A stretch of DNA of 64,000 nt from Occallatibacter riparius (GTDB taxonomy: Bacteria; Acidobacteriota; Terriglobia; Terriglobales; Acidobacteriaceae): positions 434,001 through 498,000 of the forward strand of contig NZ_CP093313.1 in assembly GCF_025264625.1 (NCBI RefSeq), in the 5' to 3' direction. The notes below the pieces were generated by a model. It did not search any database and was not told the DNA's origin. It worked only from the letters and a program-made list of their open reading frames with translations. A program made the position numbers and the translations under genes. Positions 1-64,000 of this stretch are shown here, piece after piece. The first letter of the stretch is position 1, and each line of letters opens with the position of its first letter.

Positions 1-816
1 GGCTCGGCGGGCGAAGCCCCCTCCACGCGCTCCGGAGGGGAGCAGAACGGCGCCGCCGCGGATTCGACCCCCGCGGCGGATGCTGTGTTGGTGGCCCATA
101 GCGCCAAGGCGCTCGAGGCTGGCGTCGAATCTATCAATGAAGTTCGTTCGGCGCTCGGGCTGGGGGCGGCCGCGGCGGATGCTGTTGACCAGGCGGACGG
201 GTTTGGCGTTGATGCCTCGCTGCGCTGCCGTGACTGCCATCGGCCGCGTCATTCCACCCCCCGGCATGCGCCGGACTGCCGGTACGCCTACCAGAACTGC
301 CCGGGCTGCACCTCGCGGGGTGCGCACCTGGCTTCCTGCCCGTTGAGCACGCAACTGCGCCGGCCTGACGATACGTGCTGCCCTGGCGTCGATATGCCGG
401 GCGTGGGGGCGGTGCACACGCACGAGTGCCGCGTCCAGCGCCAGGTGCTGCGCGCCAGCGCACCCTACGCCGCTCCGGTCAAGCCAGCACTTGAGGCCTC
501 CGACTTTGCCGGATATGCCGGGCCGTTCGGGCAGCTCCTGTTTGCGGCCCGCGATCTGGCCCGGTCGCGTGTGATAGGGGCCGATGCGTTGACCATGCCG
601 CGCGACTGGTGCCTGGAGTGCGATCGCTCGGTTTCGCCGGACGGCTCCGGCCACCTCGAGCCCTGCCGCACCGGCCGCGTGCTCGACCTGGTCGCGCGGA
701 TCTGCGCGATCGCACCGGACTTCGATTTTTCAAGCCGTCGCCCGTGCGAAAGCTCTTCGGTCGAGGAGATCGCTGGCGCTCTCGCCGCTCGGCTCAAGAA
801 CGGCGGTGCGCAATGA
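1..816 (+). CDS. Cys/His-rich phage protein, 5' end outside window
   Basis: The reading frame is open to the left edge, so the gene is probably partial; an internal GTG at 85 is a possible start. The visible part is rich in paired cysteines and histidines (CRDCHR, CPGC, CCPG, CLEC), suggesting one or more zinc-binding fingers, preceded by an Ala-rich stretch. I do not recognise a family. The stop overlaps the next start as ATGATGA, so it is translationally coupled to the ParB-like gene and belongs to the early operon. Confidence 0.6.
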   Translation, partial: GSAGEAPSTRSGGEQNGAAADSTPAADAVLVAHSAKALEAGVESINEVRSALGLGAAAADAVDQADGFGVDASLRCRDCHRPRHSTPRHAPDCRYAYQNCPGCTSRGAHLASCPLSTQLRRPDDTCCPGVDMPGVGAVHTHECRVQRQVLRASAPYAAPVKPALEASDFAGYAGPFGQLLFAARDLARSRVIGADALTMPRDWCLECDRSVSPDGSGHLEPCRTGRVLDLVARICAIAPDFDFSSRRPCESSSVEEIAGALAARLKNGGAQ

Positions 817-2252
817 TGAAGGCCACTGCCATCACCCCTGCCGAAATAGTGCACGGCGAGATTCCGCTGGAGCAGCTCGTGCGCTCGCGGTTTGAAACGC
901 GCAAGGCGATCGACCCGGGCCGCCTTGCCGAGCTCGCTGAAAGCATCCGTCGCAATGGCGTTATCGAGCCACTCATTGTGAGGCCGCTCGGAAAGCTTGG
1001 CCCATATGAGATTGGCGCCGGCCAGCGGCGTTGGGAAGCCTCGAAGCTCGCCGGCAAGACCACGGCGCCTTGTATTGACTGCGTAAGGAGTGCTCAATCC
1101 GAGGGAGCAATGGACGGGATGAGCCCTTCGCGGGTGACGGTCGCCGAGTTGCGCGCGCGCATCGTGCGGACTCAACTGCGCGTTCTGCGCGACGTCCCCT
1201 TCCCGCTGGACGACGAGATCCCGCCGATGGCCTGCACCGCGTGTCCGAAGCGCGCGACCGGAGCGGCCTCGCTGTTCGCCGACGTCGCGGAGGATACCTG
1301 CACTGATCCTGAATGCCTAAGCCAGAAGATCCGCACCTGGGTCAAGTCTCAGCTGGAAGCCGCGGAGCGCGCGGGCCGCGTGCTTGTAATGCTCTTCGAT
1401 GGTCACGCGCAGGATCGGGCGGGCGTCAGCCGCTGGAACTGCGTAGTGGCCGCCGACTGCGCTTGCAAGGAGCAGGCGATCTGGGTTACCGGCAATCGGA
1501 TCGGGCATTTCGTCCAGATCTGCCGCGACAAGAAGTGCCCTGAGCATGCTGCGAAAAGCGACGCTGACGCGCCCTCGACGACGAGCAGTGGTACCAAAGG
1601 TGGCGTGTCGAAGTCTGCAGCGCCTAAGCAGAGCGCGGAGGATAAGCGCCGGATCGAGGCAGAGAAGGCTGAGCGCGCCAAGCTGGCCGAGAAGGTCAAG
1701 AAGGAACGCGAATACCGCGCGAGGCTCTTTGCTGAGATCGGGCGGGTGGCGGACGCGCAGATTGATACACCGCGCATCGCTCTCCTGACGAAGCAAGTAT
1801 GTCTGCGCGTGTTGGCCGGTGCGGGGCAATACGGCGCGGAGCTGGCCCCGGTGCTCGGCTGGGATCGCTCGCTGTTTGACTACGGCAACGACCGTCTGGA
1901 GGCGCAGGTGCGCGGCCTGACGTTGCAGGGCGCTCTGAGGGCGGCCGCGCTGCGCCTCGCTGTCGACCAGCTTCCGGTGGGCGATTACGACATCCAGCGC
2001 GGGCTGGCGCCTGAGCGCATGGAGCAGATCGCGAGTTGGCTCGGCATCGACGTCAAGGCGGTGCGTGCGGGCAAGCCGGGCACGGTGACGACATCGGTTG
2101 ATCGTGCCCTTGCTCACGCCGCGGCGATCCGCGAGCGCGAGGCGGCGAAAGCTCCTGCAAAGAAGAGTGCGAAGAAGACGCCGGCGAAAGCTGCCAAGCC
2201 TGCGGCGAAGAAAGCTGCCAAGAAGGCCGCGAAGAAAGGCGGCAAGCGATGA
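813..2252 (+). CDS. ParB-like protein with histone H1-like tail
   Basis: About 479 residues. Residues ~15-85 form a ParB/Spo0J N-terminal domain: a LAELAESIRRNGVIEPLIVR segment followed by YEIGAGQRRWEASKLAG, the usual GxRRxxA-type box. A cysteine cluster follows (CTACPK then CTDPEC), likely a zinc site. The last ~40 residues are almost only Lys, Ala and Pro, like histone H1 or phage-borne histone-like tails, and should bind DNA non-specifically. No ParA is seen nearby, so a plasmid-type partition role is not implied; such proteins in phages often act as nucleases or regulators. The ATG at 813 was chosen because it overlaps the previous stop; the upstream extension has no support. Confidence 0.8.
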   Translation: MMKATAITPAEIVHGEIPLEQLVRSRFETRKAIDPGRLAELAESIRRNGVIEPLIVRPLGKLGPYEIGAGQRRWEASKLAGKTTAPCIDCVRSAQSEGAMDGMSPSRVTVAELRARIVRTQLRVLRDVPFPLDDEIPPMACTACPKRATGAASLFADVAEDTCTDPECLSQKIRTWVKSQLEAAERAGRVLVMLFDGHAQDRAGVSRWNCVVAADCACKEQAIWVTGNRIGHFVQICRDKKCPEHAAKSDADAPSTTSSGTKGGVSKSAAPKQSAEDKRRIEAEKAERAKLAEKVKKEREYRARLFAEIGRVADAQIDTPRIALLTKQVCLRVLAGAGQYGAELAPVLGWDRSLFDYGNDRLEAQVRGLTLQGALRAAALRLAVDQLPVGDYDIQRGLAPERMEQIASWLGIDVKAVRAGKPGTVTTSVDRALAHAAAIREREAAKAPAKKSAKKTPAKAAKPAAKKAAKKAAKKGGKR

Positions 2253-2494
2253 ATTGTGTCGAGATGTCGCTTGCTATTCGCGAGCGCGCAAGAGCTCTCA
2301 GAGATGCCGACCAGGGCTTGACGATCGGACAGCTTGCCGACGCCGGCGAGCTCCTCGTCGTTCTTGCCCGGATCGTCGAAGGCAAGGACGTAGAGCGCGC
2401 ATTCGGTCGGCCCGGCGACTGGGGCTACTCGCATCCGATCGGGAGAGCTCTGGCTGCTCGCGAGGACAGCGAGCGAGAGGCGGCGAAGCGATGA
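2249..2494 (+). CDS. Small phage protein, unknown
   Basis: 81 residues, starting in an ATGA overlap with the ParB-like gene. The sequence is mixed helix-forming, with a central hydrophobic helix (ELLVVLARIVEG) and no cysteines. No family recognised. It ends in a 4-nt overlap with the next gene, so its expression is coupled to both neighbours. Confidence 0.6.
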   Translation: MNCVEMSLAIRERARALRDADQGLTIGQLADAGELLVVLARIVEGKDVERAFGRPGDWGYSHPIGRALAAREDSEREAAKR

Positions 2495-2811
2495 GCCTGC
2501 TGGTGCCAGGGCGGTGCCGGCATTGCGGGTGCGGCGGCGAAAGCTGCCGCCTGCCCGACGGTGATTTGTGCGTGTTCACCGATCGGGAGCGGCTGGTCTG
2601 CTCCGCGCAGGCCTGCCAGATCGCCGAGGCGGATCGTAGGGCGCGCGCGGTTGAGGAGCGAAAGGCGTCCGTGCCGCGTTCGCCGCGCGATGCCTGGCGG
2701 GCGGCTTCCATCGCGATGTCGCGGCAAGGCCTGAACCAGGAGCTGATCAACGAAATATTGGCGCGCCGGCGCGATCGCGCGAAGCGGCGGAAAGGGAGAC
2801 GGGCAGCATGA
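2491..2811 (+). CDS. Small zinc-finger-like phage protein
   Basis: 106 residues from the ATG at 2491 (ATGA overlap). The N-terminus has a Cys/His cluster (CRHCGCGGESC, then C-x-V and CSAQAC) that resembles a compact zinc finger seen in many phage early proteins. The C-terminal half is Arg/Lys-rich and helical (ARRRDRAKRRKGRR), consistent with nucleic-acid binding. Function unknown; early-operon position. Confidence 0.65.
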   Translation: MSLLVPGRCRHCGCGGESCRLPDGDLCVFTDRERLVCSAQACQIAEADRRARAVEERKASVPRSPRDAWRAASIAMSRQGLNQELINEILARRRDRAKRRKGRRAA

Positions 2812-3254
2812 GTACTGCGGGAAACAGGGATCAGGATTCAGGAAACATCTTCAGCTACGTACCGGCGATGACGTGCAAGTGCGCGGTTGCGGGCTGCGGA
2901 AGAATGGCTTTCCCGGGCGAACGCTTCTGTGAGCGCTGCCTGGATGAGATCTCCGCGCTGGTCTGGATGTCTCAGCAGCGCGATGAGCGCGAGACCATGC
3001 GTGCGCAGCGCTTGGCGAAGCTGCGGAACGCCTGCAAGACCTGGCGCGCGGTGGGGCTTTATTACGCGGCGATTCGGTTTGAGTATGCGTGCGTGTGGCT
3101 GCACAAGTGGCGCTGGCGGTTTCTGGCGGCTGTGGTTCTCGCCGCGTTGATGTGCTTTTTCGGCGATCTGCTCGGCACCGCCTTCGAGATGTGGATGACG
3201 GGGGGGCGCAATGAGCGTAGATCTGCTGATCTACAACCCTTCCCAGAGCTTTGA
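2808..3254 (+). CDS. Small membrane protein with Cys cluster
   Basis: 148 residues, ATGA overlap with the preceding gene. Residues ~23-45 carry CKCAVAGC...CERC, a likely zinc-binding knuckle, and residues ~105-125 form a single hydrophobic segment (FLAAVVLAALMCFFGDLLG) that should span the membrane. The 3' end overlaps the next gene by 44 nt in another frame. No family recognised. Confidence 0.55.
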   Translation: MSTAGNRDQDSGNIFSYVPAMTCKCAVAGCGRMAFPGERFCERCLDEISALVWMSQQRDERETMRAQRLAKLRNACKTWRAVGLYYAAIRFEYACVWLHKWRWRFLAAVVLAALMCFFGDLLGTAFEMWMTGGRNERRSADLQPFPEL

Positions 3255-3486
3255 GCAGATGATGGCCGATTGCCGCCGGGTGATTCTGCGGGCGGCGCTG
3301 GTCGACGCGCGGGGGAACCAGTGCAAGGCCGCAGAGCGTCTCGGCATGCACCGCAACACGCTGGCGCGGCACTGTGAGGCGCTGGGAATCAATGCCGCAA
3401 CCTGCAAGCCGAAGCCTCCGCGCGGATATCGGCCGAGTGAGCTGGCGCGTCTGGTGCTGCGCAATGCGTCGGGCGGTGCCGCATGA
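3211..3486 (+). CDS. Fis-type helix-turn-helix protein
   Basis: 91 residues. Residues ~25-62 (ILRAAL, GNQCKAAERLGMHRNTLARH, EALGI) match the C-terminal HTH of Fis/NtrC-type proteins (HTH_8). The rest is short and basic. It probably binds DNA as a dimer, like Fis, and may regulate phage early transcription or architecture. The ATG follows GGGGGGC and lies within the end of the membrane-protein gene. Family assignment is by motif only. Confidence 0.7.
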   Translation: MSVDLLIYNPSQSFEQMMADCRRVILRAALVDARGNQCKAAERLGMHRNTLARHCEALGINAATCKPKPPRGYRPSELARLVLRNASGGAA

Positions 3487-3917
3487 GTCGCCACAGCTAT
3501 GTGGTTGTCGATATGGCGGATCCGGGCGCGTCGATCGTGATGCTCGCGGTGGCGCAGCTCTGCCAGGACTGCGAGGCCATCACGGCCGCCGGCAACGGGC
3601 GCTGCGCGCGCTGCGGTTCGCAGTCGCTGCTCTCGATCGCGAAGGTGCTCAATCGCGAGGAGGAAGAGAAACCTCCGGTCCATCCCGTCGAAGTTCGCAT
3701 ATCGATCGGCGGTGACAATTTCGAGTACGTCCAGCGCGTGCTGAGTGAGCTTGATCGCGAGGCGTTCCTGCGCGACGCGGACAGCTTCCGGATGTGCAGC
3801 GGCGGTGCCGGCGGCTCGTATTCCGTGACGACAGTGACGCGGGATATCAGCGCGGAAGACTTTCGGGCAGAGTTGGCTGCATGGTTTGAGCGCCGGCGCG
3901 CGGGCGGTGCGCGATGA
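3483..3917 (+). CDS. Zinc-ribbon phage protein, unknown
   Basis: 144 residues, ATGA overlap on both sides. Residues ~28-50 contain CQDCEAITAAGNGRCARCGS, a clean two-CxxC zinc ribbon. The C-terminal half (SIGGDNFEYVQRVLSELDRE) looks like a small alpha/beta unit. A zinc ribbon plus small domain suggests nucleic-acid or protein binding; no specific function can be assigned. Confidence 0.65.
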   Translation: MSRHSYVVVDMADPGASIVMLAVAQLCQDCEAITAAGNGRCARCGSQSLLSIAKVLNREEEEKPPVHPVEVRISIGGDNFEYVQRVLSELDREAFLRDADSFRMCSGGAGGSYSVTTVTRDISAEDFRAELAAWFERRRAGGAR

Positions 3918-4420
3918 GGTTCTTCGAGAAGCAGCGGCCGGAAGTCTACATCCACACCGCGAAGCTGAAGCGCGACAGGAAGTCCGGCATCCGGTTGTGG
4001 CAGTTCACGCTGATCGTCACCATGACGGCGGAGCATGTGAGGGCCTGCGATGTCCCGGTGGCGAAGGCCTGGGACTACATCACGGACCGCGATAGCGCTG
4101 CGATCGAGGTGCTGATTGCGAGCGAGATTCAGGCCTGCGGGATCGATTTCTTCGCGCAGATCGATGACGTCACGCCGGTGCTGCACCTGGATGTGGTCGA
4201 CCTGAAAGGGCTGCGGTTCACGCGGGAGAAGAACACAGTCGAGTTCTGGTTCAGCGGCGAGCACGTAAACGAGGGCGGCATTCACGACTTCATGAAGCCG
4301 TACGCGTACACGCGGGTGTGGGCGGCGTTTACACCGGCGCGGCAAGGTGAGCTGCAGATGCAGCCGGCGGCGCAGGGCAAGCTCGGCAGCAAGCCGAAGC
4401 GGATGAAGGATCCGGGATAG
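3914..4420 (+). CDS. Conserved-looking phage protein, unknown
   Basis: 168 residues, ATGA overlap with the previous gene. The protein is predicted alpha/beta with alternating beta strands (VYIHTAKLKRD, LWQFTLIVTM, LHLDVVDLKGLRF) and a basic tail (KLGSKPKRMKDPG). No catalytic motif or known family is visible. Its position in the early block suggests a role in DNA metabolism or host takeover, which is inference only. Confidence 0.6.
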   Translation: MRFFEKQRPEVYIHTAKLKRDRKSGIRLWQFTLIVTMTAEHVRACDVPVAKAWDYITDRDSAAIEVLIASEIQACGIDFFAQIDDVTPVLHLDVVDLKGLRFTREKNTVEFWFSGEHVNEGGIHDFMKPYAYTRVWAAFTPARQGELQMQPAAQGKLGSKPKRMKDPG

Positions 4421-4422
4421 CT

Positions 4423-4680
4423 ATGAGCAGCGGGAACGCAACGAGCGAATACACGCGCCTCGAACTGGCGATCGACGAGGAGATGATCCTGCGCGAGTCG
4501 GCGCTAACGCGCAACGCGGTGTTGCGGCGGGCGGTAGCGATCGCCTGCTGTGACCAGGCCGATGCGATGGCGCAGGCGCAGGGCTACGCGCGTGAGCCGC
4601 TGCCGGATGCGGGCATGGTGCTGATGCTGTGCGCAGTGATGAGAGCAAGCGAGGAAGTGGAACAGGAGAAGGCGGGATGA
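4423..4680 (+). CDS. Small helical phage protein, unknown
   Basis: 85 residues, starting two bases after the previous stop and ending in an ATGA overlap with the DUF6745 gene. Composition is helical (LAIDEEMILRESALTRNAVL, DQADAMAQAQGYA). No motif recognised. Confidence 0.55.
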   Translation: MSSGNATSEYTRLELAIDEEMILRESALTRNAVLRRAVAIACCDQADAMAQAQGYAREPLPDAGMVLMLCAVMRASEEVEQEKAG

Positions 4681-5888
4681 CAAGGAGAATCACGAAGTTG
4701 ACAGAGGCGCAGAGAGCGCGCTTCGACGAGTGGGCCGACAAGTGGATTGAAGTCGGCTTAAGAACAGGGAATGCGGATCGATTTAAGTTCGAAGCCGCTG
4801 TGCGCGAGTGCTATCGCTTCGCAGGTTTGCAGCCACCGAAGGTGATCGTGTGGGCGCCGTCGCCACTTGTGGTGGCGATCGCCGGGCCTGCAGCGTCGTA
4901 CCTGCTGGCGCTGCGAGAGCGCCAGGGCCAGCGCGACGCGGTTCACGGCGCGGTTCACGGCGCGGTTGGCGGCGCGGTTGGCGGCGCGGTTCACGGCGCG
5001 GTTGGCGGCGCGGTTGACGGCGCGGTTCGCGACGCGGTTCTGCAGACGATCGCAAACAGTTGGTACTACATCCTGGGCGGTCAGTTCTGGGTTTCTGGAG
5101 GCTGGTGGGGTTGCGCCTTTACTTCGTACTTCCGCGATGTTTGCGGGCTTGAGCTCGAAGGCGATCTATGGAACCGCGGCCGCGCCTATGAGGCTACGGC
5201 TGAATCGGCGTGTTGGTGGTGGCCGCACCGCGACTTCGTGATCGTGAGCGAACGGCCATTAGAGATTCATCGCGAGCTGGCCGATCCGCCGCGGCCTCGA
5301 GGCTGGGGTTCGCATAGGCTGCATCGCGAAGACGGCCTGGCAATCAGCTTCCGCGATGGATGGGGTGTGTGGTCCTGGCATGGGACGCGCGTAACCCGCC
5401 AGATCATTGAAGCGCCGGAAACACTGACAGTCGCGCAGATCGCGGCCGAGGAGAATGCCGAGGTTCGGCGCGTGATGGTGGAGCGGATGGGCTGGGAGCG
5501 CTTCTGCTCAGAAGCCAAGATGAAGATCATCCACGTGGACGAACTCCACTCGAAGTTTCCGGATATCCCTGTTTCAGAGACGGTAGAGGCTGGCACTCGC
5601 TTCGTGACGCATTACCGCCCCGGCACCGAGCGCGCAGAGCTGCTCGAGGCGGCCGAACTCCGCGACTTTGAGGACAGGCCGCTGCGGTTCGTGCGCCTAA
5701 CGGATCCATCGACAGGCCGGCAATACACGATCCGTGTGCGCCACGATCACAAGCGGTGCTACGAGGCTGTGGCGTGGACCTTTGGGCTCGATGATGAGCA
5801 GGCCTACAAGCGCGGACGCTTCCTGCGCCAGGGCGATGTTTTTCTGAAGCCATTGTTGGGCGGCCCGTTGGCACAGCAGCACAGCTAA
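4677..5888 (+). CDS. DUF6745-like protein with tetrapeptide repeats
   Basis: 403 residues from the ATG at 4677 (ATGA overlap). The N-terminal ~90 residues and the part from ~120 (WYYILGGQFWVSGGWWG, then WWWPHRDFVIVSERP) and the HREDGLAISFRDGWGVWSWHG element resemble DUF6745 proteins, a family of unknown function. Between them lies a run of nine four-residue repeats of the form (D/G)AV(x), encoded by a 12-bp repeat, which should be a flexible or helical spacer whose length can change by slippage. A small GHHH protein follows after 68 bp; similar pairing is remembered from other genomes and suggests a two-gene unit. Family call is by recall of motifs, not by search. Confidence 0.65.
   Translation: MTRRITKLTEAQRARFDEWADKWIEVGLRTGNADRFKFEAAVRECYRFAGLQPPKVIVWAPSPLVVAIAGPAASYLLALRERQGQRDAVHGAVHGAVGGAVGGAVHGAVGGAVDGAVRDAVLQTIANSWYYILGGQFWVSGGWWGCAFTSYFRDVCGLELEGDLWNRGRAYEATAESACWWWPHRDFVIVSERPLEIHRELADPPRPRGWGSHRLHREDGLAISFRDGWGVWSWHGTRVTRQIIEAPETLTVAQIAAEENAEVRRVMVERMGWERFCSEAKMKIIHVDELHSKFPDIPVSETVEAGTRFVTHYRPGTERAELLEAAELRDFEDRPLRFVRLTDPSTGRQYTIRVRHDHKRCYEAVAWTFGLDDEQAYKRGRFLRQGDVFLKPLLGGPLAQQHS
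4935..5042 (+). repeat. Nine 12-bp tandem repeats in coding sequence
   Basis: Nine direct copies of a 12-bp unit, consensus GGCGCGGTTSRC, encode the tetrapeptides DAVH GAVH GAVG GAVG GAVH GAVG GAVD GAVR DAVL. The unit is a multiple of three, so gain or loss of copies keeps the frame. This is a minisatellite inside a gene, not a CRISPR array: there are no spacers. Confidence 0.9.
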
Positions 5889-5956
5889 AAGACCTCCATC
5901 CAATGCGCCGTTCGCGACGGTGCGCAACCTTAACTCTCAACCGAAAAGGATCATCG

Positions 5957-6256
5957 ATGATGAGAACCAAGATTCCTGAAAGTGCGAAGCGTATTCCCGT
6001 CAGGCCTGTAGCTCTGGGTGAAGTGACGGGCCATCACCATAGCTTCATGTCGAACGTAGCCGAAACGGATGTTGCTGACCTGGTCGAGATGTATGAGGGT
6101 CCGGACGGTATGACTTATGTCCGCGTGCTCGGCGAACCCGGCGACGTCTCACTTGTCCACCAGGAGCACAAGGCCCATATCGTCCCGCCGGGTGAATACA
6201 GCGTGACGATTCAGCAGGAAAACACCGACTGGGGCGCGCGCCCCGTGGCTGACTGA
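5957..6256 (+). CDS. Small GHHH-motif protein, DUF6745 partner
   Basis: 99 residues from ATG 5957 (a second ATG at 5960 is equally possible); a weak AAAAGGA lies upstream. The sequence has two conserved-looking elements: VALGEVTGHHHSF near residue 15 and LVHQEHKAHIVPPGEYSVTIQQE near residue 65, both His-rich and suited to metal binding, followed by a short tail. Small proteins with this GHxH ... HEEH/HQEH ... PPGxYxVxxQxE pattern are remembered next to DUF6745 genes elsewhere. Function unknown. Confidence 0.65.
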   Translation: MMRTKIPESAKRIPVRPVALGEVTGHHHSFMSNVAETDVADLVEMYEGPDGMTYVRVLGEPGDVSLVHQEHKAHIVPPGEYSVTIQQENTDWGARPVAD

Positions 6257-6267
6257 CGAGGCCCGCG

Positions 6268-6507
6268 TTGGCGAAGAGCACTGAACCAAAGCGCCGCTTT
6301 TTATTGCAGACCTCTCAGGCTGTCTTCGAAGAGGGTGCGCTGCGGCAGGTCACGGTTGAGGCGTACGACGGCTTTGCTGTTGTGCGCCTCAAGGGCCTTC
6401 CTGGTGCGTTCCCGTTACCTTGGGGAGCCGTGTATCGCCTGGCTGAAGCGCAGGCCGCGGAGCGCAGATTCAAGGGACTTATGGCGAAGCTGGGGATCGA
6501 CGCGTGA
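6268..6507 (+). CDS. Small phage protein, unknown
   Basis: 79 residues from a TTG start with GAGG five bases upstream. The protein looks like a small alpha/beta fold (FLLQTSQAVFEEGALRQVTVE, FAVVRLKGLPG, YRLAEAQAAERRF). It ends in a 4-nt GTGA overlap with the next gene. No family recognised; the TTG start lowers certainty. Confidence 0.5.
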   Translation: MAKSTEPKRRFLLQTSQAVFEEGALRQVTVEAYDGFAVVRLKGLPGAFPLPWGAVYRLAEAQAAERRFKGLMAKLGIDA

Positions 6508-6770
6508 GCAAGGGCAAGGATCATCTGGACTGGGGGAAGCTGGGGACCGTGGAGGCGATTGGCGAGTGGTTGCGCTCGAAGTCGGACGCGATCTGCGTGC
6601 TCGTGATTCGCGCGCCGGACTCGGTGCTGCTGGTCGATCCGGCCTGCACGCCGCGCGATGCCGGCGAGCTGGTCGCCGAGCGGCTGGGCCAGTTGTTGCA
6701 GCGCGTGGAAGCGGCGCGCAAAGAGGGCAAGAAAGGCATTCGGCTCGATCACGGGCCGGTGATGGAGTGA
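6504..6770 (+). CDS. Small phage protein, unknown
   Basis: 88 residues from a GTG that overlaps the previous stop. Contains a strand-rich core (AICVLVIRAPDSVLLVDPACTP) and a C-terminal amphipathic helix (LVAERLGQLLQRVEAARKEG). No motif recognised. It is followed by GGAGAGG and the NUDIX gene. Confidence 0.55.
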   Translation: MSKGKDHLDWGKLGTVEAIGEWLRSKSDAICVLVIRAPDSVLLVDPACTPRDAGELVAERLGQLLQRVEAARKEGKKGIRLDHGPVME

Positions 6771-6779
6771 GGAGAGGAA

Positions 6780-7256
6780 ATGGTTAAGTACGTTGCTGGA
6801 TTGTTGTTTGACGAAGACTGCAAAAAGGTCGCTCTTGTGCTTAAGAACCATGGACCGTCGGCCATCGTCGGCAAGTGGAACGCGATCGGCGGCAAGCGCA
6901 TCGACAGCACCAATCTGGGCCTCGGATTTGAGAGCGGGCCAGCTGCAATGTATCGAGAGTTTCTGGAGGAAACAGGCGTCGAAGTGCGCGATTGGTCGCT
7001 GTTCTTGCGGCTCCAGGGTGACCAATGGGAGGTCGAGTTCTATCACGCATTCGATACGGCGAAGCAGTCGCAGGTCCGCACGATGGAGTCGGAGCAGATC
7101 ATGGTTTGGCCTATCGACGATGAGCACCCCGTCTGGGTGCCAAACCTCAACTGGATCATCCCGATGGCTCTTGGGCACACGGAAGATCACGTCTGGGTGT
7201 ACGACGTGATGGAGAAAGAGACCATGGCACGGGTTCCTGAGTACAGAGGGCACTGA
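6780..7256 (+). CDS. NUDIX hydrolase
   Basis: 158 residues, ATG preceded by GGAGAGG. Contains the NUDIX box in the form G ... E-x7-REFLEETGV (residues ~50-67; the E-x7-RE-x2-EE-x-G core is complete), with a longer than usual loop between the first Gly and the Glu. NUDIX enzymes hydrolyse nucleoside diphosphates linked to another group, such as oxidised dNTPs, ADP-ribose or NAD. The substrate cannot be read here. With the MazG-like protein downstream it may form a nucleotide-cleansing set of the phage early region. Confidence 0.85.
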   Translation: MVKYVAGLLFDEDCKKVALVLKNHGPSAIVGKWNAIGGKRIDSTNLGLGFESGPAAMYREFLEETGVEVRDWSLFLRLQGDQWEVEFYHAFDTAKQSQVRTMESEQIMVWPIDDEHPVWVPNLNWIIPMALGHTEDHVWVYDVMEKETMARVPEYRGH

Positions 7257-7263
7257 GGCGGCT

Positions 7264-7666
7264 ATGGCGAGGCGAAGCGGCGGGGGAATGCGGAAGAGCG
7301 GATGGCATCGAGAGGCGCGGCGCCGGGAGCACGGGGACTTTAACCCGGAAGTCGCAGCGCCGTCGCGGTGGGAGCTGTTCCTGCGCGAGCTGGATGTGCG
7401 CGAGGCGCAGGTGCCGGAAGTGCTGTGGACGGGAGGCTCTATCGCCGCGCGGGATCCGGACCTTGGTGAAGGCAAATCGGCTACATGCATACGTGCCGGA
7501 AGTTGTTTTGGCTGCGCTTGGCTTCGACGTGGCCCGCGATCTTGAAAGCGTGCGCGAGCTGCAGCTGGCAACGATGGCGCGCCACGCGGCGGCCGCTGGG
7601 GGAGTAAGTCGATGGCGAAGCGCGAACGTCCGGAGGATGGCGGGATCGAGTGGCACGACAGGCTGA
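7264..7666 (+). pseudogene. Two overlapping ORFs, possibly one frameshifted gene
   Basis: Frame 1 (7264-7545) reads sensibly from MARRSGGGMRKSGWHREARR to about GGSIAARDPDL, then becomes Cys/Arg-rich nonsense. Frame 2 from about 7466 (possible GTG) reads well as KANRLHAYVPEVVLAALGFDVARDLESVRELQLATMARHAAAAGG and runs to 7666, inside the next gene. A single protein broken by a frameshift near 7460 would explain both halves; alternatively two small genes overlap. No family recognised. A sequencing error is also possible. Confidence 0.4.
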
Positions 7667-7917
7667 ATGCTTTTGAGTGCCTGGGGTGCGGGGAGTTCGA
7701 TGAAGTGCACAGCGCGCGGCGCCGCAACGATGCGGAGTGGATGCAGGAGCGCCGCGAACTGCTGGTGCTGGATCACACGGAGTGCTGGGAGTTCGACGAT
7801 CCGAAGATGGCGCGGGACGCGCGGCGGTATCGCAGCGAGAGGAAGCGGCGAGAGTTGCTGAAGGCGCGTGCGGGTGCAGCGCTGGACAGGCAGGCAGTGA
7901 GTTGGAGGGGGAGATGA
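7612..7917 (+). CDS. Small zinc-finger-like phage protein
   Basis: 101 residues. The N-terminal part has ECLGCGEF and later HTECW, which could form a zinc site; the C-terminal half is a long charged helix (ARDARRYRSERKRRELLKARAG). It ends in an ATGA overlap with the MazG-like gene. Unknown function. Confidence 0.6.
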   Translation: MAKRERPEDGGIEWHDRLNAFECLGCGEFDEVHSARRRNDAEWMQERRELLVLDHTECWEFDDPKMARDARRYRSERKRRELLKARAGAALDRQAVSWRGR

Positions 7918-8525
7918 CAAAGGCAGGGACCAGGGAACAGGGAGTAGGGAGTAGAAGACTGCGGCGCCGGCTGGGCGGCTGGCTGCGTGAGCTGGGGCAG
8001 GCGATCGCGGAGTCGGAGTATGAGACGACGCCGCAACCGCAACGGCGTGAACTTGAAGAGCAGGTCGATCGGCTGAATCGAAGTTTGGAGTATGCCGAGA
8101 AGGCTCATGATGCCGTGGCGCGCCGATTGGCTCGCACGGAAGAGCTGCTGTTTGCGGCTACCGAAGGCTATGAGGTTCCCGGGCTGACTCCGGCGGAGAT
8201 CGAGCGCCTGGCGCTGCTGGCGGAAGAATGCGGCGAGGCAGTCCAGGCGGTCTGCAAGGTTCTGCGGCACGGCTGGGAGAGCCAGTCGCCGTATGGCGGC
8301 AAAACGAATCGCGTGGCGCTGGAGCGTGAGATCGGCAACGTGCGGGCCGTGGTGAATCTCATGCTCGATGAGAAGGATGTGCGGCTCGGCGATGTGCAGG
8401 CCTGGCAACGGGCGAAGCGCGGGCAGATTGTGAAGTGGACGCACCACCAGGCCTGCTCGATGCCGCGCGACGAGCAGCTCGCGATGATCGAACTAATTCA
8501 ACTGAACGGAGGAAGTGAACGATGA
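7914..8525 (+). CDS. MazG-like pyrophosphohydrolase-domain protein
   Basis: 203 residues from ATG 7914 (ATGA overlap). Residues ~35-75 form a coiled-coil-like helix (RRELEEQVDRLNRSLEYAEK). From ~90 the sequence LALLAEECGEAVQAVCKVLRHG matches the first two helices of the all-alpha NTP pyrophosphohydrolase (MazG/dUTPase) fold, with the EExxE metal-binding pattern; REIGNVRAVVNLML is the partner helix with a weaker ExxD-type motif. Phage MazG proteins degrade (d)NTPs or ppGpp. Catalytic competence is uncertain because the second acidic motif is imperfect. Confidence 0.7.
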   Translation: MTKAGTREQGVGSRRLRRRLGGWLRELGQAIAESEYETTPQPQRRELEEQVDRLNRSLEYAEKAHDAVARRLARTEELLFAATEGYEVPGLTPAEIERLALLAEECGEAVQAVCKVLRHGWESQSPYGGKTNRVALEREIGNVRAVVNLMLDEKDVRLGDVQAWQRAKRGQIVKWTHHQACSMPRDEQLAMIELIQLNGGSER

Positions 8526-8647
8526 CGTGGAAAGAGAAGACTATCTATCGAATTTTGCTCATCATTGCGAAGCATCTTTCCGAAGGCGACTTGAAAACTG
8601 ACATCGGCAATCTGGCGAACCACGTGAGTCTGGGCGAGAAGAACTGA
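8522..8647 (+). CDS. 41-residue phage protein, unknown
   Basis: A short ORF with ATGA overlap upstream (GGAGG lies 9 bases before its ATG) and a TGATG overlap downstream, exactly like its neighbours. The product has an amphipathic to hydrophobic helix (IYRILLIIAKHLSEG). Good coupling signals on both sides make it a likely real gene despite its length. Confidence 0.6.
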   Translation: MTWKEKTIYRILLIIAKHLSEGDLKTDIGNLANHVSLGEKN

Positions 8648-9219
8648 TGGCGGTTTACGTCGACGACATGCAGGCTCCGTTCGGGCGCATGGTGATGTGC
8701 CACATGATCGCGGATACATCGACGGAGTTGCGCGAGATGGCGCGGCGGGTGGGCGTCGCCGCGCGCTGGATCCAGTACGCAGATACCTGGAAAGAGCACT
8801 TCGATATCTGCAAATCGAAACGAGAGTTGGCGATCAGCTTCGGCGCGATCGCGATCACCACAAGGGAACTCGCCGCCATGGGCTATCGTCCATACCGAGC
8901 AAGGAGCCCTGAAAGCCACAATTCAAGGGGTGCGAACGTGGGAATGCGATTCATGGTGATAGCGAGTTCGGTGCGGGGGCAGCTGGCGGTGCCGGAGCCG
9001 CTGGATGAAACGGGGCAGGCGCTGGCGATCGCTCGCGTGGAGATGGAGCAGCGATCGCAGGCGCAGGCGCACGCGCTGTGGAATGACCGGCCCGGCGGCG
9101 ATCCCACACTGCCCATGCGGGACCGCATGCGGGTGACGCCGGATGAAGTGGCCTGGGCGCGGCGGATTCTGGCGTGCATTGGCGAAGAACGGTTTGCGCG
9201 TACGTTCAGCCGGATTTGA
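8647..9219 (+). CDS. DUF4031-domain protein
   Basis: 190 residues, start overlapping the previous stop. The N-terminal ~80 residues (MAVYVDDMQAPFGRMVMCHM, ADTSTELREMARRVGV, HFDICKSKRELAI) match DUF4031, a small alpha/beta domain of unknown function common in phages and actinobacteria. The C-terminal part (ERSQAQAHALWNDRP, RMRVTPDEVAWARRILACIG) is helical and unassigned. Last gene of the early block before a strong hairpin. Confidence 0.75.
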   Translation: MAVYVDDMQAPFGRMVMCHMIADTSTELREMARRVGVAARWIQYADTWKEHFDICKSKRELAISFGAIAITTRELAAMGYRPYRARSPESHNSRGANVGMRFMVIASSVRGQLAVPEPLDETGQALAIARVEMEQRSQAQAHALWNDRPGGDPTLPMRDRMRVTPDEVAWARRILACIGEERFARTFSRI

Positions 9220-9306
9220 GAGCTCTGCGGCGCAGTGAAATGGCCGCCGGGAGAAAGGGCGCGTCTCTACAGCGGTGGGACGCTAGAGGGACTTGTGGAA
9301 CGTAAC

Positions 9307-9341
9307 CCACGGGCCGGGCGGGATGGCTGCCCGGCCCGTGG
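9307..9341 (+). terminator. Perfect 13-bp hairpin after early operon
   Basis: An inverted repeat with arms 9307-9319 (CCACGGGCCGGGC) and 9329-9341 and a 9-nt loop. It lies in the 179-bp gap between the DUF4031 gene and the replication-type gene. There is no U-tract, so it may be a non-canonical terminator, an RNA-processing site or a protein-binding site. Nothing else is seen in the gap. Confidence 0.5.
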
Positions 9342-9398
9342 TGCGAGTGCGGGGGAGAATCAAGTGGGTAAACAGCACGTAACACGACAGGGCGGACG

Positions 9399-10427
9399 AT
9401 GACGAATCGCGGGGATCAGGAAGTGAGCCTGCGGGATCAGCGCAAGCCTTGTCACTTCTGGGTGGATAACGAGGTTGCGGACTGCTACCAGCCGCTCATC
9501 GGCGCGGACGCGACCTGGGTGTACTGCAGGATTGCGCGCTATGCGCATGGGGCCTGGATTGTTTCTCCGAAGGTGCGCAGTGGCGATACACGCGTGAGCC
9601 TTCGCGAGATGGCGGAGTGGTGCGGAAAGAGCGTGGACACGGTGTGGCGCTGCCTGCAGGTCCTGCAGCACGTTGGCCTGATTCACGCGCAGGGTGCGGT
9701 GAAGAGCAAGGGGCGTTATGCCCTTGCGGATGTGAAGGACCTGGTCTCGCGCGAGGGCGGGGCTTACGACTCGGGGATGGGATGCCTGCAACTGCCGGTG
9801 GCGAGGGCCGCGGCGTTGAAGGTGGAAGTAAGAGAGCTGCGGGCGCGGCTGGCACGCAAAACGAGCGGACTTTCCGTAGTCGGTGGGGTTTCCATGGCTA
9901 ACGCATCTGTCGCTCTGAGCGACAGATTGGAAGGCTCGCTTTTTTCTGTGCCTGGGGAAAAGTGCGACAGATCTGTCGCTCAGAGCGACAAAACTGTCGC
10001 ACCAGGAGCGACAGACGACAATGTTTTAAGAACACAAGACTGCAAGACTGAAAAACTCCCCCCAGCCCCCAGTTGCTGCGCGACCGGGGGAGATGGGGGC
10101 ACGGCTTCGCCGGATCGCGAGATCGACGACGCTGTGAAGCGGGTGATGGACGCCATCGGTGCGACAGCACGGCGGCTGAAACGGAAAATCCGCGAGCAGA
10201 TAGGCCTGCGGGTGGATGCGGGCAGTGGGCGGGCTGCGGAGGTCGCGGATCGAATGATCGCGGCGCAGCGCAAGCTGGAGAAGAACAGCCATCTGCTTTT
10301 CAAAGTGCCCAGTGCAGCCGAGTTTTACGAATCCGGCATGTGGGAGAACTCTGCCCGCTGGAACTGGGATCAGACGGCGATACGTGAAGCGCAGCGCGCC
10401 ATGGAAGCGCGCGCAGGGAGCTTTTGA
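9399..10427 (+). CDS. Replication-initiator-like wHTH protein
   Basis: 342 residues. Residues ~15-105 form a winged helix domain (HFWVDNEVADCY, VSLREMAEWCGKSVDTVWRC, LQVLQHVGLIHAQG, KSKGRYAL), as in phage replication initiators and replisome organisers. A low-complexity linker (~165-240) follows, then a helical C-terminal domain (~240-342). The linker region of the gene contains seven GCGACA/TGTCGC hexamers, recalling lambda O, whose gene contains the origin. I infer an origin-binding protein; the family was not identified. The next gene starts at its stop. Confidence 0.65.
   Translation: MTNRGDQEVSLRDQRKPCHFWVDNEVADCYQPLIGADATWVYCRIARYAHGAWIVSPKVRSGDTRVSLREMAEWCGKSVDTVWRCLQVLQHVGLIHAQGAVKSKGRYALADVKDLVSREGGAYDSGMGCLQLPVARAAALKVEVRELRARLARKTSGLSVVGGVSMANASVALSDRLEGSLFSVPGEKCDRSVAQSDKTVAPGATDDNVLRTQDCKTEKLPPAPSCCATGGDGGTASPDREIDDAVKRVMDAIGATARRLKRKIREQIGLRVDAGSGRAAEVADRMIAAQRKLEKNSHLLFKVPSAAEFYESGMWENSARWNWDQTAIREAQRAMEARAGSF
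9907..10013. other. Candidate phage replication origin (iteron cluster)
   Basis: Seven copies of the hexamer GCGACA or its complement TGTCGC lie at 9908, 9919, 9964, 9974, 9985, 9995 and 10008. They form nested palindromes, including CTGTCGCTCTGAGCGACAG at 9907-9925 and GCGACAGATCTGTCGC at 9964-9979. They sit in the linker-coding part of the initiator-like gene and are followed by an AT-richer stretch (10018-10050). Arrangement resembles an iteron origin; an operator role is the alternative. Confidence 0.55.
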
Positions 10428-10429
10428 GA

Positions 10430-10714
10430 ATGGCGAAGGCGCGGACGGAGGAAGAAAAGCTGTTCGACGTGGAAGTGGGAAAGCGGATCACGGCGGCGCG
10501 CGAGGCGGCGAAGGTCTCGCAGGCGGAGCTGGCATCGGCGATCGGCGTCAGTCAGCAGCTCGTTGCGAAGTATGAATCGGGCGGCCGGATTTCACCGATC
10601 CTTCTGAGGAAAACAGCGGTCGCATTACGCGTTTCGTTGTTGTTTCTGGTGCCAAATACAACTCCGAGTTGTATTCTTGCGGATTCTTCGCAGCGCCTGA
10701 TGAATTTCCATTAG
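10430..10714 (+). CDS. XRE-family HTH regulator
   Basis: 94 residues from ATG 10430 (a TTG at 10424 is the alternative), with AGGGAG upstream. Residues ~18-70 are a Cro/cI-type HTH: VGKRITAAREAAKVSQAELA, SAIGVSQQLVAKYESG, ISPILLRKTAVALRVSLLFL. The short size and lack of a dimerisation or cleavage domain resemble Cro or an accessory regulator rather than a cI repressor. It lies directly after the initiator-like gene. Confidence 0.85.
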   Translation: MAKARTEEEKLFDVEVGKRITAAREAAKVSQAELASAIGVSQQLVAKYESGGRISPILLRKTAVALRVSLLFLVPNTTPSCILADSSQRLMNFH

Positions 10715-11043
10715 GATTCGATTCGACTCATGGACAATTTCCGGAGTGATCCGGCGGACACGGCAGAACCTGAAGTTCTCCGCACTGCCCAAAGAGACGA
10801 TGCCGTGCGTCTGAAAAAGGAGCCCCGTTTTATGCAAATCCAGGGTGAGCATGTAAAGGCACCCAAAACTTGCGCTTTATTGTTCCGGATCGATCTCAGC
10901 TTACTCGTTCATCCGTCGCGTGCGGGTGGAAGAGGGTCTCGCCAACGTGAAGCTTGGCATTTGGCGGGCGGTGCGGCATGACGTGAGCGGAACTTTGACT
11001 GCCTTTCAAGAGCTCGATAAGCGATTAGCTTCTGGAGGCGCAA
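10715..11043. other. Regulatory-size gap with one weak ORF
   Basis: 329 bp with lower GC than its neighbours and no convincing gene. A plus-strand frame open from 10857 to 11072 reads VEEGLANVKLGIWRAVRHDV, then GTLTAFQELDKRLASGG, which looks protein-like, but it has only weak GTG starts (10920 or 10926) and no ribosome binding site. Two other ORFs in this stretch on opposite strands have no recognisable content. The gap could hold early/late control sites. Confidence 0.35.
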
Positions 11044-11466
11044 GTGGCACGTCGGGGAAGGCGGAACGGTGATCAGTTCAAGGTGTACGCGGCGGAAGGC
11101 GGCTTCCGTGTCATCCAGCGTACGAGCCTTGCGAACGCGCAGCTCTATGAGGCTCTGAAGATCTGGCGCCGCGAGTACGACACGGTGACGGGCGCGCACA
11201 TCGGCTTTCGCGTGATCGGTGCGGAGTCAAAGAAGGTGGACAGCGATCTGCGCTCGATTCAGACCGCCGCCGCGATCGACAGCGCGGAGATGGAGCTGAA
11301 CGTCGAGCGGTCGTGCACGGCCGGGCTGCCGGAAGTGTTGCGCCTGAAGCGTGCGAAAGAGGGACGGCTTCCGGAGGATGAAGTGGAACGCGTCCAGGCG
11401 AAGATTGCTGTGTATCCGCATGTGGGCGCGGCGCAGGGTGACATTTTGCGGGTTTGGCCCGCGTAA
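11044..11466 (+). CDS. Phage protein, unknown
   Basis: 140 residues from a GTG with GGAGG seven bases upstream. Contains a possible small alpha/beta N-terminal domain (FKVYAAEGGFRVIQRTSLAN) and a charged helical C-terminus with many Arg, Glu and Ala. No motif recognised. It is the last gene before the lysis-module terminator. Confidence 0.6.
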   Translation: MARRGRRNGDQFKVYAAEGGFRVIQRTSLANAQLYEALKIWRREYDTVTGAHIGFRVIGAESKKVDSDLRSIQTAAAIDSAEMELNVERSCTAGLPEVLRLKRAKEGRLPEDEVERVQAKIAVYPHVGAAQGDILRVWPA

Positions 11467-11686
11467 AGGGGAATTAACGAGAGGGGCTGAGTAGCGAAAT
11501 GCGAAAGGCCCCGTATTAGAGAGCTCCTGCAGGTTTGGCTCGTAAATTGTCCACGGTGCACAGTGGTGAGCCGACGGGTAGTAGACAGGGAGCGTGAGCG
11601 GCGGCACTGATCCAATTGGCCCGGATCAGTGCCGCTTTCATTTGGGTGCAAGATCAGCCGAATCGATTCATTGGGAGAACGCAAGG
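11467..11686. promoter_or_regulatory. Early/late junction with small hairpins
   Basis: 220 bp without a gene. It holds a GGGGC/GCCCC inverted repeat near 11482-11508, a CCAC/GTGG repeat near 11553-11568 and the strong terminator at 11601-11645. This is the natural place for the late promoter of the lysis and structural operon, but I see no convincing -35/-10 pair. Confidence 0.4.
11601..11645 (+). terminator. Rho-independent-type terminator before lysis genes
   Basis: Perfect 13-bp inverted repeat: arm 11601-11613 (GCGGCACTGATCC), 9-nt loop, arm 11623-11635, followed by TTTCATTT. It separates the early operon from the holin-like gene. A phage antiterminator could act here. Confidence 0.75.
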
Positions 11687-11902
11687 GTGAATCTTTCCGA
11701 ACAGTTCTGGCTCAGTCTTGTGATCCAGGTCGTCATCGGGGTCGCGGTGATCGCGATGATGAAGCAGCAACTTCGGGACCTTGTCGGGTGGGTTCGCCAG
11801 ATCAGCCAGGACGTGAAGGATCTGCGCGAGAAGCACACGGACCATGAGGGCAGGCTCTCGCATGTTGAGGGTCAGCTGGGCGTGACGCGGAAAAAGCAGT
11901 GA
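11687..11902 (+). CDS. Holin/XhlA-like small membrane protein
   Basis: 71 residues from a GTG with GGGAG nine bases upstream. One N-terminal membrane segment (~6-27, FWLSLVIQVVIGVAVIAMM) is followed by a charged coiled-coil-like tail (QISQDVKDLREKHTDHEGRL). This layout matches one-span lysis accessory proteins such as XhlA or a simple holin. Its position just after a terminator and before the packaging genes fits a lysis role; no sequence family is certain. Confidence 0.6.
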   Translation: MNLSEQFWLSLVIQVVIGVAVIAMMKQQLRDLVGWVRQISQDVKDLREKHTDHEGRLSHVEGQLGVTRKKQ

Positions 11903-11917
11903 GAGGAGCATGAGGCG

Positions 11918-12793
11918 ATGCAGAACTGGAAGACAACGATCATCGGATTGGCGATGGGTGGCCTGCAGGCCGCGGCGACGTACCAGGGCAGCGGCGGCTG
12001 GAAGGGTTACGGGATTGCGATCGGCATCGCGCTGATCGGCATCCTGGCGCGCGATTTCAATGTGACGCTGAGCGATGCGGAGCTGGCGTCGATCAAGAAC
12101 TTCATGAATAGCGGTGGGAAGGTTGCGGGTCTCGATGATCCGGCACACAAGCCGTGCCCGATGCCTCCCGATGGAAATGCTGCGCAGAAGCTGGGCGTGC
12201 TGATGTTGTGCGCGCTGCTCCTGCAGGCAACGTTGTTCACGGGATGCACGAAGGCGCAGGCCGCGCAGGACATTGTGAACTGGATGCCGGCGCTGCAGAA
12301 CGCGGTGCATGTGGTGGATGCGACGGCTGCGGTGCTGGATCCGGCGGCGGCGCCGATTCTGGCAGCGGCTACGAAAGGATTCGACGCGGGCGCGCAGTTG
12401 GTTGTGGCGCAGGCGCAGGCGTATCTGGCAAGTCCAAGTGTATCGGTGCTGGCGCAGTTGCAGGCGGCGGTTGTGACGCTGCAGCAATCGGTGAACCAGG
12501 CGGTGCTGGAGGCGGCGCGTATCGTGAATCCTCAGAGCCAGCAGAAAGCATTGGTGGATATTGCAGCGGTGGCCACGATCGTGAACACGGTGCTGGCGCT
12601 GGTCAATGGGATGATCGGGCCGAGTGCAGCGAAGTCAGCGAATGCAGCCGCGATCAAGGTGGCGCAGGTGACTGGTTATCTCGACCAGGACAAGGCTGCC
12701 CGGCTGATTGCTGAGCACTACAGGATCAGCAACGAAGCGGCGCGGGTTGAGTATCGGGCAGGGTTGCAGGAGCTGGCGCAAGCCGGGTTCTAA
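11918..12793 (+). CDS. Membrane protein with internal lipobox, lysis-region
   Basis: 291 residues. The N-terminus has one or two membrane segments (TTIIGLAMGGLQAAATY and YGIAIGIALIGILA), like a short holin. Residues ~95-111 then form a second hydrophobic stretch ending in LFTGC, a typical lipobox, starting at an internal Met (near 12201) that would make an independent lipoprotein. The rest is Ala/Val-rich helix (QAQAYLASPSVSVLAQLQAA). It looks like a holin-type protein fused to, or overlapping, a lipoprotein; an outer-membrane spanin role is possible but unproven. Confidence 0.55.
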   Translation: MQNWKTTIIGLAMGGLQAAATYQGSGGWKGYGIAIGIALIGILARDFNVTLSDAELASIKNFMNSGGKVAGLDDPAHKPCPMPPDGNAAQKLGVLMLCALLLQATLFTGCTKAQAAQDIVNWMPALQNAVHVVDATAAVLDPAAAPILAAATKGFDAGAQLVVAQAQAYLASPSVSVLAQLQAAVVTLQQSVNQAVLEAARIVNPQSQQKALVDIAAVATIVNTVLALVNGMIGPSAAKSANAAAIKVAQVTGYLDQDKAARLIAEHYRISNEAARVEYRAGLQELAQAGF

Positions 12794-12795
12794 GG

Positions 12796-13161
12796 TTGCC
12801 TAGTCGCAGTAAGACTCCATGCGGGCAGCCTGGCTGCGCTGAGTTGGTCAATGCGGGCGAGGGCTTTTGCGGAACGCATCGGAAGTCGGTGAGCAATCCG
12901 CGCAAGCAGTATGACAAGGCTCGGGGCAGCGCGGCGAGCCGCGGTTATGACAGAGATTGGCAGGCGGTCCGAGAGGAATTCATCAAGGAGAATCCGCTCT
13001 GCCAGGATTGTCTGGAGTTGAACCCGCCGCGGCCGACGCCGGCAACGGAAGCCCACCATGTGCTGAAGGTTGTCGAACGTCCGGATTTGCGGCTCCGGAA
13101 AGACAATCTGCGAGCGCTCTGTAAGGAGTGTCACAGCGCGCGGACGGCTCGGGGAGAGTGA
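12796..13161 (+). CDS. HNH endonuclease, packaging-associated
   Basis: 121 residues from a TTG start. N-terminal Cys/His residues (CGQPGCAEL, FCGTHR) form a zinc knuckle; the HNH core is PLCQDCL ... EAHHVLKV ... NLRALCKECHSARTARG, with the His pair and structural cysteines in place. Phage HNH proteins encoded just before terminase genes stimulate cos cleavage by the large terminase. The position here, directly before TerS/TerL, fits that role. Confidence 0.9.
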   Translation: MPSRSKTPCGQPGCAELVNAGEGFCGTHRKSVSNPRKQYDKARGSAASRGYDRDWQAVREEFIKENPLCQDCLELNPPRPTPATEAHHVLKVVERPDLRLRKDNLRALCKECHSARTARGE

Positions 13162-13377
13162 CTTGCCCGGAGGGGTAGGGGGTCAAAATCGCTAGCGACC
13201 TCGGCCTCGTAGACCGTGCCCCAGCCTTTTGCATGCGTCCACAAAATGGAGTTTTTGTCAGTTAGCTGTTGTTTTTGAGGTAGTTAGCCGTAGCTCATAA
13301 CAAGCCCGTCAGGATCGCGCGTAGATGCCCCGTAGAGCGCGTCATGGCGGATCAACCACGCGAAAAGGTGCCTCAAC
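13162..13377. other. Candidate cos/packaging region
   Basis: 216 bp between HNH and small terminase with no gene. Its left part (13166-13190) has a G-rich run, CCCGGAGGGGTAGGGGGTCA then AAATC, of the type I recall between HNH and P27-type terminase genes in many cos phages. The right part (13240-13310) is AT-richer. This makes it the best place for the cohesive-end site, but the cut site cannot be defined. Confidence 0.45.
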
Positions 13378-13926
13378 ATGGCTGGACGCCCGCGCAAGCC
13401 GACGAACCTCCTGGAGATCACAGGCGCTCTCCGGAAGAATCCGTCCAGGGCACGCGCGCGCCAGGGAGAACCTCAGCCTGCCCTCGGCCTGGGCGAGCCG
13501 CCGGTGCGGTGGCAGTCTCATCCTGCCGCGGCTCAGGCCTACGAGTTGTTCGCCCAGGACAAGAGCACCAACGAAGTCGCCGCGCAGCTCGGCATCTCCT
13601 GGGACGAGGCCCGTGCGATCCGTGAGAACCAGGCGCAGGCTGCCGACAATGCCAAGCTCTGCGAGCTCTGGCGCGAGCTTTGTGAGATGGCGGACTGGCT
13701 CACGAAGGCTGATCGCTGGACCGCTGAGCAGATCTGCGAGCTCAAGCTGCTCCAGGTCAAGCGCACGATCAAGTCCGCCGATCGCAAGGAACTCAACAGC
13801 CTCTGCAACAAGTGCGGCCTCGATCCTTCAGGCCGCTCTAAGGTCAACACGACTCCCGCGGATGCGAAGGCCGCCGCGACTGCCGATCCTCGCGACGTCT
13901 ACCTGCGCAAAAAACTGAGGGCGTAA
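13378..13926 (+). CDS. terS: Terminase small subunit (P27-like)
   Basis: 182 residues. The N-terminus MAGRPRKPTNLLEITGALRK is typical of P27-family small terminase subunits, and the C-terminal ELKLLQVKRTIKSADRKELN with a short tail fits the family. In the middle, STNEVAAQLGISWDEARAIR resembles an extra helix-turn-helix. TerS recognises the packaging site and recruits TerL. It ends one base before the TTG start of terL. Confidence 0.85.
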   Translation: MAGRPRKPTNLLEITGALRKNPSRARARQGEPQPALGLGEPPVRWQSHPAAAQAYELFAQDKSTNEVAAQLGISWDEARAIRENQAQAADNAKLCELWRELCEMADWLTKADRWTAEQICELKLLQVKRTIKSADRKELNSLCNKCGLDPSGRSKVNTTPADAKAAATADPRDVYLRKKLRA

Positions 13927-13927
13927 C

Positions 13928-15616
13928 TTGGCCAGGCGCACCGTCGCCGAAAAGTACATCGCGGATGTATTGGCCGGCAGGATCCTCACTTCGCAACACG
14001 TCCGCCGTCAGATCGAGCGCCATCAGCGCGATCTGAAAGACGGCGCGAAACGCGGCCTGGTCTTCAACCGCGAAGCCGCGCAAGATGTCATCGACTTCTT
14101 TCCGCTCTTCCTCGAACACTACGAGGGCGAGTGGAACGGCAAGCCTTTCGAGCTCCGGCCGGACCAGCAGGCCATGCTCTGGATCCTCTACGGCTGGAAG
14201 TGGGCGGACACCGGGTACCGCCGTTTCAAGTACGCCTACGTCGAACAGGGCCGCGGTACCGGCAAGAGTCCGCTCGCCGCCGGCCTTTGCATCTACGAGT
14301 TCTTTGCGTTCGGCGAGCCGGGCGCCCAGGTCTACATAGCCGCCACCGACAAGGCAACGGCAAAGGTAGTCTTCAACGCAGCGAAGCAGATGGTCGAGAA
14401 CTCCGACTATCTGCGCGCCCGCATTACCGAGCGCGGCGTTAACAACATGGCAATCCCGGAGACGGCCTCCTTCATGGAGCCGGTCTCCTCTGAGGATAAG
14501 AACCTACTTGGCCGGCGGCCATCCTTCACGGTGCTGGACGAGCTCCACGTCCACTCCAGCTCTGGCGTCTGGGATGTCTTCGACTCGGCCTCCGGCAAGC
14601 GTCCCAACTCGCTCATGTTCGCCATCACGAACAGCGGGTTCAATCGCGAGACGGTGTGCTGGAAGAAAAGGGAATACGTCGTCAAGGTGCTGCAGGGCAT
14701 TATCCCTGACGACACCTGGTTTGGATGGGTCTGCGGCCTCGATGAAGAGGACATCAAAGATCCGAACGGTTGGAAGAACGAAAAGAACTGGATCAAGGCC
14801 TGCCCCGCTCTCGGCGTCATCATCCGCATTGAGCAGATGCGGCGCATGGCGGAGCAGGCCGCCAACGATCCGTCGGCGCTCAACACGTTCCTGCGGTACC
14901 AGATGTGCGTGTGGACATCCGGTCACAGCAACTGGATGCCGATGGACAAATGGGATCTCTGCAACGATCCCATCGACCCCGCAGCACTCCGCGGCCGCAA
15001 GTGCATCGGCGGCCTTGACCTGTCCACCACGATCGATATCTCGGCGTTCGTGCTTTTGTTCCCGCCGGCGCCGGACGATCCGCTCTGGCGCGTGTTGCCG
15101 TGGTTCTTCCTGCCGAAGGAAGCCATCGAGAAGCGCGCCAAAAAGGATCAGGTGCCCTACGACGTGTGGGAGCGCCAGGGATTGTTCACGCTCACTGAGG
15201 GTGATGTCATCGACTACGACTTCATCCGGGCCAAGGTAAACGAGGTCGCCGGCGAATACGAGATTCAGGAGATCGCCTACGACCCCTACAACGCGCAACA
15301 GATCGTTACGCAGCTCACCGGAGACGGCTTCACCATGGTTCCCATCCGCCAGGGCTTCCTGACGCTCAACGCGCCCACCAAGCGGCTTATGGAGCTGGTG
15401 CTCACGCACCTGTTCGCACACGGTGGCAACGCCGTCCTGCGCTGGATGGCCTCCAACGTAATCGTCTCCACTGACGCCGCCGGCAGCATCAAGCCTGACA
15501 AGAGTCTGATCCGCGAAAAGATTGACGGCATCGTTGCCATCATCACCGCCCTGGCGCGCGCCATCGTAGCGCCCGAGGACGACGGCTACATCTCGCCCGT
15601 AGTGAGGAGCGTGTAA
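13928..15616 (+). CDS. terL: Terminase large subunit
   Basis: 562 residues from a TTG start preceded by GAGGGCG. The ATPase domain has Walker A EQGRGTGKSPLAAG (~residue 110) and Walker B FTVLDELH (~200). The nuclease part shows GGLDLSTTIDIS (~360), IAYDPYNAQ (~450) and a late KIDGIVAIITALARA segment (~535), the acidic triad of RNase-H-like terminases. It is full length for the HK97/Terminase_1 family. It pumps DNA into proheads and cuts concatemers. Confidence 0.95.
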   Translation: MARRTVAEKYIADVLAGRILTSQHVRRQIERHQRDLKDGAKRGLVFNREAAQDVIDFFPLFLEHYEGEWNGKPFELRPDQQAMLWILYGWKWADTGYRRFKYAYVEQGRGTGKSPLAAGLCIYEFFAFGEPGAQVYIAATDKATAKVVFNAAKQMVENSDYLRARITERGVNNMAIPETASFMEPVSSEDKNLLGRRPSFTVLDELHVHSSSGVWDVFDSASGKRPNSLMFAITNSGFNRETVCWKKREYVVKVLQGIIPDDTWFGWVCGLDEEDIKDPNGWKNEKNWIKACPALGVIIRIEQMRRMAEQAANDPSALNTFLRYQMCVWTSGHSNWMPMDKWDLCNDPIDPAALRGRKCIGGLDLSTTIDISAFVLLFPPAPDDPLWRVLPWFFLPKEAIEKRAKKDQVPYDVWERQGLFTLTEGDVIDYDFIRAKVNEVAGEYEIQEIAYDPYNAQQIVTQLTGDGFTMVPIRQGFLTLNAPTKRLMELVLTHLFAHGGNAVLRWMASNVIVSTDAAGSIKPDKSLIREKIDGIVAIITALARAIVAPEDDGYISPVVRSV

Positions 15617-16972
15617 ATGTTCGAAGGAATCAAAGGCGCCGTCAAGGATCTCATCGTCCGCATGGGGCAGGAGGAGCAGCCGCTCTCGCTGTTCTCTGAG
15701 GCCAAGGCCGCGGCGTTCTCTTTCGATACGGTCTCCGCCGGCTGGTATGCGCGCAACGGCTACTACGGCATATACTCCGCGCTCTCCGGAGGCCTGCCCG
15801 CCTGGTCCGGCGAGCCTGTCTCCACTGAGACGGCGATGGGTCTCAGCACCGTCTGGGCCTGCAACAAGGTCATCTCCGAGTCGATCGGCTTTCTCGCGCT
15901 CAACATGATGCGCCAGGTGGGACAGGAAAAGCAGCCCGCTGTCGGCCATCCCACCTACAACGCGATGAAGAATGCTCCCAGTCCGGAGATGACGTCGCAG
16001 AATTTCACTGAGCTGCTCAGCTCGCATTGCGTCCTGCAGGGTAACGGCTTTGCGAAAATCGTGCGGCGCTCCGGAACCGGCACGGCGATGGAGTTCTATC
16101 CCATCCAGCCGCAGATGGTGTTTCCCGATCGCGAAAAGACCGGCCAGAAGCGCCTGGTCTACGTAGTCAAGGAGAACAATCAGCCGGACCAGACCTACAC
16201 TGTCCAGCGCGACAAGCCGCAGGACATCCTGCACATCCGCGGCCTCGGCTGGGACGGTATGCGCGGTTACAGCGTCATCACCATGGCGCGGCAGTCGCTG
16301 GGTACCGCGATCGCGCAGGAACGCAACGTTGCCAACTTCTATGCGAAGGGCGGCCGAGTTCCATACGCGCTAAAGCATCCGTCGAAGTTCAAGGACGACA
16401 ATGATGCGGAGCGCTTCAGCGCTAACTGGCTCAAGGCCTATTCGGATCCGCACAAACCGCCAATTCTTGAGAGCGGCCTAGAGTATGTCAAGCTCGGCCT
16501 CACGGCGGCCGACTCGCAGCTCATCGAATCGCGCGAGTTCACCATTCCCGAAATCTGCCGCTGGTTCAGCGTGTTTCCCACCCTGGTGGGCGATCTCTCG
16601 CACGCTACGTTCAGCAATATCGAGTCTCTCGCCGAGCAGTTTGTACGCTTCACCCTCATGACCTGGCTCACTCGTTGGGAGCAGGAAATGTGGCGCTGCG
16701 TACTGACGCCCGAGGAGAAGGGGCAGGGCTACTTTTTCCGCCATGACTTAAGTGCCCTGCTCCGCGCCGACTTCCAAACGCGCATGGCCGGATATGCGCA
16801 GATGCTTCAGATGGGCAAGAACTCCATCAACGAAGTTCGCGCGATGGAAGGCGAAAACCCCATCGATGGCGGCGACGAGCACTACGTCCAGGTCAACCTT
16901 GCGCCCGTGCAGAACATGCAGGGCGCCAACGCGCCGGCCGTGCGCATCCGCGTCGGCAGCGACAAAAAGTAG
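15617..16972 (+). CDS. Phage portal protein (HK97 type)
   Basis: 451 residues, start one base after the terL stop codon. Has the usual landmarks of HK97-type portals: MGLSTVWACNKVISESIGFL (~residue 75), then PSPEMTSQNFTELLSSHCVLQGNGFA (~115, shown in part), HIRGLGWDGMRGYSVI (~205), and FPTLVGDLSHATFSNIE (~320). Forms the dodecameric channel at the capsid vertex through which DNA is packaged and ejected. Operon with protease and capsid. Confidence 0.93.
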   Translation: MFEGIKGAVKDLIVRMGQEEQPLSLFSEAKAAAFSFDTVSAGWYARNGYYGIYSALSGGLPAWSGEPVSTETAMGLSTVWACNKVISESIGFLALNMMRQVGQEKQPAVGHPTYNAMKNAPSPEMTSQNFTELLSSHCVLQGNGFAKIVRRSGTGTAMEFYPIQPQMVFPDREKTGQKRLVYVVKENNQPDQTYTVQRDKPQDILHIRGLGWDGMRGYSVITMARQSLGTAIAQERNVANFYAKGGRVPYALKHPSKFKDDNDAERFSANWLKAYSDPHKPPILESGLEYVKLGLTAADSQLIESREFTIPEICRWFSVFPTLVGDLSHATFSNIESLAEQFVRFTLMTWLTRWEQEMWRCVLTPEEKGQGYFFRHDLSALLRADFQTRMAGYAQMLQMGKNSINEVRAMEGENPIDGGDEHYVQVNLAPVQNMQGANAPAVRIRVGSDKK

Positions 16973-16984
16973 CGAGGAGTGAAC

Positions 16985-17986
16985 ATGAAGAACAAGCGCC
17001 GTGAAATGCGGTTGTCCATCAAGAGCGTGTCTGAGGACGGCACGTTTGAGGGGATGCTCTCGCCTTACAACAACGTCGACGACGGCGGGGATGTGGTCGA
17101 GCCCGGCGCGTTTACCAAGACGCTCCAGGAGAACGGCAGCACCGTGCCCATGCTCTGGCAGCACAAGGCGGATTGCCCGATCGGCGAGCTCGAGCTGAAG
17201 GATACCGCCGACGGCCTGGCCTGCAGCGGGAAGCTCTTGCTTGAGATCCCCGAAGCGAAGAAAGCCTATCTGCTGATGAAAGCGAAGATCGTCAAGGGGC
17301 TGTCCATCGGCTACGACGCCATCAAGGCGCAGGTTGTCGACGGCGTACGCCATCTCAAAGAGATCCGCCTCTGGGAAGGTTCCGTCGTCACGTTCCCCAT
17401 GAACACGCTCGCCGGCGTCACCGATGTGAAGGCGCAGCGCGAGGAGAAAGGCGACTTCAACGAAGAGCTGCACGAGCAGCAAATGCTTGATGCCTGGTAC
17501 CAGATTCCTTCTGCATTGCGTAGCGCGCTTTATAGTGCGGTGTGGCAATCGGGAGCCAAGCGCGCCGATATCATCGCCGCGAGTGAAACCGCGATCGATC
17601 AGTTCCGCGCCGCCTACATGGAATTCCTGCCGCAGTATCTCGACGTGATCGCGGAGCTCTACGGTATGGATACAAAGGCCTGGGCCGGCCGTCGTGAAAC
17701 CAAGGATGGCCGCAAGCTCTCCGCTGCCACCAAGGGCACGCTGAGCGAGTGCCATGGCCACATGAAATCCGCATTCGATATTTTGGCCGCACTGCTGGAC
17801 GACGAAGCCGGCGAGGACGTCGACGACGACTCCGAGGATGCCACTTCCAAATCCGCAGCCGCGCGCCAGCACAAGTCCAAGCCGGAAGACGGGGCCCCCG
17901 GCGACAGGTCCAAGTCGCTGGGGTCGCAGGAACTCCACTTGGCGGCCGACTCCCTCGAGGCTATGAGGGCGCTCCTGCGGGCGTAA
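16985..17986 (+). CDS. Prohead protease with C-terminal extension
   Basis: 333 residues from ATG 16985 (GAGGAG upstream; a GTG at 16979 is less likely). Residues ~1-155 are the HK97-type S78 serine protease: FEGMLSPYNNVDDGGDVVEP, MLWQHKADCPIGELE with the catalytic His, and KGLSIGYDA with the Ser. The remaining ~175 residues are helical, end in an acidic low-complexity stretch (DDEAGEDVDDDSED) and probably act as the scaffolding domain, since no separate scaffold gene exists. The protease matures the capsid before DNA packaging. Confidence 0.9.
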   Translation: MKNKRREMRLSIKSVSEDGTFEGMLSPYNNVDDGGDVVEPGAFTKTLQENGSTVPMLWQHKADCPIGELELKDTADGLACSGKLLLEIPEAKKAYLLMKAKIVKGLSIGYDAIKAQVVDGVRHLKEIRLWEGSVVTFPMNTLAGVTDVKAQREEKGDFNEELHEQQMLDAWYQIPSALRSALYSAVWQSGAKRADIIAASETAIDQFRAAYMEFLPQYLDVIAELYGMDTKAWAGRRETKDGRKLSAATKGTLSECHGHMKSAFDILAALLDDEAGEDVDDDSEDATSKSAAARQHKSKPEDGAPGDRSKSLGSQELHLAADSLEAMRALLRA

Positions 17987-18031
17987 TCGCAGGTTTCGGG
18001 GTCCCCGGCGACAGGTCTACGTCGCTGGGGT
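17891..18031 (+). repeat. Two copies of a 34-bp stem-loop repeat
   Basis: Copies at 17891-17924 and 17998-18031 share about 31 of 34 bases. Each can fold as CCCCGGCGAC / GTCGCTGGGG with a short loop. The first is inside the 3' end of the protease gene (encoding PGDRSKSLGS); the second lies in the gap before the capsid gene. Similar GC-rich hairpin repeats are remembered as dispersed elements in acidobacterial genomes. Confidence 0.8.
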
Positions 18032-18076
18032 GAAGGTTCACAACTCCACAACCCAATTCAATCAGGAGGTTCCCAC

Positions 18077-19447
18077 GTGGAACTGAAGGATCAGTTGTCC
18101 GCTCTGCAGACGGAGCTGAAGAGCTACGTCGAAAAGGCCGCCGAAGAGAAGAAGAATTTCGGCACGATGCTCACTGAAACCAAAGAGTCTGTCGAGAAGC
18201 TGCAGAAGCAGATCGACGCCGTCGATATCAAGCTTGCCGAGAAGCACCAGGCCGGCGCGCCTGAACTCTCGCTCGAGGAAGAGCTCAAGCAGAACGACGA
18301 CGTCGCCCGCATCATCAAGAACCGCTCTGGCCGTGTTTCGTTCACGGTCAAATCGAACCGCTTCTTCGATCGCAAAACCACCATCACCTCCGCCGCGGTG
18401 GGCGCTTCCACCTCCGGCGTGCTCACCATCGATCGCATCTCCGGAATCACGGCAGAAGCGCGCCAGGGCCTGCGCGTGCGCGATCTGTTCCTGGCGCGTC
18501 CCACCAGCCTGCAGCTCGTCGACTTCGTCAAGGTGACGTCGCCGCCGTCGTACACCATCAGCATGACCGGCGACACAACCAATGGAAGCAAGGCCATCGC
18601 CAACACTTCCATCAGCACTTCGGGCCTGAAGGTCGGTCAGCCGATCTCCGGCACGGGCATCGCGGCCGGATCTGTGATCGCCAGCATCACCGGCGCCAAC
18701 GCCATCACTGTTTCGAAGAATGCTACCGCCACCGCAACTGGCGTCGCACTCTCCGTCACGGCTGGCGCGGGCAGCGTGACGGCAGAAGGCAACGCCATCA
18801 ACGAGAGCGCCGTGACGTTCGCGTCTGCCTCGGAGAAGGTGAAGACGATCGCGGCCTTCATTCCCGCTACCAAGCAAATCCTCGACGACTTCGCGGAGCT
18901 GGCCGGCTACATCAACACGTCGCTGCCCTACTACGTGAACCTCGAAGAGGAGCTGCAGCTCCTGTCCGGCGATGGAACGGGCGAAAACCTGCACGGGTAC
19001 ATCCCCCAGGCGCAGGCCTATGACACCTCGCTCAACGTCGCCGGCGACAACAAGATCGACCAGCTCGGCCACGCCATCAGCCAGATCGCGCGGTCGAAGG
19101 AACTGACGCCCACCTTCATCGTCCTCAATGAGATGGATTGGTGGGCGATCCGCCTCACCAAGGACTCCTACGGCCGCTATATCCTCGGCGATCCGCAGAC
19201 CGCGGTGCGTCCGTCGATCTGGGGCCTCGACGTGGTTCCCACGACCTCGATCCCGCAGAATCAGTTCCTCGTCGGCACCGGTGCGCCGCCGGCAGCCGAG
19301 ATCCGCGACCGCATGGATATGCAGGTCGAGATCTCGACCGAGCACGCGGACTTCTTCCAGAAGAACCTGGTCGCGATCCGTGCGGAGAAGCGTGTCGCCA
19401 ACGTGGTGAAGCGCCCCAACGCCTTCGTGCAGGGCCAGTTCAGCTAA
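18077..19447 (+). CDS. Major capsid protein with inserted beta domain
   Basis: 456 residues from GTG 18077 with a strong AGGAGGT seven bases upstream. The N-terminal ~75 residues are a coiled-coil delta region (AALQ-type heptads, KESVEKLQKQIDAVDIKLAE), normally removed by the protease. HK97-fold landmarks follow: LRVRDLFLARPTSLQLVDFV, SEKVKTIAAFIPATKQILDD, YYVNLEEELQLLSGDGTGEN, and a C-terminal FFQKNLVAIRAEKRVANVV. Residues ~155-228 are an insertion (GLKVGQPISGTGIAAGSVIA then ITVSKNATATATG) that looks like a small beta-sandwich, probably exposed on the capsid surface. Confidence 0.93.
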   Translation: MELKDQLSALQTELKSYVEKAAEEKKNFGTMLTETKESVEKLQKQIDAVDIKLAEKHQAGAPELSLEEELKQNDDVARIIKNRSGRVSFTVKSNRFFDRKTTITSAAVGASTSGVLTIDRISGITAEARQGLRVRDLFLARPTSLQLVDFVKVTSPPSYTISMTGDTTNGSKAIANTSISTSGLKVGQPISGTGIAAGSVIASITGANAITVSKNATATATGVALSVTAGAGSVTAEGNAINESAVTFASASEKVKTIAAFIPATKQILDDFAELAGYINTSLPYYVNLEEELQLLSGDGTGENLHGYIPQAQAYDTSLNVAGDNKIDQLGHAISQIARSKELTPTFIVLNEMDWWAIRLTKDSYGRYILGDPQTAVRPSIWGLDVVPTTSIPQNQFLVGTGAPPAAEIRDRMDMQVEISTEHADFFQKNLVAIRAEKRVANVVKRPNAFVQGQFS

Positions 19448-19470
19448 ACCTCTTCAACCCCTCAAGAATG

Positions 19471-19493
19471 GCGGGGATCTCCGGGATCCCCGC
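19471..19493 (+). terminator. 9-bp GC hairpin after capsid gene
   Basis: Arms GCGGGGATC (19471-19479) and GATCCCCGC (19485-19493) with a 5-nt loop, 24 bases after the capsid stop. No U-tract follows, so it more likely tunes expression or protects the abundant capsid transcript than stops transcription completely. Confidence 0.5.
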
Positions 19494-19507
19494 ATGAGGT
19501 TGCACTC

Positions 19508-19609
19508 ATGCGCGAAGTTCAAACGCCGGCGCCTCGGAAGTTCGAAACCAAGGTCGTCGCTCCGTCTCAAGCGAAGCCGCAGCTGAAGCCCGAATCGGGC
19601 CTGAAATAA
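19508..19609 (+). CDS. 33-residue basic phage peptide
   Basis: Short ORF with GAGGTTG upstream of its ATG, between capsid and connector genes. The product is Pro/Lys-rich (PAPRKFETKVVAPSQAKPQ) and probably unstructured. Small genes at this position occur in many phages; reality is uncertain. Confidence 0.45.
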   Translation: MREVQTPAPRKFETKVVAPSQAKPQLKPESGLK

Positions 19610-19625
19610 CTGGAGCGCAGCGACC

Positions 19626-20297
19626 ATGAACTTTCCGTACGGCTATCCCTACGTCTCGCCTTACGATTCGAACTTCGACTCTTTCGGGACTCTGCGCCTC
19701 ACGCAGACCGAGGAGCCGCAGACTTTCGTCGAGCCGCTCAATCTGGGCGAGGTTAAAACCTATCTCAAGCTCGATGACACGTTCACCGACGATGACACGC
19801 AACTCGCCGTCCTGATCTCGGCCGCGCGCGAGCAGGCAGAGATCCTGCAGAACCGCGACCTGGTCCGCAAGCAGTGGGATGTCAGCTATGACTACTGGCC
19901 TGCGTATCGCATCGGCCTGCGCGCCCCCTGCGTTTCCGTCGACCTGGTGCAGTACACGGATCTCGCCGGCAACGTGACCACGATGAACGTCACTGCGGAT
20001 TACTTCGTTGACCTCAAGAAAGAACCCGCCGTCGTAACGCCGCCCTGGAACCGCTCCTGGCCCGCGTTTACGCCGGCGCCATCCTCGGCCATCCTGGTCC
20101 GCTTCACCTCCGGCTATGCGGCCAACGATCCGTTCTGGTCCGGGTCCGGAGCGCGCATCAAGATGGGCATGCTGATGTTGATCGGCTCCTGGTACGAAAA
20201 CCGCCTGCCCTTCACCCCGGGCGCTCGCGCTGACGCTGAGCTGCCCTTTGCCGTTACCTCCTGCCTCAGCTTCGGGCAGCTTTGGAGAACCAAATGA
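19626..20297 (+). CDS. Head-tail connector (gp6-like)
   Basis: 223 residues. Residues ~38-100 (LNLGEVKTYLKLDDTFTDDD, LISAAREQAEILQNR) match the Phage_gp6/phiE125 gp8-type connector family, which forms the ring below the portal. The C-terminus (ARIKMGMLMLIGSWYENRLP) is also typical. The next gene starts in an ATGA overlap. Confidence 0.9.
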   Translation: MNFPYGYPYVSPYDSNFDSFGTLRLTQTEEPQTFVEPLNLGEVKTYLKLDDTFTDDDTQLAVLISAAREQAEILQNRDLVRKQWDVSYDYWPAYRIGLRAPCVSVDLVQYTDLAGNVTTMNVTADYFVDLKKEPAVVTPPWNRSWPAFTPAPSSAILVRFTSGYAANDPFWSGSGARIKMGMLMLIGSWYENRLPFTPGARADAELPFAVTSCLSFGQLWRTK

Positions 20298-20680
20298 AGG
20301 GTGCCTTTGCAGATCCTCTCGTCATCAATCCCGGCGAGCTGCGCCACCGCATCGAGATCCAGGAGGTCAGCAGCACCGCCCAGGATCCGCGCGGCAAGTC
20401 CGTCAATCCGAAGATGTGGGACAAAGTGCTTTCCTGCTGGGCGAAGATCGAGGGCGCTGGGTCGCGCACATTCCGCATGTCGTTTTCGAATAACGCCCAG
20501 GTATCGCTCTCCACGGATGTGATCACCATCCGCTGGCCCGGCAGCAATGTCGTCCTCAAGCCAGGGCAGCGCGTTCAGTTCAATTCAAACCTGTTCAATA
20601 TCGACGCGGTCGACAACGTCCAGCATCGCAACCGCAAAGTTGTCCTGGCCTGCACCCAGATCAGCGCCGATTCCAACTAG
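20294..20680 (+). CDS. Phage head closure protein
   Basis: 128 residues from ATG 20294 (TTGGAG upstream; an earlier TTG is not needed). The sequence GELRHRIEIQEVSSTAQDPR near the N-terminus and VITIRWPGSNVVLKPGQRVQ near the middle are hallmarks of SPP1 gp16/HK97 gp7-like head closure proteins (small beta barrel). It seals the connector after packaging. Confidence 0.88.
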   Translation: MKGAFADPLVINPGELRHRIEIQEVSSTAQDPRGKSVNPKMWDKVLSCWAKIEGAGSRTFRMSFSNNAQVSLSTDVITIRWPGSNVVLKPGQRVQFNSNLFNIDAVDNVQHRNRKVVLACTQISADSN

Positions 20681-20698
20681 TGAGAGGGAGAGCGTCCG

Positions 20699-21094
20699 AT
20701 GGTAGATGCAGGTCTGGTAGCGCGGCTTGCCGCCGATGCAGCAGTGAAGGCGCTCTCAAAGGGGACGTGGCAGGTGGCCGCGCCGCCCATCTCTCCGGAT
20801 GTCGACCCATGCCTGAGCTATCGTTTCGTCGGCGGCTCGAATGAGATCACGTTTAACACCTCTGGCGTCTTCCGCCAGCGCATCGAGCTGACAGCACACT
20901 CCGCCGATGCCGGCAAGGCCGCCGATCTGCGCGACAAGGCGATCGCCGCCCTGCTCGACTGGACGGGCCGGTTGTCGGACGGCGTCTTCGTGCTCGAAGT
21001 CCTCTTGCTCAATCCTGGAACTGACTTCATCGGTGAAGATCGTGCATTTCACCGCATGTGTGAGTTCTATGTCCTCTACACCATGCCCAGCTAA
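20699..21094 (+). CDS. Tail terminator/completion protein (DUF3168)
   Basis: 131 residues. PPISPDVDPCLSYRFVGG and RIELTAHSADAGKAADLRDK, AIAALLDWTG, with a C-terminal CEFYVLYTM strand, match DUF3168 proteins, which cap the tail tube and join it to the head. RBS GAGGGAG upstream. Confidence 0.85.
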   Translation: MVDAGLVARLAADAAVKALSKGTWQVAAPPISPDVDPCLSYRFVGGSNEITFNTSGVFRQRIELTAHSADAGKAADLRDKAIAALLDWTGRLSDGVFVLEVLLLNPGTDFIGEDRAFHRMCEFYVLYTMPS

Positions 21095-21123
21095 GGCCGG
21101 TCCGCCGGCGAGGAGAAAAGCTT

Positions 21124-21561
21124 ATGGCTTACGCAGGTTCCAAGGCTCGTGCGGGCCGGAATATCATCGTCTCGGTCGGCGAGACGCCGACTGTGATCGG
21201 CGACGTTTTCGACTACGGAACGTTTGGTGGCGAATGGGCCACCACAAAGGTGACGCGACTGACGAGCTCGGCCGACGAGTTTATCAAGACCATCAAGGAT
21301 AACGGCAATCTGCAGCTCAAGCTGAACGCGGTGCCCAGCGATGCCGGTCAGATTGCGCTCGAAGCCGCCGAGGCGGATGCTGATCCCACCAAGATCACGG
21401 TGCAGTTCCCGGTGCTGGATGGACAGACAACCACCGGAAACAGCTTCGTGTTCTACGGCCTGGTGCTCGGCTTCAAGTATTCGGGCGATCCCAGCAAGCA
21501 GCTCCAGGTCGAAGTCAACATCAAGATCACCGGCGATGTGACCAAGACTCCGGGGGCCTAA
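21124..21561 (+). CDS. Major tail tube protein
   Basis: 145 residues with GAGGAG upstream. A compact beta-rich protein (NIIVSVGETPTVIGDVF, LKLNAVPSDAGQIALEAAEA, FVFYGLVLGFKYSG, QLQVEVNIKITGDV), as in short siphophage tail tube proteins. Its place between the tail terminator and the tail assembly chaperones supports this. Promoter-like TATACT just after its stop starts the first moron. Confidence 0.85.
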   Translation: MAYAGSKARAGRNIIVSVGETPTVIGDVFDYGTFGGEWATTKVTRLTSSADEFIKTIKDNGNLQLKLNAVPSDAGQIALEAAEADADPTKITVQFPVLDGQTTTGNSFVFYGLVLGFKYSGDPSKQLQVEVNIKITGDVTKTPGA

Positions 21562-21565
21562 AGCG

Positions 21566-21571
21566 TATACT
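21566..21571 (+). promoter_or_regulatory. -10-like box of moron 1
   Basis: TATACT in the 33-bp gap after the tail tube gene, 23 bases before the moron ATG. No clear -35 is visible. The same GTATACTGC string precedes the second moron at 22784, which supports a shared promoter. Confidence 0.5.
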
Positions 21572-21594
21572 GCGAGGCGCGGGGGAATTCAAAC

Positions 21595-21999
21595 ATGACC
21601 AAGCTTCGCAGGTATCTTTTCGTTGCAATGCTCGCCGTCCTGGCGCCTCTGGGCGCGATCGCGGCCGACGTTTGGCATGAGGGGTATATTGAATACCCTC
21701 ATACTCTCGCGGCGGCCGTGCACGGCGTGGTTCCGGAGGGCACGCGTATCACGCTTGACGACGGCACGGCGATCGAGCTTGCAACTCTCGATCCTGGCGA
21801 TGTGTTTCAGAAGCTCATCGCCTATTGGAGCAAAGAACGCACGGACTACCGCGCGGCACCGCCCAATGTGGATAAGTTCCTCTTCAAGGTGCGAACGGGC
21901 AAGCCGGCGGCGAATGGTGGCCGCTATGTCGAGATTCGCTATTCGGCAAACGACTGGTACGGCCGTTCCTGGAAAGGTGTAACGCACGCCATCAAGTGA
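21595..21999 (+). CDS. Secreted moron protein 1
   Basis: 134 residues with GGGGGA upstream. A Sec signal peptide (residues 1-23, LRRYLFVAMLAVLAPLGAIAA) is followed by a small soluble domain (DVWHEGYIEYPHTLAAAVHG, FLFKVRTGKPAANGGRYVEIRY). It interrupts the otherwise invariant tail tube/chaperone order and has its own promoter-like box and terminator, the structure of a moron expressed in the lysogen. Function unknown; it may alter the host envelope or phage sensitivity. Confidence 0.75.
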   Translation: MTKLRRYLFVAMLAVLAPLGAIAADVWHEGYIEYPHTLAAAVHGVVPEGTRITLDDGTAIELATLDPGDVFQKLIAYWSKERTDYRAAPPNVDKFLFKVRTGKPAANGGRYVEIRYSANDWYGRSWKGVTHAIK

Positions 22000-22032
22000 T
22001 GGCCGTCGCGGGGCCCTGACAATCTGTAAGAG

Positions 22033-22061
22033 AAAGCCGCCTTCGGGTGGCTTTTGTTTTT
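22033..22061 (+). terminator. Rho-independent terminator of moron 1
   Basis: AAGCCGCC/GGTGGCTT stem (one G-T pair) with TTCG loop, followed by TTGTTTTT. It ends the moron transcript just before the tail chaperone gene. Confidence 0.85.
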
Positions 22062-22069
22062 GGAGACGA

Positions 22070-22453
22070 ATGATGAAGAGAGCCAATGCGCCGACAAACA
22101 ATCCGGCCCTGCCCAGAACCCCGGTTGTCATTGCCGGCAAGACTTATGACCTTTGCTTCGACTTCGCTGCCCTAGGCCGGGCGGAGAACGAGATCAATGC
22201 CGAGCTGGCACGCGCCGGCATTGCGGAGCGCGTCAACCTGCTCTATGCGCTTCCCGTAGCGAATCTGCGCAATACGCAGCTCGTGTTTGCCGCCGCGGTT
22301 CGGACGTTCCATCCTGATCTGAGCTTCGCAGAGGCGCTTGCGCTGCTCACGTTTGACAACCTCTGGGATGTGGCCGAAAAGATCCGCGAGGCCTGGAAGA
22401 CGGCCGTTCCGGAGGCGGACAAAAAGCCGGTCCCTACCGCGCCCGGAAAGTAG
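22070..22453 (+). CDS. Tail assembly chaperone, G-type
   Basis: 127 residues, RBS TTGGAG. It has the small helical fold expected for gpG-like chaperones: TYDLCFDFAALGRAENEINA, VNLLYALPVANLRNTQLVFA, LSFAEALALLTFDNLWDVAE. The end reads EADKKPVPTAPGK. A run of five As in the KK codons (22420-22426) allows a -1 shift into the next frame, making a G-T fusion. Confidence 0.85.
   Translation: MMKRANAPTNNPALPRTPVVIAGKTYDLCFDFAALGRAENEINAELARAGIAERVNLLYALPVANLRNTQLVFAAAVRTFHPDLSFAEALALLTFDNLWDVAEKIREAWKTAVPEADKKPVPTAPGK
22420..22426 (+). promoter_or_regulatory. Candidate -1 frameshift site (CAAAAAG)
   Basis: In the zero frame this reads GAC AAA AAG. Slipping back one base gives AAA GCC GGT, and the -1 frame stays open to 22776. 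It is one A short of the strongest A-AAA-AAG heptamer, so efficiency is uncertain. Such sites are conserved in tail chaperone genes of long-tailed phages. Confidence 0.6.
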
Positions 22454-22776
22454 GCCGGGCGCCGAGCTGGCATGAATACCTGGCCTTTGCGCGCGTGCGC
22501 ATCGGCCTGTCTGAGGAAGAGTTCTTTGGGATCACGCCGCGCATGTATATCGCCCTTTGCGATGAGTGGAAACGGCAGGAGCGCGAAAAGAGGACAATGT
22601 GGGCGCAGTTGCGTACCGACATCATCAACTTCAGTATGAGGGGACCGGCGGACCCGGTCCGAGTCTCGGATATCCTGCCCGATCCGGACACGAAACCGCG
22701 GGCCCGTGGGCGCTGGCAGTCCAAAAAGCGGCTGGCAGAGGGTCTGATGGCGGTTTTTGAGCGCCTGGCCCGCTGA
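22423..22776 (+). CDS. Tail assembly chaperone T-extension (via -1 shift)
   Basis: The frame reads KAGPYRARKVGRAPSWHEYL, AFARVRIGLSEEEFFGITPR, MYIALCDEWKRQ and ends at 22776. The segment SWHEYLAFARVRIGLSEEEF lies upstream of the only start codon (GTG 22495), so independent initiation would cut a conserved-looking part. This supports synthesis as a fusion to the preceding protein. The T part normally binds the tape measure while tail tube subunits assemble. Confidence 0.75.
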   Translation, partial: KAGPYRARKVGRAPSWHEYLAFARVRIGLSEEEFFGITPRMYIALCDEWKRQEREKRTMWAQLRTDIINFSMRGPADPVRVSDILPDPDTKPRARGRWQSKKRLAEGLMAVFERLAR

Positions 22777-22783
22777 TCGGGTG

Positions 22784-22789
22784 TATACT
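22784..22789 (+). promoter_or_regulatory. -10-like box of moron 2, leaderless start
   Basis: TATACT ends seven bases before the ATG at 22797. Transcription would begin at or next to the start codon, giving a leaderless mRNA. No ribosome binding site is present, which agrees. No good -35 is seen. Confidence 0.5.
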
Positions 22790-22796
22790 GCGGCGC

Positions 22797-23216
22797 ATGA
22801 AACGCACGTGGATACTATGCAGCCTTCTGGGCCTCGTAGTCATCGGTTACGGAGTTGTGAGGTATGTCCATCACCGCCAATGGAGCCAGGCGCAGGCTGT
22901 GGCGCAGGTGGCCTTTCAGAAGGCGTGGCTACATAAGGATGATGACGATAGGGTATTTTCCCCGTACAAAAACGCACTTTTCGATGCCCGCGAGGCGGCC
23001 GAGGATATTCCTGCATGGGGCGAGACGGATCGGATAAGCGCGACGAAGTTTAGTTCTTGCGTTTCGATTCTCAACATCTACCGGAGCGATTCAAAGATCA
23101 TCGCGCTTCGGGTATCGGACAATCAACCTGCCGACGATGTGCGTGTCGAAGGGATGAAGATGGCAACCGAGCTCGATCGCTGCGTGGGGCGCTATCCGTT
23201 CCATCCCGGCGACTAG
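22797..23216 (+). CDS. Membrane-anchored moron protein 2
   Basis: 139 residues. A positively charged N-terminus and one hydrophobic span (residues ~5-24, WILCSLLGLVVIGYGVV) form a signal anchor; the rest is a soluble domain with two Cys residues (KFSSCVSILNIYRSD, ATELDRCVGRYPFH). Own -10 box and terminator. It sits between the chaperones and the gp10-like gene, where no such gene is normally found. Likely a prophage-expressed envelope protein; function unknown. Confidence 0.75.
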   Translation: MKRTWILCSLLGLVVIGYGVVRYVHHRQWSQAQAVAQVAFQKAWLHKDDDDRVFSPYKNALFDAREAAEDIPAWGETDRISATKFSSCVSILNIYRSDSKIIALRVSDNQPADDVRVEGMKMATELDRCVGRYPFHPGD

Positions 23217-23239
23217 TTTCGCCTTCCGTTTAATTCGTC

Positions 23240-23267
23240 AAAGCCGCCTTTCGGGGCGGCTTTCTTA
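23240..23267 (+). terminator. Rho-independent terminator of moron 2
   Basis: Stem AAAGCCGCC / GGCGGCTTT with a 6-nt loop, followed by CTTATT. Arms 23240-23248 and 23255-23263. Very similar to the terminator of moron 1. Confidence 0.88.
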
Positions 23268-23279
23268 TTGGAGTTCACA

Positions 23280-23771
23280 ATGCCCATGCGTATGCGGTCG
23301 ACCGGCTGGAACGAGATGCAGGGCGAGATGAAGCTCCTTCGCGAGGCAGTCAACCGGGACGCTACTCGGCAGGCGGTGCGCGCCGGTGCCACCGTCATCC
23401 TCGAAGCAATGGAGACCGCGGCGCCGATCCTGGATCAGAAGACAGCCGAGAGCACTGCGCTGCCGCCGGGAGCGCTCAAACAAGATCTCAGCATTAAGTT
23501 CTTCAAGCGGTCGGAAAAGCTGGGCGTGGTGCGCGCCTGGATCGGCCCAACCCTCAACTGGCATGTGGCGCACTGGGTCGAGTATGGACACTTCCTGGTC
23601 AAAGGTGGCTATCTGAGCCTCAAGCGCGGCAAGCTGCAGGGGCACGGCCGCCGCGTCGGTGAAGTGCAAGAGCATCCGTTCCTGCGGCCCGCCTATGAGG
23701 CGAGCTGGCAGGCATCACTGGCGGCCTACGCCGCCGAAATGAAAAAGCAATTGCAAAAGTGGGTGAGCTGA
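23280..23771 (+). CDS. HK97 gp10-like head-tail joining protein
   Basis: 163 residues from ATG 23280 (TTGGAG upstream). NRDATRQAVRAGATVILEAM, then APILDQKTAES...LKQDL and AHWVEYGH, QEHPFLRPAYEASW match the HK97 gp10 family, whose end (PFLRPA) is diagnostic. Usually this gene sits between head closure and tail terminator; here it is moved to just before the tape measure gene, after moron 2. Confidence 0.85.
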   Translation: MPMRMRSTGWNEMQGEMKLLREAVNRDATRQAVRAGATVILEAMETAAPILDQKTAESTALPPGALKQDLSIKFFKRSEKLGVVRAWIGPTLNWHVAHWVEYGHFLVKGGYLSLKRGKLQGHGRRVGEVQEHPFLRPAYEASWQASLAAYAAEMKKQLQKWVS

Positions 23772-26351
23772 ATGGCGTCAACGGGAATCGGTTCGGTCCG
23801 CGCGTTCTTTGAGTCGGACAACACGGCGTTCGATCGCTCTGTCGAGGCGTCGGCATCGCAGCTCAAGGCCGCGGCTGTGGCTGCCGAGCTCGCCGGCGAC
23901 AAGATTACAGAAGCGGGCGGCAAAATCGATCGCGCTGCGGCCATGCAGGAGCGCGCTGCTGAGCGTGCCCGTCAGGCCTGGCAGCGGGAATTGCTTGCGC
24001 AGGAGCGAGCCGCCGAGAAAGAGGCTGAGGTTGCGCGTGCCCGCGAGATGGCAGCGCTCAAGGCTGACATCCTGGCGCGGTCGCTCGCCGGCCAGGAGAA
24101 CGCGCAGAAGATGGTGAACGCCGCTACCGAGCATGGCATTCCGGCCATGTCTGCCGCATCGGCCGCGGTGCGCACGCTCGAAGGCAATATCACGCATAAC
24201 ATCCGCGCTGCCGAGCGCTTCGTATCAACTACGCTCGGACTCGCGCCACTGCTCGAAAAAGCCTTTCCGGTTGTTGGAGCGGTCGCGCTGGGTGCGGCTG
24301 TCGTGGGCGTAGTCGGGGAGCTAGTTGATTTCGGCAATGAGGCTCAGGATCTCGCTAACACCCTTGGCACCGGATGGCTGGATGGCGCGATTCTCAAGCT
24401 CGAAGGCTTCGGGAAAAAGGTCAAAGAGGAAGAGGACAACATAAAGCAGTTCCAGCAACAGATCGATCAGAGCATCGCCGCGGAAAAAGAGAGTTCGTTT
24501 CAGACCACCGGGGAACGCGAGGGGCCTGCGGCTGAGGCGACCGCGCGGGCACAGGAGATGCTTCGTAAGGTCCAAGGACTTGAGTCAATGATGCCGGTGC
24601 TGCGTGAGAAGCTCCGCGTCGCCGAATATTTCGCGACCGCGCCCGACGCTCAGCGGTTCCAGTTCGACCCTTATGGTCAATCCGTCAACCGAAACAACGC
24701 CGATCCGGTGTTTCAGGCCAACGCTCGCATTGCGGAGCAATACAAGATCGATACCGGGATTCCGGCGATTGCCAAGGAGCAGGCCAAGGAGGCCCGCGCG
24801 CAGCTTGTGGCCACCCAGGCGGAAATCGACAAGATGCGGCAGGAGATGACGAAGGTCGTCACAAAGACCAGCGAGCCTGGATCGCGCTCGCCCGTCAAGG
24901 CTACGGATGAGGAGACCAGGCTGCTCGAACAGAGCTGGCAGCGGCAATTGCTGGCGCTCAAGGCGCATCACTACACGACGCTGCAGGAAGAGGCTGCATT
25001 CTGGCAGGCCCGCGCCAATCTGTCCAAGGGAGCCGCCGCGCAGTATGCGCAGGACGAAGCGAACAAGGCGCTCGCACAGATCCTCAATCGCACGCACGAG
25101 GCTTTCCAGAAGTTTCGCGAAGAGGAGGCTCGGCGGCTCCGTGAGCAGCCCCGCATGCCTGACTCGATGACCCGGGCGGCCGGCTTCACGATCTCCTCGG
25201 GCGGCACCTTTGGGTTGTTCTCCGAGCAGGGCCAGGCGCTGCGCGAAGCTACAACCAAGGCTGCCGAGGCGCAGGCCTCTCTAAATGCACAGTGGCAAGC
25301 GGCGGTGGATAAGGTCAACCTGCTCCACGGCCAGATCTCGCCGCTCGATGCGTCCATGAACGCGCAGGCTGCGCACGCTGAGCAGTATCGCTTGCAGCTC
25401 GAGGCGCTAAATGAGCAGCTGGAGGAAATGCAGAAGGGCGAAGCCCTGGCCGCGACACTGGGCGATACGGGCTACGCCGCGAAAGAAGTCCAGCTGCGCA
25501 CGCAGATCGCGGAGCTGGAGAATAAGGCGCGCATCTCCGCTCTCGAGGATCAGCAGCAGGTCCTCAGTGACACATGGAAAGGCGCCATCGACAGCGTGTG
25601 GGATGAGCTGATCGCAAAGGCGCAGAACACACAGCAGCAAATCGCGCAGATTGCCGGACGCTTCATGGACGGCATCAATTCTGAAGCCGCCAAGGGATTG
25701 ACTGGCGGCAAGACCGATTTCGGCGGTGTCTTTCGCGGAGCCAGCCAGAGCCTGATGAAGACGGGCCTGGAGAAGCTGGAGGGGTCGTTTCTTCACGGGT
25801 TGGGACTCGGCTCCAAAAAGGTCGACGGATCGGCCGGAAGCCCATTTCATGTGATTGTGGACAACAACGGTAATATCGTCGGCGGGGCTGGCATTCCGGC
25901 TGACATTGCAAAGCTTTTCGGCGGCCAGGCGCAGCCGTCCGTCTCAGGCCCGGCTGGCGCGGTAGCTGATGTTGCCGGGCATGGAATTATGGGCTGGGCT
26001 GGGAAGCTTTTCGGCGGTCGCTTGTCTGGCCTTGGCGGCATCTTCAGCCACCTGCTTGGTTTCGCCGGTGGCGGCGAGATCCCCGCTAACCTTCCGGTCA
26101 TGGTCGGTGAAAATGGCCCGGAGATCCTGCCTCCGCTGAGCTCGCCTCGCCCGATCTTGTCGAATCGCGACAGCATGAAATGGGGTGCGGGCGCTGGCGG
26201 CGGCGTCTATATCGAACACGTTGACGCCAGGGGCACGGATCCGGCCTTGACCAGGTCGAACATCGAACAGGGATTCCAGCGCGTGCATGCGTCGGCCGCC
26301 GCCAGCGCTGCGCACGCCATGGCCGATCGGCAGCGGCGCGTGCCGCGGTAA
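23772..26351 (+). CDS. Tape measure protein
   Basis: 859 residues, starting one base after the preceding stop. Long Ala/Gln/Glu-rich coiled-coil stretches (ERAAERARQAWQRELLAQER) flank a hydrophobic segment at ~165-185 (FPVVGAVALGAAVVGVVGEL). The C-terminus has the usual FAGGGEIPANLPVMVGENGPE and PEILPPLSS motifs. It fixes tail length and probably helps DNA cross the envelope. Its length predicts a tail of roughly 130 nm by the usual 0.15 nm per residue. Confidence 0.93.
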   Translation: MASTGIGSVRAFFESDNTAFDRSVEASASQLKAAAVAAELAGDKITEAGGKIDRAAAMQERAAERARQAWQRELLAQERAAEKEAEVARAREMAALKADILARSLAGQENAQKMVNAATEHGIPAMSAASAAVRTLEGNITHNIRAAERFVSTTLGLAPLLEKAFPVVGAVALGAAVVGVVGELVDFGNEAQDLANTLGTGWLDGAILKLEGFGKKVKEEEDNIKQFQQQIDQSIAAEKESSFQTTGEREGPAAEATARAQEMLRKVQGLESMMPVLREKLRVAEYFATAPDAQRFQFDPYGQSVNRNNADPVFQANARIAEQYKIDTGIPAIAKEQAKEARAQLVATQAEIDKMRQEMTKVVTKTSEPGSRSPVKATDEETRLLEQSWQRQLLALKAHHYTTLQEEAAFWQARANLSKGAAAQYAQDEANKALAQILNRTHEAFQKFREEEARRLREQPRMPDSMTRAAGFTISSGGTFGLFSEQGQALREATTKAAEAQASLNAQWQAAVDKVNLLHGQISPLDASMNAQAAHAEQYRLQLEALNEQLEEMQKGEALAATLGDTGYAAKEVQLRTQIAELENKARISALEDQQQVLSDTWKGAIDSVWDELIAKAQNTQQQIAQIAGRFMDGINSEAAKGLTGGKTDFGGVFRGASQSLMKTGLEKLEGSFLHGLGLGSKKVDGSAGSPFHVIVDNNGNIVGGAGIPADIAKLFGGQAQPSVSGPAGAVADVAGHGIMGWAGKLFGGRLSGLGGIFSHLLGFAGGGEIPANLPVMVGENGPEILPPLSSPRPILSNRDSMKWGAGAGGGVYIEHVDARGTDPALTRSNIEQGFQRVHASAAASAAHAMADRQRRVPR

Positions 26352-26405
26352 ACAACGCAACGCAGTCAACGTCAACCGCTCAAAAAAACTCCGGAGGAAA
26401 TTTCC

Positions 26406-29336
26406 ATGACCTGTCTTTTCCGGCTGCGCGCCTGCGCGGCGATCGCGGTTGTGTGCCTGCTCGCGTGCTTTGCCGTCCAGGCGCGCGCGCAGTACACCAC
26501 GGTGACCACGACCTATCTGGGCGGCAGCCTGTCGCTTGTGGGCAGCGGCACGCTCTATCTGCAGCCCGTCTCCGGATGTAATGCCGGCGTCGGCGCCGCG
26601 CGCGTGGGCGCTTCGAATGGCCAGATCTCCGGACTGCCCTTCCAGGTTCCTGTGGTGAACGGCGCATCCTCGAAAGCGGTTCCGGACGCGCTGCAGACCA
26701 CGCCCAACATCGCCTACGCCATTACGGCTCTCGACGACACCGGCACCGTGATTCTGGGCGCGGGCCTGCAGTCGGACGGGATCCACGTGCGGCCGGGCGG
26801 TCCGTATGGCTGCGTCCAGCCGACCGGCACTACCTGGAGCCTCGATACGTACGTTCCGAGCTCGCCCGTGAGTATCCTGCCCTCGACAATCTTCGACGCG
26901 CCTAGCACCACGACAGGTGCGCCGGGCAGCTCCGCCGCCGTCACGCTTTCGATGCTGACTGGCGGGCAGTATCACTTCGCCTTCACCGTGCCGCAAGGCC
27001 TCCAGGGCCCGCAGGGCATACCCGGCGGTTCTCTCAGCTATCCCGGCGTATCGTCGGATGGAGCAAAAGGGCTGAGTCTCGGTGCTGTCACCACTCAGGC
27101 GGCATCTACTACGTGGACTACTGCGCAGATCCGCGGCGACTCTCTGTTCTGTGGCGGCCAGGGCACGCTCGCGAATCCCTGGCATTGCGGCCCTACCACC
27201 GGACATGGACTGGCTGCGGCTCTCGCGGCGCTTCCCTCCATGGCCGGGAAATCCTTCACCGTTCTTGCTATCCCTGGTCAGACTTCGAACCAGACGCTCG
27301 CGGTCGCAAACGCCTTTGCCGGCACTTCTAAACAGCAAGCGACCATCACCGGCGGCTCGCTGACCTCGGGCACGCCGGTCACTATCACTTTCACATCGGG
27401 CTATGAGCCGACTTACAACGCATTCTTTACCGATACAAACTCCGTTCCGATCACTATCTGTGGTGTCTCAGGAACGGCGAGCGAGGGCACCGGTCACGTC
27501 GCAACATTCACGCCCTCCGGATCTGCAGCATGCGCGGGCACTCAGCAATGGACCACGACTGATCCGTCAGGCCCGCAGATCGTTCTCACCGGGTACAACG
27601 ATCACGGCTCTGTATCGCAAGTCCAGGCGAATGACGCCACTCTCGCTGCGAAGTTCAACACTCTCGGGCTGCCGTTCCTGTTCCTGTCTATTCCCTATGG
27701 AGAGGGCGCCGGCCCTGGGAATTATCCGGGCGCAAACTCGTTTTGGTCGATCAACAATTCGCGAGCGGCGCTCTACGGAGCCTCCTATGTAGACGCCAAC
27801 TACGCGCTGGCGCAGGGATATAACGCGGGGAATGCAGCGGATGTGAGCGATCACAACGCCGGTGTGGTTCCGACCTACACGGAGCGCGCTGTCAGCATGC
27901 AGGGCACGCTCAATGGCGCTCTCGGCACCACGGGGTGCCCGGCGGTCGTCATGACGTCCTCTTCAATCTTCAGCCTCGAAGTAAACGGCATTATGAATAT
28001 GGCTGGCGGCGAGCAGATTCTCGTCACTGGTGTTTCGGGAACTTATCCAAATATCACGGTAACAAGCTGCCTTCGCGCTCAAAACGGTACGACCGCCGCC
28101 TCGTATTCATCGGGTGCGGCCTTCACTGCGACCGACTGGCTGCACTTCAACGATTATGGCCAGAGCCTGATCGCGGCGGCCGTCGCACCCCTGATAGGCA
28201 ACGTGGCTTCGCCGAATGTTACGCTCCCTTCCAATAATGGCGGGGCGATTGCGCAGAGCGGCGGCCCAGGTGTGTGCGGGTTCGGAATCAATGGGGATCT
28301 CGATTGCCAATCGAACCTTGTCTCGTCTTCTGGCAAGCAACTCGGCACGGTCTCCCGGCCCTGGGGGGCGATGTTCTCGCTCTACGCGGGCATTCGCGGC
28401 GGCGCTCCCGCCACCTACACTCTTTACTCGAATATCGGCCTGATCGAATACAGCAATCCGCAGTTTGTGTTCGATGCTGTCGGCCCGACGCCCGCCGTCA
28501 ATGGGCAGTACCTCTTCCGTGTGATGACTGCCGGCAACGCAAGCCACACCAATTTTTTGAGCAGCGATGCCAGCGTCAACGCTATCTTCGGCGGAGGAGT
28601 GACCGCGAAATCCTACGTCTTCAACAATACGCCTCCGTCCGCGCTAACCTCTGCCGGGTCCTTGGGTTATAGCTCTGGCGGCTTTTTGGATCTCTACGGG
28701 CCGGACGCTTCCACCTATCCGACCTTCAGCTTGCGGCTTCAGGAAGCAGGAGGCGCGGGTGTAATCACCGCGATGACCATTGACAACGCGGGGAACGCCA
28801 TCCACCCAGGTGGACTTCAGTCGAAGTGGTTCACCCTGCAAAATACGTCGTCCCCGTCCTACTCCTCCCTGACTACGGCCGCCGTGTTCTCCCTCACCTC
28901 AACCCAGTTGGTGATGGACTCGATTGGCCCCAATACTTCCACCATCGGCAGCCTCCTGATCCGAGGGATTGCGGCTCTGAATACGAGCAACAAGATATTC
29001 CTGATTGGCGATAACACTGGGCTTGTCTCGACGCCAAATGGGCTATCCACGCCTAAGTTCTATTCGACGGCCGCGCAGACAACGACGAGCTGCGGAACTT
29101 CCGGTTCCATCATCTCCAGCGAGCCGTTCCTCGGTTCCTCGCACAAGACCGTTGTGATCCATCTCGCTGCCTGCAACGGTGCGGCTACTTACACCTTCCC
29201 AACCGCGTTTGCGAACACTCCCGGGATCTTCGCTTCCAGCAGCACCGCCGCCAGCGTGGTCACTTCCTTGTCTGCCAGCGCCGTGACAATCACGGGCACT
29301 ACTTCCACCGGCACCATAGTTCTCACCGACTACTAA
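26406..29336 (+). CDS. Secreted-type SGNH hydrolase tail/fibre protein
   Basis: 976 residues, GGAGG upstream. Residues 1-29 form a Sec signal peptide (AVVCLLACFAVQARAQ). Collagen-like GLQGPQGIPGG lies at ~197. An SGNH/GDSL esterase domain follows: RGDSLF with Ser246, AIPGQTS, GYNDHG with Asn398, PFLFLSIP, and DWLHFNDYG with Asp577/His580. The C-terminal ~350 residues are Ser/Thr/Gly-rich beta repeats ending VTITGTTSTGTIVLTDY, like receptor-binding fibres. It probably deacylates surface polysaccharide during adsorption. A signal peptide on a virion protein is odd and could mean export from the lysogen. Confidence 0.8.
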   Translation: MTCLFRLRACAAIAVVCLLACFAVQARAQYTTVTTTYLGGSLSLVGSGTLYLQPVSGCNAGVGAARVGASNGQISGLPFQVPVVNGASSKAVPDALQTTPNIAYAITALDDTGTVILGAGLQSDGIHVRPGGPYGCVQPTGTTWSLDTYVPSSPVSILPSTIFDAPSTTTGAPGSSAAVTLSMLTGGQYHFAFTVPQGLQGPQGIPGGSLSYPGVSSDGAKGLSLGAVTTQAASTTWTTAQIRGDSLFCGGQGTLANPWHCGPTTGHGLAAALAALPSMAGKSFTVLAIPGQTSNQTLAVANAFAGTSKQQATITGGSLTSGTPVTITFTSGYEPTYNAFFTDTNSVPITICGVSGTASEGTGHVATFTPSGSAACAGTQQWTTTDPSGPQIVLTGYNDHGSVSQVQANDATLAAKFNTLGLPFLFLSIPYGEGAGPGNYPGANSFWSINNSRAALYGASYVDANYALAQGYNAGNAADVSDHNAGVVPTYTERAVSMQGTLNGALGTTGCPAVVMTSSSIFSLEVNGIMNMAGGEQILVTGVSGTYPNITVTSCLRAQNGTTAASYSSGAAFTATDWLHFNDYGQSLIAAAVAPLIGNVASPNVTLPSNNGGAIAQSGGPGVCGFGINGDLDCQSNLVSSSGKQLGTVSRPWGAMFSLYAGIRGGAPATYTLYSNIGLIEYSNPQFVFDAVGPTPAVNGQYLFRVMTAGNASHTNFLSSDASVNAIFGGGVTAKSYVFNNTPPSALTSAGSLGYSSGGFLDLYGPDASTYPTFSLRLQEAGGAGVITAMTIDNAGNAIHPGGLQSKWFTLQNTSSPSYSSLTTAAVFSLTSTQLVMDSIGPNTSTIGSLLIRGIAALNTSNKIFLIGDNTGLVSTPNGLSTPKFYSTAAQTTTSCGTSGSIISSEPFLGSSHKTVVIHLAACNGAATYTFPTAFANTPGIFASSSTAASVVTSLSASAVTITGTTSTGTIVLTDY

Positions 29337-29372
29337 CCTGTCAACCCTTCCCTGAAAAAAGAGAGGAATTCT

Positions 29373-29783
29373 ATGCAAGTGAGGCTCTTCGTCCTGTTTA
29401 TCGTCGTCGCTGTATCGCTCTTTGTGGGCGCGGCTCATGCGCAGGCCCAGGCTCCGATCGGGCGCCATATCGATTTCACCGCTAAGCTCCTGGACCTGAA
29501 CTCGCATCCGATCGCGTTAAGCGAAAAGGATCCGACTCAAGTCACGTTGAGCTATGTGTGCATCAACGCGCTGGAGACCCCCGTGGATGCGGATCGCGAA
29601 ATGGCTGGCGAACAGAAGTTCGCGATGGACCAGCTCGCCCGTAAGATCTACGCGCAAAAAGATGTGGTGCTGAGCGCGGAAGAGATAACGCTGCTTAAGA
29701 AGCGTGTCGGCATGCTCTATGGACCTCTCGTCGTTGGCGCGGCCTGGCGCATGCTCGACTCAGACGCTGCAGAGAAGAAATAG
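29373..29783 (+). CDS. Signal-peptide phage protein in tail module
   Basis: 136 residues, AGAGAGGAA upstream. Residues 1-26 are a Sec signal peptide (FVLFIVVAVSLFVGAAHAQA). The rest (IDFTAKLLDLNSHPI, TQVTLSYVCINALETP, GEQKFAMDQLARKIY, LKKRVGMLYGPLVVGAAWRML) resembles small phage proteins that I recall without signal peptides. It follows the SGNH gene by 36 bp, so the two are likely co-expressed and co-exported. Role unknown. Confidence 0.65.
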   Translation: MQVRLFVLFIVVAVSLFVGAAHAQAQAPIGRHIDFTAKLLDLNSHPIALSEKDPTQVTLSYVCINALETPVDADREMAGEQKFAMDQLARKIYAQKDVVLSAEEITLLKKRVGMLYGPLVVGAAWRMLDSDAAEKK

Positions 29784-29797
29784 CGCGCGGGAGAGCC

Positions 29798-30454
29798 ATG
29801 CTGATCACAGGTACTACCTTCAATGGCGCGAATGTCATCGCGCTGCCCTGCGACGTGGTGCCGCGTGTGACGGCGCCTTCGTCGATCGAGTGGGACGATC
29901 ACGAAGCGGTGTCCGCCAGCGTCTCGCCCTTCGACGCGTCCACGCAGACCTACGACTGGATGCAGTCCTGGTGGGAAGGCCAGGTCAGCTTTCCGCCCAT
30001 GGACCGCTGGTCGCACGATGCGTGGAAAGCCTTTCTGCGGGCCTGCCGCGGGCCGCTGAATGTCTTTATGCTCGGCGATCCTAAGGCGAAGCGTCCCAAG
30101 GGCGCCGCGGCCTTCAAGGCGGGCACTCCGGTAGTCAACGGCTCCGGGCAGACCGGCTACACGCTCAGTACGCGCGGCTGGACGGCAAGCATCAAGTCCA
30201 TGCTCCAGTTCCATGACTACATCCAGATCGGGAACCGGCTCTACTCCGTCATGGACGTAGTGGACGTGGCCAGCGATGGAACCGCGACGCTGCCCATCTG
30301 GCCGCCGCTGCGCGATCTGCCGGCGGACGGCGCGGCAATCATCACCCACAACTGCCGCGGCATGTTCCGCCTGGTCAACAACAGCGGCAACAAAGACTCA
30401 GTGAACGTGGGCAACTACGGCCTGAGCGGTTTCGCCATCCGGGAGGCCATCTAA
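29798..30454 (+). CDS. Distal tail protein, probable
   Basis: 218 residues. Starts MLITGTTFNGANVIALPCDV and continues with WDDHEAVSASVSPFDASTQ, YDWMQSWWEGQVSFPPM, typical of beta-rich distal tail components. Its place between tape measure and hub genes equals that of DUF2460 in gene transfer agents, though I cannot confirm the family. The next gene starts two bases after its stop. Confidence 0.65.
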   Translation: MLITGTTFNGANVIALPCDVVPRVTAPSSIEWDDHEAVSASVSPFDASTQTYDWMQSWWEGQVSFPPMDRWSHDAWKAFLRACRGPLNVFMLGDPKAKRPKGAAAFKAGTPVVNGSGQTGYTLSTRGWTASIKSMLQFHDYIQIGNRLYSVMDVVDVASDGTATLPIWPPLRDLPADGAAIITHNCRGMFRLVNNSGNKDSVNVGNYGLSGFAIREAI

Positions 30455-30456
30455 CC

Positions 30457-31074
30457 GTGCCACGCCAAATGACAACTGCGATGGAGGCCGCGCTCTCTGC
30501 GCCTGTCCTTCGCTGCGCGGTCCTGGCTTCACTCGAGTTCGCCAGCGAGACCATCTATGTCTGGACCGGCCTCGGCGACCTGGTCTGGAGCGGCATGACG
30601 TTCAAGGGCATCGGCGATCTGAGTTCGATCGAAGGGATCTCCGAAGACTCGAACGTCGAAGCCAAGGGCGTGAAGATCGGCCTCTCCGGCATCTCCAGCG
30701 AGCGCGTGAACGATGTGCTGTTCGAGACGCGCCTCATGGAGACGGCGAAGATCTGGCTCGCGGCGTTCGATGAGAGCCTCGCGATCATCGCGGACCCGAT
30801 CATGATCTACCAGGGCCTGATGGATGAGCCGGAGATTGTCGACGACGGCATTACCTGCCCCGTCACCATCAACCTCGAAAACATCCTGGTCGATATGAAC
30901 CGCGCCATCAACAGGCGACTCAGCGACGAGGATCAGCAGCTCGATCTCGCCGATACTCTCGCGCGCCTGGGCCTGCCGTCTACCACTGTCGATACAGGCT
31001 TCACCCATGTCGCGGGCCTGCAGGAACAAATCACCTTCTGGGGCCGCTCGCCCAGCTCGGTCAACAACGTTTAA
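30457..31074 (+). CDS. Baseplate hub-like protein (DUF2163-like)
   Basis: 205 residues from a GTG. RCAVLASLEFASETIYVWTG, LVWSGMTFKGIGDLSSIEGI, VKIGLSGISSERV and a shared strand-helix pattern resemble the N-terminal part of DUF2163/lambda L-type hub proteins, although shorter than most. It probably connects the tail tip to the NlpC-like and gpJ-like proteins downstream. Confidence 0.7.
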   Translation: MPRQMTTAMEAALSAPVLRCAVLASLEFASETIYVWTGLGDLVWSGMTFKGIGDLSSIEGISEDSNVEAKGVKIGLSGISSERVNDVLFETRLMETAKIWLAAFDESLAIIADPIMIYQGLMDEPEIVDDGITCPVTINLENILVDMNRAINRRLSDEDQQLDLADTLARLGLPSTTVDTGFTHVAGLQEQITFWGRSPSSVNNV

Positions 31075-31085
31075 CGGAGATTGCG

Positions 31086-31436
31086 ATGGCGCAGAAGGCT
31101 CGCCGCTGCGAAGGCGGCATTGTGACGTTTTTCTGCCCTGGCTGCAAAGGTGGCCATGGCGTTCGCGTCGAGGGACCGCATGCGTGGGGCTGGAATGGAT
31201 CGCTCGATGCGCCCACGTTCAATCCAAGCATCCTGATCCGCAGCGGGCACTACGCCGAGGGCCGCGCGAATCCTGACACCTGCTGGTGCACCTACAACGC
31301 GCAGCATCCGGACCAGCCCGCGCCGTTTGTTTGCTCGGTATGCCACTCGTTTGTGCGCGATGGCCGCATTCAGTTCCTGGCCGACTCCACGCACGCGCTC
31401 GCTGGCCAGACCGTCGAGATCCCGGACTGGGAATAG
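31086..31436 (+). CDS. DUF6527-like phage protein
   Basis: 116 residues with GGAG upstream. It has FFCPGCKGGHGVRVEG, AWGWNGSLDAPTFNPSIL and CHSFVRDGRIQFLADSTHAL, AGQTVEIPDW, which match the DUF6527 family of small zinc-binding phage proteins (sometimes mislabelled as ammonia monooxygenase). Cys/His residues in the first, middle and last parts suggest one zinc site. Function unknown; commonly found in tail regions. Confidence 0.8.
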   Translation: MAQKARRCEGGIVTFFCPGCKGGHGVRVEGPHAWGWNGSLDAPTFNPSILIRSGHYAEGRANPDTCWCTYNAQHPDQPAPFVCSVCHSFVRDGRIQFLADSTHALAGQTVEIPDWE

Positions 31437-31445
31437 GAGTCTTTC

Positions 31446-32078
31446 ATGCCTTATAAATGCTTTCTAATCCAACCATCCAAGGTCTGGACGGTCGAAGTGT
31501 CGTTGCATGGTATAGCTGGCTGCCTCAAGGGTTATATGGGTTCTCACTTCTTCGAGGCGGAGCTTTTCCGGGGCGAGCAGAACGAAGCTGAGAAGTTCTT
31601 CGCGCTTGGCACGGTTTCTCGTCAATTCGACGGCGTGTGCCGGCATTGCGCAGAGAAGCGCGCGGGTCTTGTCTCCACGAGCGGCTGTGTTGGTTCGATG
31701 TGGGAACGGTCCGATACCGGCGAAACCAAACGCCGCATCGATGAATTTCCAGCCGGGGCTATGTGGTTTGCCGATTGGTATAAGTCAGATGAGCGCAAAG
31801 ACGCCGCCGGTCGGCATCTGTATGACTGGGACTGGGACAATCAGTTTGAACCGCCGCTGATTGTGAAGACGCCCGGGGGCGACTGGAACATCGATTCGCG
31901 CTGCAGCAACTGCACGATGCCGGCGGATAAAACGCATCGCTGCTGGGTGCGGCATGGCAATGTCCCGGAGATCACCGTAGATAAGAATGGCCACACCTGC
32001 GCCGCTGGCGCGGGGTCGATCCTGTGCGGGAATTATCACGGCTTTTTACGCAACGGTTACCTGACGGACGGGTGCTGA
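31446..32078 (+). CDS. Conserved phage protein, unknown
   Basis: 210 residues. WNIDSRCSNCTMPADKTHRC and the ending YHGFLRNGYLTDGC resemble phage proteins with the pattern LIVxTPGGDWxIDxRxSNC that I remember from Pseudomonas and Burkholderia phages. Many Cys/His and Trp residues. Function unknown. The next gene begins four bases after its stop. Confidence 0.65.
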   Translation: MPYKCFLIQPSKVWTVEVSLHGIAGCLKGYMGSHFFEAELFRGEQNEAEKFFALGTVSRQFDGVCRHCAEKRAGLVSTSGCVGSMWERSDTGETKRRIDEFPAGAMWFADWYKSDERKDAAGRHLYDWDWDNQFEPPLIVKTPGGDWNIDSRCSNCTMPADKTHRCWVRHGNVPEITVDKNGHTCAAGAGSILCGNYHGFLRNGYLTDGC

Positions 32079-32082
32079 GCCC

Positions 32083-32346
32083 ATGACGAAGTCGACTGGG
32101 ACACGCGCTCAACAACATCGCCGCGAAGAGCTGTTTTCTGCTGAACTCACGCTGCGCCGAGTTTTGCTGCATCTGTTCGTCGCGCATAGTTGGGCGCGTG
32201 AGTGTTGCCACCAAATCGCGACCTGTGCCAACCATTCTTCGGAGCATCGGGCCGCCCTCCTTCGGTACCTCGGTGTGGATGAAGCAACTCAGATCGTACG
32301 CAAGCGCGTGTACCGGGTGCGCGCAGAGGTAAAGCGGCTCGGATGA
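32083..32346 (+). CDS. Small helical phage protein, unknown
   Basis: 87 residues, mostly helical with several Arg, His and Cys (LRRVLLHLFVAHSWARECCH, VRKRVYRVRAEVKRLG). ATGA overlap with the peptidase-like gene. No family recognised. Confidence 0.55.
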   Translation: MTKSTGTRAQQHRREELFSAELTLRRVLLHLFVAHSWARECCHQIATCANHSSEHRAALLRYLGVDEATQIVRKRVYRVRAEVKRLG

Positions 32347-32771
32347 TCCGCCGCCCTGACTGGCAGTCGCGCCTCAGCGCGTACATCGTCGATTGCGCGC
32401 ATCGGCCGTTTCGCTACGGCGAGCTAGACTGCGGCCTGTTCGTCGCCGGCGCCATCGAGACCATGACCGGCATCGACGTCGCCGGCGAGCTGCGCGGCAA
32501 GTATCGCTTCCGTCGCGAGGCCTTCGCGGCGATCCGCGCGCTCTGCGGACAACCGACCATGGCCGCGATCGCCGATCACCTGGCGGCGCAGTTTGGCATT
32601 GAGCCAATTGCGCCGACATTCGCGAGCCGCGGCGATGCGGTGCAACTTCGCTCCGGACAACGCGCCTCGCTCGGCATCGTGGACCTGCACAGCCACCATC
32701 TGCTCACGCCTTACAGCGCAGGCCTGCTCCGTCTGCCGATGAGTCACGCGGTGCGCGCATGGCGGATATGA
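32343..32771 (+). CDS. DUF6950 NlpC/P60-like tail protein
   Basis: 142 residues. RPFRYGELDCGLFVAGAIET carries the D-C-x-x-F/L pattern of NlpC/P60-type cysteine peptidases, with Cys near residue 33; a His in LGIVDLHSHHLL may be the partner. This matches DUF6950, found before gpJ genes in many siphophages. It may cut peptidoglycan cross-links during DNA entry, as suggested for lambda K. Confidence 0.8.
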   Translation: MIRRPDWQSRLSAYIVDCAHRPFRYGELDCGLFVAGAIETMTGIDVAGELRGKYRFRREAFAAIRALCGQPTMAAIADHLAAQFGIEPIAPTFASRGDAVQLRSGQRASLGIVDLHSHHLLTPYSAGLLRLPMSHAVRAWRI

Positions 32772-32977
32772 AAGACGACCTCACACCGCGGCAGGCGGAG
32801 ATTGTCGTCCTGCTCTGCAGGGGCTTCGAATACAAGGAAATCGCCGCCGAGCTGGGCATCTCGCACCAGGTCGTGAGGAATTACATGGCGAATGCTGTAC
32901 GGCGCAGCGGCGCGCGCACTGCAACGCAGCTGGCGGTGTGGGTCGCGCTGGCCCGCGAGCGCAACAAAAAGTCCTAA
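32759..32977 (+). CDS. LuxR-type HTH protein inside tail module
   Basis: 72 residues, start overlapping the previous gene by 13 bases. Nearly the whole protein is a GerE/LuxR HTH: LTPRQAEIVVLLCRGFEYKE, IAAELGISHQVVRNYMANAV, then RRSGARTATQLAVWVA. There is no receiver or sensor domain. A stand-alone LuxR-type regulator is unusual in a tail operon. It may control late genes or host genes. Confidence 0.85.
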   Translation: MADMKDDLTPRQAEIVVLLCRGFEYKEIAAELGISHQVVRNYMANAVRRSGARTATQLAVWVALARERNKKS

Positions 32978-32999
32978 CACTCTTCGGGAGCTTTTCTTC

Positions 33000-35936
33000 A
33001 TGGCAAAAGCAGTCACTGAAGTCGCGATCGGCGCGGCCGCGATCGGCGCATCGTTCATCATCCCCGGCTCGGGGATAGCGCTGCTCGGCATGACGCTTTC
33101 GCATGCGGCGGTCACGAGTGCGTTGGTCAGCATGGGCGCCTCGCAGATCATGGCTGGCCTGGCTGACGCTCTCCGCACCAACAAGAGCGGCATCGCCGTC
33201 GCTGTGACAACGCCGATTGGTCCCTGGGCCTATGGTTATGGACGGCAGAAGGTCGGCGGCGTCGAGATCTTCCGCGAGTCCAACAACAACACCGGCGTGA
33301 GCGGATCCACGTCGAACAACAAGCAGCTCCATCGGGTCTACGCGCTCTTCTGCCATCCCTCGAAGATCGGCTCCTTCCAGCTCCGCATCGATGGCAAGCA
33401 GGTGCTGCTCACTCCATCGGGCAGCGACTGGGTAAGCTTCTCCCCGACACAGGCCGTACGTAATATCACTTCCATTAGCCGCACCGCCGGCGTGGTCACC
33501 ATGCACCTCGATGGCGGGGGTATCATCGGCGCTGACGGCACCACGCTGCAGATCCGCAGCGCGCCGGATAACACCCTTAATGGAACATTCCTGGTCACGC
33601 AACCCAACCCTGCCGATGCGACGGTTCTCACCTATATCTGCGGCGGCCCTGACATCGCCTCCACGAGCGGAGGCAGCGCGCGCACCACGTTCTCCGATTA
33701 CAAGGACAAGATCCGCGTCTCGTTTCTCGACGGCAATCACACCTCGACGTTCCCTACGCTGCTCGCCGCGGGCACGTCCTGGAAGGCCTCTGACCTCTGC
33801 CTTGGCCATACGCTGGTCTACGTGCAGATGGGCTATGACGATGGCGTTTTTCCGAGCTCGATTCCCAATGTCTCCTTCGTGCTCGATGCGAAGAACGACA
33901 TCCTGGATCCGCGCACCGGCCTGCGCGGCTGGACCGACAATGCTGCCCTCTGCATCGCCGACATGATGTGCCTGCCCAAAAAGCGCGGCGGCTTCGGCAT
34001 GACCATCGGCACTGACATTCCCACTGCGCAGCTCATCGCCGCGGCCAACCTCTGCGATGAGACCGTGGCTCTCGCCGCCGGGGGTACGATCCGGCGCTAT
34101 CGCTGCAACACGTTCTTCCAGCTCTCCGACGCGCGCGGCACGGTGCTCAAGGACATGCTTTCGAGCTGCGCCGGCCGCGTGAGCTACCAGGGCGGCCAGT
34201 ATTCCATCTTTCCGGCCGGGTGGGTTACGCCCACGCTCGATCTCACCGATGCGGATCTCGCGGGTCCTATCCGCTTCCGGCCGCGCCTCAGCATCAGCGA
34301 CACCGCCAACGCGATCAAGGGCACCTACGTCTCGCCGGAGAACGCCTACCAGCTCGCGGACGTGCCCGCCTATGCGATGGACGCGAAGCACGGGTTCGTT
34401 AGCGATCCCTACCTCGCCGAGGATGGCGGCGAGCGCATCTACAAAGACGCGCACTTCCCGTGCACCGATGATTCGGCCACCGCGCAGCGCCTCGCGAAGA
34501 TCGCGCTCATGCGCCTGCGCAACGGCCAGGGCCGCATGACCCTGACCTGCAAGATGAGCTCCTATCGCGCCGTGGCCTGTGACGTAATCACGCTCACGCA
34601 TCCGCGCTACACCTATTTGCGCAAACCCTTCGAAGTGCTGGCCAGCCGCGTGGTTTTCAAGCAGATGAAGGGCGGCGCCGTCCGGCCGCATGTGGAGCTC
34701 GATGTTACCGAGACCGATTCATCGAGCTTCGATTGGAATGCCTCCACCGAGCAGCTCACCCCACAGGGCTACCAGCAGCCGCAGAACGTCGGCGTGCGCC
34801 TCTGCGCGCCTCCGGAGGATGTCACCGCATATTCCGGCCCAGGCGCGGTGATCGATGGCATCACGTATCCGTCCACGTTCACGACGGGCGCCGATGGCCG
34901 CGTGCAGAACTCGATCTATGTGCGCTGGCTCCAGCCCAACGATGCGAACGTGGTCTCCGGCGGCCATCTCGAGGTGCAGTGGCAGCCGCTGGCCGCGGTT
35001 ACCTGGTCAGGGTTGGCGAAGGTCGATCCGAGCAATGACCATATCTTCATCCCGAACGTCACCGACGGTGCGCAGTACAACATCCAGGTGCGGGCGGTGA
35101 ACTGCGCCGGCGTCCCTTCTGACTGGATTGCGGTTGGACCGATCACGGTGAGCAACGGCTACTCGGCGTCGGCCACTTCGGGGAGTCCCGTCGCACCTCC
35201 GGGAACGCTGAGCGCGCAGGGCCTGGCCGATGGCACTGCGAACATCACCGTGCTGCCCTTTACGCCTACCATCGGCACGCCGGCCTGCACGCCGTCTCCG
35301 ACCATCCTCACCGGCCTGAATCAATCGCAGCTCTACCACGTGTACTATGTCGACGCGACGTTCTCCGGCGGCACCATCACGCCGATCGCCACGCAGAATC
35401 CTGCGGACTATCTGAACAAGGTCGGCTATTTCCTGATCGGCGATATCGTCACGCCCAGCTACACGCCGCGCTACCAGCCTTCGACCTTCTCGGACCTGGG
35501 CAACTCGACAACGTCGAATCCCGTGGCCGCCTACGACAACGACGTGACCAGCGAGGCCATTGTCAGCTCCAACTGGTGGACGACAGGATCGCCCGGATCC
35601 TTTGTCGGCCATGTGAGCAGCGGCCAGTGCCAGTGGGCCGGCTTCCCATCCGTCAGCCCTGCAGGCGCGACCACGCTGCATGTGATCGCAAGCTTTGATG
35701 GCGGCGGGAGCTCCGGAACAACCATCTCTGGCAGCATCGATGTCAAGATCGGCGGCACGGTCACCAACCTCGTGAGCTTCAGTGCCGTGACGGCCGAAGC
35801 TGATTACACGATGACGATCCCGGCGGGCACCGATCTCAGCACCATCAGCGTGAGCGGATCCGCGACCGCCGGCGCCGGAACGCTCCCGGGCAGCGGCGGC
35901 TGCGCGCTGAAGGGGTTCGAAATATACATCCAGTAG
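33000..35936 (+). CDS. Tail tip attachment protein (gpJ-like)
   Basis: 978 residues from ATG 33000 (GGGAG upstream). An N-terminal hydrophobic segment (VAIGAAAIGASFIIPGSGIA) precedes hub-type domains (residues ~60-560), with landmarks LYKD/IYKDAHFPCTDD and YVSPENAYQLADVPAY. A fibronectin type III-like unit (~640-720, SIYVRWLQPNDANVVSGGHL) and C-terminal beta-rich receptor-binding region (~780-978) follow. Last and largest late gene, as for lambda J, it should make first contact with the host receptor. Confidence 0.88.
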   Translation: MAKAVTEVAIGAAAIGASFIIPGSGIALLGMTLSHAAVTSALVSMGASQIMAGLADALRTNKSGIAVAVTTPIGPWAYGYGRQKVGGVEIFRESNNNTGVSGSTSNNKQLHRVYALFCHPSKIGSFQLRIDGKQVLLTPSGSDWVSFSPTQAVRNITSISRTAGVVTMHLDGGGIIGADGTTLQIRSAPDNTLNGTFLVTQPNPADATVLTYICGGPDIASTSGGSARTTFSDYKDKIRVSFLDGNHTSTFPTLLAAGTSWKASDLCLGHTLVYVQMGYDDGVFPSSIPNVSFVLDAKNDILDPRTGLRGWTDNAALCIADMMCLPKKRGGFGMTIGTDIPTAQLIAAANLCDETVALAAGGTIRRYRCNTFFQLSDARGTVLKDMLSSCAGRVSYQGGQYSIFPAGWVTPTLDLTDADLAGPIRFRPRLSISDTANAIKGTYVSPENAYQLADVPAYAMDAKHGFVSDPYLAEDGGERIYKDAHFPCTDDSATAQRLAKIALMRLRNGQGRMTLTCKMSSYRAVACDVITLTHPRYTYLRKPFEVLASRVVFKQMKGGAVRPHVELDVTETDSSSFDWNASTEQLTPQGYQQPQNVGVRLCAPPEDVTAYSGPGAVIDGITYPSTFTTGADGRVQNSIYVRWLQPNDANVVSGGHLEVQWQPLAAVTWSGLAKVDPSNDHIFIPNVTDGAQYNIQVRAVNCAGVPSDWIAVGPITVSNGYSASATSGSPVAPPGTLSAQGLADGTANITVLPFTPTIGTPACTPSPTILTGLNQSQLYHVYYVDATFSGGTITPIATQNPADYLNKVGYFLIGDIVTPSYTPRYQPSTFSDLGNSTTSNPVAAYDNDVTSEAIVSSNWWTTGSPGSFVGHVSSGQCQWAGFPSVSPAGATTLHVIASFDGGGSSGTTISGSIDVKIGGTVTNLVSFSAVTAEADYTMTIPAGTDLSTISVSGSATAGAGTLPGSGGCALKGFEIYIQ

Positions 35937-35938
35937 TT

Positions 35939-36100
35939 TTAGCGGGGCGGGGAGTTGTGGATAACTCCCTCGGCCTCGGCAAGCCGCGCGATGGCCAGCC
36001 GGATCACGTTCGTCTTGTCGATACCAAGCTTCGCGCTAAGCTTCTCCACGACTTTGGTTTGCGCGGGCGTCAGGCGCATGGTGAAGGCGTTCGATGGCAT
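35939..36100 (-). CDS. 53-residue ribbon-helix-helix regulator
   Basis: The only minus-strand gene of the visible prophage. The product is MPSNAFTMRLTPAQTKVVEK, LSAKLGIDKTNVIRLAIARL, AEAEGVIHNSPPR: a beta strand (FTMRL) plus two helices, the Arc/CopG RHH_1 pattern. It faces away from the integrase across a 128-bp gap containing palindromes and may repress integrase or its own gene. A GGGAGTT/AACTCCC hairpin (35950-35969) lies in its 3' end and follows the gpJ-like gene. There is no clear ribosome binding site; ATAGTA (36110-36115, minus strand TACTAT) may drive a nearly leaderless mRNA. Confidence 0.75.
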   Translation of the reverse strand: MPSNAFTMRLTPAQTKVVEKLSAKLGIDKTNVIRLAIARLAEAEGVIHNSPPR

Positions 36101-36228
36101 CTAAAAGCCATAGTAACTACTCGCATAGGTACCTAAGAGGTGCGCTCAGGTGTCACAAAATAGCCCCACCTTTCCACATACCTACAACTTTAGGGGTAAA
36201 TTTGGCGGGTGGCGTGGGGTGATTTTTC
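36101..36228. promoter_or_regulatory. Divergent promoter/operator region
   Basis: Gap between the divergent RHH and integrase genes. It holds a perfect 10-bp palindrome TAGGTACCTA (36126-36135) and a related split repeat ACCTA-n6-TAGG (about 36180-36194). These are plausible half-sites for the RHH protein. Bases here are AT-richer than the genes. Confidence 0.5.
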
Positions 36229-37560
36229 ATGTCTACGATGGAGGAAACTCCAAAAATGAAACACACGCTGGGCCATGTGGAATGCCCGGCTTGTGCGCGG
36301 GCTCAACTGGTGCTTTATCGGGCTTTGTCTGGTGATCTTCTCTTCTCCGCCGCATTCGACATCTGGATCTCCCATCGCACTCTTGAGGCGGAAGGCCTCC
36401 GCATCGAGGGTGTTGAATACATCTCTCGCAAAACCGAGCGCGATTACCGCGTGTGCGCCAAGGCGCTGGGGAAGTACTTCCATAAATTGCGCTTGGATCA
36501 GATCGATGAGGCGCGGCTCTCGGCCTACCAGCAACTCCGGGCGACGAATCCCGTCGACCAGGTGAACGGGAACTGGTACTGCTGGCGCGGCGGTGTGCTG
36601 GCGGGTCACAGGAAGGCCGCGGACAACGAAGGCGGCTGGCGCGATGACTTCGACACGCTGGAAGCCGCTGAGGACTGGGCAAGGAATCACGGCGGCGGCT
36701 GCGAGTTTGTGCAGACCGTGTGGGCGCGCCGGGCGAGCGCCGGCTGTATTCGCAAAGAGATTGCCTTGCTGCAGAGAATCCTGCGCGACGCGGCGCTCTG
36801 GACCGAGGAGCGATCGAAGCGCTTTCTCAAAATCAAGTCGTCGGAGCCGGACGTCGAACGGGCGCTGAGCCGCGCCGAGCAGCATCGGCTTCTGCATGTG
36901 GCGTCGGGTCCGGCGAAACATCGCTTCATCTACCAGTACACCCTGGTCGCGCTGCAGACCACGGCGGGGCCGAACGAACTGCGGCAACTGCGCCTCGGAG
37001 ACCTGGTGCTCGAAGGGCGCGAGCCGTATATCCAGATCCCGCGCGCCGGCGCGAAAAACAAGTATCGCAAGCGCATTATTCCGCTGATCACCGAAGATGC
37101 GGTGTGGGCGATGGAAGGCCTCGTCGGGCGAGCTCGCGAGAGGGGCGCATGGTCACCGTCGCATTACCTGTTCCCGCTGCAGCTCTCGCGCACGCACTAC
37201 GATCCGAATCGGCCGATGAGCGAGTCGGGATTGAAAAAGCCGTTCGATGCGCTGCGCAAAGAGGCGCAGATGCCGGAGCTCCGGATCTATGACCTGCGCC
37301 ACACCGGCATCACGCGCATGGCGGAGGCCGGCGTTCCGCTGCCGGTGGCGATGAGCTTCGCGGGCCACATGACCGAGCAGATGCAGCGGCGCTACACCGC
37401 AATCTGTATGGCTGCGCAGCGTCAATGGGGTTCGGCGGTGTGGGGCGCGCCTACGCGTCCGAGCGGCGAGGAGACGGCGCAGATCCGCGCGGCCTTCGAC
37501 GTTCCGCGCAAGCCGGTAGCCGCGGTCGGTATCCCGACCAGAGGCGTGCGCCACGCCTGA
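36229..37560 (+). CDS. int: Tyrosine site-specific integrase, divergent
   Basis: 443 residues. The N-terminal ~200 residues are a core-binding domain with a zinc-knuckle-like CPAC near the start and a SAM-like region (ERDYRVCAKALGKYFHKLRL, RLSAYQQLRA). The catalytic domain has NKYRKRIIPL (Lys), YDLRHT (Arg357 but Tyr354 in place of the usual His), GHMTEQMQRRYTAI (His380, nucleophile Tyr389). The usual T-G-x-R box reads TTAGPNELRQL, without the expected Arg at ~247. Position next to a tRNA-Thr fragment shows that it drives integration into that gene. Confidence 0.9.
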   Translation: MSTMEETPKMKHTLGHVECPACARAQLVLYRALSGDLLFSAAFDIWISHRTLEAEGLRIEGVEYISRKTERDYRVCAKALGKYFHKLRLDQIDEARLSAYQQLRATNPVDQVNGNWYCWRGGVLAGHRKAADNEGGWRDDFDTLEAAEDWARNHGGGCEFVQTVWARRASAGCIRKEIALLQRILRDAALWTEERSKRFLKIKSSEPDVERALSRAEQHRLLHVASGPAKHRFIYQYTLVALQTTAGPNELRQLRLGDLVLEGREPYIQIPRAGAKNKYRKRIIPLITEDAVWAMEGLVGRARERGAWSPSHYLFPLQLSRTHYDPNRPMSESGLKKPFDALRKEAQMPELRIYDLRHTGITRMAEAGVPLPVAMSFAGHMTEQMQRRYTAICMAAQRQWGSAVWGAPTRPSGEETAQIRAAFDVPRKPVAAVGIPTRGVRHA

Positions 37561-37569
37561 TCTTTTTTT
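37542..37569 (+). terminator. Terminator overlapping the integrase stop
   Basis: AGGCGTG / CACGCCT stem with CGC loop (37542-37558) covers the last integrase codons; TGA and then TC plus seven Ts follow. A compact phage arrangement that stops the integrase transcript before the attachment site. About 140 bp of AT-richer sequence then runs to the tRNA fragment. Confidence 0.85.
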
Positions 37570-37713
37570 ACATGTACCAAGTTATGCACAGGGGGTAATC
37601 TTGACGCCGCATGAAATTGCGCGTACACATGGAAATCAGAAATTGCACCGAAAACAACCAAATCCACTGGTTAAGCATCCGGAGCGCGGATAGAACCACG
37701 GATGAACCGATTT

Positions 37714-37768
37714 GAGCAGCTGATTCGTAATCAGCAGGTCATCGGTTCAAGTCCGATCGTCGGCTCCA
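37714..37768 (+). other. 3' fragment of tRNA-Thr(CGT): prophage attachment site
   Basis: 55 bases from GAGCAGCTGATTCGTAATCA onward form an intact anticodon arm (GCTGA TTCGTAA TCAGC, anticodon CGT), variable loop, T-arm (ATCGG TTCAAGT CCGAT) and 3' acceptor strand with CCA. The 5' acceptor strand and D-arm are missing; the bases before it are unrelated. This is the displaced 3' end of the tRNA gene left by integration, so the complete tRNA should be at the other prophage end, beyond the left edge. It marks the right junction. Confidence 0.88.
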
Positions 37769-38115
37769 TTGTTCCCTTCCCTTCTCACTCATCCAGTCCA
37801 AGCGGATTCGAGCTGTCATTTCCACAGCCATGCCGGTTCCACAACCGGATGTACCAAATCTGACACCAGTTATCCACGTACTTTTTGTTGCAGGGTTAAT
37901 TCCTGTCTGCTTATCCACTTCTATTCTTGGCATAATCGCAGCAAGAAGAGCGGTTACTTCCGATGCTGTTCCGCCAACACGCAAGGAACGGCGCAGGAAA
38001 ACGAGAGCCCGAGGGCCGAGCCGGGGGCACGATCGGTGCAATCCGGTACTTGGTTGACTATAGGCGAGTCGGTTACAGGGCGGCGAAGCATGCCGCGACT
38101 AGCCAGGAGCCATGA
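37769..38115. other. Intergenic region right of attachment site
   Basis: 347 bp between the attachment site and the MerR-TPR gene. No convincing gene or RNA is seen. It is lower in GC at its left part. A minus-strand ORF here (37739-38041) has no recognisable content and overlaps the tRNA fragment. Confidence 0.5.
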
Positions 38116-39069
38116 GTGAGCAGCTATAGCCGCCAGGATGTGTTGCGAATCCTACAGATCAGTGCCCGCCAGTTGCAGGGGTGGGAGCGAGCCGGGCTGA
38201 TCGATCCCCAGCAGACATACACATTCCAGGATCTTGGGCAGTTGCGAATCCTGCGTGGGCTGCGCGAGGATGATGTTCCGGCCGCGTCGATTCGGCACTC
38301 GATCCGCGCGATGAAGGCAGTGGCGGGCATGACGAATCCGCTGCTGGAGGCGACGGTGGTGCGCACGGGCAGCACGCGCATCGCGTTCCGGCACCTGGGC
38401 GCGATGGTGGATCCTATCCGGCGCCAGCTTCTGTTCGATTTTGAGCGCGCGGGGCAGAAAGAGGCGATGGCCGAACCGGCGCCGCTGCGTCCGCGGGGCG
38501 TCGACCCACAACGGAATCAGCAGGACCTGTTTCTGGCCGCGGTGCAGGCCGAAGAGGCGGGCGAGCGTCAACGCGCGATCGGATTGTATGAGCAGATCAT
38601 CGCCGCGGATCCTACCTACGCCGCGGCGTTCATCAATCTTGGCACTATCTACTTCCACCTGCGTCAGTACGGCCGGGCAGAAGAGCTATACCGGCGCGCG
38701 ACCGAAGTAGACCCTGATTACGTGCTGGCATTTTTTGATCTTGGCAATGTTCTGGATGAGCTGGACCGGCCCGAGGAGTCGATTGCGGCGTACGAGCAGG
38801 CAGTTGCGCTAGCTCCCCGGTACGGTGACGCGCACTACAACCTGGCGCTGGCTTACGAGCGCAAGGGCGATCTGCGCAATGCCCTGCGGCACTGGCAGTC
38901 GTACCTGCGGCTGGACCGCACGGGCCCGTGGGCGGACCATGCACGCGGGCAGATTCGCAAGCTGCTGAGTCGCGAAAAACTAGCCATCGCGTGGCGCGCG
39001 GAGAAGTACGTGGCGCCGCCGAGCGGAAAATCGGCTTTGCGGCTGGCAAAGAGCTGGGAGAGCGAATAA
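38116..39069 (+). CDS. MerR-type HTH protein with TPR repeats
   Basis: 317 residues from a GTG next to an AGGAGCCATGA ribosome-site region. Residues ~4-72 are a MerR-like winged HTH (YSRQDVLRILQISARQLQGW, ERAGLI, YTFQDLGQLRILRGLREDDV). Residues ~150-285 contain about four TPR units (YAAAFINLGTIYFHLRQYGR, YVLAFFDLGNVLDELDRPEE, YGDAHYNLALAYERKGDLRN). DNA binding plus TPR suggests a regulator that senses a protein partner. This architecture is frequent in acidobacteria. First chromosomal gene after the prophage. Confidence 0.88.
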   Translation: MSSYSRQDVLRILQISARQLQGWERAGLIDPQQTYTFQDLGQLRILRGLREDDVPAASIRHSIRAMKAVAGMTNPLLEATVVRTGSTRIAFRHLGAMVDPIRRQLLFDFERAGQKEAMAEPAPLRPRGVDPQRNQQDLFLAAVQAEEAGERQRAIGLYEQIIAADPTYAAAFINLGTIYFHLRQYGRAEELYRRATEVDPDYVLAFFDLGNVLDELDRPEESIAAYEQAVALAPRYGDAHYNLALAYERKGDLRNALRHWQSYLRLDRTGPWADHARGQIRKLLSREKLAIAWRAEKYVAPPSGKSALRLAKSWESE

Positions 39070-39376
39070 GGACCGGGGCACATCCGGTGCTAACCCCAAG
39101 GCTCTTGAGCTCTGTCTAAGCGATGCCGGGCAGTGTTACCAAAAAATCCGCGGCCTGCACAACTTTGCTTTTCAAGCAGAGTCTAAGCTGGTTAGAATCC
39201 CGGTCAGAGCCGGGCCGTGCCGACTTGTAGCCTGTATCTGGAATTATCTGCTGTCGCACTTGAGCGGCCCTTAATCGTTTAGACCTGTCTTTTGCAGGCC
39301 CGAATTCGTCTACGTTTGTACTCCCCGGCGCCTGCTATGTAAGGATCGCATCTCAAGACGTCACAAGGAAAAACCT
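39070..39376. promoter_or_regulatory. Upstream region of S53 peptidase
   Basis: 307 bp without a gene. A possible extended -10, TGCTATGTA, lies about 40 bases before the peptidase ATG and a second TAGAAT box near 39196; -35 elements are unclear. AAGGA serves as the ribosome site. CCGG-type inverted repeats near 39070-39100 and 39200-39225 could be a terminator for the upstream gene. Confidence 0.35.
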
Positions 39377-42300
39377 ATGAAGACGATGTTTGCACTCTGC
39401 CGGCAGTACCGCCTTCGGGTGTGCGGCGCGGCGGCCAGCACGCTGTTGGCAGCCAGTAGCCTTTTGGGGGCGCAGAACGTTGCGCCGCGAATAACGGAAC
39501 CCGTAGATGACGCGGCGCGCGTATCGCTGAAGGGCAGTGTAAGCGCGGCCGTGCGAGCGGCCACCGACTTGGGCGAGGTGCCTGCTTCCACGCAGATGAC
39601 GCATGTGCGTCTCGGGCTGAAGCGCAGCGAAGCTCAGCAGGCAGCGCTGGAACAGTACCTCGCGGAGCTGCAGCAGAAGTCCTCGCCGAATTATCACAAG
39701 TGGCTGACTCCCGAGCAGTTCGGCGCGATGTACGGACCGGCCGATTCGGATATCGCAGCCATCGTGGCGTGGCTCGAGTCCCAGGGGCTCACGGTCGAGC
39801 CAATTTCGAAGGGTAAGACAGACGTTGCTTTTTCGGGTACGGCTGGACAGATCGCAAAGGCGTTCGGGACTTCGATTCACTCGTTCCGACTGGGAGACCG
39901 CGAATTCATGTCCAACACGACGGAGCCCAGGATACCGGCGGCTTTGGCCGGAGTGGTTTCCGGCGTGACGCACCTGAGCACTCTGGCTCCGCGGCCGATG
40001 TCGCACCGTGGCACCCCGGCGACACTGAACATTAACACGGGCCGCTTTACGCCGATGAGCGATGCGGCCGGTGCGGGGCCTCACCCGGAGCTCAGCTTCT
40101 CGGGCTCATCGTCGGGCAGCCAGTACCTCTATGTTGTTCCCGCGGATGCAGCAACCATCTACAACGCGCCGAACAGCTTCAACGGGACCTTCACCGGATC
40201 ACAGAGCTATACGGGCGCGGGGGTAACGATCGGCATCGGCGGCGACGCGAATGTAAGCACCACGCCGGTGGTGAACTATCGCAAGGCCTTCCTGGGGAAC
40301 TCGACGGCTCCCACCATCACCTATACCGACACGGTAAACAGTACGAATGATGCCAGTGAGGCCTATCTCGACATGGAGATCTCAGGCGGAATGGCACCAA
40401 GTGCGAAGATTCATTACTATGCCTCGCAGAATCTCTACGATGCGATTTCGCAGGCGCTGAATGATAACACCGTAGATATCTTCAGCCTGAGCTTTGGCCT
40501 GTGCGAGCTGTACTACACGACCAGCGATAACCAGACCATCAACAGCTGGTGGAGCCAGGCGGCGGCACAGGGCATCGCGGTGACGGTATCCTCTGGCGAC
40601 AACGGCTCCGCAGGCTGCGACCCAACGTCGGACTCGAGCGGCAACTCCATCACGGCGGCCAAGGTCGGGCTGCAGGTCAATGGCCTGGCATCGACGCCTT
40701 ATAACATTGCGGTGGGCGGTACTGACTACAAGGCCCTGCACGATAACTTCAGCCTCTACGCTACGCCTCCGGGGTCGACCGGTGTTTCGGGAAGTGCCTC
40801 GACGTTCTTTCGCACAGCCCTGAAGTATATCCCCGAGACGACGTGGAACGACTCGACCTCAAACAACACGACGATCAGCGCGAACGTGCCGTGGACGAAG
40901 GTGACGGATCAGAACATTGTGGCCGGGAGCGGCGGCAAGAGCACATGCTCGACCAACACGACAGTCAGCACGACCTCGACCTTCACGCCGGGCACATGCA
41001 CTTCGGGGTACGCCAAGCCATCGTGGCAGCAGACCGGCACCTCTAATGACAGCGACGGAGCGCGCGACCTTCCAGACGTATCTTTACTTTCGGGCAACGG
41101 GCTTTATTCCGCTGTGTGGACAGTGTGCGACACGTATGTTCCTTCGGGCAGCACGCAGGCTCTGAACTGCTCGGATATGAGCGGCGCATACAACGTGGAC
41201 GGATTTGGCGGCACGTCGGCGGCGGCTCCCGCATTTGCCGGCATGCTGGCGCTGGTGCAAGAGAGCCAGGGCGGCGGACGCCTGGGGCAGGCTGCTGAGA
41301 ATCTCTACAATCTCAACAAGAACAGCGCGAACGCCAGCAAGATCTTCCACGACGTAACGGTGGGTAACATCTCGGTGCCCTGCACTGCAGGGACACCGAA
41401 CTGTGGAAGCAACGGCTTCCTGAAGGGGTTTGACACCGCCACAGGCTACGACTTGGCGACCGGGTTGGGCAGCGTGGACGTGAGCGCGTTGATCGCGAAC
41501 TGGGCTAACAGCACAGGCACGGCCACGGCGACCGTGACGGTGACGCCGGCCAGCTCGACGGTAAACGTGGCGAACACGCTGGATGTGAAGGTGGTGGTCA
41601 GCGGCGGTTCCGGTGGCCCGACCGGCTCGGTGACGTTGAAGAGCGGCACCTATACCTCTGCAATCACCAACCTCAACAGCGGATCTGCCACCATCACGAT
41701 TCCCGGCAACAAGCTGGCAGTGGGAGTGGATACGCTCACGGCTACTTACGGCGGCGATGGAATTTATGCGTCGGCCTCCGGAACGGCCATGGTAACGGTG
41801 GATTCGGCCACGCTTACGCCAACCACTACGACACTGACCGTCGACAATGCCTCGCCCACGCAGGGAACGAACATCACTTTGACTGCCACCCTGGCGCCTT
41901 CAGCGGCGACCGGAACGGTGACTTTCAACGACGGGACGACAAAACTGGGAACCGGCACGCTCGCTTCGGGTAAAGCCACGTTCCAGACGAGCTCTCTTTC
42001 AGTGGGCGCGCACGCGATCACGGCGGTTTACGGGGGCGACACCTCGTACGCCTCGTCCACCTCGACGGCTGTAACGGTCACTGTGGCGGCACCGATCAAG
42101 GGATCGTTCACACTGGCGCTCAGCCCCTCATCGCTCACGGTCAGCCGCGGCTCGAGCGGAAACGAAACGATGACGCTGACGCCCGCCAATGGCTACAAGG
42201 GGACGGTGCAGTTCAGTGTCACCACCTCGGACAACAACGCTCTGGCCAATCTCTGCGTGTTCGGCGGGACGGGCTTTGACACCAACGGCAACCTCCAAGT

Positions 42301-42718
42301 GACCGGCTCTTCGGCAGTGTCGGCGACGGTTCAGATCGACACGAACGCGTCAGACTGCGTGAGCGCTGGGGCGATCAGGACCACTGGACCGCATGGCATG
42401 CGACTGCTTCCGCGCGGCGGATCGGCACATGCGAGCAACCAGAAGAGCAGCGGCTCCATTCCGGGCGGACTGGCGTTTGCTGGACTTCTGCTGGCCGGGT
42501 TGCTGGGCCGCTCCTCGCGCAAGCTGCGCGGATTGGCCTGCGTGATCGCGCTGACAGCCATAGCGTTCGGCCTGAGCGCATGCGGCAGCACCAGCGGCGG
42601 CGGTTCATCGGGGGTGTCGAATCCACCCAAAGGAACGTACACCATCACGCTTATCGGTGAGGACGTGACAGACACCTCGATCACAGCGCAGGGCAGCTTC
42701 ACGCTGGTCATCAAATAG
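39377..42718 (+). CDS. S53 family (sedolisin/kumamolisin) peptidase
   Basis: 1113 residues. Signal peptide (1-32), pro-kumamolisin activation domain (~55-195, KWLTPEQFGAMYGPADSDIA) and S53 catalytic domain with Glu328 and Asp332 (SEAYLDMEIS), oxyanion Asp408 (VSSGDNGSAG) and nucleophile Ser614 (GFGGTSAAAP). Then Ig-like repeats (~715-910, TVTFNDGTTKLGTGTLASGK) and a tail with two hydrophobic spans around RSSRKLRG, the second ending in LSACGS, followed by a short beta segment. Acid-active secreted endopeptidase that likely digests extracellular protein; the tail is common in acidobacterial exported proteins and may anchor it. Confidence 0.92.
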   Translation: MKTMFALCRQYRLRVCGAAASTLLAASSLLGAQNVAPRITEPVDDAARVSLKGSVSAAVRAATDLGEVPASTQMTHVRLGLKRSEAQQAALEQYLAELQQKSSPNYHKWLTPEQFGAMYGPADSDIAAIVAWLESQGLTVEPISKGKTDVAFSGTAGQIAKAFGTSIHSFRLGDREFMSNTTEPRIPAALAGVVSGVTHLSTLAPRPMSHRGTPATLNINTGRFTPMSDAAGAGPHPELSFSGSSSGSQYLYVVPADAATIYNAPNSFNGTFTGSQSYTGAGVTIGIGGDANVSTTPVVNYRKAFLGNSTAPTITYTDTVNSTNDASEAYLDMEISGGMAPSAKIHYYASQNLYDAISQALNDNTVDIFSLSFGLCELYYTTSDNQTINSWWSQAAAQGIAVTVSSGDNGSAGCDPTSDSSGNSITAAKVGLQVNGLASTPYNIAVGGTDYKALHDNFSLYATPPGSTGVSGSASTFFRTALKYIPETTWNDSTSNNTTISANVPWTKVTDQNIVAGSGGKSTCSTNTTVSTTSTFTPGTCTSGYAKPSWQQTGTSNDSDGARDLPDVSLLSGNGLYSAVWTVCDTYVPSGSTQALNCSDMSGAYNVDGFGGTSAAAPAFAGMLALVQESQGGGRLGQAAENLYNLNKNSANASKIFHDVTVGNISVPCTAGTPNCGSNGFLKGFDTATGYDLATGLGSVDVSALIANWANSTGTATATVTVTPASSTVNVANTLDVKVVVSGGSGGPTGSVTLKSGTYTSAITNLNSGSATITIPGNKLAVGVDTLTATYGGDGIYASASGTAMVTVDSATLTPTTTTLTVDNASPTQGTNITLTATLAPSAATGTVTFNDGTTKLGTGTLASGKATFQTSSLSVGAHAITAVYGGDTSYASSTSTAVTVTVAAPIKGSFTLALSPSSLTVSRGSSGNETMTLTPANGYKGTVQFSVTTSDNNALANLCVFGGTGFDTNGNLQVTGSSAVSATVQIDTNASDCVSAGAIRTTGPHGMRLLPRGGSAHASNQKSSGSIPGGLAFAGLLLAGLLGRSSRKLRGLACVIALTAIAFGLSACGSTSGGGSSGVSNPPKGTYTITLIGEDVTDTSITAQGSFTLVIK

Positions 42719-42740
42719 AAGAGGTGATCTTTCACTCCGC

Positions 42741-42769
42741 AGCGGGCGCTTCGGCGCCCGCTTTCTTTT
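42741..42769 (+). terminator. Rho-independent terminator of S53 gene
   Basis: AGCGGGCGC / GCGCCCGCT stem with a TTCG tetraloop (42741-42762), followed by TTCTTTT. Strong, canonical. Confidence 0.92.
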
Positions 42770-42838
42770 GGCGGTAAGCGCGTGGGAGCGGACGAACGCG
42801 AACAGGCTCGGCTTTGATACACTCCGAAGCCGGAGGCC

Positions 42839-44005
42839 GTGATCTTGAGCACGCACAAACCTGCTCCACTTACCCGACTCAGTGAAGAAGAAGAGCTGTT
42901 CTATTCGACCGTGCGGCAGTTTGCCCAGGAGACGATTGCGCCGCTGGTGCACACGATGGACGAGGAACAGCAGATGGCGCCCAGCCTGGCGAAGAAGCTG
43001 TTCGAGCTGGGCCTGATGGGCATTGAGGCGGCCGAGGAGCATGGCGGAGCCGGCGGGACCTTCTTCGAGGCGGCTCTCGCGATCGAGGCGATCTCGACTG
43101 TTGACCCGGGTGTGGCGGTGCTGGTGGATGTGCACAACACGCTGGTGATCAACGCGCTGCGCCGCTGGGCGAGCGATGCGCAGAAGCGCAAGTGGCTGCC
43201 GAAGCTGGCGACTGACACGGTAGGCGCGTACGCGCTGAGCGAGGCGGGATCGGGCTCGGATGCGTTCGCTCTGCAGACGCGGGCGGAAAAGGCAGGCGGC
43301 GGCTATCGGCTGAATGGGCGCAAGCTGTGGATCAGCAACGCGAAGGAAGCGGGGCTGTTCATCGTGTTTGCGACGATTGATCAGGCGGCGGGATACAAGG
43401 GGATTACGGCGTTTCTCATCGAAAAGGGCATGGCGGGGTTCACGGTGGGTCGCAAGGAAGACAAGCTGGGGATTCGCGCGTCGAGCACCTGCGAGCTGAT
43501 CTTCGACAACTGCGAGGTTCCGGCGGAGAACGTGCTGGGCGAGGCGGGCAAGGGATACAAGATTGCGATCGAGACGCTGAATGAAGGCCGCATCGGGATC
43601 GGCGCTCAGATGCTGGGCCTGGCTGAAGGCGCGTGGGGACATGCTGCGAAATACGCGCAGGAGCGGAAGCAGTTCGGAAAGGCGATTGCCGAGTTCCAGG
43701 CGGTGCAGTTTGCGCTGGCGGAGATGGCGACGGAGATTGAAGCGGCGCGACTGCTGGTCTACAACGCTGCGAGGCTGAAGGATGCAGGGCAGCCATACCT
43801 CAAAGAAGCTGCGATGGCAAAGCTGTTTGCTTCGCAGGTGGCCGAGAAGACGGCGAGCCAGTGCGTGGAGATTTTCGGCGGCAATGGCTTTGTACGCGAT
43901 TATCCAGCGGAGAAGTATTATCGCGATGCGAAGGTCGGGAAGATTTACGAGGGTACCTCGAACATGCAGTTGATGACGATTGCCAAACAGATGCTCGGGA
44001 AGTAA
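42839..44005 (+). CDS. Acyl-CoA dehydrogenase
   Basis: 388 residues from GTG 42839 with GGAGG upstream (TTG 42845 is possible). It has the family landmarks AYALSEAGSGSDA (~residue 140), WISNAKEAGLFIVFA, RKQFGKAIAEFQAVQ (~280), FGGNGFVRDYP (~350) and KIYEGTSNMQ, whose Glu (~371) is the catalytic base. FAD enzyme that oxidises short or branched-chain acyl-CoA and passes electrons to ETF. The chain length preference cannot be read. Stands alone. Confidence 0.93.
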   Translation: MILSTHKPAPLTRLSEEEELFYSTVRQFAQETIAPLVHTMDEEQQMAPSLAKKLFELGLMGIEAAEEHGGAGGTFFEAALAIEAISTVDPGVAVLVDVHNTLVINALRRWASDAQKRKWLPKLATDTVGAYALSEAGSGSDAFALQTRAEKAGGGYRLNGRKLWISNAKEAGLFIVFATIDQAAGYKGITAFLIEKGMAGFTVGRKEDKLGIRASSTCELIFDNCEVPAENVLGEAGKGYKIAIETLNEGRIGIGAQMLGLAEGAWGHAAKYAQERKQFGKAIAEFQAVQFALAEMATEIEAARLLVYNAARLKDAGQPYLKEAAMAKLFASQVAEKTASQCVEIFGGNGFVRDYPAEKYYRDAKVGKIYEGTSNMQLMTIAKQMLGK

Positions 44006-44103
44006 GGCGCCCTTCCCTTCCACATGGCGACGTAGACGATGGAATAGAAACACACTTGTTCAGTTCTCCTCTGTGCAGGCTTTCAGAGATCGCAGGAGGA
44101 TGA

Positions 44104-45078
44104 ATGAGCAAGGACGTTGTGAACGATGCGCCTGTGCCGGACGCGCATGACGGTATTGATCGCCGGAACTTTCTCTCATGCATGGCATGGGCTGGTACCG
44201 GGCTGCTGTGGTCGATGGTCGGAGGCGTCCCGAGCGCCCGATTGCTCGGTCAATCTAAGGCGAGTGGACGCTTTGGTGGACATGAAGACTTTACGTTCGC
44301 GCATATCAGCGACAGCCACATCGGATTTAACAAAGGCGCAAATCCGGATGTCTCCGGCACGCTGCGCAAGGCCATCGATCGCGCTAACACGATGGCAGCG
44401 GGCATGAAGCCGCCGGACTTCCTGCTGCACACCGGCGACATCACGCAGAATTCAAAAGCAACTGAGTTTGACACGGCCGCGGAGTTGAACAAGAGCTTTC
44501 GCGGTGAGGTGTTCTATGTGCCGGGCGAGCACGATTTTATCGACGACGGCGAGCAGTACAAGCAGCGCTTTGGCAAGAACACCGTCGGCAACGGCTGGTA
44601 CAGCTTTAATCACAAGGGAGTTCATTTTGTCGGCCTGAACAACTGCGTTCAAGTCGATGCGATGGGGAACATTGGTGCCGAGCAGCTGGCGTGGATGAGG
44701 TCCGATCTGGCTGGGCTTAGCGCATCCACTCCGATCGTGGTATTCGCGCATATTCCGCTTTGGATGGTGTATGAGAAGTGGGGCTGGGGCACCGGGGACG
44801 CGGCACAGGCTCTCGCGCTGCTGAAGCGGTTCGGCTCGGTCACTGTTCTCAACGGCCACATTCATCAAGTGATGCAAAAAGTCGAGGGGAATGTGTCGTT
44901 TCACACTGCCATGTCGACGGCGTTTCCGCAGCCCGCACCGGGCGCGGCTCCGAATCCTGGGCCGATGACGGTCGCGGCCGGCAAGCTCGCGAGTGTTATT
45001 GGCATCACGGATGTGAGAGTGGTGCGCGGGCATTCTCACCTCGCGGTGGTGGATCACACGCTTGGGGAAGGGGCATGA
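44104..45078 (+). CDS. Tat-exported metallophosphoesterase
   Basis: 324 residues, GGAGG upstream. N-terminal DRRNFLSCMAWAGTG is a twin-arginine signal, so the folded enzyme is exported. Calcineurin-like motifs in order: HISDSHIG (~75), LLHTGDIT (~110), PGEHDF (~140, where Asn of GNHD is Glu), AHIPLW (~220), NGHIHQ (~255). A dinuclear-metal phosphoesterase of the periplasm; substrate unknown. The GEHD variant lacks the usual Asn that contacts the metal. ATGA overlap with the dihaem cytochrome gene suggests a joint role. Confidence 0.88.
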   Translation: MSKDVVNDAPVPDAHDGIDRRNFLSCMAWAGTGLLWSMVGGVPSARLLGQSKASGRFGGHEDFTFAHISDSHIGFNKGANPDVSGTLRKAIDRANTMAAGMKPPDFLLHTGDITQNSKATEFDTAAELNKSFRGEVFYVPGEHDFIDDGEQYKQRFGKNTVGNGWYSFNHKGVHFVGLNNCVQVDAMGNIGAEQLAWMRSDLAGLSASTPIVVFAHIPLWMVYEKWGWGTGDAAQALALLKRFGSVTVLNGHIHQVMQKVEGNVSFHTAMSTAFPQPAPGAAPNPGPMTVAAGKLASVIGITDVRVVRGHSHLAVVDHTLGEGA

Positions 45079-45848
45079 CGGTTGCGAGCAAGCTGGGCAT
45101 CGCGTTCGCCGTCATTGTTACGTCTGTCGCTCTCGCTCAGGTCCATCCGTTCGGCGATCCGAAACGCGACTCTCAGGAGTCGCGTGAAGGCTTGCTTCAG
45201 GCGGCAGGAATGCCCGATTCCGCACGCCGCACGTTGGTCACTAAATGCGCTGACTGCCATTCCAACGCGACGCGCTGGCCGGTGTACTCGCGGGTCGCAC
45301 CGGCATCCTGGCTGATCGAGCGGGATGTGGCGGAGGGGCGCAGGCACATGAATCTGTCGCGCTGGCATGAGTTGTCATCCGATCAGCAGCAGTCACTGGA
45401 GCAGGAGATTGCGCAGGAGGCAAAGGCGGGTGAGATGCCTCCGGTGCAGTATCGGCTGCTGCACTGGACGGCGCGCCTGAACGCGGCTGACCGGGCGGCG
45501 TTGGGCGCGCTTGCTCCGGCAGGAGATGGCGAGTTGGGGACGGCGAAGGCTGGAGATGCGGAGCGAGGGCGCGACCTTTTCGGCGGACGGTGTACTGGCT
45601 GCCATGCACTCGATGCGGATCGGGAAGGGCCGCGGCTGCGCGGAGTGTACGGGAGGCGCGCGGGCTCGGTGCCTGGTTTCGGGTACTCGTCGGCATTGAG
45701 GAATTCAGGAGTGACCTGGTCCGACGCCACTCTGGAACGATGGCTCAGCGGCACGGATGCGATGGTGCCGGGCAATGCTATGGAGTTCTTTGTTCCGAGG
45801 GCACAGGAGCGAGCCGATCTGATCGCCTTCCTAAAGTCGTTGCACTAG
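45075..45848 (+). CDS. Dihaem c-type cytochrome with haem-binding domain
   Basis: 257 residues from ATG 45075 (ATGA overlap). Signal peptide (1-21). Residues ~25-145 are a haem-binding domain with CADCHSN and a later MPPVQY element; ~165-257 is a class I cytochrome c with CTGCHAL and a distal Met in AMVPGNAMEFF. Periplasmic electron carrier, presumably working with, or regulated with, the metallophosphoesterase. It converges with relA/spoT only 10 bp downstream. Confidence 0.9.
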   Translation: MTVASKLGIAFAVIVTSVALAQVHPFGDPKRDSQESREGLLQAAGMPDSARRTLVTKCADCHSNATRWPVYSRVAPASWLIERDVAEGRRHMNLSRWHELSSDQQQSLEQEIAQEAKAGEMPPVQYRLLHWTARLNAADRAALGALAPAGDGELGTAKAGDAERGRDLFGGRCTGCHALDADREGPRLRGVYGRRAGSVPGFGYSSALRNSGVTWSDATLERWLSGTDAMVPGNAMEFFVPRAQERADLIAFLKSLH

Positions 45849-45858
45849 CACGGGCGCG

Positions 45859-48183
45859 TCAGATTTTCTGGGTGCGCTGAACGGAGCGAACGCCGGGAAC
45901 GCGGCGGAGGCCGAGGACCATCTTGTTGAGATGGCGCAGGTCTTCGGCTTCGACGACGAATTCCACAGCGGCTTCGCCGTTCTTGTCGTGCTTGGTATCG
46001 ACGCCGCGGATGTTGGTGTCGTCGTCAGAGATGACGGCGGTGAGTTCTTTCAACATGCCGGCGCGGTCGTCGCAGAAGACGGTGATCTTGACGGGGTAGC
46101 GCTGGCGGCGGCCGGGTGTTTCGTCGCCTACTCGGGACCACTCTACGGCGATGCGGCGGTCGCTCTCGTAAAGCAGGTTCTGCACGTTAGGACAACTGCG
46201 CGCGTGAACGGCCACGCCTTTGCCGCGGGTGACGTAACCCACGATCTCTTCGCCGCGGATGGGATTGCAACATCGCGCTCGATAGACGAGCAGATCATTC
46301 TGGCCTTCAACTTGGAGAGAGTCAGAGCCCGTGAGGTGCAGCTTGCGGACGGCCTCGGACATCTCGCCGGGCTGGGGCTCAGCGGCAACATCTTCCCCGG
46401 GCTGGTGGACCATGCCGGGCGCGAGCTTGTTGAGCACCTGATGCGCGGAGTGCTTGCCTTGGCCCAGCGTCGCGAGCAGGTCAGCGGCAGTCGCGACTCC
46501 ATACTCGTTGGCGATGCGGCCGAGGTCCTGGTCAGAGAGCTGCGCCATGGGCACCTTGTAGCGGCGGGCTTCTTTTTCAAGGAGCTTGCGGCCGATGTCG
46601 ACGGCGCGGCGGCGCTGGTCTTCATTGAGCCAGTGCTTAATCTTGTTGCGGGCGCGCGGACTCTTGACGAAGGTGAGCCAGTCGCGGCTGGGCTTGTGGT
46701 CTTTCTGGGTGACGATCTCGACGATGTCGCCGGTGCGGAGCTTGGTGCGGAGCGGCACCATGCGACCGTTGACCTTCGCGCCGACACAGGTGTGTCCGAC
46801 TTCAGTGTGGATGGTGTAGGCAAAATCGACAGGAGTGCCGTCTGCCGGAACCACAACGACCTTCCCCTTGGGCGTGAAGGTGTAAACCTCGTCGGGATAG
46901 AGGTCCATCTTCAGGCTGGAGAGGAATTCGTTGGGATCGGTCATCTCCTTCTGCCACTCGACGAGTTGGCGGATCCAGGCGAGACGCTCTTCGTCGCGGG
47001 CGGTGACGGGGTCACCCTTGGCCTTGTACTTCCAGTGTGCCGCGATGCCTTCCTCGGCGATGCGGTGCATCTCCTCTGTGCGGATCTGTACCTCGAACTG
47101 GTGCCCCCCCTCGCCGATGACCGTGGTGTGCAGCGACTGGTAGCGGTTGGCGCGGGGGATGGCGATGAAGTCCTTGATGCGGCCGGGGACCGGTCGCCAT
47201 ATTGAGTGGATGAGACCGAAGACGGCGTAGCAAGCGCCGACGTCCTGGGTTATGACGCGGATAGCGAGGAAGTCGTAGACCTGGTCGAACGAGCTGCGCT
47301 GGCGCTGGATCTTCTGGAAGATGGAGTAGAGGCGCTTGATGCGCCATTCGACGCGGGCGTCGATGTTGTTCTCACGCAACTGCTCGTTCAGAATGTCTTC
47401 AACAGTGCGCAGGAACTGCTCGCCCTCGACGCGGCGGGCTTCGACGGCCTGCGACATCTTTTCGTAGCTGACCGGATCAGTGTAGCGGAACGCGAGATCT
47501 TCGAGTTCGCCGCGCACCTTGCCCATACCGAGGCGGTGGGCCAGGGGGGCGTAGATGTCCATGGTCTCGCGGGCGATAGCTTCCTGGCGGTCGGGCTTGA
47601 GGTGCTCAAGGGTCCGCATATTGTGCAGGCGATCGGCGAGCTTGATGAGCACCACGCGAATGTCGGTGACCATGGCGAGAAGCATCTTGCGGACGTTCTC
47701 AGCCTGCCGGTCTTCGCGGTTGGCGAATTGGATCTTGTCGATCTTGGTGACGCCCTCGACGATGTGGGCTACCTGGTCGCCGAAGTTGACGGCGATTTCG
47801 TCGCTGGTGGCGGGGGTGTCCTCAACCGCATCGTGGAGAAGCCCGGCGGCGATGGCCGTGGCGTCGAGCTTCATCTCGACAAGAACTTCCGCCACTTCAA
47901 GCGGATGGATGATGTAGGGCTCGCCGGAGGCCCGCATCTGGCCGGCGTGGTGCTGGACGCAGAATTCCCAGGCTTTACGGATTAGGCAAACGTCTTCATT
48001 GGGGCGATTCGCCAGCACCTGGCGCAGAAGGCTCTCGAAGCGCTGATCGATGTCGGCCTGGGTTAGGTTGCGGCGAGATTTGGGCGGCTTTGATTCGGGC
48101 CGCGCCGGGGCCGGAGTCCCCTGAACCGCAGTCTCAGCTGCAGGGGCAGAGGCATCGGGTATGGTCTGCCGGACCGTCGCCAT
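45859..48183 (-). CDS. Bifunctional (p)ppGpp synthetase/hydrolase (RelA/SpoT)
   Basis: 774 residues on the minus strand. An HD hydrolase domain (~75-175, IIHPLEVAEV, LLHDAVEDT), synthetase domain (~290-400, DFLAIRVI, RYQSLHTTVIG, EVQIRTEEMH), TGS domain (~440-500, YTFTPKGKVVVVPADGTPVD) and C-terminal ACT domain (~700-774) are in the usual order. The intact HDxxED supports hydrolase activity, so it is a Rel-type enzyme controlling the stringent response. A ~45-residue Pro/Ala-rich N-terminal extension precedes the HD domain. Confidence 0.96.
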   Translation of the reverse strand: MATVRQTIPDASAPAAETAVQGTPAPARPESKPPKSRRNLTQADIDQRFESLLRQVLANRPNEDVCLIRKAWEFCVQHHAGQMRASGEPYIIHPLEVAEVLVEMKLDATAIAAGLLHDAVEDTPATSDEIAVNFGDQVAHIVEGVTKIDKIQFANREDRQAENVRKMLLAMVTDIRVVLIKLADRLHNMRTLEHLKPDRQEAIARETMDIYAPLAHRLGMGKVRGELEDLAFRYTDPVSYEKMSQAVEARRVEGEQFLRTVEDILNEQLRENNIDARVEWRIKRLYSIFQKIQRQRSSFDQVYDFLAIRVITQDVGACYAVFGLIHSIWRPVPGRIKDFIAIPRANRYQSLHTTVIGEGGHQFEVQIRTEEMHRIAEEGIAAHWKYKAKGDPVTARDEERLAWIRQLVEWQKEMTDPNEFLSSLKMDLYPDEVYTFTPKGKVVVVPADGTPVDFAYTIHTEVGHTCVGAKVNGRMVPLRTKLRTGDIVEIVTQKDHKPSRDWLTFVKSPRARNKIKHWLNEDQRRRAVDIGRKLLEKEARRYKVPMAQLSDQDLGRIANEYGVATAADLLATLGQGKHSAHQVLNKLAPGMVHQPGEDVAAEPQPGEMSEAVRKLHLTGSDSLQVEGQNDLLVYRARCCNPIRGEEIVGYVTRGKGVAVHARSCPNVQNLLYESDRRIAVEWSRVGDETPGRRQRYPVKITVFCDDRAGMLKELTAVISDDDTNIRGVDTKHDKNGEAAVEFVVEAEDLRHLNKMVLGLRRVPGVRSVQRTQKI

Positions 48184-48562
48184 ACTTCATTATAGGCAGA
48201 TCGTGTTTCAGAAGCACCTGAGAGGAGGTGAGATAGACCCAGGAATGCCGGTACTGCGCCGGTTTAGGAAACCAGGAATGAGCTGCTGGAAGCGGCGAAA
48301 AAGTGGTGCTTATGCGAATAGATGGTAGCGTTTCCGCAGTTGGGATGTCGGTGTCTTGCGGCCCATTTGAGTGTGTCGGCAATCACAGCCCGGGCACCCG
48401 AAGGCGGGGGTAAAGTACCCAGCGGACTACGGTCAGACCAGAGTCCGTTCTGTGTTTGGATCCCGCCGAATTCACGGCTGAGAAAGCCGCTGGGCATCGG
48501 CGCTGGTAGTACGCAGCAAGCCGGATTCTGGCCTGCCCCAAGTGTCCAGAACCGAGGATCTT
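48184..48562. other. Divergent region with stacked hairpins
   Basis: 379 bp between relA/spoT (minus) and a cytochrome gene (plus). No gene is seen. Around 48407-48520 several hairpins follow one another: GGGTA/TACCC, CGGACT/AGTCCG with an inner GGT/ACC, and CGGCT/AGCCG. It may be a structured leader of either gene; I found no match to a known riboswitch class. Confidence 0.4.
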
Positions 48563-48991
48563 ATGTTGAAACGCTTCGCAGTCATAGCCGCCGCAGCTGC
48601 TCTTTTTATGGCTGCCGGTTATGCCAATGACAACAAAGGAAAAGTGACCGTTCCCGTGGAGCGGGTAAATCCCACGGATGGCAAACTTATGTACAACAGC
48701 TACTGCGCGCCGTGCCATGGCACGGACGGACGCGGGGCTGGACCGGTTGCCGGTGCTTTGAAGTCGCAGCCGACCGACCTGACAATCCTGGCCAAGGCCA
48801 ACAACGGGAAGTTTCCGGATGCGCATCTCGTATCAGTGCTGCAGTTTGGCTCGAGCCTGCCCGCGCACGGGAGCGCACAAATGCCGGTGTGGGGCCAGCT
48901 TCTTGGTAAGATAGACACCGTTCACAAGCAGGACACGCAGCTCAGAATCGCGAATCTGAGCCACTACCTGCAGAGCATTCAGGCGAAGTAA
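48563..48991 (+). CDS. Exported c-type cytochrome
   Basis: 142 residues from ATG 48563 with GAGG upstream; an earlier in-frame start would break the signal peptide. Signal peptide (1-22, FAVIAAAAALFMAAGYA), then CAPCHGTDGRGAG haem site (~residue 50) and a likely axial Met in SAQMPVWGQLL. A single-haem class I cytochrome c acting in the periplasm. Stands alone downstream of a hairpin-rich region. Confidence 0.9.
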   Translation: MLKRFAVIAAAAALFMAAGYANDNKGKVTVPVERVNPTDGKLMYNSYCAPCHGTDGRGAGPVAGALKSQPTDLTILAKANNGKFPDAHLVSVLQFGSSLPAHGSAQMPVWGQLLGKIDTVHKQDTQLRIANLSHYLQSIQAK

Positions 48992-49031
48992 GCAGCCGGC
49001 GGCGGCTTTGCTCCGGCCGTGAGGAGGAGCA

Positions 49032-50426
49032 ATGCCAAAACCAGCGAAAACATCGAAAGGCAAATTGAAGGCGCCCGCGTCCAGAACAGGCGGGGCGCCT
49101 TCTGATTTTCAGGCTAGGAATTCGGGTAAGTCTCAGAAGCCTGGGGGAGCGGAAGTTTCAACGAAGCCAAAGAGGACGCCGGCTCCGGCTTCGGGTGGCC
49201 CATCTGCTTTCGGTGCACGGATAAGCCAGCGGGCGGCCGACCGGCTGCGCAGCGGACATGTGTGGGTGTACGCGTCGGATGTGGAGAGTCTGGAGACGGG
49301 GGGTGAGTCCGCTCCCGCTCTGCTGCCGGTTGCGGATAATCGCGGCCTTCTGCTGGGAACCGCGCTCTACAGTCCGTATTCGCAGATTGCGCTGCGGCTG
49401 GTGTCGCACGAGGCGATCGGCGGGAGAGTGTGGCTGGGGCTGCTGGAGTCGAGATTACGGAAGGCGATTGCCGGCCGCGCGGCTTTGCTGGGCGAGAACA
49501 CGAATGCGTGCAGGCTGGTCTTCAGCGAGGCAGATGAGATTCCCGGGCTGGTAGCTGACCGGTACGGCGACCTGGTGATTCTGCAACTGCTGACGCGGGG
49601 ACTGGATTCGGCGGCCGTGCGAGATGCCTGCGTGCGGGTGCTGCGCGAGGAGCTGTCGCCGGCGGCGATTTTGGAGCGGCCGGATCCCAGGGTGCGCGAA
49701 CTGGAGGGGCTGTCGGCTCCGGGGCTGGCGCCGCTGTGGGCGAAGGACGCCGAGTCTCAGTTGACCAGCACGGTCTTCCGGCTGAATGGACTGGAATTCT
49801 TCTACGACGCGAATGGCGGCCAGAAGACCGGGGCGTTCCTCGATCAGCGTGCCAATTACCTGGCGACTGCGAATTGGGCGGAACGGCTGAATACGACAGG
49901 GCGGGCGCTGGACGTCTGCACCTACCAAGGCGGCTTTGCACTGCACCTGGCGCGCGTGTGCCGGCAGGTGACGGGCATCGATGCCTCCCGGGCATCGCTC
50001 GAAGTTGCGGAGAAGAATCTGGAACGAAACCGGGCACGTCTGAAGGCCGAAGTGGACTGGGTCGACGCCGACGCATTCGATCTTTTGCGCGACTGGTCAG
50101 ATGCGAAGGAAAGCTTCGACACGATCGTGCTGGATCCGCCGGCGTTTGCAAAGACGAAGCGAGCGGTAGAAGGCGCGCTCCGCGGCTACAAGGAGCTGAA
50201 CCTGAGGGCGCTGAAGATGATCCGACCCGGCGGGCTGCTCGTGACGTGTTCCTGCTCGCATCACGTGGGTTGGAGCGATCTGGAAGGCGCCGTGGCTTCG
50301 GCTGCGGCCGACGCGCACCGGCGCGTGCGGATCCTGGAGAGGCGCGGGGCGGCGCTGGATCATCCGGTGGTGCTGAATCTGCCCGAGAGCGAGTATCTGA
50401 AGTGCCTGGTGCTTGAGGTGGATTAG
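49032..50426 (+). CDS. Class I rRNA methyltransferase (RlmI-like)
   Basis: 464 residues, GGAGGAG upstream. The first ~60 residues are a basic, disordered extension. A PUA domain (~62-145, FGARISQRAADRLRSGHVWV) and linker precede the methyltransferase domain (~230-464): GQKTGAFLDQRANYL, ALDVCTYQGGFALHLA (SAM site), VDADAFDLLRDW, IVLDPPAFAKTKRAVEGALR (DPPxF) and CSCSHHV. This order matches RlmI, which makes m5C in 23S rRNA. The extension is not usual. It converges with, and overlaps by 4 bp, the next gene. Confidence 0.9.
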   Translation: MPKPAKTSKGKLKAPASRTGGAPSDFQARNSGKSQKPGGAEVSTKPKRTPAPASGGPSAFGARISQRAADRLRSGHVWVYASDVESLETGGESAPALLPVADNRGLLLGTALYSPYSQIALRLVSHEAIGGRVWLGLLESRLRKAIAGRAALLGENTNACRLVFSEADEIPGLVADRYGDLVILQLLTRGLDSAAVRDACVRVLREELSPAAILERPDPRVRELEGLSAPGLAPLWAKDAESQLTSTVFRLNGLEFFYDANGGQKTGAFLDQRANYLATANWAERLNTTGRALDVCTYQGGFALHLARVCRQVTGIDASRASLEVAEKNLERNRARLKAEVDWVDADAFDLLRDWSDAKESFDTIVLDPPAFAKTKRAVEGALRGYKELNLRALKMIRPGGLLVTCSCSHHVGWSDLEGAVASAAADAHRRVRILERRGAALDHPVVLNLPESEYLKCLVLEVD

Positions 50427-51007
50427 GCGGCTGAACGCTTCTTCCATGAGAAAAGGCGAGTGAGCCGACTCTGGTGCTGCGGGGACTGCGCGGGCGTTGG
50501 TTCCGTGTGCCGCATTTCCGCGATGGTCTGCTTCACCTGGGTACGCAGGCTCTCCACTTCAAAAGCGCAGGAACGTAGGTAAGCGGAAATGGTGAGACCG
50601 GCTTCCCCGGCACGCTGGCGCAGTTGGTCATTTTCGGCGCGCGTGAGGCGGACAGTCACGCTGGCTGACTTGCGGCCAGCAGCATCGGTACAGAGCGACG
50701 ATGCCTGGGCGGAGAGTGGCGCTGTGCGTTGCGGGAGGTCAGCAGAGGCGGGGCTGGAATCAAACAGCGGCAAACTGGCCGGAAACGCAGGCTGTGAGGG
50801 CTGCGCTTCCGGGCTCAACGCATGATCTGAAGAGGGCCGATACCGTGCATGCGTCTTGAGCGCATGTTCGTAGGTGAGTGTAGCGATGTCCTCGGCGAGA
50901 CCATCGAGGTCGCGTGCCGGAGGGAACTTCTTCTCCGGGGAGGCGATGTCAGCCAGCATTCCTGCAAAGCTGCGATGACCGGGGGAGGGCTGTGCGAAAG
51001 CTGACAT
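50423..51007 (-). CDS. Ribbon-helix-helix domain protein
   Basis: 194 residues, minus strand. The N-terminal two thirds are low complexity (Pro, Ser, Ala). Residues ~115-160 (SASVTVRLTRAENDQLRQRA, GEAGLTISAYLRSCAFEVE) look like a ribbon-helix-helix of the MobC/plasmid-mobilisation type, followed by a basic tail. Such proteins bind DNA as dimers. No relaxase is nearby, so a regulatory role is more likely here. Confidence 0.65.
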   Translation of the reverse strand: MSAFAQPSPGHRSFAGMLADIASPEKKFPPARDLDGLAEDIATLTYEHALKTHARYRPSSDHALSPEAQPSQPAFPASLPLFDSSPASADLPQRTAPLSAQASSLCTDAAGRKSASVTVRLTRAENDQLRQRAGEAGLTISAYLRSCAFEVESLRTQVKQTIAEMRHTEPTPAQSPQHQSRLTRLFSWKKRSAA

Positions 51008-51118
51008 GGGACCAGCGTAGGTCCGGACCTCCGCAGACTGCAGCAGAAAAACGAATCGCCGATCGATGCCGTTCCCATTTTGGCGCGCGAAGAACAGCTT
51101 CCCGATTTGGACCGGGCC

Positions 51119-52504
51119 TCACGCGACGTAGGCGGTGGGGGCGCACTCGGGGTCGGGGAGAACGCGGCCGGGCAAGCGGAGTAGGTGGCTGATCTCTCTT
51201 GCGGGCATGGGCTTCGCGAACAGGTAGCCCTGCCCGTATCGGCAGCCCATCTGGCGGAGAAGTCGGTACTGGTCGCGCGTCTCGATGCCTTCGGCGACGA
51301 CATCCATGCCCAGCACGCGCGCGAGCTCGATGATAGTGCGAACGATCTGCAATGGCTGGTCGCCATCAGACATGCGGCCGACGAAGGAGCGGTCGATCTT
51401 GAGTACATCGAACGGGAAGGAATGCAGGTTCGACAGCGAGCTGTAGCCGGTGCCGAAGTCGTCCATCGAAAGAGAGATTCCCAGGGAGCGCAGGCCGCCG
51501 AGGACTTCGACGGCAGTTCCCATGTTGGGGATAAGACTCGACTCGGTCATCTCGAGACCGAGCTGGCGGCTGGAAGTTCCAGACTGCATGAGGAGCGTCT
51601 CTACGTGGTCGGCGAGTCCCTCGCGAAGGAACTGCCGCGCGGAAAGATTCACGCAGACGCGCAGGGAGCCGTGGCGCGGATCTTCTTCGCGCCAGACCTG
51701 GATCTGGTTGCAAGCCTCGGCGAGGCCCCAGTCGCCAATGGGCAGAATCATGCCACTTTCCTCGGCGGCCGGAATGAAGTCCATGGGAGAGACGAGTCCG
51801 CGGTCAGGATGATGCCAGCGAATGAGCGCTTCAAGGCCGACGATGCGGCGCGAGGCGAGGTCAACTTCAGGCTGGTAATGGAGCACGAATTCGCGGCGCT
51901 CGAGCGCGCGGCGCAGATCGGCACTACGTGGCCAGGCTTCAGTGTTCGGGCGGAAAGCCTGGACGTGGCGCGCCGGCTGACTCGCACAGATGCGACGCAG
52001 CCGCTGCAACTCAAGCTGAGCGGAAACCATCTCCGCCATGTTCTCGAGCGACTGGAGTTCGGAAGCCGTGAGGCTGCGATGCTCGTGTCTGTACAAGAGT
52101 GTGAGAGAGCCGAGGATCAGGCGTTCACTGGAGCGCACCGGGACGCTGGCTGCAAAGGCGAAGTTGCGGTCGTTCACCTGTTTCCAATGTCCGGCAGACC
52201 GCGCCCATTCATGCAGGCCGGGGACCTGGCACGGAGCGTCGCTGGCGAGAATCATTTCGAAAAGGGATCCCTGGCGGGGAATCTCGCGGAGTGCTTCGCC
52301 CCAGTGCGATTTCACCCAGTAGCGCGTCTCGTCAGCAAAGCCGATGAGAGCGGTGTCAGCATTGAAGTATTCGGCCGCGAGACGCGTAATGGCATCAAAC
52401 GCAGGATCGGGTGGGGTATCCAGAATTCCGGTGGCATCCAGAGCAGCCAGCCGCGCTCCTTCTTCCTCAAAGAACTGTTCGCTCAACCTGGTCTCTTCAA
52501 TCAT
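51119..52504 (-). CDS. GAF-EAL cyclic-di-GMP phosphodiesterase
   Basis: 461 residues from ATG 52504 (a TTG 57 bases upstream is also in frame). A GAF domain (~10-165, [20 protein letters not shown]) and an EAL domain (~195-440) with [11 protein letters not shown] (EAL), [30 protein letters not shown] and AEGIET, all key acidic residues present. It should hydrolyse c-di-GMP to pGpG in response to a signal bound by GAF. Cytoplasmic; single gene. A 277-bp gap (52562-52838) to its right holds nothing recognisable. Confidence 0.92.
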
Positions 52505-52838
52505 CAATCCCGGGCCCTTTAATGAGGCTCTAAGGTGAGCCTCACTCGCGAATAGCGACAAAATTCATGCACGCTCGGATAGGTTATCGGTGCTTGCGAT
52601 GAAGTCCGCTACGTTACGGTAGGCCAGCCGACCTTGGTAATGGAGGTTATTAGAAGACGAGTGCGAGTTGTCCTGTTTCGGGACGTCGTGCTGATTCGAT
52701 TCAGTGGCGTGAGCTCACACAGATTGCATCATCGGAATTGCAGGCAACCGTCCGGTTACAGACACCATCCGGTACCGCGTTGGTGCTAGCATCCGTTTTG
52801 ATCAGACGCTCGACTGCGCCGATCTTACTGGGGGATGC

Positions 52839-53039
52839 ATGAGGATTCCGGCGGTTCGGGAGCGCGTAGCGATCACAGGTTTACCGGGCTCATTTCTGGT
52901 AATGGCAGTGGATCGCGATCGCCAGGTTGCTGATCTTCTTCCTACGATCGGCGACCGGGTGCTCGAAGAGGATGTGCCGTTCGCGTCGATTCTGCCGATG
53001 CTGGACATCCGCGGCCGCCACAATTCGCAAGGCGATTAG
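52839..53039 (+). CDS. Small conserved-type protein, unknown
   Basis: 66 residues with GGGGG upstream. MRIPAVRERVAITGLPGSFL, VMAVDRDRQVADLLPT reads as a short SH3-like beta barrel. Small acidobacterial proteins of this pattern (RxxVxIxGxxGxFLVxxVDRxxxxADL) are remembered. Function unknown. It converges with the prolyl oligopeptidase gene 18 bp downstream. Confidence 0.55.
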   Translation: MRIPAVRERVAITGLPGSFLVMAVDRDRQVADLLPTIGDRVLEEDVPFASILPMLDIRGRHNSQGD

Positions 53040-53057
53040 AACTCCCCAACACAGTCT

Positions 53058-55193
53058 CTACTTCGCGTGTGCGCTTGCCTTCACGAGACCACTTTCGGTC
53101 CACAGGAAGGCAAGTTGGTCTGCATCGTCTTCGATCTGCTGCTCCACGCTGACGCCGTCAGAGTGGCCGCCCTTCACGCTGTAGTGCAGCAGAATGGGAC
53201 GGCCGCTGGTTGAAGCAGCCTGCATGAGCGGCGTCATCTTGCGCGCATGTAGCGGATCGACACGCGTGTCGTTGTCGCCAGTGAAGAACATGATGGCGGG
53301 GTAAGGCGTGCCCTGCTTCACGTTTTGATAGGGCGAGTACTTGAGCAGATAAGGAAACTGCTGTTCGTCGTCGGCCGAGCCGTACTCGGTGGTCCACTGC
53401 GGGCCCTGCTCGAACTTCTGGTAGCGCAGCATATCGAGCAGCGGATAGCCGCACCAGATGGCGGCGAAGAGCTCAGGGTGCTGCGTCATGGACGCGCCCA
53501 TGAGCAGGCCGCCGTTGGAACGGCCGGTGATGGCGAAGTGATCCGCTGACGTGTACTTCTTGTCGATGAGATATGTAGCTGCGGCGAACCAGTCGTCGAA
53601 GACATTCTGCTTTTTCTCGAACATCGCCTGCTCGTGCCACTTCTCACCGTACTCGCCGCCGCCACGCATGTTGGGCTGCGCGAACCATCCGCCTTGCAGC
53701 ATCCACCACGCCCACGCGGGGTTCCAGCGTGGGGCCATGCTGAGATTGAATCCGCCGTAGCCGGTCATCAGCAGGCGTTCGGAGCCGTCCTGCTTCAGGC
53801 CCTTCTTTCCGGCGATGAACATGGGGATGCGCGTGCCGTCTTTCGACTGATAGAAGACCTGCTTGAGATCGAATTGCGCGGTGTCGAAGGGGACCTTGGG
53901 CTGTGCGAACACTTCGCGCTTGCCGGTGGCTGTGTCGAGCCGGTAGAGCGTGGGCGGCTGGATGAACGACTCAAAGCTGAAGAAGCCGTACCGCTCGCCT
54001 GCGTGGCCCTGGATGGCGGATGCTGATCCCATGCCGTCGAAGTCAACTGTGCCGGCGGGCTTGCCAGCCAACGTGTAGGCGGAGATCTCGGTCTTCACGT
54101 CCTTCAGGCGCTTGACGTAAATTCTGCTGCCGACGATGGAGAAATCGTCGATAACATCAGCGCCTTCGGGAACGACCTTGGCCCAAACATCAGGCATGAT
54201 GCCGCCGAGATCGGCTTTGAGGATGCAGCCATTGGGTGCGTGATAGTCCGTCTTCACATACCAGCCGTTGCCCGCGTGAATGGCGGAGAAGCGGCTGTCG
54301 ATTCCCCACACGATGAGGTCAAACGGCGAGTCGGCCTTGGTGAGGTCGCGATAGACGATGTCGACCCGCTTGGCGGGAACGCCGCGGTTGATGGTGATGA
54401 CGAGATAGCGCCAGTCCTCGGTAACGCTGGCGGTGAACAGATCGATGGGCCCCAGTTGCTCGCCGCGAAATTCGTTGCCAAAGATCAGCGCGTCCTTTGA
54501 ATTGCGCGTGCCGATGAAGTGCTCGTACATCAGCGTGCCCTTGCGGGTCTGCTTGCAATAGAAGATGGCTTTGCCGTCGGGGGTGAAGCTCACGGATCGG
54601 TAAAGAGCAGAGGGCAGCTCATCTTCGAGCGTCTTCTTCGTTTTCACGTCGAGGATGTGCAGCACGGTCTCATCGGCGCCGCCGGCGCGCTCGCCATAGA
54701 CGATCATTGACGCGTCGCGTGAAACGGCCGAAAGTGTGAGCGATGTATTGGGATCGCGGCTGAGCTGCGCCGGATCGACGAGGCGCTCGTCCTTCGCGGT
54801 CCAGCTGCGGCGCACGTAGATGGATGCCTGGTCTTCGCCGGCGATGCGCTTGAGGAAGAAGTAATTGCCGTTGCGCTCGATGGGCAGCGACCAGCGCGAC
54901 ACATGCTCGAGGCCGTCGAGATCATCGAGAAGCTGCGTGCGGATCTTGGCCTGCTTCAAATACCGCTGTGTATAGACGTTCTGCTCGTCGATGAACTTTC
55001 GCGTTTCTGCGCTCTTCGCGTCTTCGAGCCAGCGGTAGTCGTCGGTGATTTTGGTGCCGAAGTAGTTGTCGATGACCGGCTGTTTTTCGACTTCAGGAGG
55101 GGGCGGCAGAGTAATGCCATCGCGGCCGTGAATGGCTTGGGCGTGAGTAAGAGTGGCGCAAAGAACAAGGCTGAGAACGAGAAGACGCCTCAT
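53058..55193 (-). CDS. Prolyl oligopeptidase family serine peptidase (S9)
   Basis: 711 residues from ATG 55193 (GGGGGATC upstream), chosen because it gives a clean signal peptide (LLVLSLVLCATLTHAQA). A beta-propeller domain (~60-420) is followed by the alpha/beta hydrolase domain: ITGRSNGGLLMGA (Ser ~555), GDNDTRVDP (Asp ~640), KGGHSDG (His ~675). It cleaves short peptides after proline, in the periplasm or outside. Typical length for the family. Confidence 0.94.
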   Translation of the reverse strand: MRRLLVLSLVLCATLTHAQAIHGRDGITLPPPPEVEKQPVIDNYFGTKITDDYRWLEDAKSAETRKFIDEQNVYTQRYLKQAKIRTQLLDDLDGLEHVSRWSLPIERNGNYFFLKRIAGEDQASIYVRRSWTAKDERLVDPAQLSRDPNTSLTLSAVSRDASMIVYGERAGGADETVLHILDVKTKKTLEDELPSALYRSVSFTPDGKAIFYCKQTRKGTLMYEHFIGTRNSKDALIFGNEFRGEQLGPIDLFTASVTEDWRYLVITINRGVPAKRVDIVYRDLTKADSPFDLIVWGIDSRFSAIHAGNGWYVKTDYHAPNGCILKADLGGIMPDVWAKVVPEGADVIDDFSIVGSRIYVKRLKDVKTEISAYTLAGKPAGTVDFDGMGSASAIQGHAGERYGFFSFESFIQPPTLYRLDTATGKREVFAQPKVPFDTAQFDLKQVFYQSKDGTRIPMFIAGKKGLKQDGSERLLMTGYGGFNLSMAPRWNPAWAWWMLQGGWFAQPNMRGGGEYGEKWHEQAMFEKKQNVFDDWFAAATYLIDKKYTSADHFAITGRSNGGLLMGASMTQHPELFAAIWCGYPLLDMLRYQKFEQGPQWTTEYGSADDEQQFPYLLKYSPYQNVKQGTPYPAIMFFTGDNDTRVDPLHARKMTPLMQAASTSGRPILLHYSVKGGHSDGVSVEQQIEDDADQLAFLWTESGLVKASAHAK

Positions 55194-55322
55194 GAGATCC
55201 CCCGCGGACAGGATACGCGACGATGTCACGAAAGGCTGCGTGATGTGCGAACAGCTGCAAAACGCACAAGCCCCGCATCAGCTTAAGCTGACGAGCGGGG
55301 CTCGGGTTTATCTGCTTACAGG

Positions 55323-55814
55323 CTAGGCGTGCGCTTTGGCAGGCTCGCTGGCCGAAGCAGCGGCGGGCTGGTTCTTGGCATCGGGCTTGCGAATGTCGAT
55401 GCCGCCCTTGAAGAACGCGCCGTCTTCAATGCTGATACGCGCCGCGGCTACATCGCCGGTGAGGGCGCCTTCGGCACGGATGTCCACGCGGTCAGTGGCG
55501 GTGACGTTGCCGCGCACCTTGCCGAGCACAACGACTTCGCGCGCGGTGATACTGGCGGCGACATGGCCGTTGCGTCCAACGGTGACGCGGTTGCCGTTCA
55601 AGTTCACGCTGCCCTCAACCTTGCCATCAATAAACAGCGATTCGGAGCCGGAGATTTCGCCCTTGATAAACAGGCCCTTGCTGATGGTGGCCTGGTCACC
55701 AGCGGTCACACCCGCGCTTCTGGCGGTTTCGACGGACGACGAGGGCGGAGCCGGGCGCACCGGCTCGGGCGGAGTGTTGGACACGGGCTGCTCGGGTTGG
55801 CTTGGTTTCCACAT
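55323..55814 (-). CDS. Bactofilin 1
   Basis: 163 residues from the MWKPS start; a TTG three codons upstream lies closer to the GGAAAGGAA site and may be used. Proline-rich flexible N-terminus, then the bactofilin right-handed beta-helix (~45-140: GLFIKGEISGSESLFIDGKV, EGSVNLNGNRVTVGRNGHVA, ITAREVVVLGKVRGNVTATD) and an Ala/Lys tail. Bactofilins polymerise without nucleotide and organise cell shape or envelope proteins. The second copy lies 229 bp upstream. Confidence 0.92.
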   Translation of the reverse strand: MWKPSQPEQPVSNTPPEPVRPAPPSSSVETARSAGVTAGDQATISKGLFIKGEISGSESLFIDGKVEGSVNLNGNRVTVGRNGHVAASITAREVVVLGKVRGNVTATDRVDIRAEGALTGDVAAARISIEDGAFFKGGIDIRKPDAKNQPAAASASEPAKAHA

Positions 55815-56042
55815 ACGATTCAAAAAGTTCCTTTCCTGGCCGCTCGGGGGGATTAACGTACAACAAACGGGGCGATAGAACCAAACGCGGCTGTGAGCAT
55901 TCTATTTAAGCCGTCTCCTTACGCGCATGCGGCTTCCAGTACTCGCCCGGACCAAGGCTGCAGACAAATTAATACTGCAATGGAATGATTCTCGCACACA
56001 AGAGGCTGCGGCGGCCCAGGGAGGGGCCGTGCGGAGACGTAT

Positions 56043-56603
56043 CTAAAGAGATAACTGGACTTCTACCGCTTCGGCCGGCTGAGCTTCCGCGGGAGCGTCA
56101 GCGGACGACGCTTCGGCGGTGGCGGGCTGGGCCGGCTTTTGGTCGCGCCGGATGTCAATGCCACCACGGAAGTAGGCGCCGTCTTCGATGCTGACGCGGG
56201 CGGTGCTCACATCGCCGGCCAGCGAGGCCTGGGCACGAAGGTCGACCCGGTCGCTGGCGAAAACACTGCCGGTGACCGAACCGAGGATCACGATTTCCCT
56301 CGCGGTGATGCAGGGACCCGGTTCTCCGCTTTTCGCCGCGATCACGTGGCCATTCTTGCCGATGGTGACGCGTTCGCCGGGAATGCTAATTGTGCCTTCG
56401 ACGGTGCAATCGATGAAAAGCGGATCGGTGCCAGAGATATGGCCTTTGACCACAATGCCCTTGTTCAAGCTGGTCTGGTCAGAACCGGCGAACGCGGCAC
56501 GCGGCCGCGCGTCAGCGGCCGGTAGAGGAGCAGCCGGGCGAACCGGTTCAGGGATGGGGACAAACGCTGGAACTGAAACGTTCTCTGGCTTCTGCTTCCA
56601 CAT
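56043..56603 (-). CDS. Bactofilin 2, with insertion in the beta-helix
   Basis: 186 residues from ATG 56603 (GGAAAG six bases upstream), beginning MWKQKPENVS like copy 1. The beta-helix core (GIVVKGHISGTDPLFIDCTV, EGTISIPGERVTIGKNGHVI) is aligned with copy 1, except for an insertion of about eight residues (KSGEPGPC) before ITAREIVILG. A C-terminal Glu/Ala/Pro tail follows. Tandem paralogue; the insertion adds a Cys-containing loop to one rung. Confidence 0.92.
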   Translation of the reverse strand: MWKQKPENVSVPAFVPIPEPVRPAAPLPAADARPRAAFAGSDQTSLNKGIVVKGHISGTDPLFIDCTVEGTISIPGERVTIGKNGHVIAAKSGEPGPCITAREIVILGSVTGSVFASDRVDLRAQASLAGDVSTARVSIEDGAYFRGGIDIRRDQKPAQPATAEASSADAPAEAQPAEAVEVQLSL

Positions 56604-56835
56604 GGGTCTTTCCTTTCGGGATATTCCGCAGAAACATTTCAACGGCAGGCGAATTGCCCGTTATGAGAAATCGTCAACGCGCGCACGGCTGTTCCCTTCA
56701 CCGGGGGCGTTGGTAGCGGGAATTTCGCAAACCAAGGCTTGGAGAGGATTCTCGCACACGGCTGATAGTTCTGCTAGTTACCTGCGCAGGTGCTCGTAGA
56801 GCCTGCGCGAATTTGCCGGCGCTGTGAGTTACTTG

Positions 56836-59310
56836 TCACTCCAGCGAGGCATCCCCTAAGTCATCGCCGATCGGCTGGCCGGGCGGCGTGGGCAGTTCGG
56901 CAGCGGGGGCGAACTTCTCCGGCTCGCGCAGGAAGCGATCGATCTCAGCCTGGCCTGCTGACCTGTGCGCGGTGAGATCGCCGGCCGCATTGGAACGCTG
57001 GGTTGCGAGCCAGTCCTTCAGCTCCACCGCCTTCGCTCGGGCGATCCCACGCGCCTCGGCCGAAGCCTGATTGTCCGCTGCGAGGCCAAGCAGATGATTG
57101 AGCACGATGTGTTCAACTGTGATCTGAGTCTGCGCCGCGAGGCTATTCTGGCGCGGTGATTTCCATGTTGCTGAGAGAACCGCGTCGAGCACTTCTTCCA
57201 AGCCAGGCTGGCTTTCGTCGCGCGCGTGATCCTCTATCAGCCGCGAAGCGCGTGCTGGGTTGAAGAGGAGCGAGCTCGTCAAGTTCGTAGCGGCTTCCAC
57301 AGGTCCCGTTGCATCGAAGGTCAATCCGGTGTGAGCGCCGAAGGACTCGCGCGTGCGGGGATACTCCGGCGGGCGCGGCGGAAAGATCTTCAGCAACGAC
57401 TCAGGTACAGTGAGGTTCTCAGGCGAAAGCGTTTGGAGCACGGCCTTGAGCGCGTCGCGCTGCTGATCGGGCGGAAGGAGTTCGGTGACCATGCCGCCAT
57501 CGCCGCGCACGGCATACCGATAATTGAGCCCGCCAATCGACTTGGCCGCGGCTTCAGTCTGATAGCGGTGCAGCAGGTAGAGCGGGACGAAGGTGTCTTC
57601 AAGTTGCGCCATGGGAGTGCCGGGACGAATAGCGTCTTCGCTGAAGCGCGCCAGCGCCGCTTTGCGAACCTGCAGGATGCGCGTGAGTTCCGCGGGTGCG
57701 GATCCGCCGTTATCCCAGAGATGCGCGTAAGGGTGCGCGCTGCCGAGCGGGCGTGCATCTTCATCGGTCATATAGCGCAGGCCGGCGGCTTCGTCGTCGC
57801 GCAGGAGTTTGTCGAGCGCGGCGTGTTCATCGGCGCCCGGCGCGAACTGCGTGTAGCCATACTTGATGGCGGCCATATCCCACGCGCCGATTCCGGTTGC
57901 GTAGGCATGCGACAGTTCAGGCCGGCCGCTGGCGTCGAGCGTGATCAACGGGTGCGGATAGTCCATCACCGATGTGCCCTGCGCGATGGAAGACGCCGCG
58001 AAGTTATGCATCAGCCCCAGCGTGTGGCCTACCTCGTGCGCGGCGAGTTGCCGTGTGCGCGCCAGCACCATCGCTTCCATGTCTTTGGGGATCGGCTTGC
58101 CGTCGATGTAGGGTGCGAGAAGCGCCTCGGCAATCAGGTAATCCTGGCGCGAGCGCAGGCTGCCCAGAGTGACCTGGCCCTTGATGATCTCGCCGGTGCG
58201 CGGGTCGGTGACCGCCTCGCCATAGCTCCAGCCGCGCGTGTAGCGGTGCACCCACTGGATCATGTTGTAGCGGATGTCCATGGGGTCAGCGCCCTCGGGG
58301 AGCACTTCGACTTTGAAAGCGTTCTTGAAGCCCGCCGCTTCGAATGCCTGCGCCCACCAGTTCGCGCCTTCCACGAGTGCCGAGCGGATAGGTTCGGGTG
58401 CGCCGCGATCGACGTAATAGATGATGGGCTTCACGGGCTCGCTGATTGCGGCGTTGGGGTCCTTCTTTTCGAGGCGATGGCGCGCGATGAAGCGCTGATC
58501 GAGCGGCTCGCCGACAGGCACGGAATAATCGCGGTAGCTGACGCCGAAGTATCCTGCGCGCGGATCGAAGCGGCGTGGCTTGTATCCGGCATCGGGCAAC
58601 TCGATCATCGACGTGTGCTCGCGGATGGTGATGGCGTGCGGATCGGGCGTGACCTCGGCTACATGCTCGCCCTTCGGCAAGCCTTCGGATGCGAACGTCA
58701 GCATGGCTTCAACTTCGGTGTTCTTCGGGAATGCTTTCGTGTTTTCAAGCGCGATGGCGCTTCGGCTGGGGTCGAGACGATACGCGCCCTGGCCTGTGGC
58801 CCGTAGCGATTCGGCTACGCCATGGGCATCGCGGAGAAAGAAGTTTGTAGCGTCCACCAGCACGCGGCCGTTCTCTTCCGCTTCGACTGTGAATCCCCAC
58901 AGCACCGACTCGGCAAAGGACTGCGTCACCGCCATGCGCTCGTCGGGATCGGTTGCCGAAGAACGGAAGTCCAGGTTGGGCTCGATCAGCAGGACTTTGC
59001 CGCCGACGCGGGAGAAATGCACCACGTGGCCGCGGCCGAGTTGTCCGCGATCGAGGCCGATGTCGTTGGAGCCCATGCCGTGCGGCAATTGATCGAGCAG
59101 AAGGAAATCCTGGTCGAAGCGCGGAATCTCAAGGTAGAGCTTGCCTGCTTTCGCCTCCCAATCGAGCGGAAAGAGGCCGTCCTTGCGCTCCATGCCGGCA
59201 ATCTTTTGACTCAGGCTCTGAGTAGCGTCGGCGGCATGCGCATGGGGCGCGGAGGCGACGGCGGACGCAACTGCGGCAGCGGCGAACAGGACACGAACGA
59301 ATCGGCTCAT
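56836..59310 (-). CDS. Zinc-dependent metalloprotease (DUF5117/DUF4953)
   Basis: 824 residues, minus strand. Signal peptide (1-26). The N-terminal half is the DUF5117 region (KDGLFPLDWEAKAGKLYLEI, FDQDFLLLDQLPHGMGSNDI). The metzincin zinc site is HEVGHTLGLMHN at ~residue 425, with Glu as catalyst, followed by a Met-turn-like SVMDYPHP. A large exported protease family frequent in Acidobacteriota and Bacteroidota. Lone gene; its upstream gap separates it from the phosphatase gene. Confidence 0.93.
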   Translation of the reverse strand: MSRFVRVLFAAAAVASAVASAPHAHAADATQSLSQKIAGMERKDGLFPLDWEAKAGKLYLEIPRFDQDFLLLDQLPHGMGSNDIGLDRGQLGRGHVVHFSRVGGKVLLIEPNLDFRSSATDPDERMAVTQSFAESVLWGFTVEAEENGRVLVDATNFFLRDAHGVAESLRATGQGAYRLDPSRSAIALENTKAFPKNTEVEAMLTFASEGLPKGEHVAEVTPDPHAITIREHTSMIELPDAGYKPRRFDPRAGYFGVSYRDYSVPVGEPLDQRFIARHRLEKKDPNAAISEPVKPIIYYVDRGAPEPIRSALVEGANWWAQAFEAAGFKNAFKVEVLPEGADPMDIRYNMIQWVHRYTRGWSYGEAVTDPRTGEIIKGQVTLGSLRSRQDYLIAEALLAPYIDGKPIPKDMEAMVLARTRQLAAHEVGHTLGLMHNFAASSIAQGTSVMDYPHPLITLDASGRPELSHAYATGIGAWDMAAIKYGYTQFAPGADEHAALDKLLRDDEAAGLRYMTDEDARPLGSAHPYAHLWDNGGSAPAELTRILQVRKAALARFSEDAIRPGTPMAQLEDTFVPLYLLHRYQTEAAAKSIGGLNYRYAVRGDGGMVTELLPPDQQRDALKAVLQTLSPENLTVPESLLKIFPPRPPEYPRTRESFGAHTGLTFDATGPVEAATNLTSSLLFNPARASRLIEDHARDESQPGLEEVLDAVLSATWKSPRQNSLAAQTQITVEHIVLNHLLGLAADNQASAEARGIARAKAVELKDWLATQRSNAAGDLTAHRSAGQAEIDRFLREPEKFAPAAELPTPPGQPIGDDLGDASLE

Positions 59311-59456
59311 GAACGAAACCTCGGGGAGACTCTAACTGGTGACGGATTCAAGCTGCGCTTGATAGGTATATACAGGATGAGGGGCCGGAGATCGAAACAC
59401 TCTGTGGCTGCGGGTCACCGCCTCGATGATGAAAGCACTCCTGAGGGGACAAAGAC

Positions 59457-59945
59457 TTGCACGAAATCTTTTGGATTCAGGACTCACCTGAGCTCAGGCT
59501 CGCGATCGTGATGCGTCCGCGAGGAGAAGATTGGCTCGAAAGCGAGTTGCGGCACATGAGGGAAAACGGCATCGAGACGCTCGTCTCCATGCTTGAGCCG
59601 TTTGAAGCGCGATGGCTCGGTTTGGACGCCGAGGAGAGCACCGCACGGCAAGTCGGCCTTGAGTTCCTCTCCTATCCAATACCCGACACGTATGTGCCGG
59701 CTGACGTGCCCGGTTTTCGCGCGTTTGCCACGGATCTGGCCAGACGGCTGAAAGCGGGAGAAGTTATCGGATTCCATTGCCGCGGATGCATTGGTCGAGC
59801 CACGATCGCATCCGCATGCGCGCTCATTCATCTCGGGTGGAGTGCGCAAAAAGCTCTCCATGCCATCCGCAAGGCGCGCGGCGTCTGGGTGCCAGATACG
59901 CCCGAGCAGGAGGCTTGGATACTCGCTTACCAGGCGCAATCATGA
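59457..59945 (+). CDS. Protein tyrosine/dual-specificity phosphatase-like
   Basis: 162 residues from a TTG. The P-loop reads GFHCRGCIGRATIAS (HC-x5-R, ~residues 107-114), and WLESELRHMRENGIETLVSM is the typical early helix. It contains YPIPDTYVP, the Asp-bearing loop. Cysteine phosphatase acting on phosphotyrosine, phosphoinositide or another phosphate. ATGA overlap with the next gene. Confidence 0.82.
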   Translation: MHEIFWIQDSPELRLAIVMRPRGEDWLESELRHMRENGIETLVSMLEPFEARWLGLDAEESTARQVGLEFLSYPIPDTYVPADVPGFRAFATDLARRLKAGEVIGFHCRGCIGRATIASACALIHLGWSAQKALHAIRKARGVWVPDTPEQEAWILAYQAQS

Positions 59946-60517
59946 CCATGCCGACCGTCAATCTAAGCTTCCCGCATGCATGGCGAGCAGAGATTCTTGC
60001 AGCGCGGCCGATGATTCTGCCGACTCGCCACTACGTTTATCCGCAGGCCGTGGAGGAAGTGGAACGCGGCGCGCTGGAGATCGAGGTGCGAACCGCGGCC
60101 GACGCGGTTCAGCCGTTCCTGGCCACATGCGCACTGGGCTTTCGCGATCCCATCACGCCGACCGGTATCTGGTCGGCGCCCAATGAGCATGAGCTGTGCG
60201 CGGTCTCCGGTGGCTACGCGTACATCATCGACACGACGCAGCCGGAGCAGTTCACCATGATCCACTACAGGCCGGTGCTGCAGGTGCTGCCTGCGGTCGA
60301 ATCCGGTTTGCTGCTGTTTGTCGGCAATCGCACGATTCTTGCATGGGGACGCGACGGGCAAGCGTGGGAGTCGCCCAAGCTCTCCGACGAGGGCATGACG
60401 ATTGAGGAGATCAGCGGCGCGGTGTTGCATGGCCTCGGCTGGGACATGTTCACCGATCGAGAGGTGCCGTTCTCACTCGATCTCGAGATGGGCAGCGTCG
60501 TTCGGCAGCCTCGATAG
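59942..60517 (+). CDS. Protein of unknown function, coupled to phosphatase
   Basis: 191 residues from ATG 59942 (ATGA overlap). A mainly beta protein (VERGALEIEVRTAADAVQPF, YAYIIDTTQPEQFTMIHY, GLLLFVGNRTILAWGRDGQ). No family recognised. The 3' end overlaps the converging glycosyltransferase gene by 45 bp. Probably works with the phosphatase because of the coupling. Confidence 0.65.
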   Translation: MTMPTVNLSFPHAWRAEILAARPMILPTRHYVYPQAVEEVERGALEIEVRTAADAVQPFLATCALGFRDPITPTGIWSAPNEHELCAVSGGYAYIIDTTQPEQFTMIHYRPVLQVLPAVESGLLLFVGNRTILAWGRDGQAWESPKLSDEGMTIEEISGAVLHGLGWDMFTDREVPFSLDLEMGSVVRQPR

Positions 60518-61762
60518 AATTTGCCTGTGCTTCGACAGGGCGGTCTCGTATCCACGATATACGCCTTCAAACACAGCATCCCAGCTTGCCGTTTCCGCAT
60601 AGCCACGCGAGGCAACACGCATCCCTTCCAGCTTCTCCGCATTACCGAGCAGTTCGGCAATCGCTGTCGCAAACTCCTCGTCGGGCACAATGCGTCCAGT
60701 TTCTCCGTCGCGCACAATCGATTTGGGGCCGCCTTCTGGAGTGACGATGGCCGGGAGGCCGCTTGCCAACGCCTCCAGCACTACATTGCCAAACGTGTCG
60801 GTGTGCGAGGGAAAGACGAAGACGTCCATGTTGGCGTAGGCCGCTGCAAGCGCGTTGCCGGTCAACACCCCGGTGAACTCAGCTCGCGGCAAGTGCTCGC
60901 GCAGCCACTGCTCTTCCGCACCATGCCCAACAATCATGAAGCGGAAATTCGTCACACCAATCTGCTCAAGCTGTTCCTGCACGGTGGCAAGCAGGGCGAC
61001 ATTCTTTTCGACTGAGAGCCTGCCGCAAAAGCCCAGCACATATTGCCGATCATCAGCCAAGCGCGTCCGATTGCGCGGATGAAAGAGCTCTGCATCCACG
61101 CCGCGCGGCATCAGGAAGCATTGCCGGCTTGTAGTCCGTTCGAGCATGTCGCACAACTCGAGGTTGGGGGCGAAGAGCACATCAGCAATCGAATAGATCC
61201 TCGTGGCGACCGCGAGCGACGCGCCTTCGATCTTCTGCCCGACCGCGTCGGCCTGCTCCTTCGGCAGGATCTGCAACACGTGTTGCAACCGCCGAGCTGC
61301 ATACTCATGGACATTAGTGTGCCAGCTTGCCGCAAGGGGCAGATCGCGCGTATGCGCAAGCGCAGCGCCAAGCATGCCGACTTCGCTGGGGCCGGTGATG
61401 TGAATCAAATCCGGCTCGAATCGCGCGAGGGCATCCTCGATCTGCGGTAAATGGCGCATGAACGCGGGGTCGAAGCGGAGGTCCTTTTCGAGTGCGAACG
61501 ACAGGAACCCGCGCGGCAACTCGAGTATCCACACATTGTCTTCCTGGGTCAGCTTCTGCTCGCGGTCGCCAGCGCGCACGCACAGAAACGGCAACCCCCG
61601 GCGCCGCGCGAACGCCTCGAAGTTGCGGCTCGTGTGCGCGACGCCGTTGATCTCATGAAACGAATCGGGGAAGTACGCGACACGGGGCACTCGATCGAAA
61701 GGCCCGCGATCGAGTAAGCCATGGCCATTGAGTTCGTGGTGAACCGCTTCTCGTTCGCTCAA
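60473..61762 (-). CDS. GT4-family glycosyltransferase
   Basis: 429 residues, minus strand. A GT-B fold: N-terminal domain VAYFPDSFHEINGVAHTSRN and HITGPSEVGMLGAALAHTRD; C-terminal domain LGFCGRLSVEKNVALLATVQ, RFMIVGHGAEEQWLRE, and SHTDTFGNVVLEALASGLPA with the E-x7-E-like element. It resembles alpha-mannosyl/glucosyltransferases acting on lipid carriers. Start in an ATGA overlap with the PHP gene, so the pair is one operon. Confidence 0.9.
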   Translation of the reverse strand: MSEREAVHHELNGHGLLDRGPFDRVPRVAYFPDSFHEINGVAHTSRNFEAFARRRGLPFLCVRAGDREQKLTQEDNVWILELPRGFLSFALEKDLRFDPAFMRHLPQIEDALARFEPDLIHITGPSEVGMLGAALAHTRDLPLAASWHTNVHEYAARRLQHVLQILPKEQADAVGQKIEGASLAVATRIYSIADVLFAPNLELCDMLERTTSRQCFLMPRGVDAELFHPRNRTRLADDRQYVLGFCGRLSVEKNVALLATVQEQLEQIGVTNFRFMIVGHGAEEQWLREHLPRAEFTGVLTGNALAAAYANMDVFVFPSHTDTFGNVVLEALASGLPAIVTPEGGPKSIVRDGETGRIVPDEEFATAIAELLGNAEKLEGMRVASRGYAETASWDAVFEGVYRGYETALSKHRQILSRLPNDAAHLEIE

Positions 61763-62919
61763 CCTTCCTGCTCGCCCAATGCCATGCGCAGGTCATTCGT
61801 ATCGCTCCACGCGAATCTCAAGCTGCCTGAAACCGGAGCGGAGCCCATCAGCATTACCAGCCCGATCGCCCAGCGCATCGCTCTAGGCGCCGCACCCTTC
61901 GGCCATATCTCGCTCAGCGGGCGAACGACGCCATTGGAGTCGGGATGAAACGTACGCTCGTCCCAGGTACGCGATCCCTGCGGAAAATCCGGATACGTGC
62001 GGATCGCATCGAGCGTCGATTGCAGCAGGCGATGTTTCCAGGGCTGCGCATACTGAGGCATGAAGAGCACGTTGCTGCGTCGCTCGCGCCTAATTTCGTG
62101 CACGAACTCGGTGAAGTTCGCAGCGTTCGTCACGTTGATATTTCCGTTCGGCTCCACACCGTGACGATCGCCGCCTGAGATCAGCAGCATGTTCCATTTG
62201 GCCGCCAGCGAACGTACTGCGCGGTTCTCTTCCCACGGCCGCAAGCCGTTCAGTTCCAACGCGTGCAAATAGTTCCCGTTCTTCAGCAGGAATTCGTTTA
62301 CAAGGAATTCATGCTTGGCGTTACCTATCAGGAACAGGTCCCACATGGGATGGTTGAACACCACCAGAACATTCGGCTCGTCATTGAGTGCAGCCAGAAT
62401 CTCCGTCAGGCGCTTGTCGCTGGGATTACGCGTGTAGTCTGCCAGCGTTTGCATCCACTCCTGGGCGCGGGCGCTGGGCAGGTTGTGGATGCCGAGATGG
62501 AAATCCTGCACGCCGCCATAAGGCGCGCTCCACTCCACTGACACTGGAATCTGCCGCGCGCTGGGCACGGTGCGCAGCAGCATGGGAGCGTTGATGTTGT
62601 CGTGATCGCTGATCGAAACCATCGAGTTGAGACCGAGATCTTCGATCTGCTTGCTTTCGAGATCGAAGGCAAGCTTCGGCGTCATGGGCGGCGTCCAATA
62701 GCTGGCCGCATAATTCACGCGCAGATTGTGAAAGGTCTGTGCTCTGGTTTCGAGCCTGGTGAGAAGTGGCCGAATCAGAGGGTACTGATTTCCAAGGTTG
62801 GCCAGAAAGTCGAGTGTCTCGTGCGACTGGTTGGTGTGACTATGAAGTGAAACGCCCGCGAGATATCCTCGAGCGGCGTCCTTGTCGCGCCACAGATAAG
62901 AGACGGTTGAGTTGGGCAT
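61759..62919 (-). CDS. PHP-domain metal-dependent phosphoesterase
   Basis: 386 residues, minus strand. PHP motifs: VSLHSHTNQSHE (HxH), MVSISDHDNI (DHD), VFNHPMWD, LISGGDRHG (DxH), which together bind up to three metals. A likely phosphoesterase; substrate unknown. It may remove a phosphate from a glycan or lipid precursor handled by the coupled glycosyltransferase. It shows no signal peptide. Confidence 0.87.
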   Translation of the reverse strand: MPNSTVSYLWRDKDAARGYLAGVSLHSHTNQSHETLDFLANLGNQYPLIRPLLTRLETRAQTFHNLRVNYAASYWTPPMTPKLAFDLESKQIEDLGLNSMVSISDHDNINAPMLLRTVPSARQIPVSVEWSAPYGGVQDFHLGIHNLPSARAQEWMQTLADYTRNPSDKRLTEILAALNDEPNVLVVFNHPMWDLFLIGNAKHEFLVNEFLLKNGNYLHALELNGLRPWEENRAVRSLAAKWNMLLISGGDRHGVEPNGNINVTNAANFTEFVHEIRRERRSNVLFMPQYAQPWKHRLLQSTLDAIRTYPDFPQGSRTWDERTFHPDSNGVVRPLSEIWPKGAAPRAMRWAIGLVMLMGSAPVSGSLRFAWSDTNDLRMALGEQEG

Positions 62920-63122
62920 GTCTGCTCCTCATTCCCGCTTTCCTGTTGGATGAGTTGTGCTTACAGTCCAGTCTCCCGGATACGCGTCAATTTCCGATGA
63001 ACGGAAGGCGAACGGTAGTTCAATTGCGCGCGAGAATCAAGATGGTGACGGATCGCGTGGATTCGCGAATCGAAGGCTGTAGAAGCTTGACTCAGCGAGG
63101 TGAATCCGGCGCTTAAGCGAAT

Positions 63123-64000
63123 TTATCGGCGGGTCCTGGCCACATCGGGAGGGAGGATTTCTTCGATGCTGACGCCGGGCAGCAGTTCCGGATCGGTGCT
63201 GACTTCCGGGCGGCGGCTGCCGGCCGCCTCCGGAATCAGGTAGTTCTCAGTGAGCCCCTGCTTGAGGCATTCGAATGCCTCTTCGGGCGTGTCTGCGAAC
63301 TGAAAGAGTGCAACATCGTCGGGGGAGATGGCGCCTGTATCCACCAGCGCCTGGATATTGAAAACTCTCTTCCAGTAATCCGAGCCGTACACGACGACCG
63401 TGATCTTCTTTGCCAGCTTCTCGGTTTGCGTGAGCGTGAGGATCTCGAACATCTCGTCGATGGTGCCGAATCCTCCGGGGAAAACCACCAGCGCCTTCGA
63501 CAGGTACGCAAACCACAGCTTGCGCATGAAGAAGTAGTGGAACTCGAAGTTCAGCGACGGCGTGATGTAAGGGTTCGGGGCCTGCTCAAACGGAAGCCGA
63601 ATGTTCAGGCCGATCGTCTTGCCGCCGGCCTCGTGCGCACCACGGTTGGCGGCTTCCATAATGCCGGGGCCGCCGCCCGATGTGACAACGAAGCGGTGGC
63701 GCCGCGACGGGATTGTCTTCGCCCATTGCGTGAGCATGAACGCCAGACGCCTTGCATCTTCGTAGTAGCGCGCCATCTCCACGGCCGCAACAGCGCGTTT
63801 GCGCTGCAGATTGCTCGCCTTGCCTTCGACAATGTCTGGAATGGTTGCCGGTTGCTCTGCGCTGGGCGCCGCTTTGGTGGCGCCGGGCTTGTCGAGCAGT
63901 TCGAGCGCGTGATCGGCTTCTTCTTTGCCGCGAAAACGCGCGGAGCCAAAAAAGACAACCGTGTCCTGGATCTGCTCTCGCCGGAAGCGCGCCAGTGGCT
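63123..64000 (-). CDS. LOG-family (lysine decarboxylase-like) protein, partial
   Basis: The frame is open to the right edge; at least 292 residues are visible, so the 5' end is outside. It reads DTVVFFGSARFRGKEEADHA at the edge, FVVTSGGGPGIMEAANRGAH (PGGGxGTxxE-type motif 1) and ALVVFPGGFGTIDEMFEILT (motif 2). These are the nucleotide-binding and catalytic motifs of LOG/YgdH-like nucleosidases, which cleave AMP or cytokinin-type monophosphates. An insertion rich in Ala/Pro separates the first two segments. Confidence 0.9.
   Translation of the reverse strand, partial: PLARFRREQIQDTVVFFGSARFRGKEEADHALELLDKPGATKAAPSAEQPATIPDIVEGKASNLQRKRAVAAVEMARYYEDARRLAFMLTQWAKTIPSRRHRFVVTSGGGPGIMEAANRGAHEAGGKTIGLNIRLPFEQAPNPYITPSLNFEFHYFFMRKLWFAYLSKALVVFPGGFGTIDEMFEILTLTQTEKLAKKITVVVYGSDYWKRVFNIQALVDTGAISPDDVALFQFADTPEEAFECLKQGLTENYLIPEAAGSRRPEVSTDPELLPGVSIEEILPPDVARTRR

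Follow-up and report, generated by a model that had tools for sequence, protein, structure and literature searches.

Why a protein encoded among the tail genes of a phage should begin with a Sec signal peptide is the question raised by a siphovirus prophage carried by a member of the Acidobacteriaceae. Tail fibers are usually synthesized in the cytoplasm without a signal peptide, a trait that does not formally define them, and the virions of tailed phages are held to be completed in this reducing compartment. The gene concerned lies in a 64,000-nucleotide stretch of DNA, here termed the window, in which it runs from an ATG at position 26406 to a stop codon ending at 29336 and encodes a tail-fiber protein of 976 residues with an SGNH hydrolase part. 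The reading frame given by the initial annotation is present, and 7 bases before its ATG is a Shine-Dalgarno-like GGAGGA (26393-26398), the likely ribosome-binding site. This gene and all other window features described below are on the + strand.

The gene is embedded in the tail module of the prophage, as is expected of a tail fiber or receptor-binding protein. Directly upstream is the tail tape-measure gene (23772-26351), which matches phrog_6747 (E 5e-4), scores 22.5 bits against the Pfam family PF09718 (Tape_meas_lam_C), just below the cut-off of 23, and has homologs at related loci. A scan confined to the sigma-70 consensus revealed no promoter-like or terminator-like site on the + strand between these two genes. 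On its other side the fiber gene adjoins that of a 136-residue protein (29373-29783) which has one cysteine, a signal peptide of its own (MQVRLFVLFIVVAVSLFVGAAHA/QAQAP, called by our written rule) and no family match in PHROGs and Pfam scans. The distal tail protein (Dit) gene follows (29798-30454; phrog_1302, E 2e-35), in agreement with the claimed position between tape measure and distal tail genes. A central tail fiber J-like protein (32892-35936; phrog_5616, E 1.6e-77; phrog_31, E 6e-40) has a start at which the same rule calls no signal peptide. Within this prophage, 13378-19447 encodes the terminase, portal, head protease and major head protein, all assigned through PHROGs except the portal (15617-16972), which is named by its place and by homologs beside TerL in locus L043, and the prophage integrase is found at 36229-37560 (phrog_1, E 8.7e-28).

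The predicted signal peptide occupies residues 1-28 of the fiber protein (MTCLFRLRACAAIAVVCLLACFAVQARA; 26406-26489) and is followed by QYTT. It has a positively charged n-region, an h-region whose best 9-residue Kyte-Doolittle mean is 3.23, and a predicted cleavage site ARA/QYTT, and so has the n-h-c form, with small residues at -3 and -1, of substrates of Sec and signal peptidase I. The prediction rests on a written rule for these features and on recurrence in the family, rather than on SignalP; the calls for other proteins use such a rule unless stated otherwise. The DNA encoding the stretch occurs once in its own genome.

The mature protein is modular. Residues 29-166 (26490-26903) form a beta-sandwich domain, which we term the N-domain, recognized with an E-value of 1.4e-28 by an hmmsearch model of our own making whose seed includes the window protein. 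An AlphaFold2 model of the domain has a mean pLDDT of 72.6 over 187 residues and of about 86 in the first 120. Its best VIA-align match is residues 1-104 of a tail fiber of cyanophage A-1(L) (8kec_b; Z 9.7, rmsd 2.3, 94 aligned residues, 14% identity), probably the short fiber gp33 to judge from the length of the chain. The next matches are the tail-tip proteins of Bxb1 (9d93_Lb, Z 7.7) and Ur-lambda (9e7m_Ta, Z 7.2); a transthyretin-like domain also reaches Z 7.2, the beta-sandwich being a common fold. Foldseek returned nothing at E 0.001. Three BFVD entries had a probability of 0.99-1.00 at E 0.017-0.03; one of them is RcapNL gp25, in which no sequence similarity to the N-domain model could be detected. 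The collagen-like stretch reported for the protein does contain Gly-X-Y repeats but amounts to three triplets (residues 198-207; 26997-27026). It is followed by the SGNH hydrolase domain (residues 226-605; 27081-28220), delineated by motifs, alignment and a weak Pfam match (Lipase_GDSL, E 0.0021, 18.7 bits against a curated cut-off of 23.6). The four catalytic residues previously proposed are all in place, within the motifs GDS (244-246, Ser246), GYND (396-399, Asn398) and DWLH (577-580, Asp577 and His580), and the Ser, Gly/Asn and Asp-x-x-His blocks align in five of five proteins, namely the window protein and four other SGNH proteins. Single-sequence AlphaFold2 gave a pLDDT of 32.5 for this region, too low to inform on its fold. 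The C-terminal region (28221-29333) has no family match, and its position suggests that it is fibrous. Twelve cysteines are present in the mature protein, at positions 58, 136, 249, 261, 352, 376, 511, 555, 624, 634, 896 and 923.

Searches with the whole protein gave no PHROGs or Pfam match at E 0.01, no PDB sequence match, no match to a phage record and no relative among viral contigs or genome contigs, the latter likewise yielding nothing to another query. A family emerged because the N-domain was searched apart from the rest of the protein. Its members share this domain and differ in length and in the remainder of the protein, and most lie beside phage genes: one or more tail or head markers adjoin the domain at 48 of 63 non-redundant places (from 70 loci), and no phage marker is beside it at the other 15. 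Some members may be missing, since one step scored no more than the 11 best candidates from each genome. Another search had matches in 23 of 200 genomes, at least 3 of them due to chance; by eye, we judged those in L033, L035 and L036, and that of G412 (L004) from a separate search, to have arisen in this way.

The initial annotation had pointed to homologs starting downstream of the hydrophobic segment as evidence against its reading. Such homologs exist, making up 13 of the 70 members in our tree, and the signal peptide is therefore not universal in the family and can be dispensed with in some phages. The other 57 support the claimed signal peptide, whose form is kept in the family although its sequence varies. 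The 13 fall into two groups in the unrooted tree, a pattern consistent with loss. Among the 57, a Shine-Dalgarno-like run and start codon are located at the signal peptide in 40 and at the domain in 1. This placement of the starts, together with the recurrence of the signal peptide, argues that it is not a product of chance. Five members without a signal peptide (L006, L009, L043, L045 and L135) have their genes in the corresponding position, with the tape measure on one side and Dit on the other, an arrangement most readily understood if the protein works on the virion.

Proteins that fold in an oxidizing compartment would be expected to carry paired cysteines, and the family has this signature. 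Of 53 mature signal-peptide members (counts from 1 to 26), 49 have an even number of cysteines; for other structural proteins encoded by these phages the figure is 49 of 107 (Fisher p 2e-9), taken from frames trimmed at the first Met rather than at verified starts. The proportion is 31 of 34 at one member per 60% cluster, and 29 of 33 among loci fetched after the parity hypothesis had been written down. The counts derive from 76 non-identical family frames, of which one had no callable start and 11 were left out (5 without a domain start, 6 running off the contig); L056, one of the 21 even members that prompted the idea, is not included. The odd exceptions are L069 (9), the first copy in L109 (11), L126 (7) and L127 (1, in a 78-residue fragment), and L121 has 13 cysteines counted from the domain start and 14 from the predicted cleavage site. 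Parity is nonetheless a softer mark than its p-value implies, because evenness exceeds one half in other open frames as well: those with at least 4 cysteines and no called signal peptide are even in 21 of 31 cases (78 of 109 by a cruder rule). Non-family frames in which a signal peptide is called are even in 13 of 21, below the family level. Members without a signal peptide are even in 6 of 11 (Fisher p 0.005 against those with one), but this comparison is weak and not independent, the members concerned being few and in two groups on the tree, and we have dropped it as independent support. Taken as a whole, cysteine parity seems to provide separate evidence for folding in the periplasm.

Similar proteins are found in Tunturi_2 and Tunturi_4, plaque-forming acidobacterial phages described on Tunturiibacter. 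Together they encode six large proteins, of the tail or otherwise structural, that have signal peptides and an even number of mature cysteines: Tunturi_2 gp12, gp13, gp14 and gp17 (20, 10, 20 and 34) and Tunturi_4 gp113 and gp114 (8 and 20). Beside the Tunturi_2 fibers is a small signal-peptide protein, gp16, with one cysteine. No signal-peptide protein was seen among the 26 CDS checked in Tunturi_3. Tunturi_4 may be temperate, as an integrase and repressors are annotated in it, which leaves Tunturi_2 as the main basis for arguing from lytic phages. These proteins resemble the window protein in their signal peptides, even cysteine counts and bacterial family; unlike it, they are outside the N-domain family, since the tblastn queries went unmatched and the N-domain profile had no match in six frames of the Tunturi_2, 3 and 4 genomes.

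Sequence statistics thus establish the signal peptide, its recurrence, the paired cysteines and the tail-module setting, and they support export of the fiber proteins well; that the exported fibers are destined for virions is a further, less direct step. We lean slightly towards a scheme in which the window fiber is exported by Sec, disulfide-bonded in the periplasm and joined to virions at lysis. The protein would be a receptor-binding tail fiber that carries an SGNH enzyme and is produced along with the late tail proteins. It would cross the inner membrane unfolded through Sec, lose its signal peptide and fold in the periplasm, where up to six disulfides could form, whilst virions were assembled in the cytoplasm without it. 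When lysis proteins opened the envelope, the virions would meet finished fibers, whose N-terminal domain would dock on the tail tip. At the next cell, the SGNH domain might strip ester groups, such as O-acetyl, from the surface glycan and the C-terminus would bind. The broader proposal is that virion construction in tailed phages of Acidobacteriaceae, whether temperate or plaque-forming, is divided between two compartments, with heads and tails from the cytoplasm and adhesive, enzymatic fibers, secreted by Sec and disulfide-bonded in the periplasm, added at lysis; this seems to us evenly balanced between right and wrong.

The alternative that survives best, possible if rather unlikely, is that the protein is exported but is no part of the virion, acting in the periplasm, on the producer's surface or in the medium as a glycan-stripping esterase or in masking the receptor on a lysogen. 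The signal peptide and cysteine signature fit such a protein, SGNH relatives look exported as judged by eye (a signal peptide in L143, a lipobox in L147), and lambda Lom offers a precedent, reported as an exported beta-barrel that is expressed in lysogens and encoded between the tail-spike and tail-fiber genes (PMC12309495). Weighing against this alternative are the conserved N-terminal domain, which has the fold of virion-anchoring fiber N-termini, the cluster of such genes in the plaque-forming Tunturi_2, and the members that keep the slot without a signal peptide, since an enzyme acting solely after export could not function in that form. The initial annotation had offered both receptor masking from the lysogen and virion assembly involving an exported part. 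The latter is the better supported, through gene position, N-domain fold, same-slot orthologs without a signal peptide and plaque-forming phages; the former, which may hold for individual proteins, fits less well because the sigma-70 scan of the gap before the gene gave no + strand promoter-like site, and exclusive use on the lysogen's surface is the less likely case. An ordinary cytoplasmic virion fiber, retaining an uncleaved hydrophobic N-terminus in the tail tip as, for example, a membrane-inserting or oligomerizing helix, is improbable: it would account for the gene position, the N-domain fold and the existence of members without the hydrophobic segment, but predicts neither the kept n-h-c form with small residues at -1 and -3 nor the even cysteine counts that accompany it. 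Misassignment of the start codon, or a host signal peptide lately acquired through fortuitous fusion, for which the downstream-start homologs might speak, is highly improbable given a Shine-Dalgarno sequence that serves the upstream ATG, signal-peptide DNA that is single-copy in the genome, and signal peptides throughout the tree.

Whichever their final location, the fibers of many phages in a single bacterial family seem to be directed to the periplasm, and our literature search found no report of exported tail fibers of this kind. If these fibers end up on virions, then assembly would be completed outside the cytoplasm, the fibers of one phage could be fitted to another's virions where both share a cell, and disulfide-bonded fibers might suit stable particles in soil. 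Tunturi_2 and Tunturi_4 make this reading directly testable. Our observations also counsel caution for pipelines that class exported proteins as morons. Benler et al. took a lack of signal peptides to favor a phage origin of proteins (PMC6199706).

Known systems resemble the window protein in parts. Its N-domain has a beta-sandwich similar to those of the A-1(L) fiber (8kec_b), Bxb1 (9d93) and Ur-lambda (9e7m) tail-tip proteins, and both kinds of A-1(L) tail fiber are anchored to the baseplate by their N-terminal parts, as described in passages that mention no signal peptide (PMC10966104). The window protein differs from the A-1(L) fiber in having a signal peptide ahead of the domain and paired cysteines after it. 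The enzymatic part shares its GDS, GxN and DxxH motifs, at 32-35% identity, with exported-looking Acidobacteriaceae SGNH hydrolases (L143, L147, L145 and L002), in the frames of which that we read no phage N-domain was seen. Lom is comparable in its export and its coding place in the tail region; unlike Lom, the window protein has a fiber-type N-domain, an enzyme domain and tail-slot orthologs without a signal peptide. Finally, the lytic Bacteroides phages phiBrb01 and phiBrb02, reported to encode 2 and 1 signal-peptide proteins, respectively (PMC5723332), are like the window prophage in being phages that encode proteins with signal peptides.

The fibre gene (26406-29336, + strand) encodes 976 residues, has GGAGGA upstream of its start at the usual Shine-Dalgarno spacing and begins 54 bases past the tape-measure gene. 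On its 3' side lie a gene for a 136-residue protein and then the distal tail gene, in agreement with the initial annotation, which had placed the fibre between the tape measure and the distal tail genes. The surroundings are those of a siphovirus prophage, with terminase, head protease, major head protein, distal tail, central fibre and integrase genes. The SGNH catalytic residues Ser246, Asn398, Asp577 and His580 are all located as originally described, and the Sec signal peptide claimed for the protein is recognizable by its form (residues 1-28), as judged by a written rule on n-h-c organization. The 136-residue protein (29373-29783, + strand) carries its own strong signal peptide and is possibly a fibre partner or periplasmic chaperone; a phmmer search across the loci fetched to that point matched only the same gene. 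Two small proteins of the head-tail region (21595-21999 and 22797-23216, both + strand) have N-terminal segments resembling signal peptides or membrane segments, and a PHROGs search assigned neither to a family. Located 3' of the integrase gene, a 1113-residue protein (39377-42718, + strand) is matched by an iterated profile started from the L049 protein J3; a family search gave it no clear family.

The whole fibre protein matched no recognized family at E 0.01 (PHROGs, Pfam) and had no relative among the phage records searched. A single genome, that of Granulicella tundricola MP5ACTX9, from the same bacterial family as the window genome (Acidobacteriaceae), matched it, at residues 29-185 and 69-136; both matches lie directly 3' of tape-measure genes and have starts without a signal peptide. 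The second such gene of this genome, which lies in its second prophage and likewise follows a tape-measure gene, is split into frames (L007 13476-14518). Used as a query, the N-terminal domain alone (N-domain, residues 29-166) found relatives in viral contigs and, in a set of 200 Acidobacteriaceae genomes, gave hits in 23, of which three or more are due to chance. An alignment-based search matched 38 of 398 genomes, and an N-domain profile built in this work collected 144 frames, 76 of them non-identical. Eight phage regions (L013, L050, L055, L063, L070, L109, L117 and L134) hold at least two N-domain genes each, several in tandem, suggesting fibre duplication and diversification.

Among the 70 members with a callable N-terminus, a hydrophobic signal-peptide segment directly precedes the N-domain in 57 and is absent in 13. 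Of the 57, 40 have a start codon with a Shine-Dalgarno-like run (at least 4) at the signal peptide and only 1 has such a start at the domain; among the 13 members lacking the segment, 9 have one at the domain. In the N-domain tree, which was made by a quick method, is unrooted and has many open forks, these 13 separate into 11 members that group together (support 83) and a further pair; two changes account for the signal-peptide state of all rows. Since most of the tree carries the signal peptide, loss would be the simpler reading than gain in this unrooted tree.

Disulphide-bonded proteins tend towards even cysteine numbers. An even-cysteine pattern was first seen on 21 members, and the prediction was fixed before further loci were fetched. 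Counted on mature sequences, the cysteine number is even in 20/20 signal-peptide members of the discovery set and 29/33 from new loci (49/53 in total; 31/34 at one member per 60% identity cluster), and in 6/11 members without a signal peptide. Past the first 150 residues, even counts occur in 42/50 members with a signal peptide versus 3/11 without. Other structural proteins of the same phages are even in 49/107 cases with at least one cysteine and in 23/43 with at least four. Other open frames of the same loci are even in 13/21 cases with a called signal peptide and 26/48 without (7/10 and 21/31, respectively, with at least four cysteines), and a cruder split of the frames in which no signal peptide was called gives 98/166 overall and 78/109 among those with at least four cysteines. 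Because of these even counts in cysteine-rich control frames, the baseline for such frames may lie above one half. Family members have 1 to 26 cysteines, and their 49/53 stands out despite this possibly raised baseline (Fisher p 2e-9 against the structural proteins).

The SGNH domain aligns with exported-looking SGNH proteins from Acidobacteriaceae, with the catalytic blocks kept (5/5), and scores under the curated cut-off in Pfam. Two of these proteins, L143 and L147, have a cysteine at the aligned position of Cys555; Cys511 lies about 2 positions off another cysteine in the alignment. The domain is a putative deacetylase of surface glycan.

At least one phage marker is present at 55 of 70 N-domain loci (48 of 63 non-redundant places), where three gene arrangements recur. 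The first, that of the window, runs tape measure, fibre, distal tail protein, central fibre J; in the second, the fibre gene follows that of a J-like protein and precedes that of a muramidase (L053 is one case, by PHROGs); the third is seen in L049. The window-type slot is occupied both by members with a signal peptide (the window, L013, L047, L051, L058, L106 and L130) and by members without one (L006, L009, L043, L045 and L135). This sharing of the slot is the strongest argument, short of proof, that the virion is the working place of the fibre, since either route, synthesis in the cytoplasm or release from the periplasm at lysis, would bring the fibre to the virion. An enzyme serving the outside of the living lysogen would be useless without export, and the sharing thus speaks against that role. 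On our best reading, the fibre would be expressed together with the tail genes, exported via Sec and folded oxidatively in the periplasm, and the finished fibre would dock on virions at lysis.

Phages Tunturi 1-5 were isolated on Tunturiibacter, a member of the Acidobacteriaceae like the window host, and form clear plaques (PMC11924767). We applied the signal-peptide rule to head, tail and some lysis coding sequences of three of them. Tunturi_2 has signal peptides in 5 of 22 checked sequences (107 features in all): gp12 (20 mature cysteines), gp13 'tail fiber protein' (10), gp14 'pectin lyase' (20), the 149-residue gp16 (1) and gp17 'virion structural protein' (34). These five genes cluster among the tail genes of this podovirus (L140 9802-22744). 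Tunturi_4 has 2 in 27 (115 in all), gp113 'tail protein' (8 mature cysteines) and gp114 'virion structural protein' (20), and Tunturi_3 has 0 in 26 (147 in all). Tunturi_2 is the cleaner lytic case, because an integrase is annotated in the Tunturi_4 record and recombinase or integrase genes are reported in Tunturi 3-5 (PMC11924767). The siphovirus protein gp114 and gp17 have a common segment with 53% identity, and such proteins therefore move between morphotypes. The N-domain profile had no match in the Tunturi_2, Tunturi_3 or Tunturi_4 genomes, so the signal-peptide trait is not bound to one protein family. The terms 'signal peptide' and 'mass spectrometry' have no occurrence in the main text of PMC11924767, and the available parts of that source carry no remark on the signal peptides of gp12-gp17.

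Among the matches listed from an open paper library with few subscription papers and no preprints, the parts available describe no tailed phage whose tail fibres are exported. Endolysins with signal peptides are known, as is the exported Lom protein of phage lambda (PMC12309495), and signal-peptide proteins are reported for two Bacteroides phages (PMC5723332). AlphaFold2 models the N-domain as a beta-sandwich (23 rows). Lower VIA-align matches of this model are the tail tips of Bxb1 (Z 7.7) and Ur-lambda (Z 7.2) and a transthyretin-like domain (Z 7.2), all in the range below 8 that can reflect merely a common arrangement. In its best match (Z 9.7), the predicted fold resembles the N-terminus of the tail fibre of cyanophage A-1(L), in which the N-terminal parts of both kinds of tail fibre are baseplate anchors (PMC10966104).
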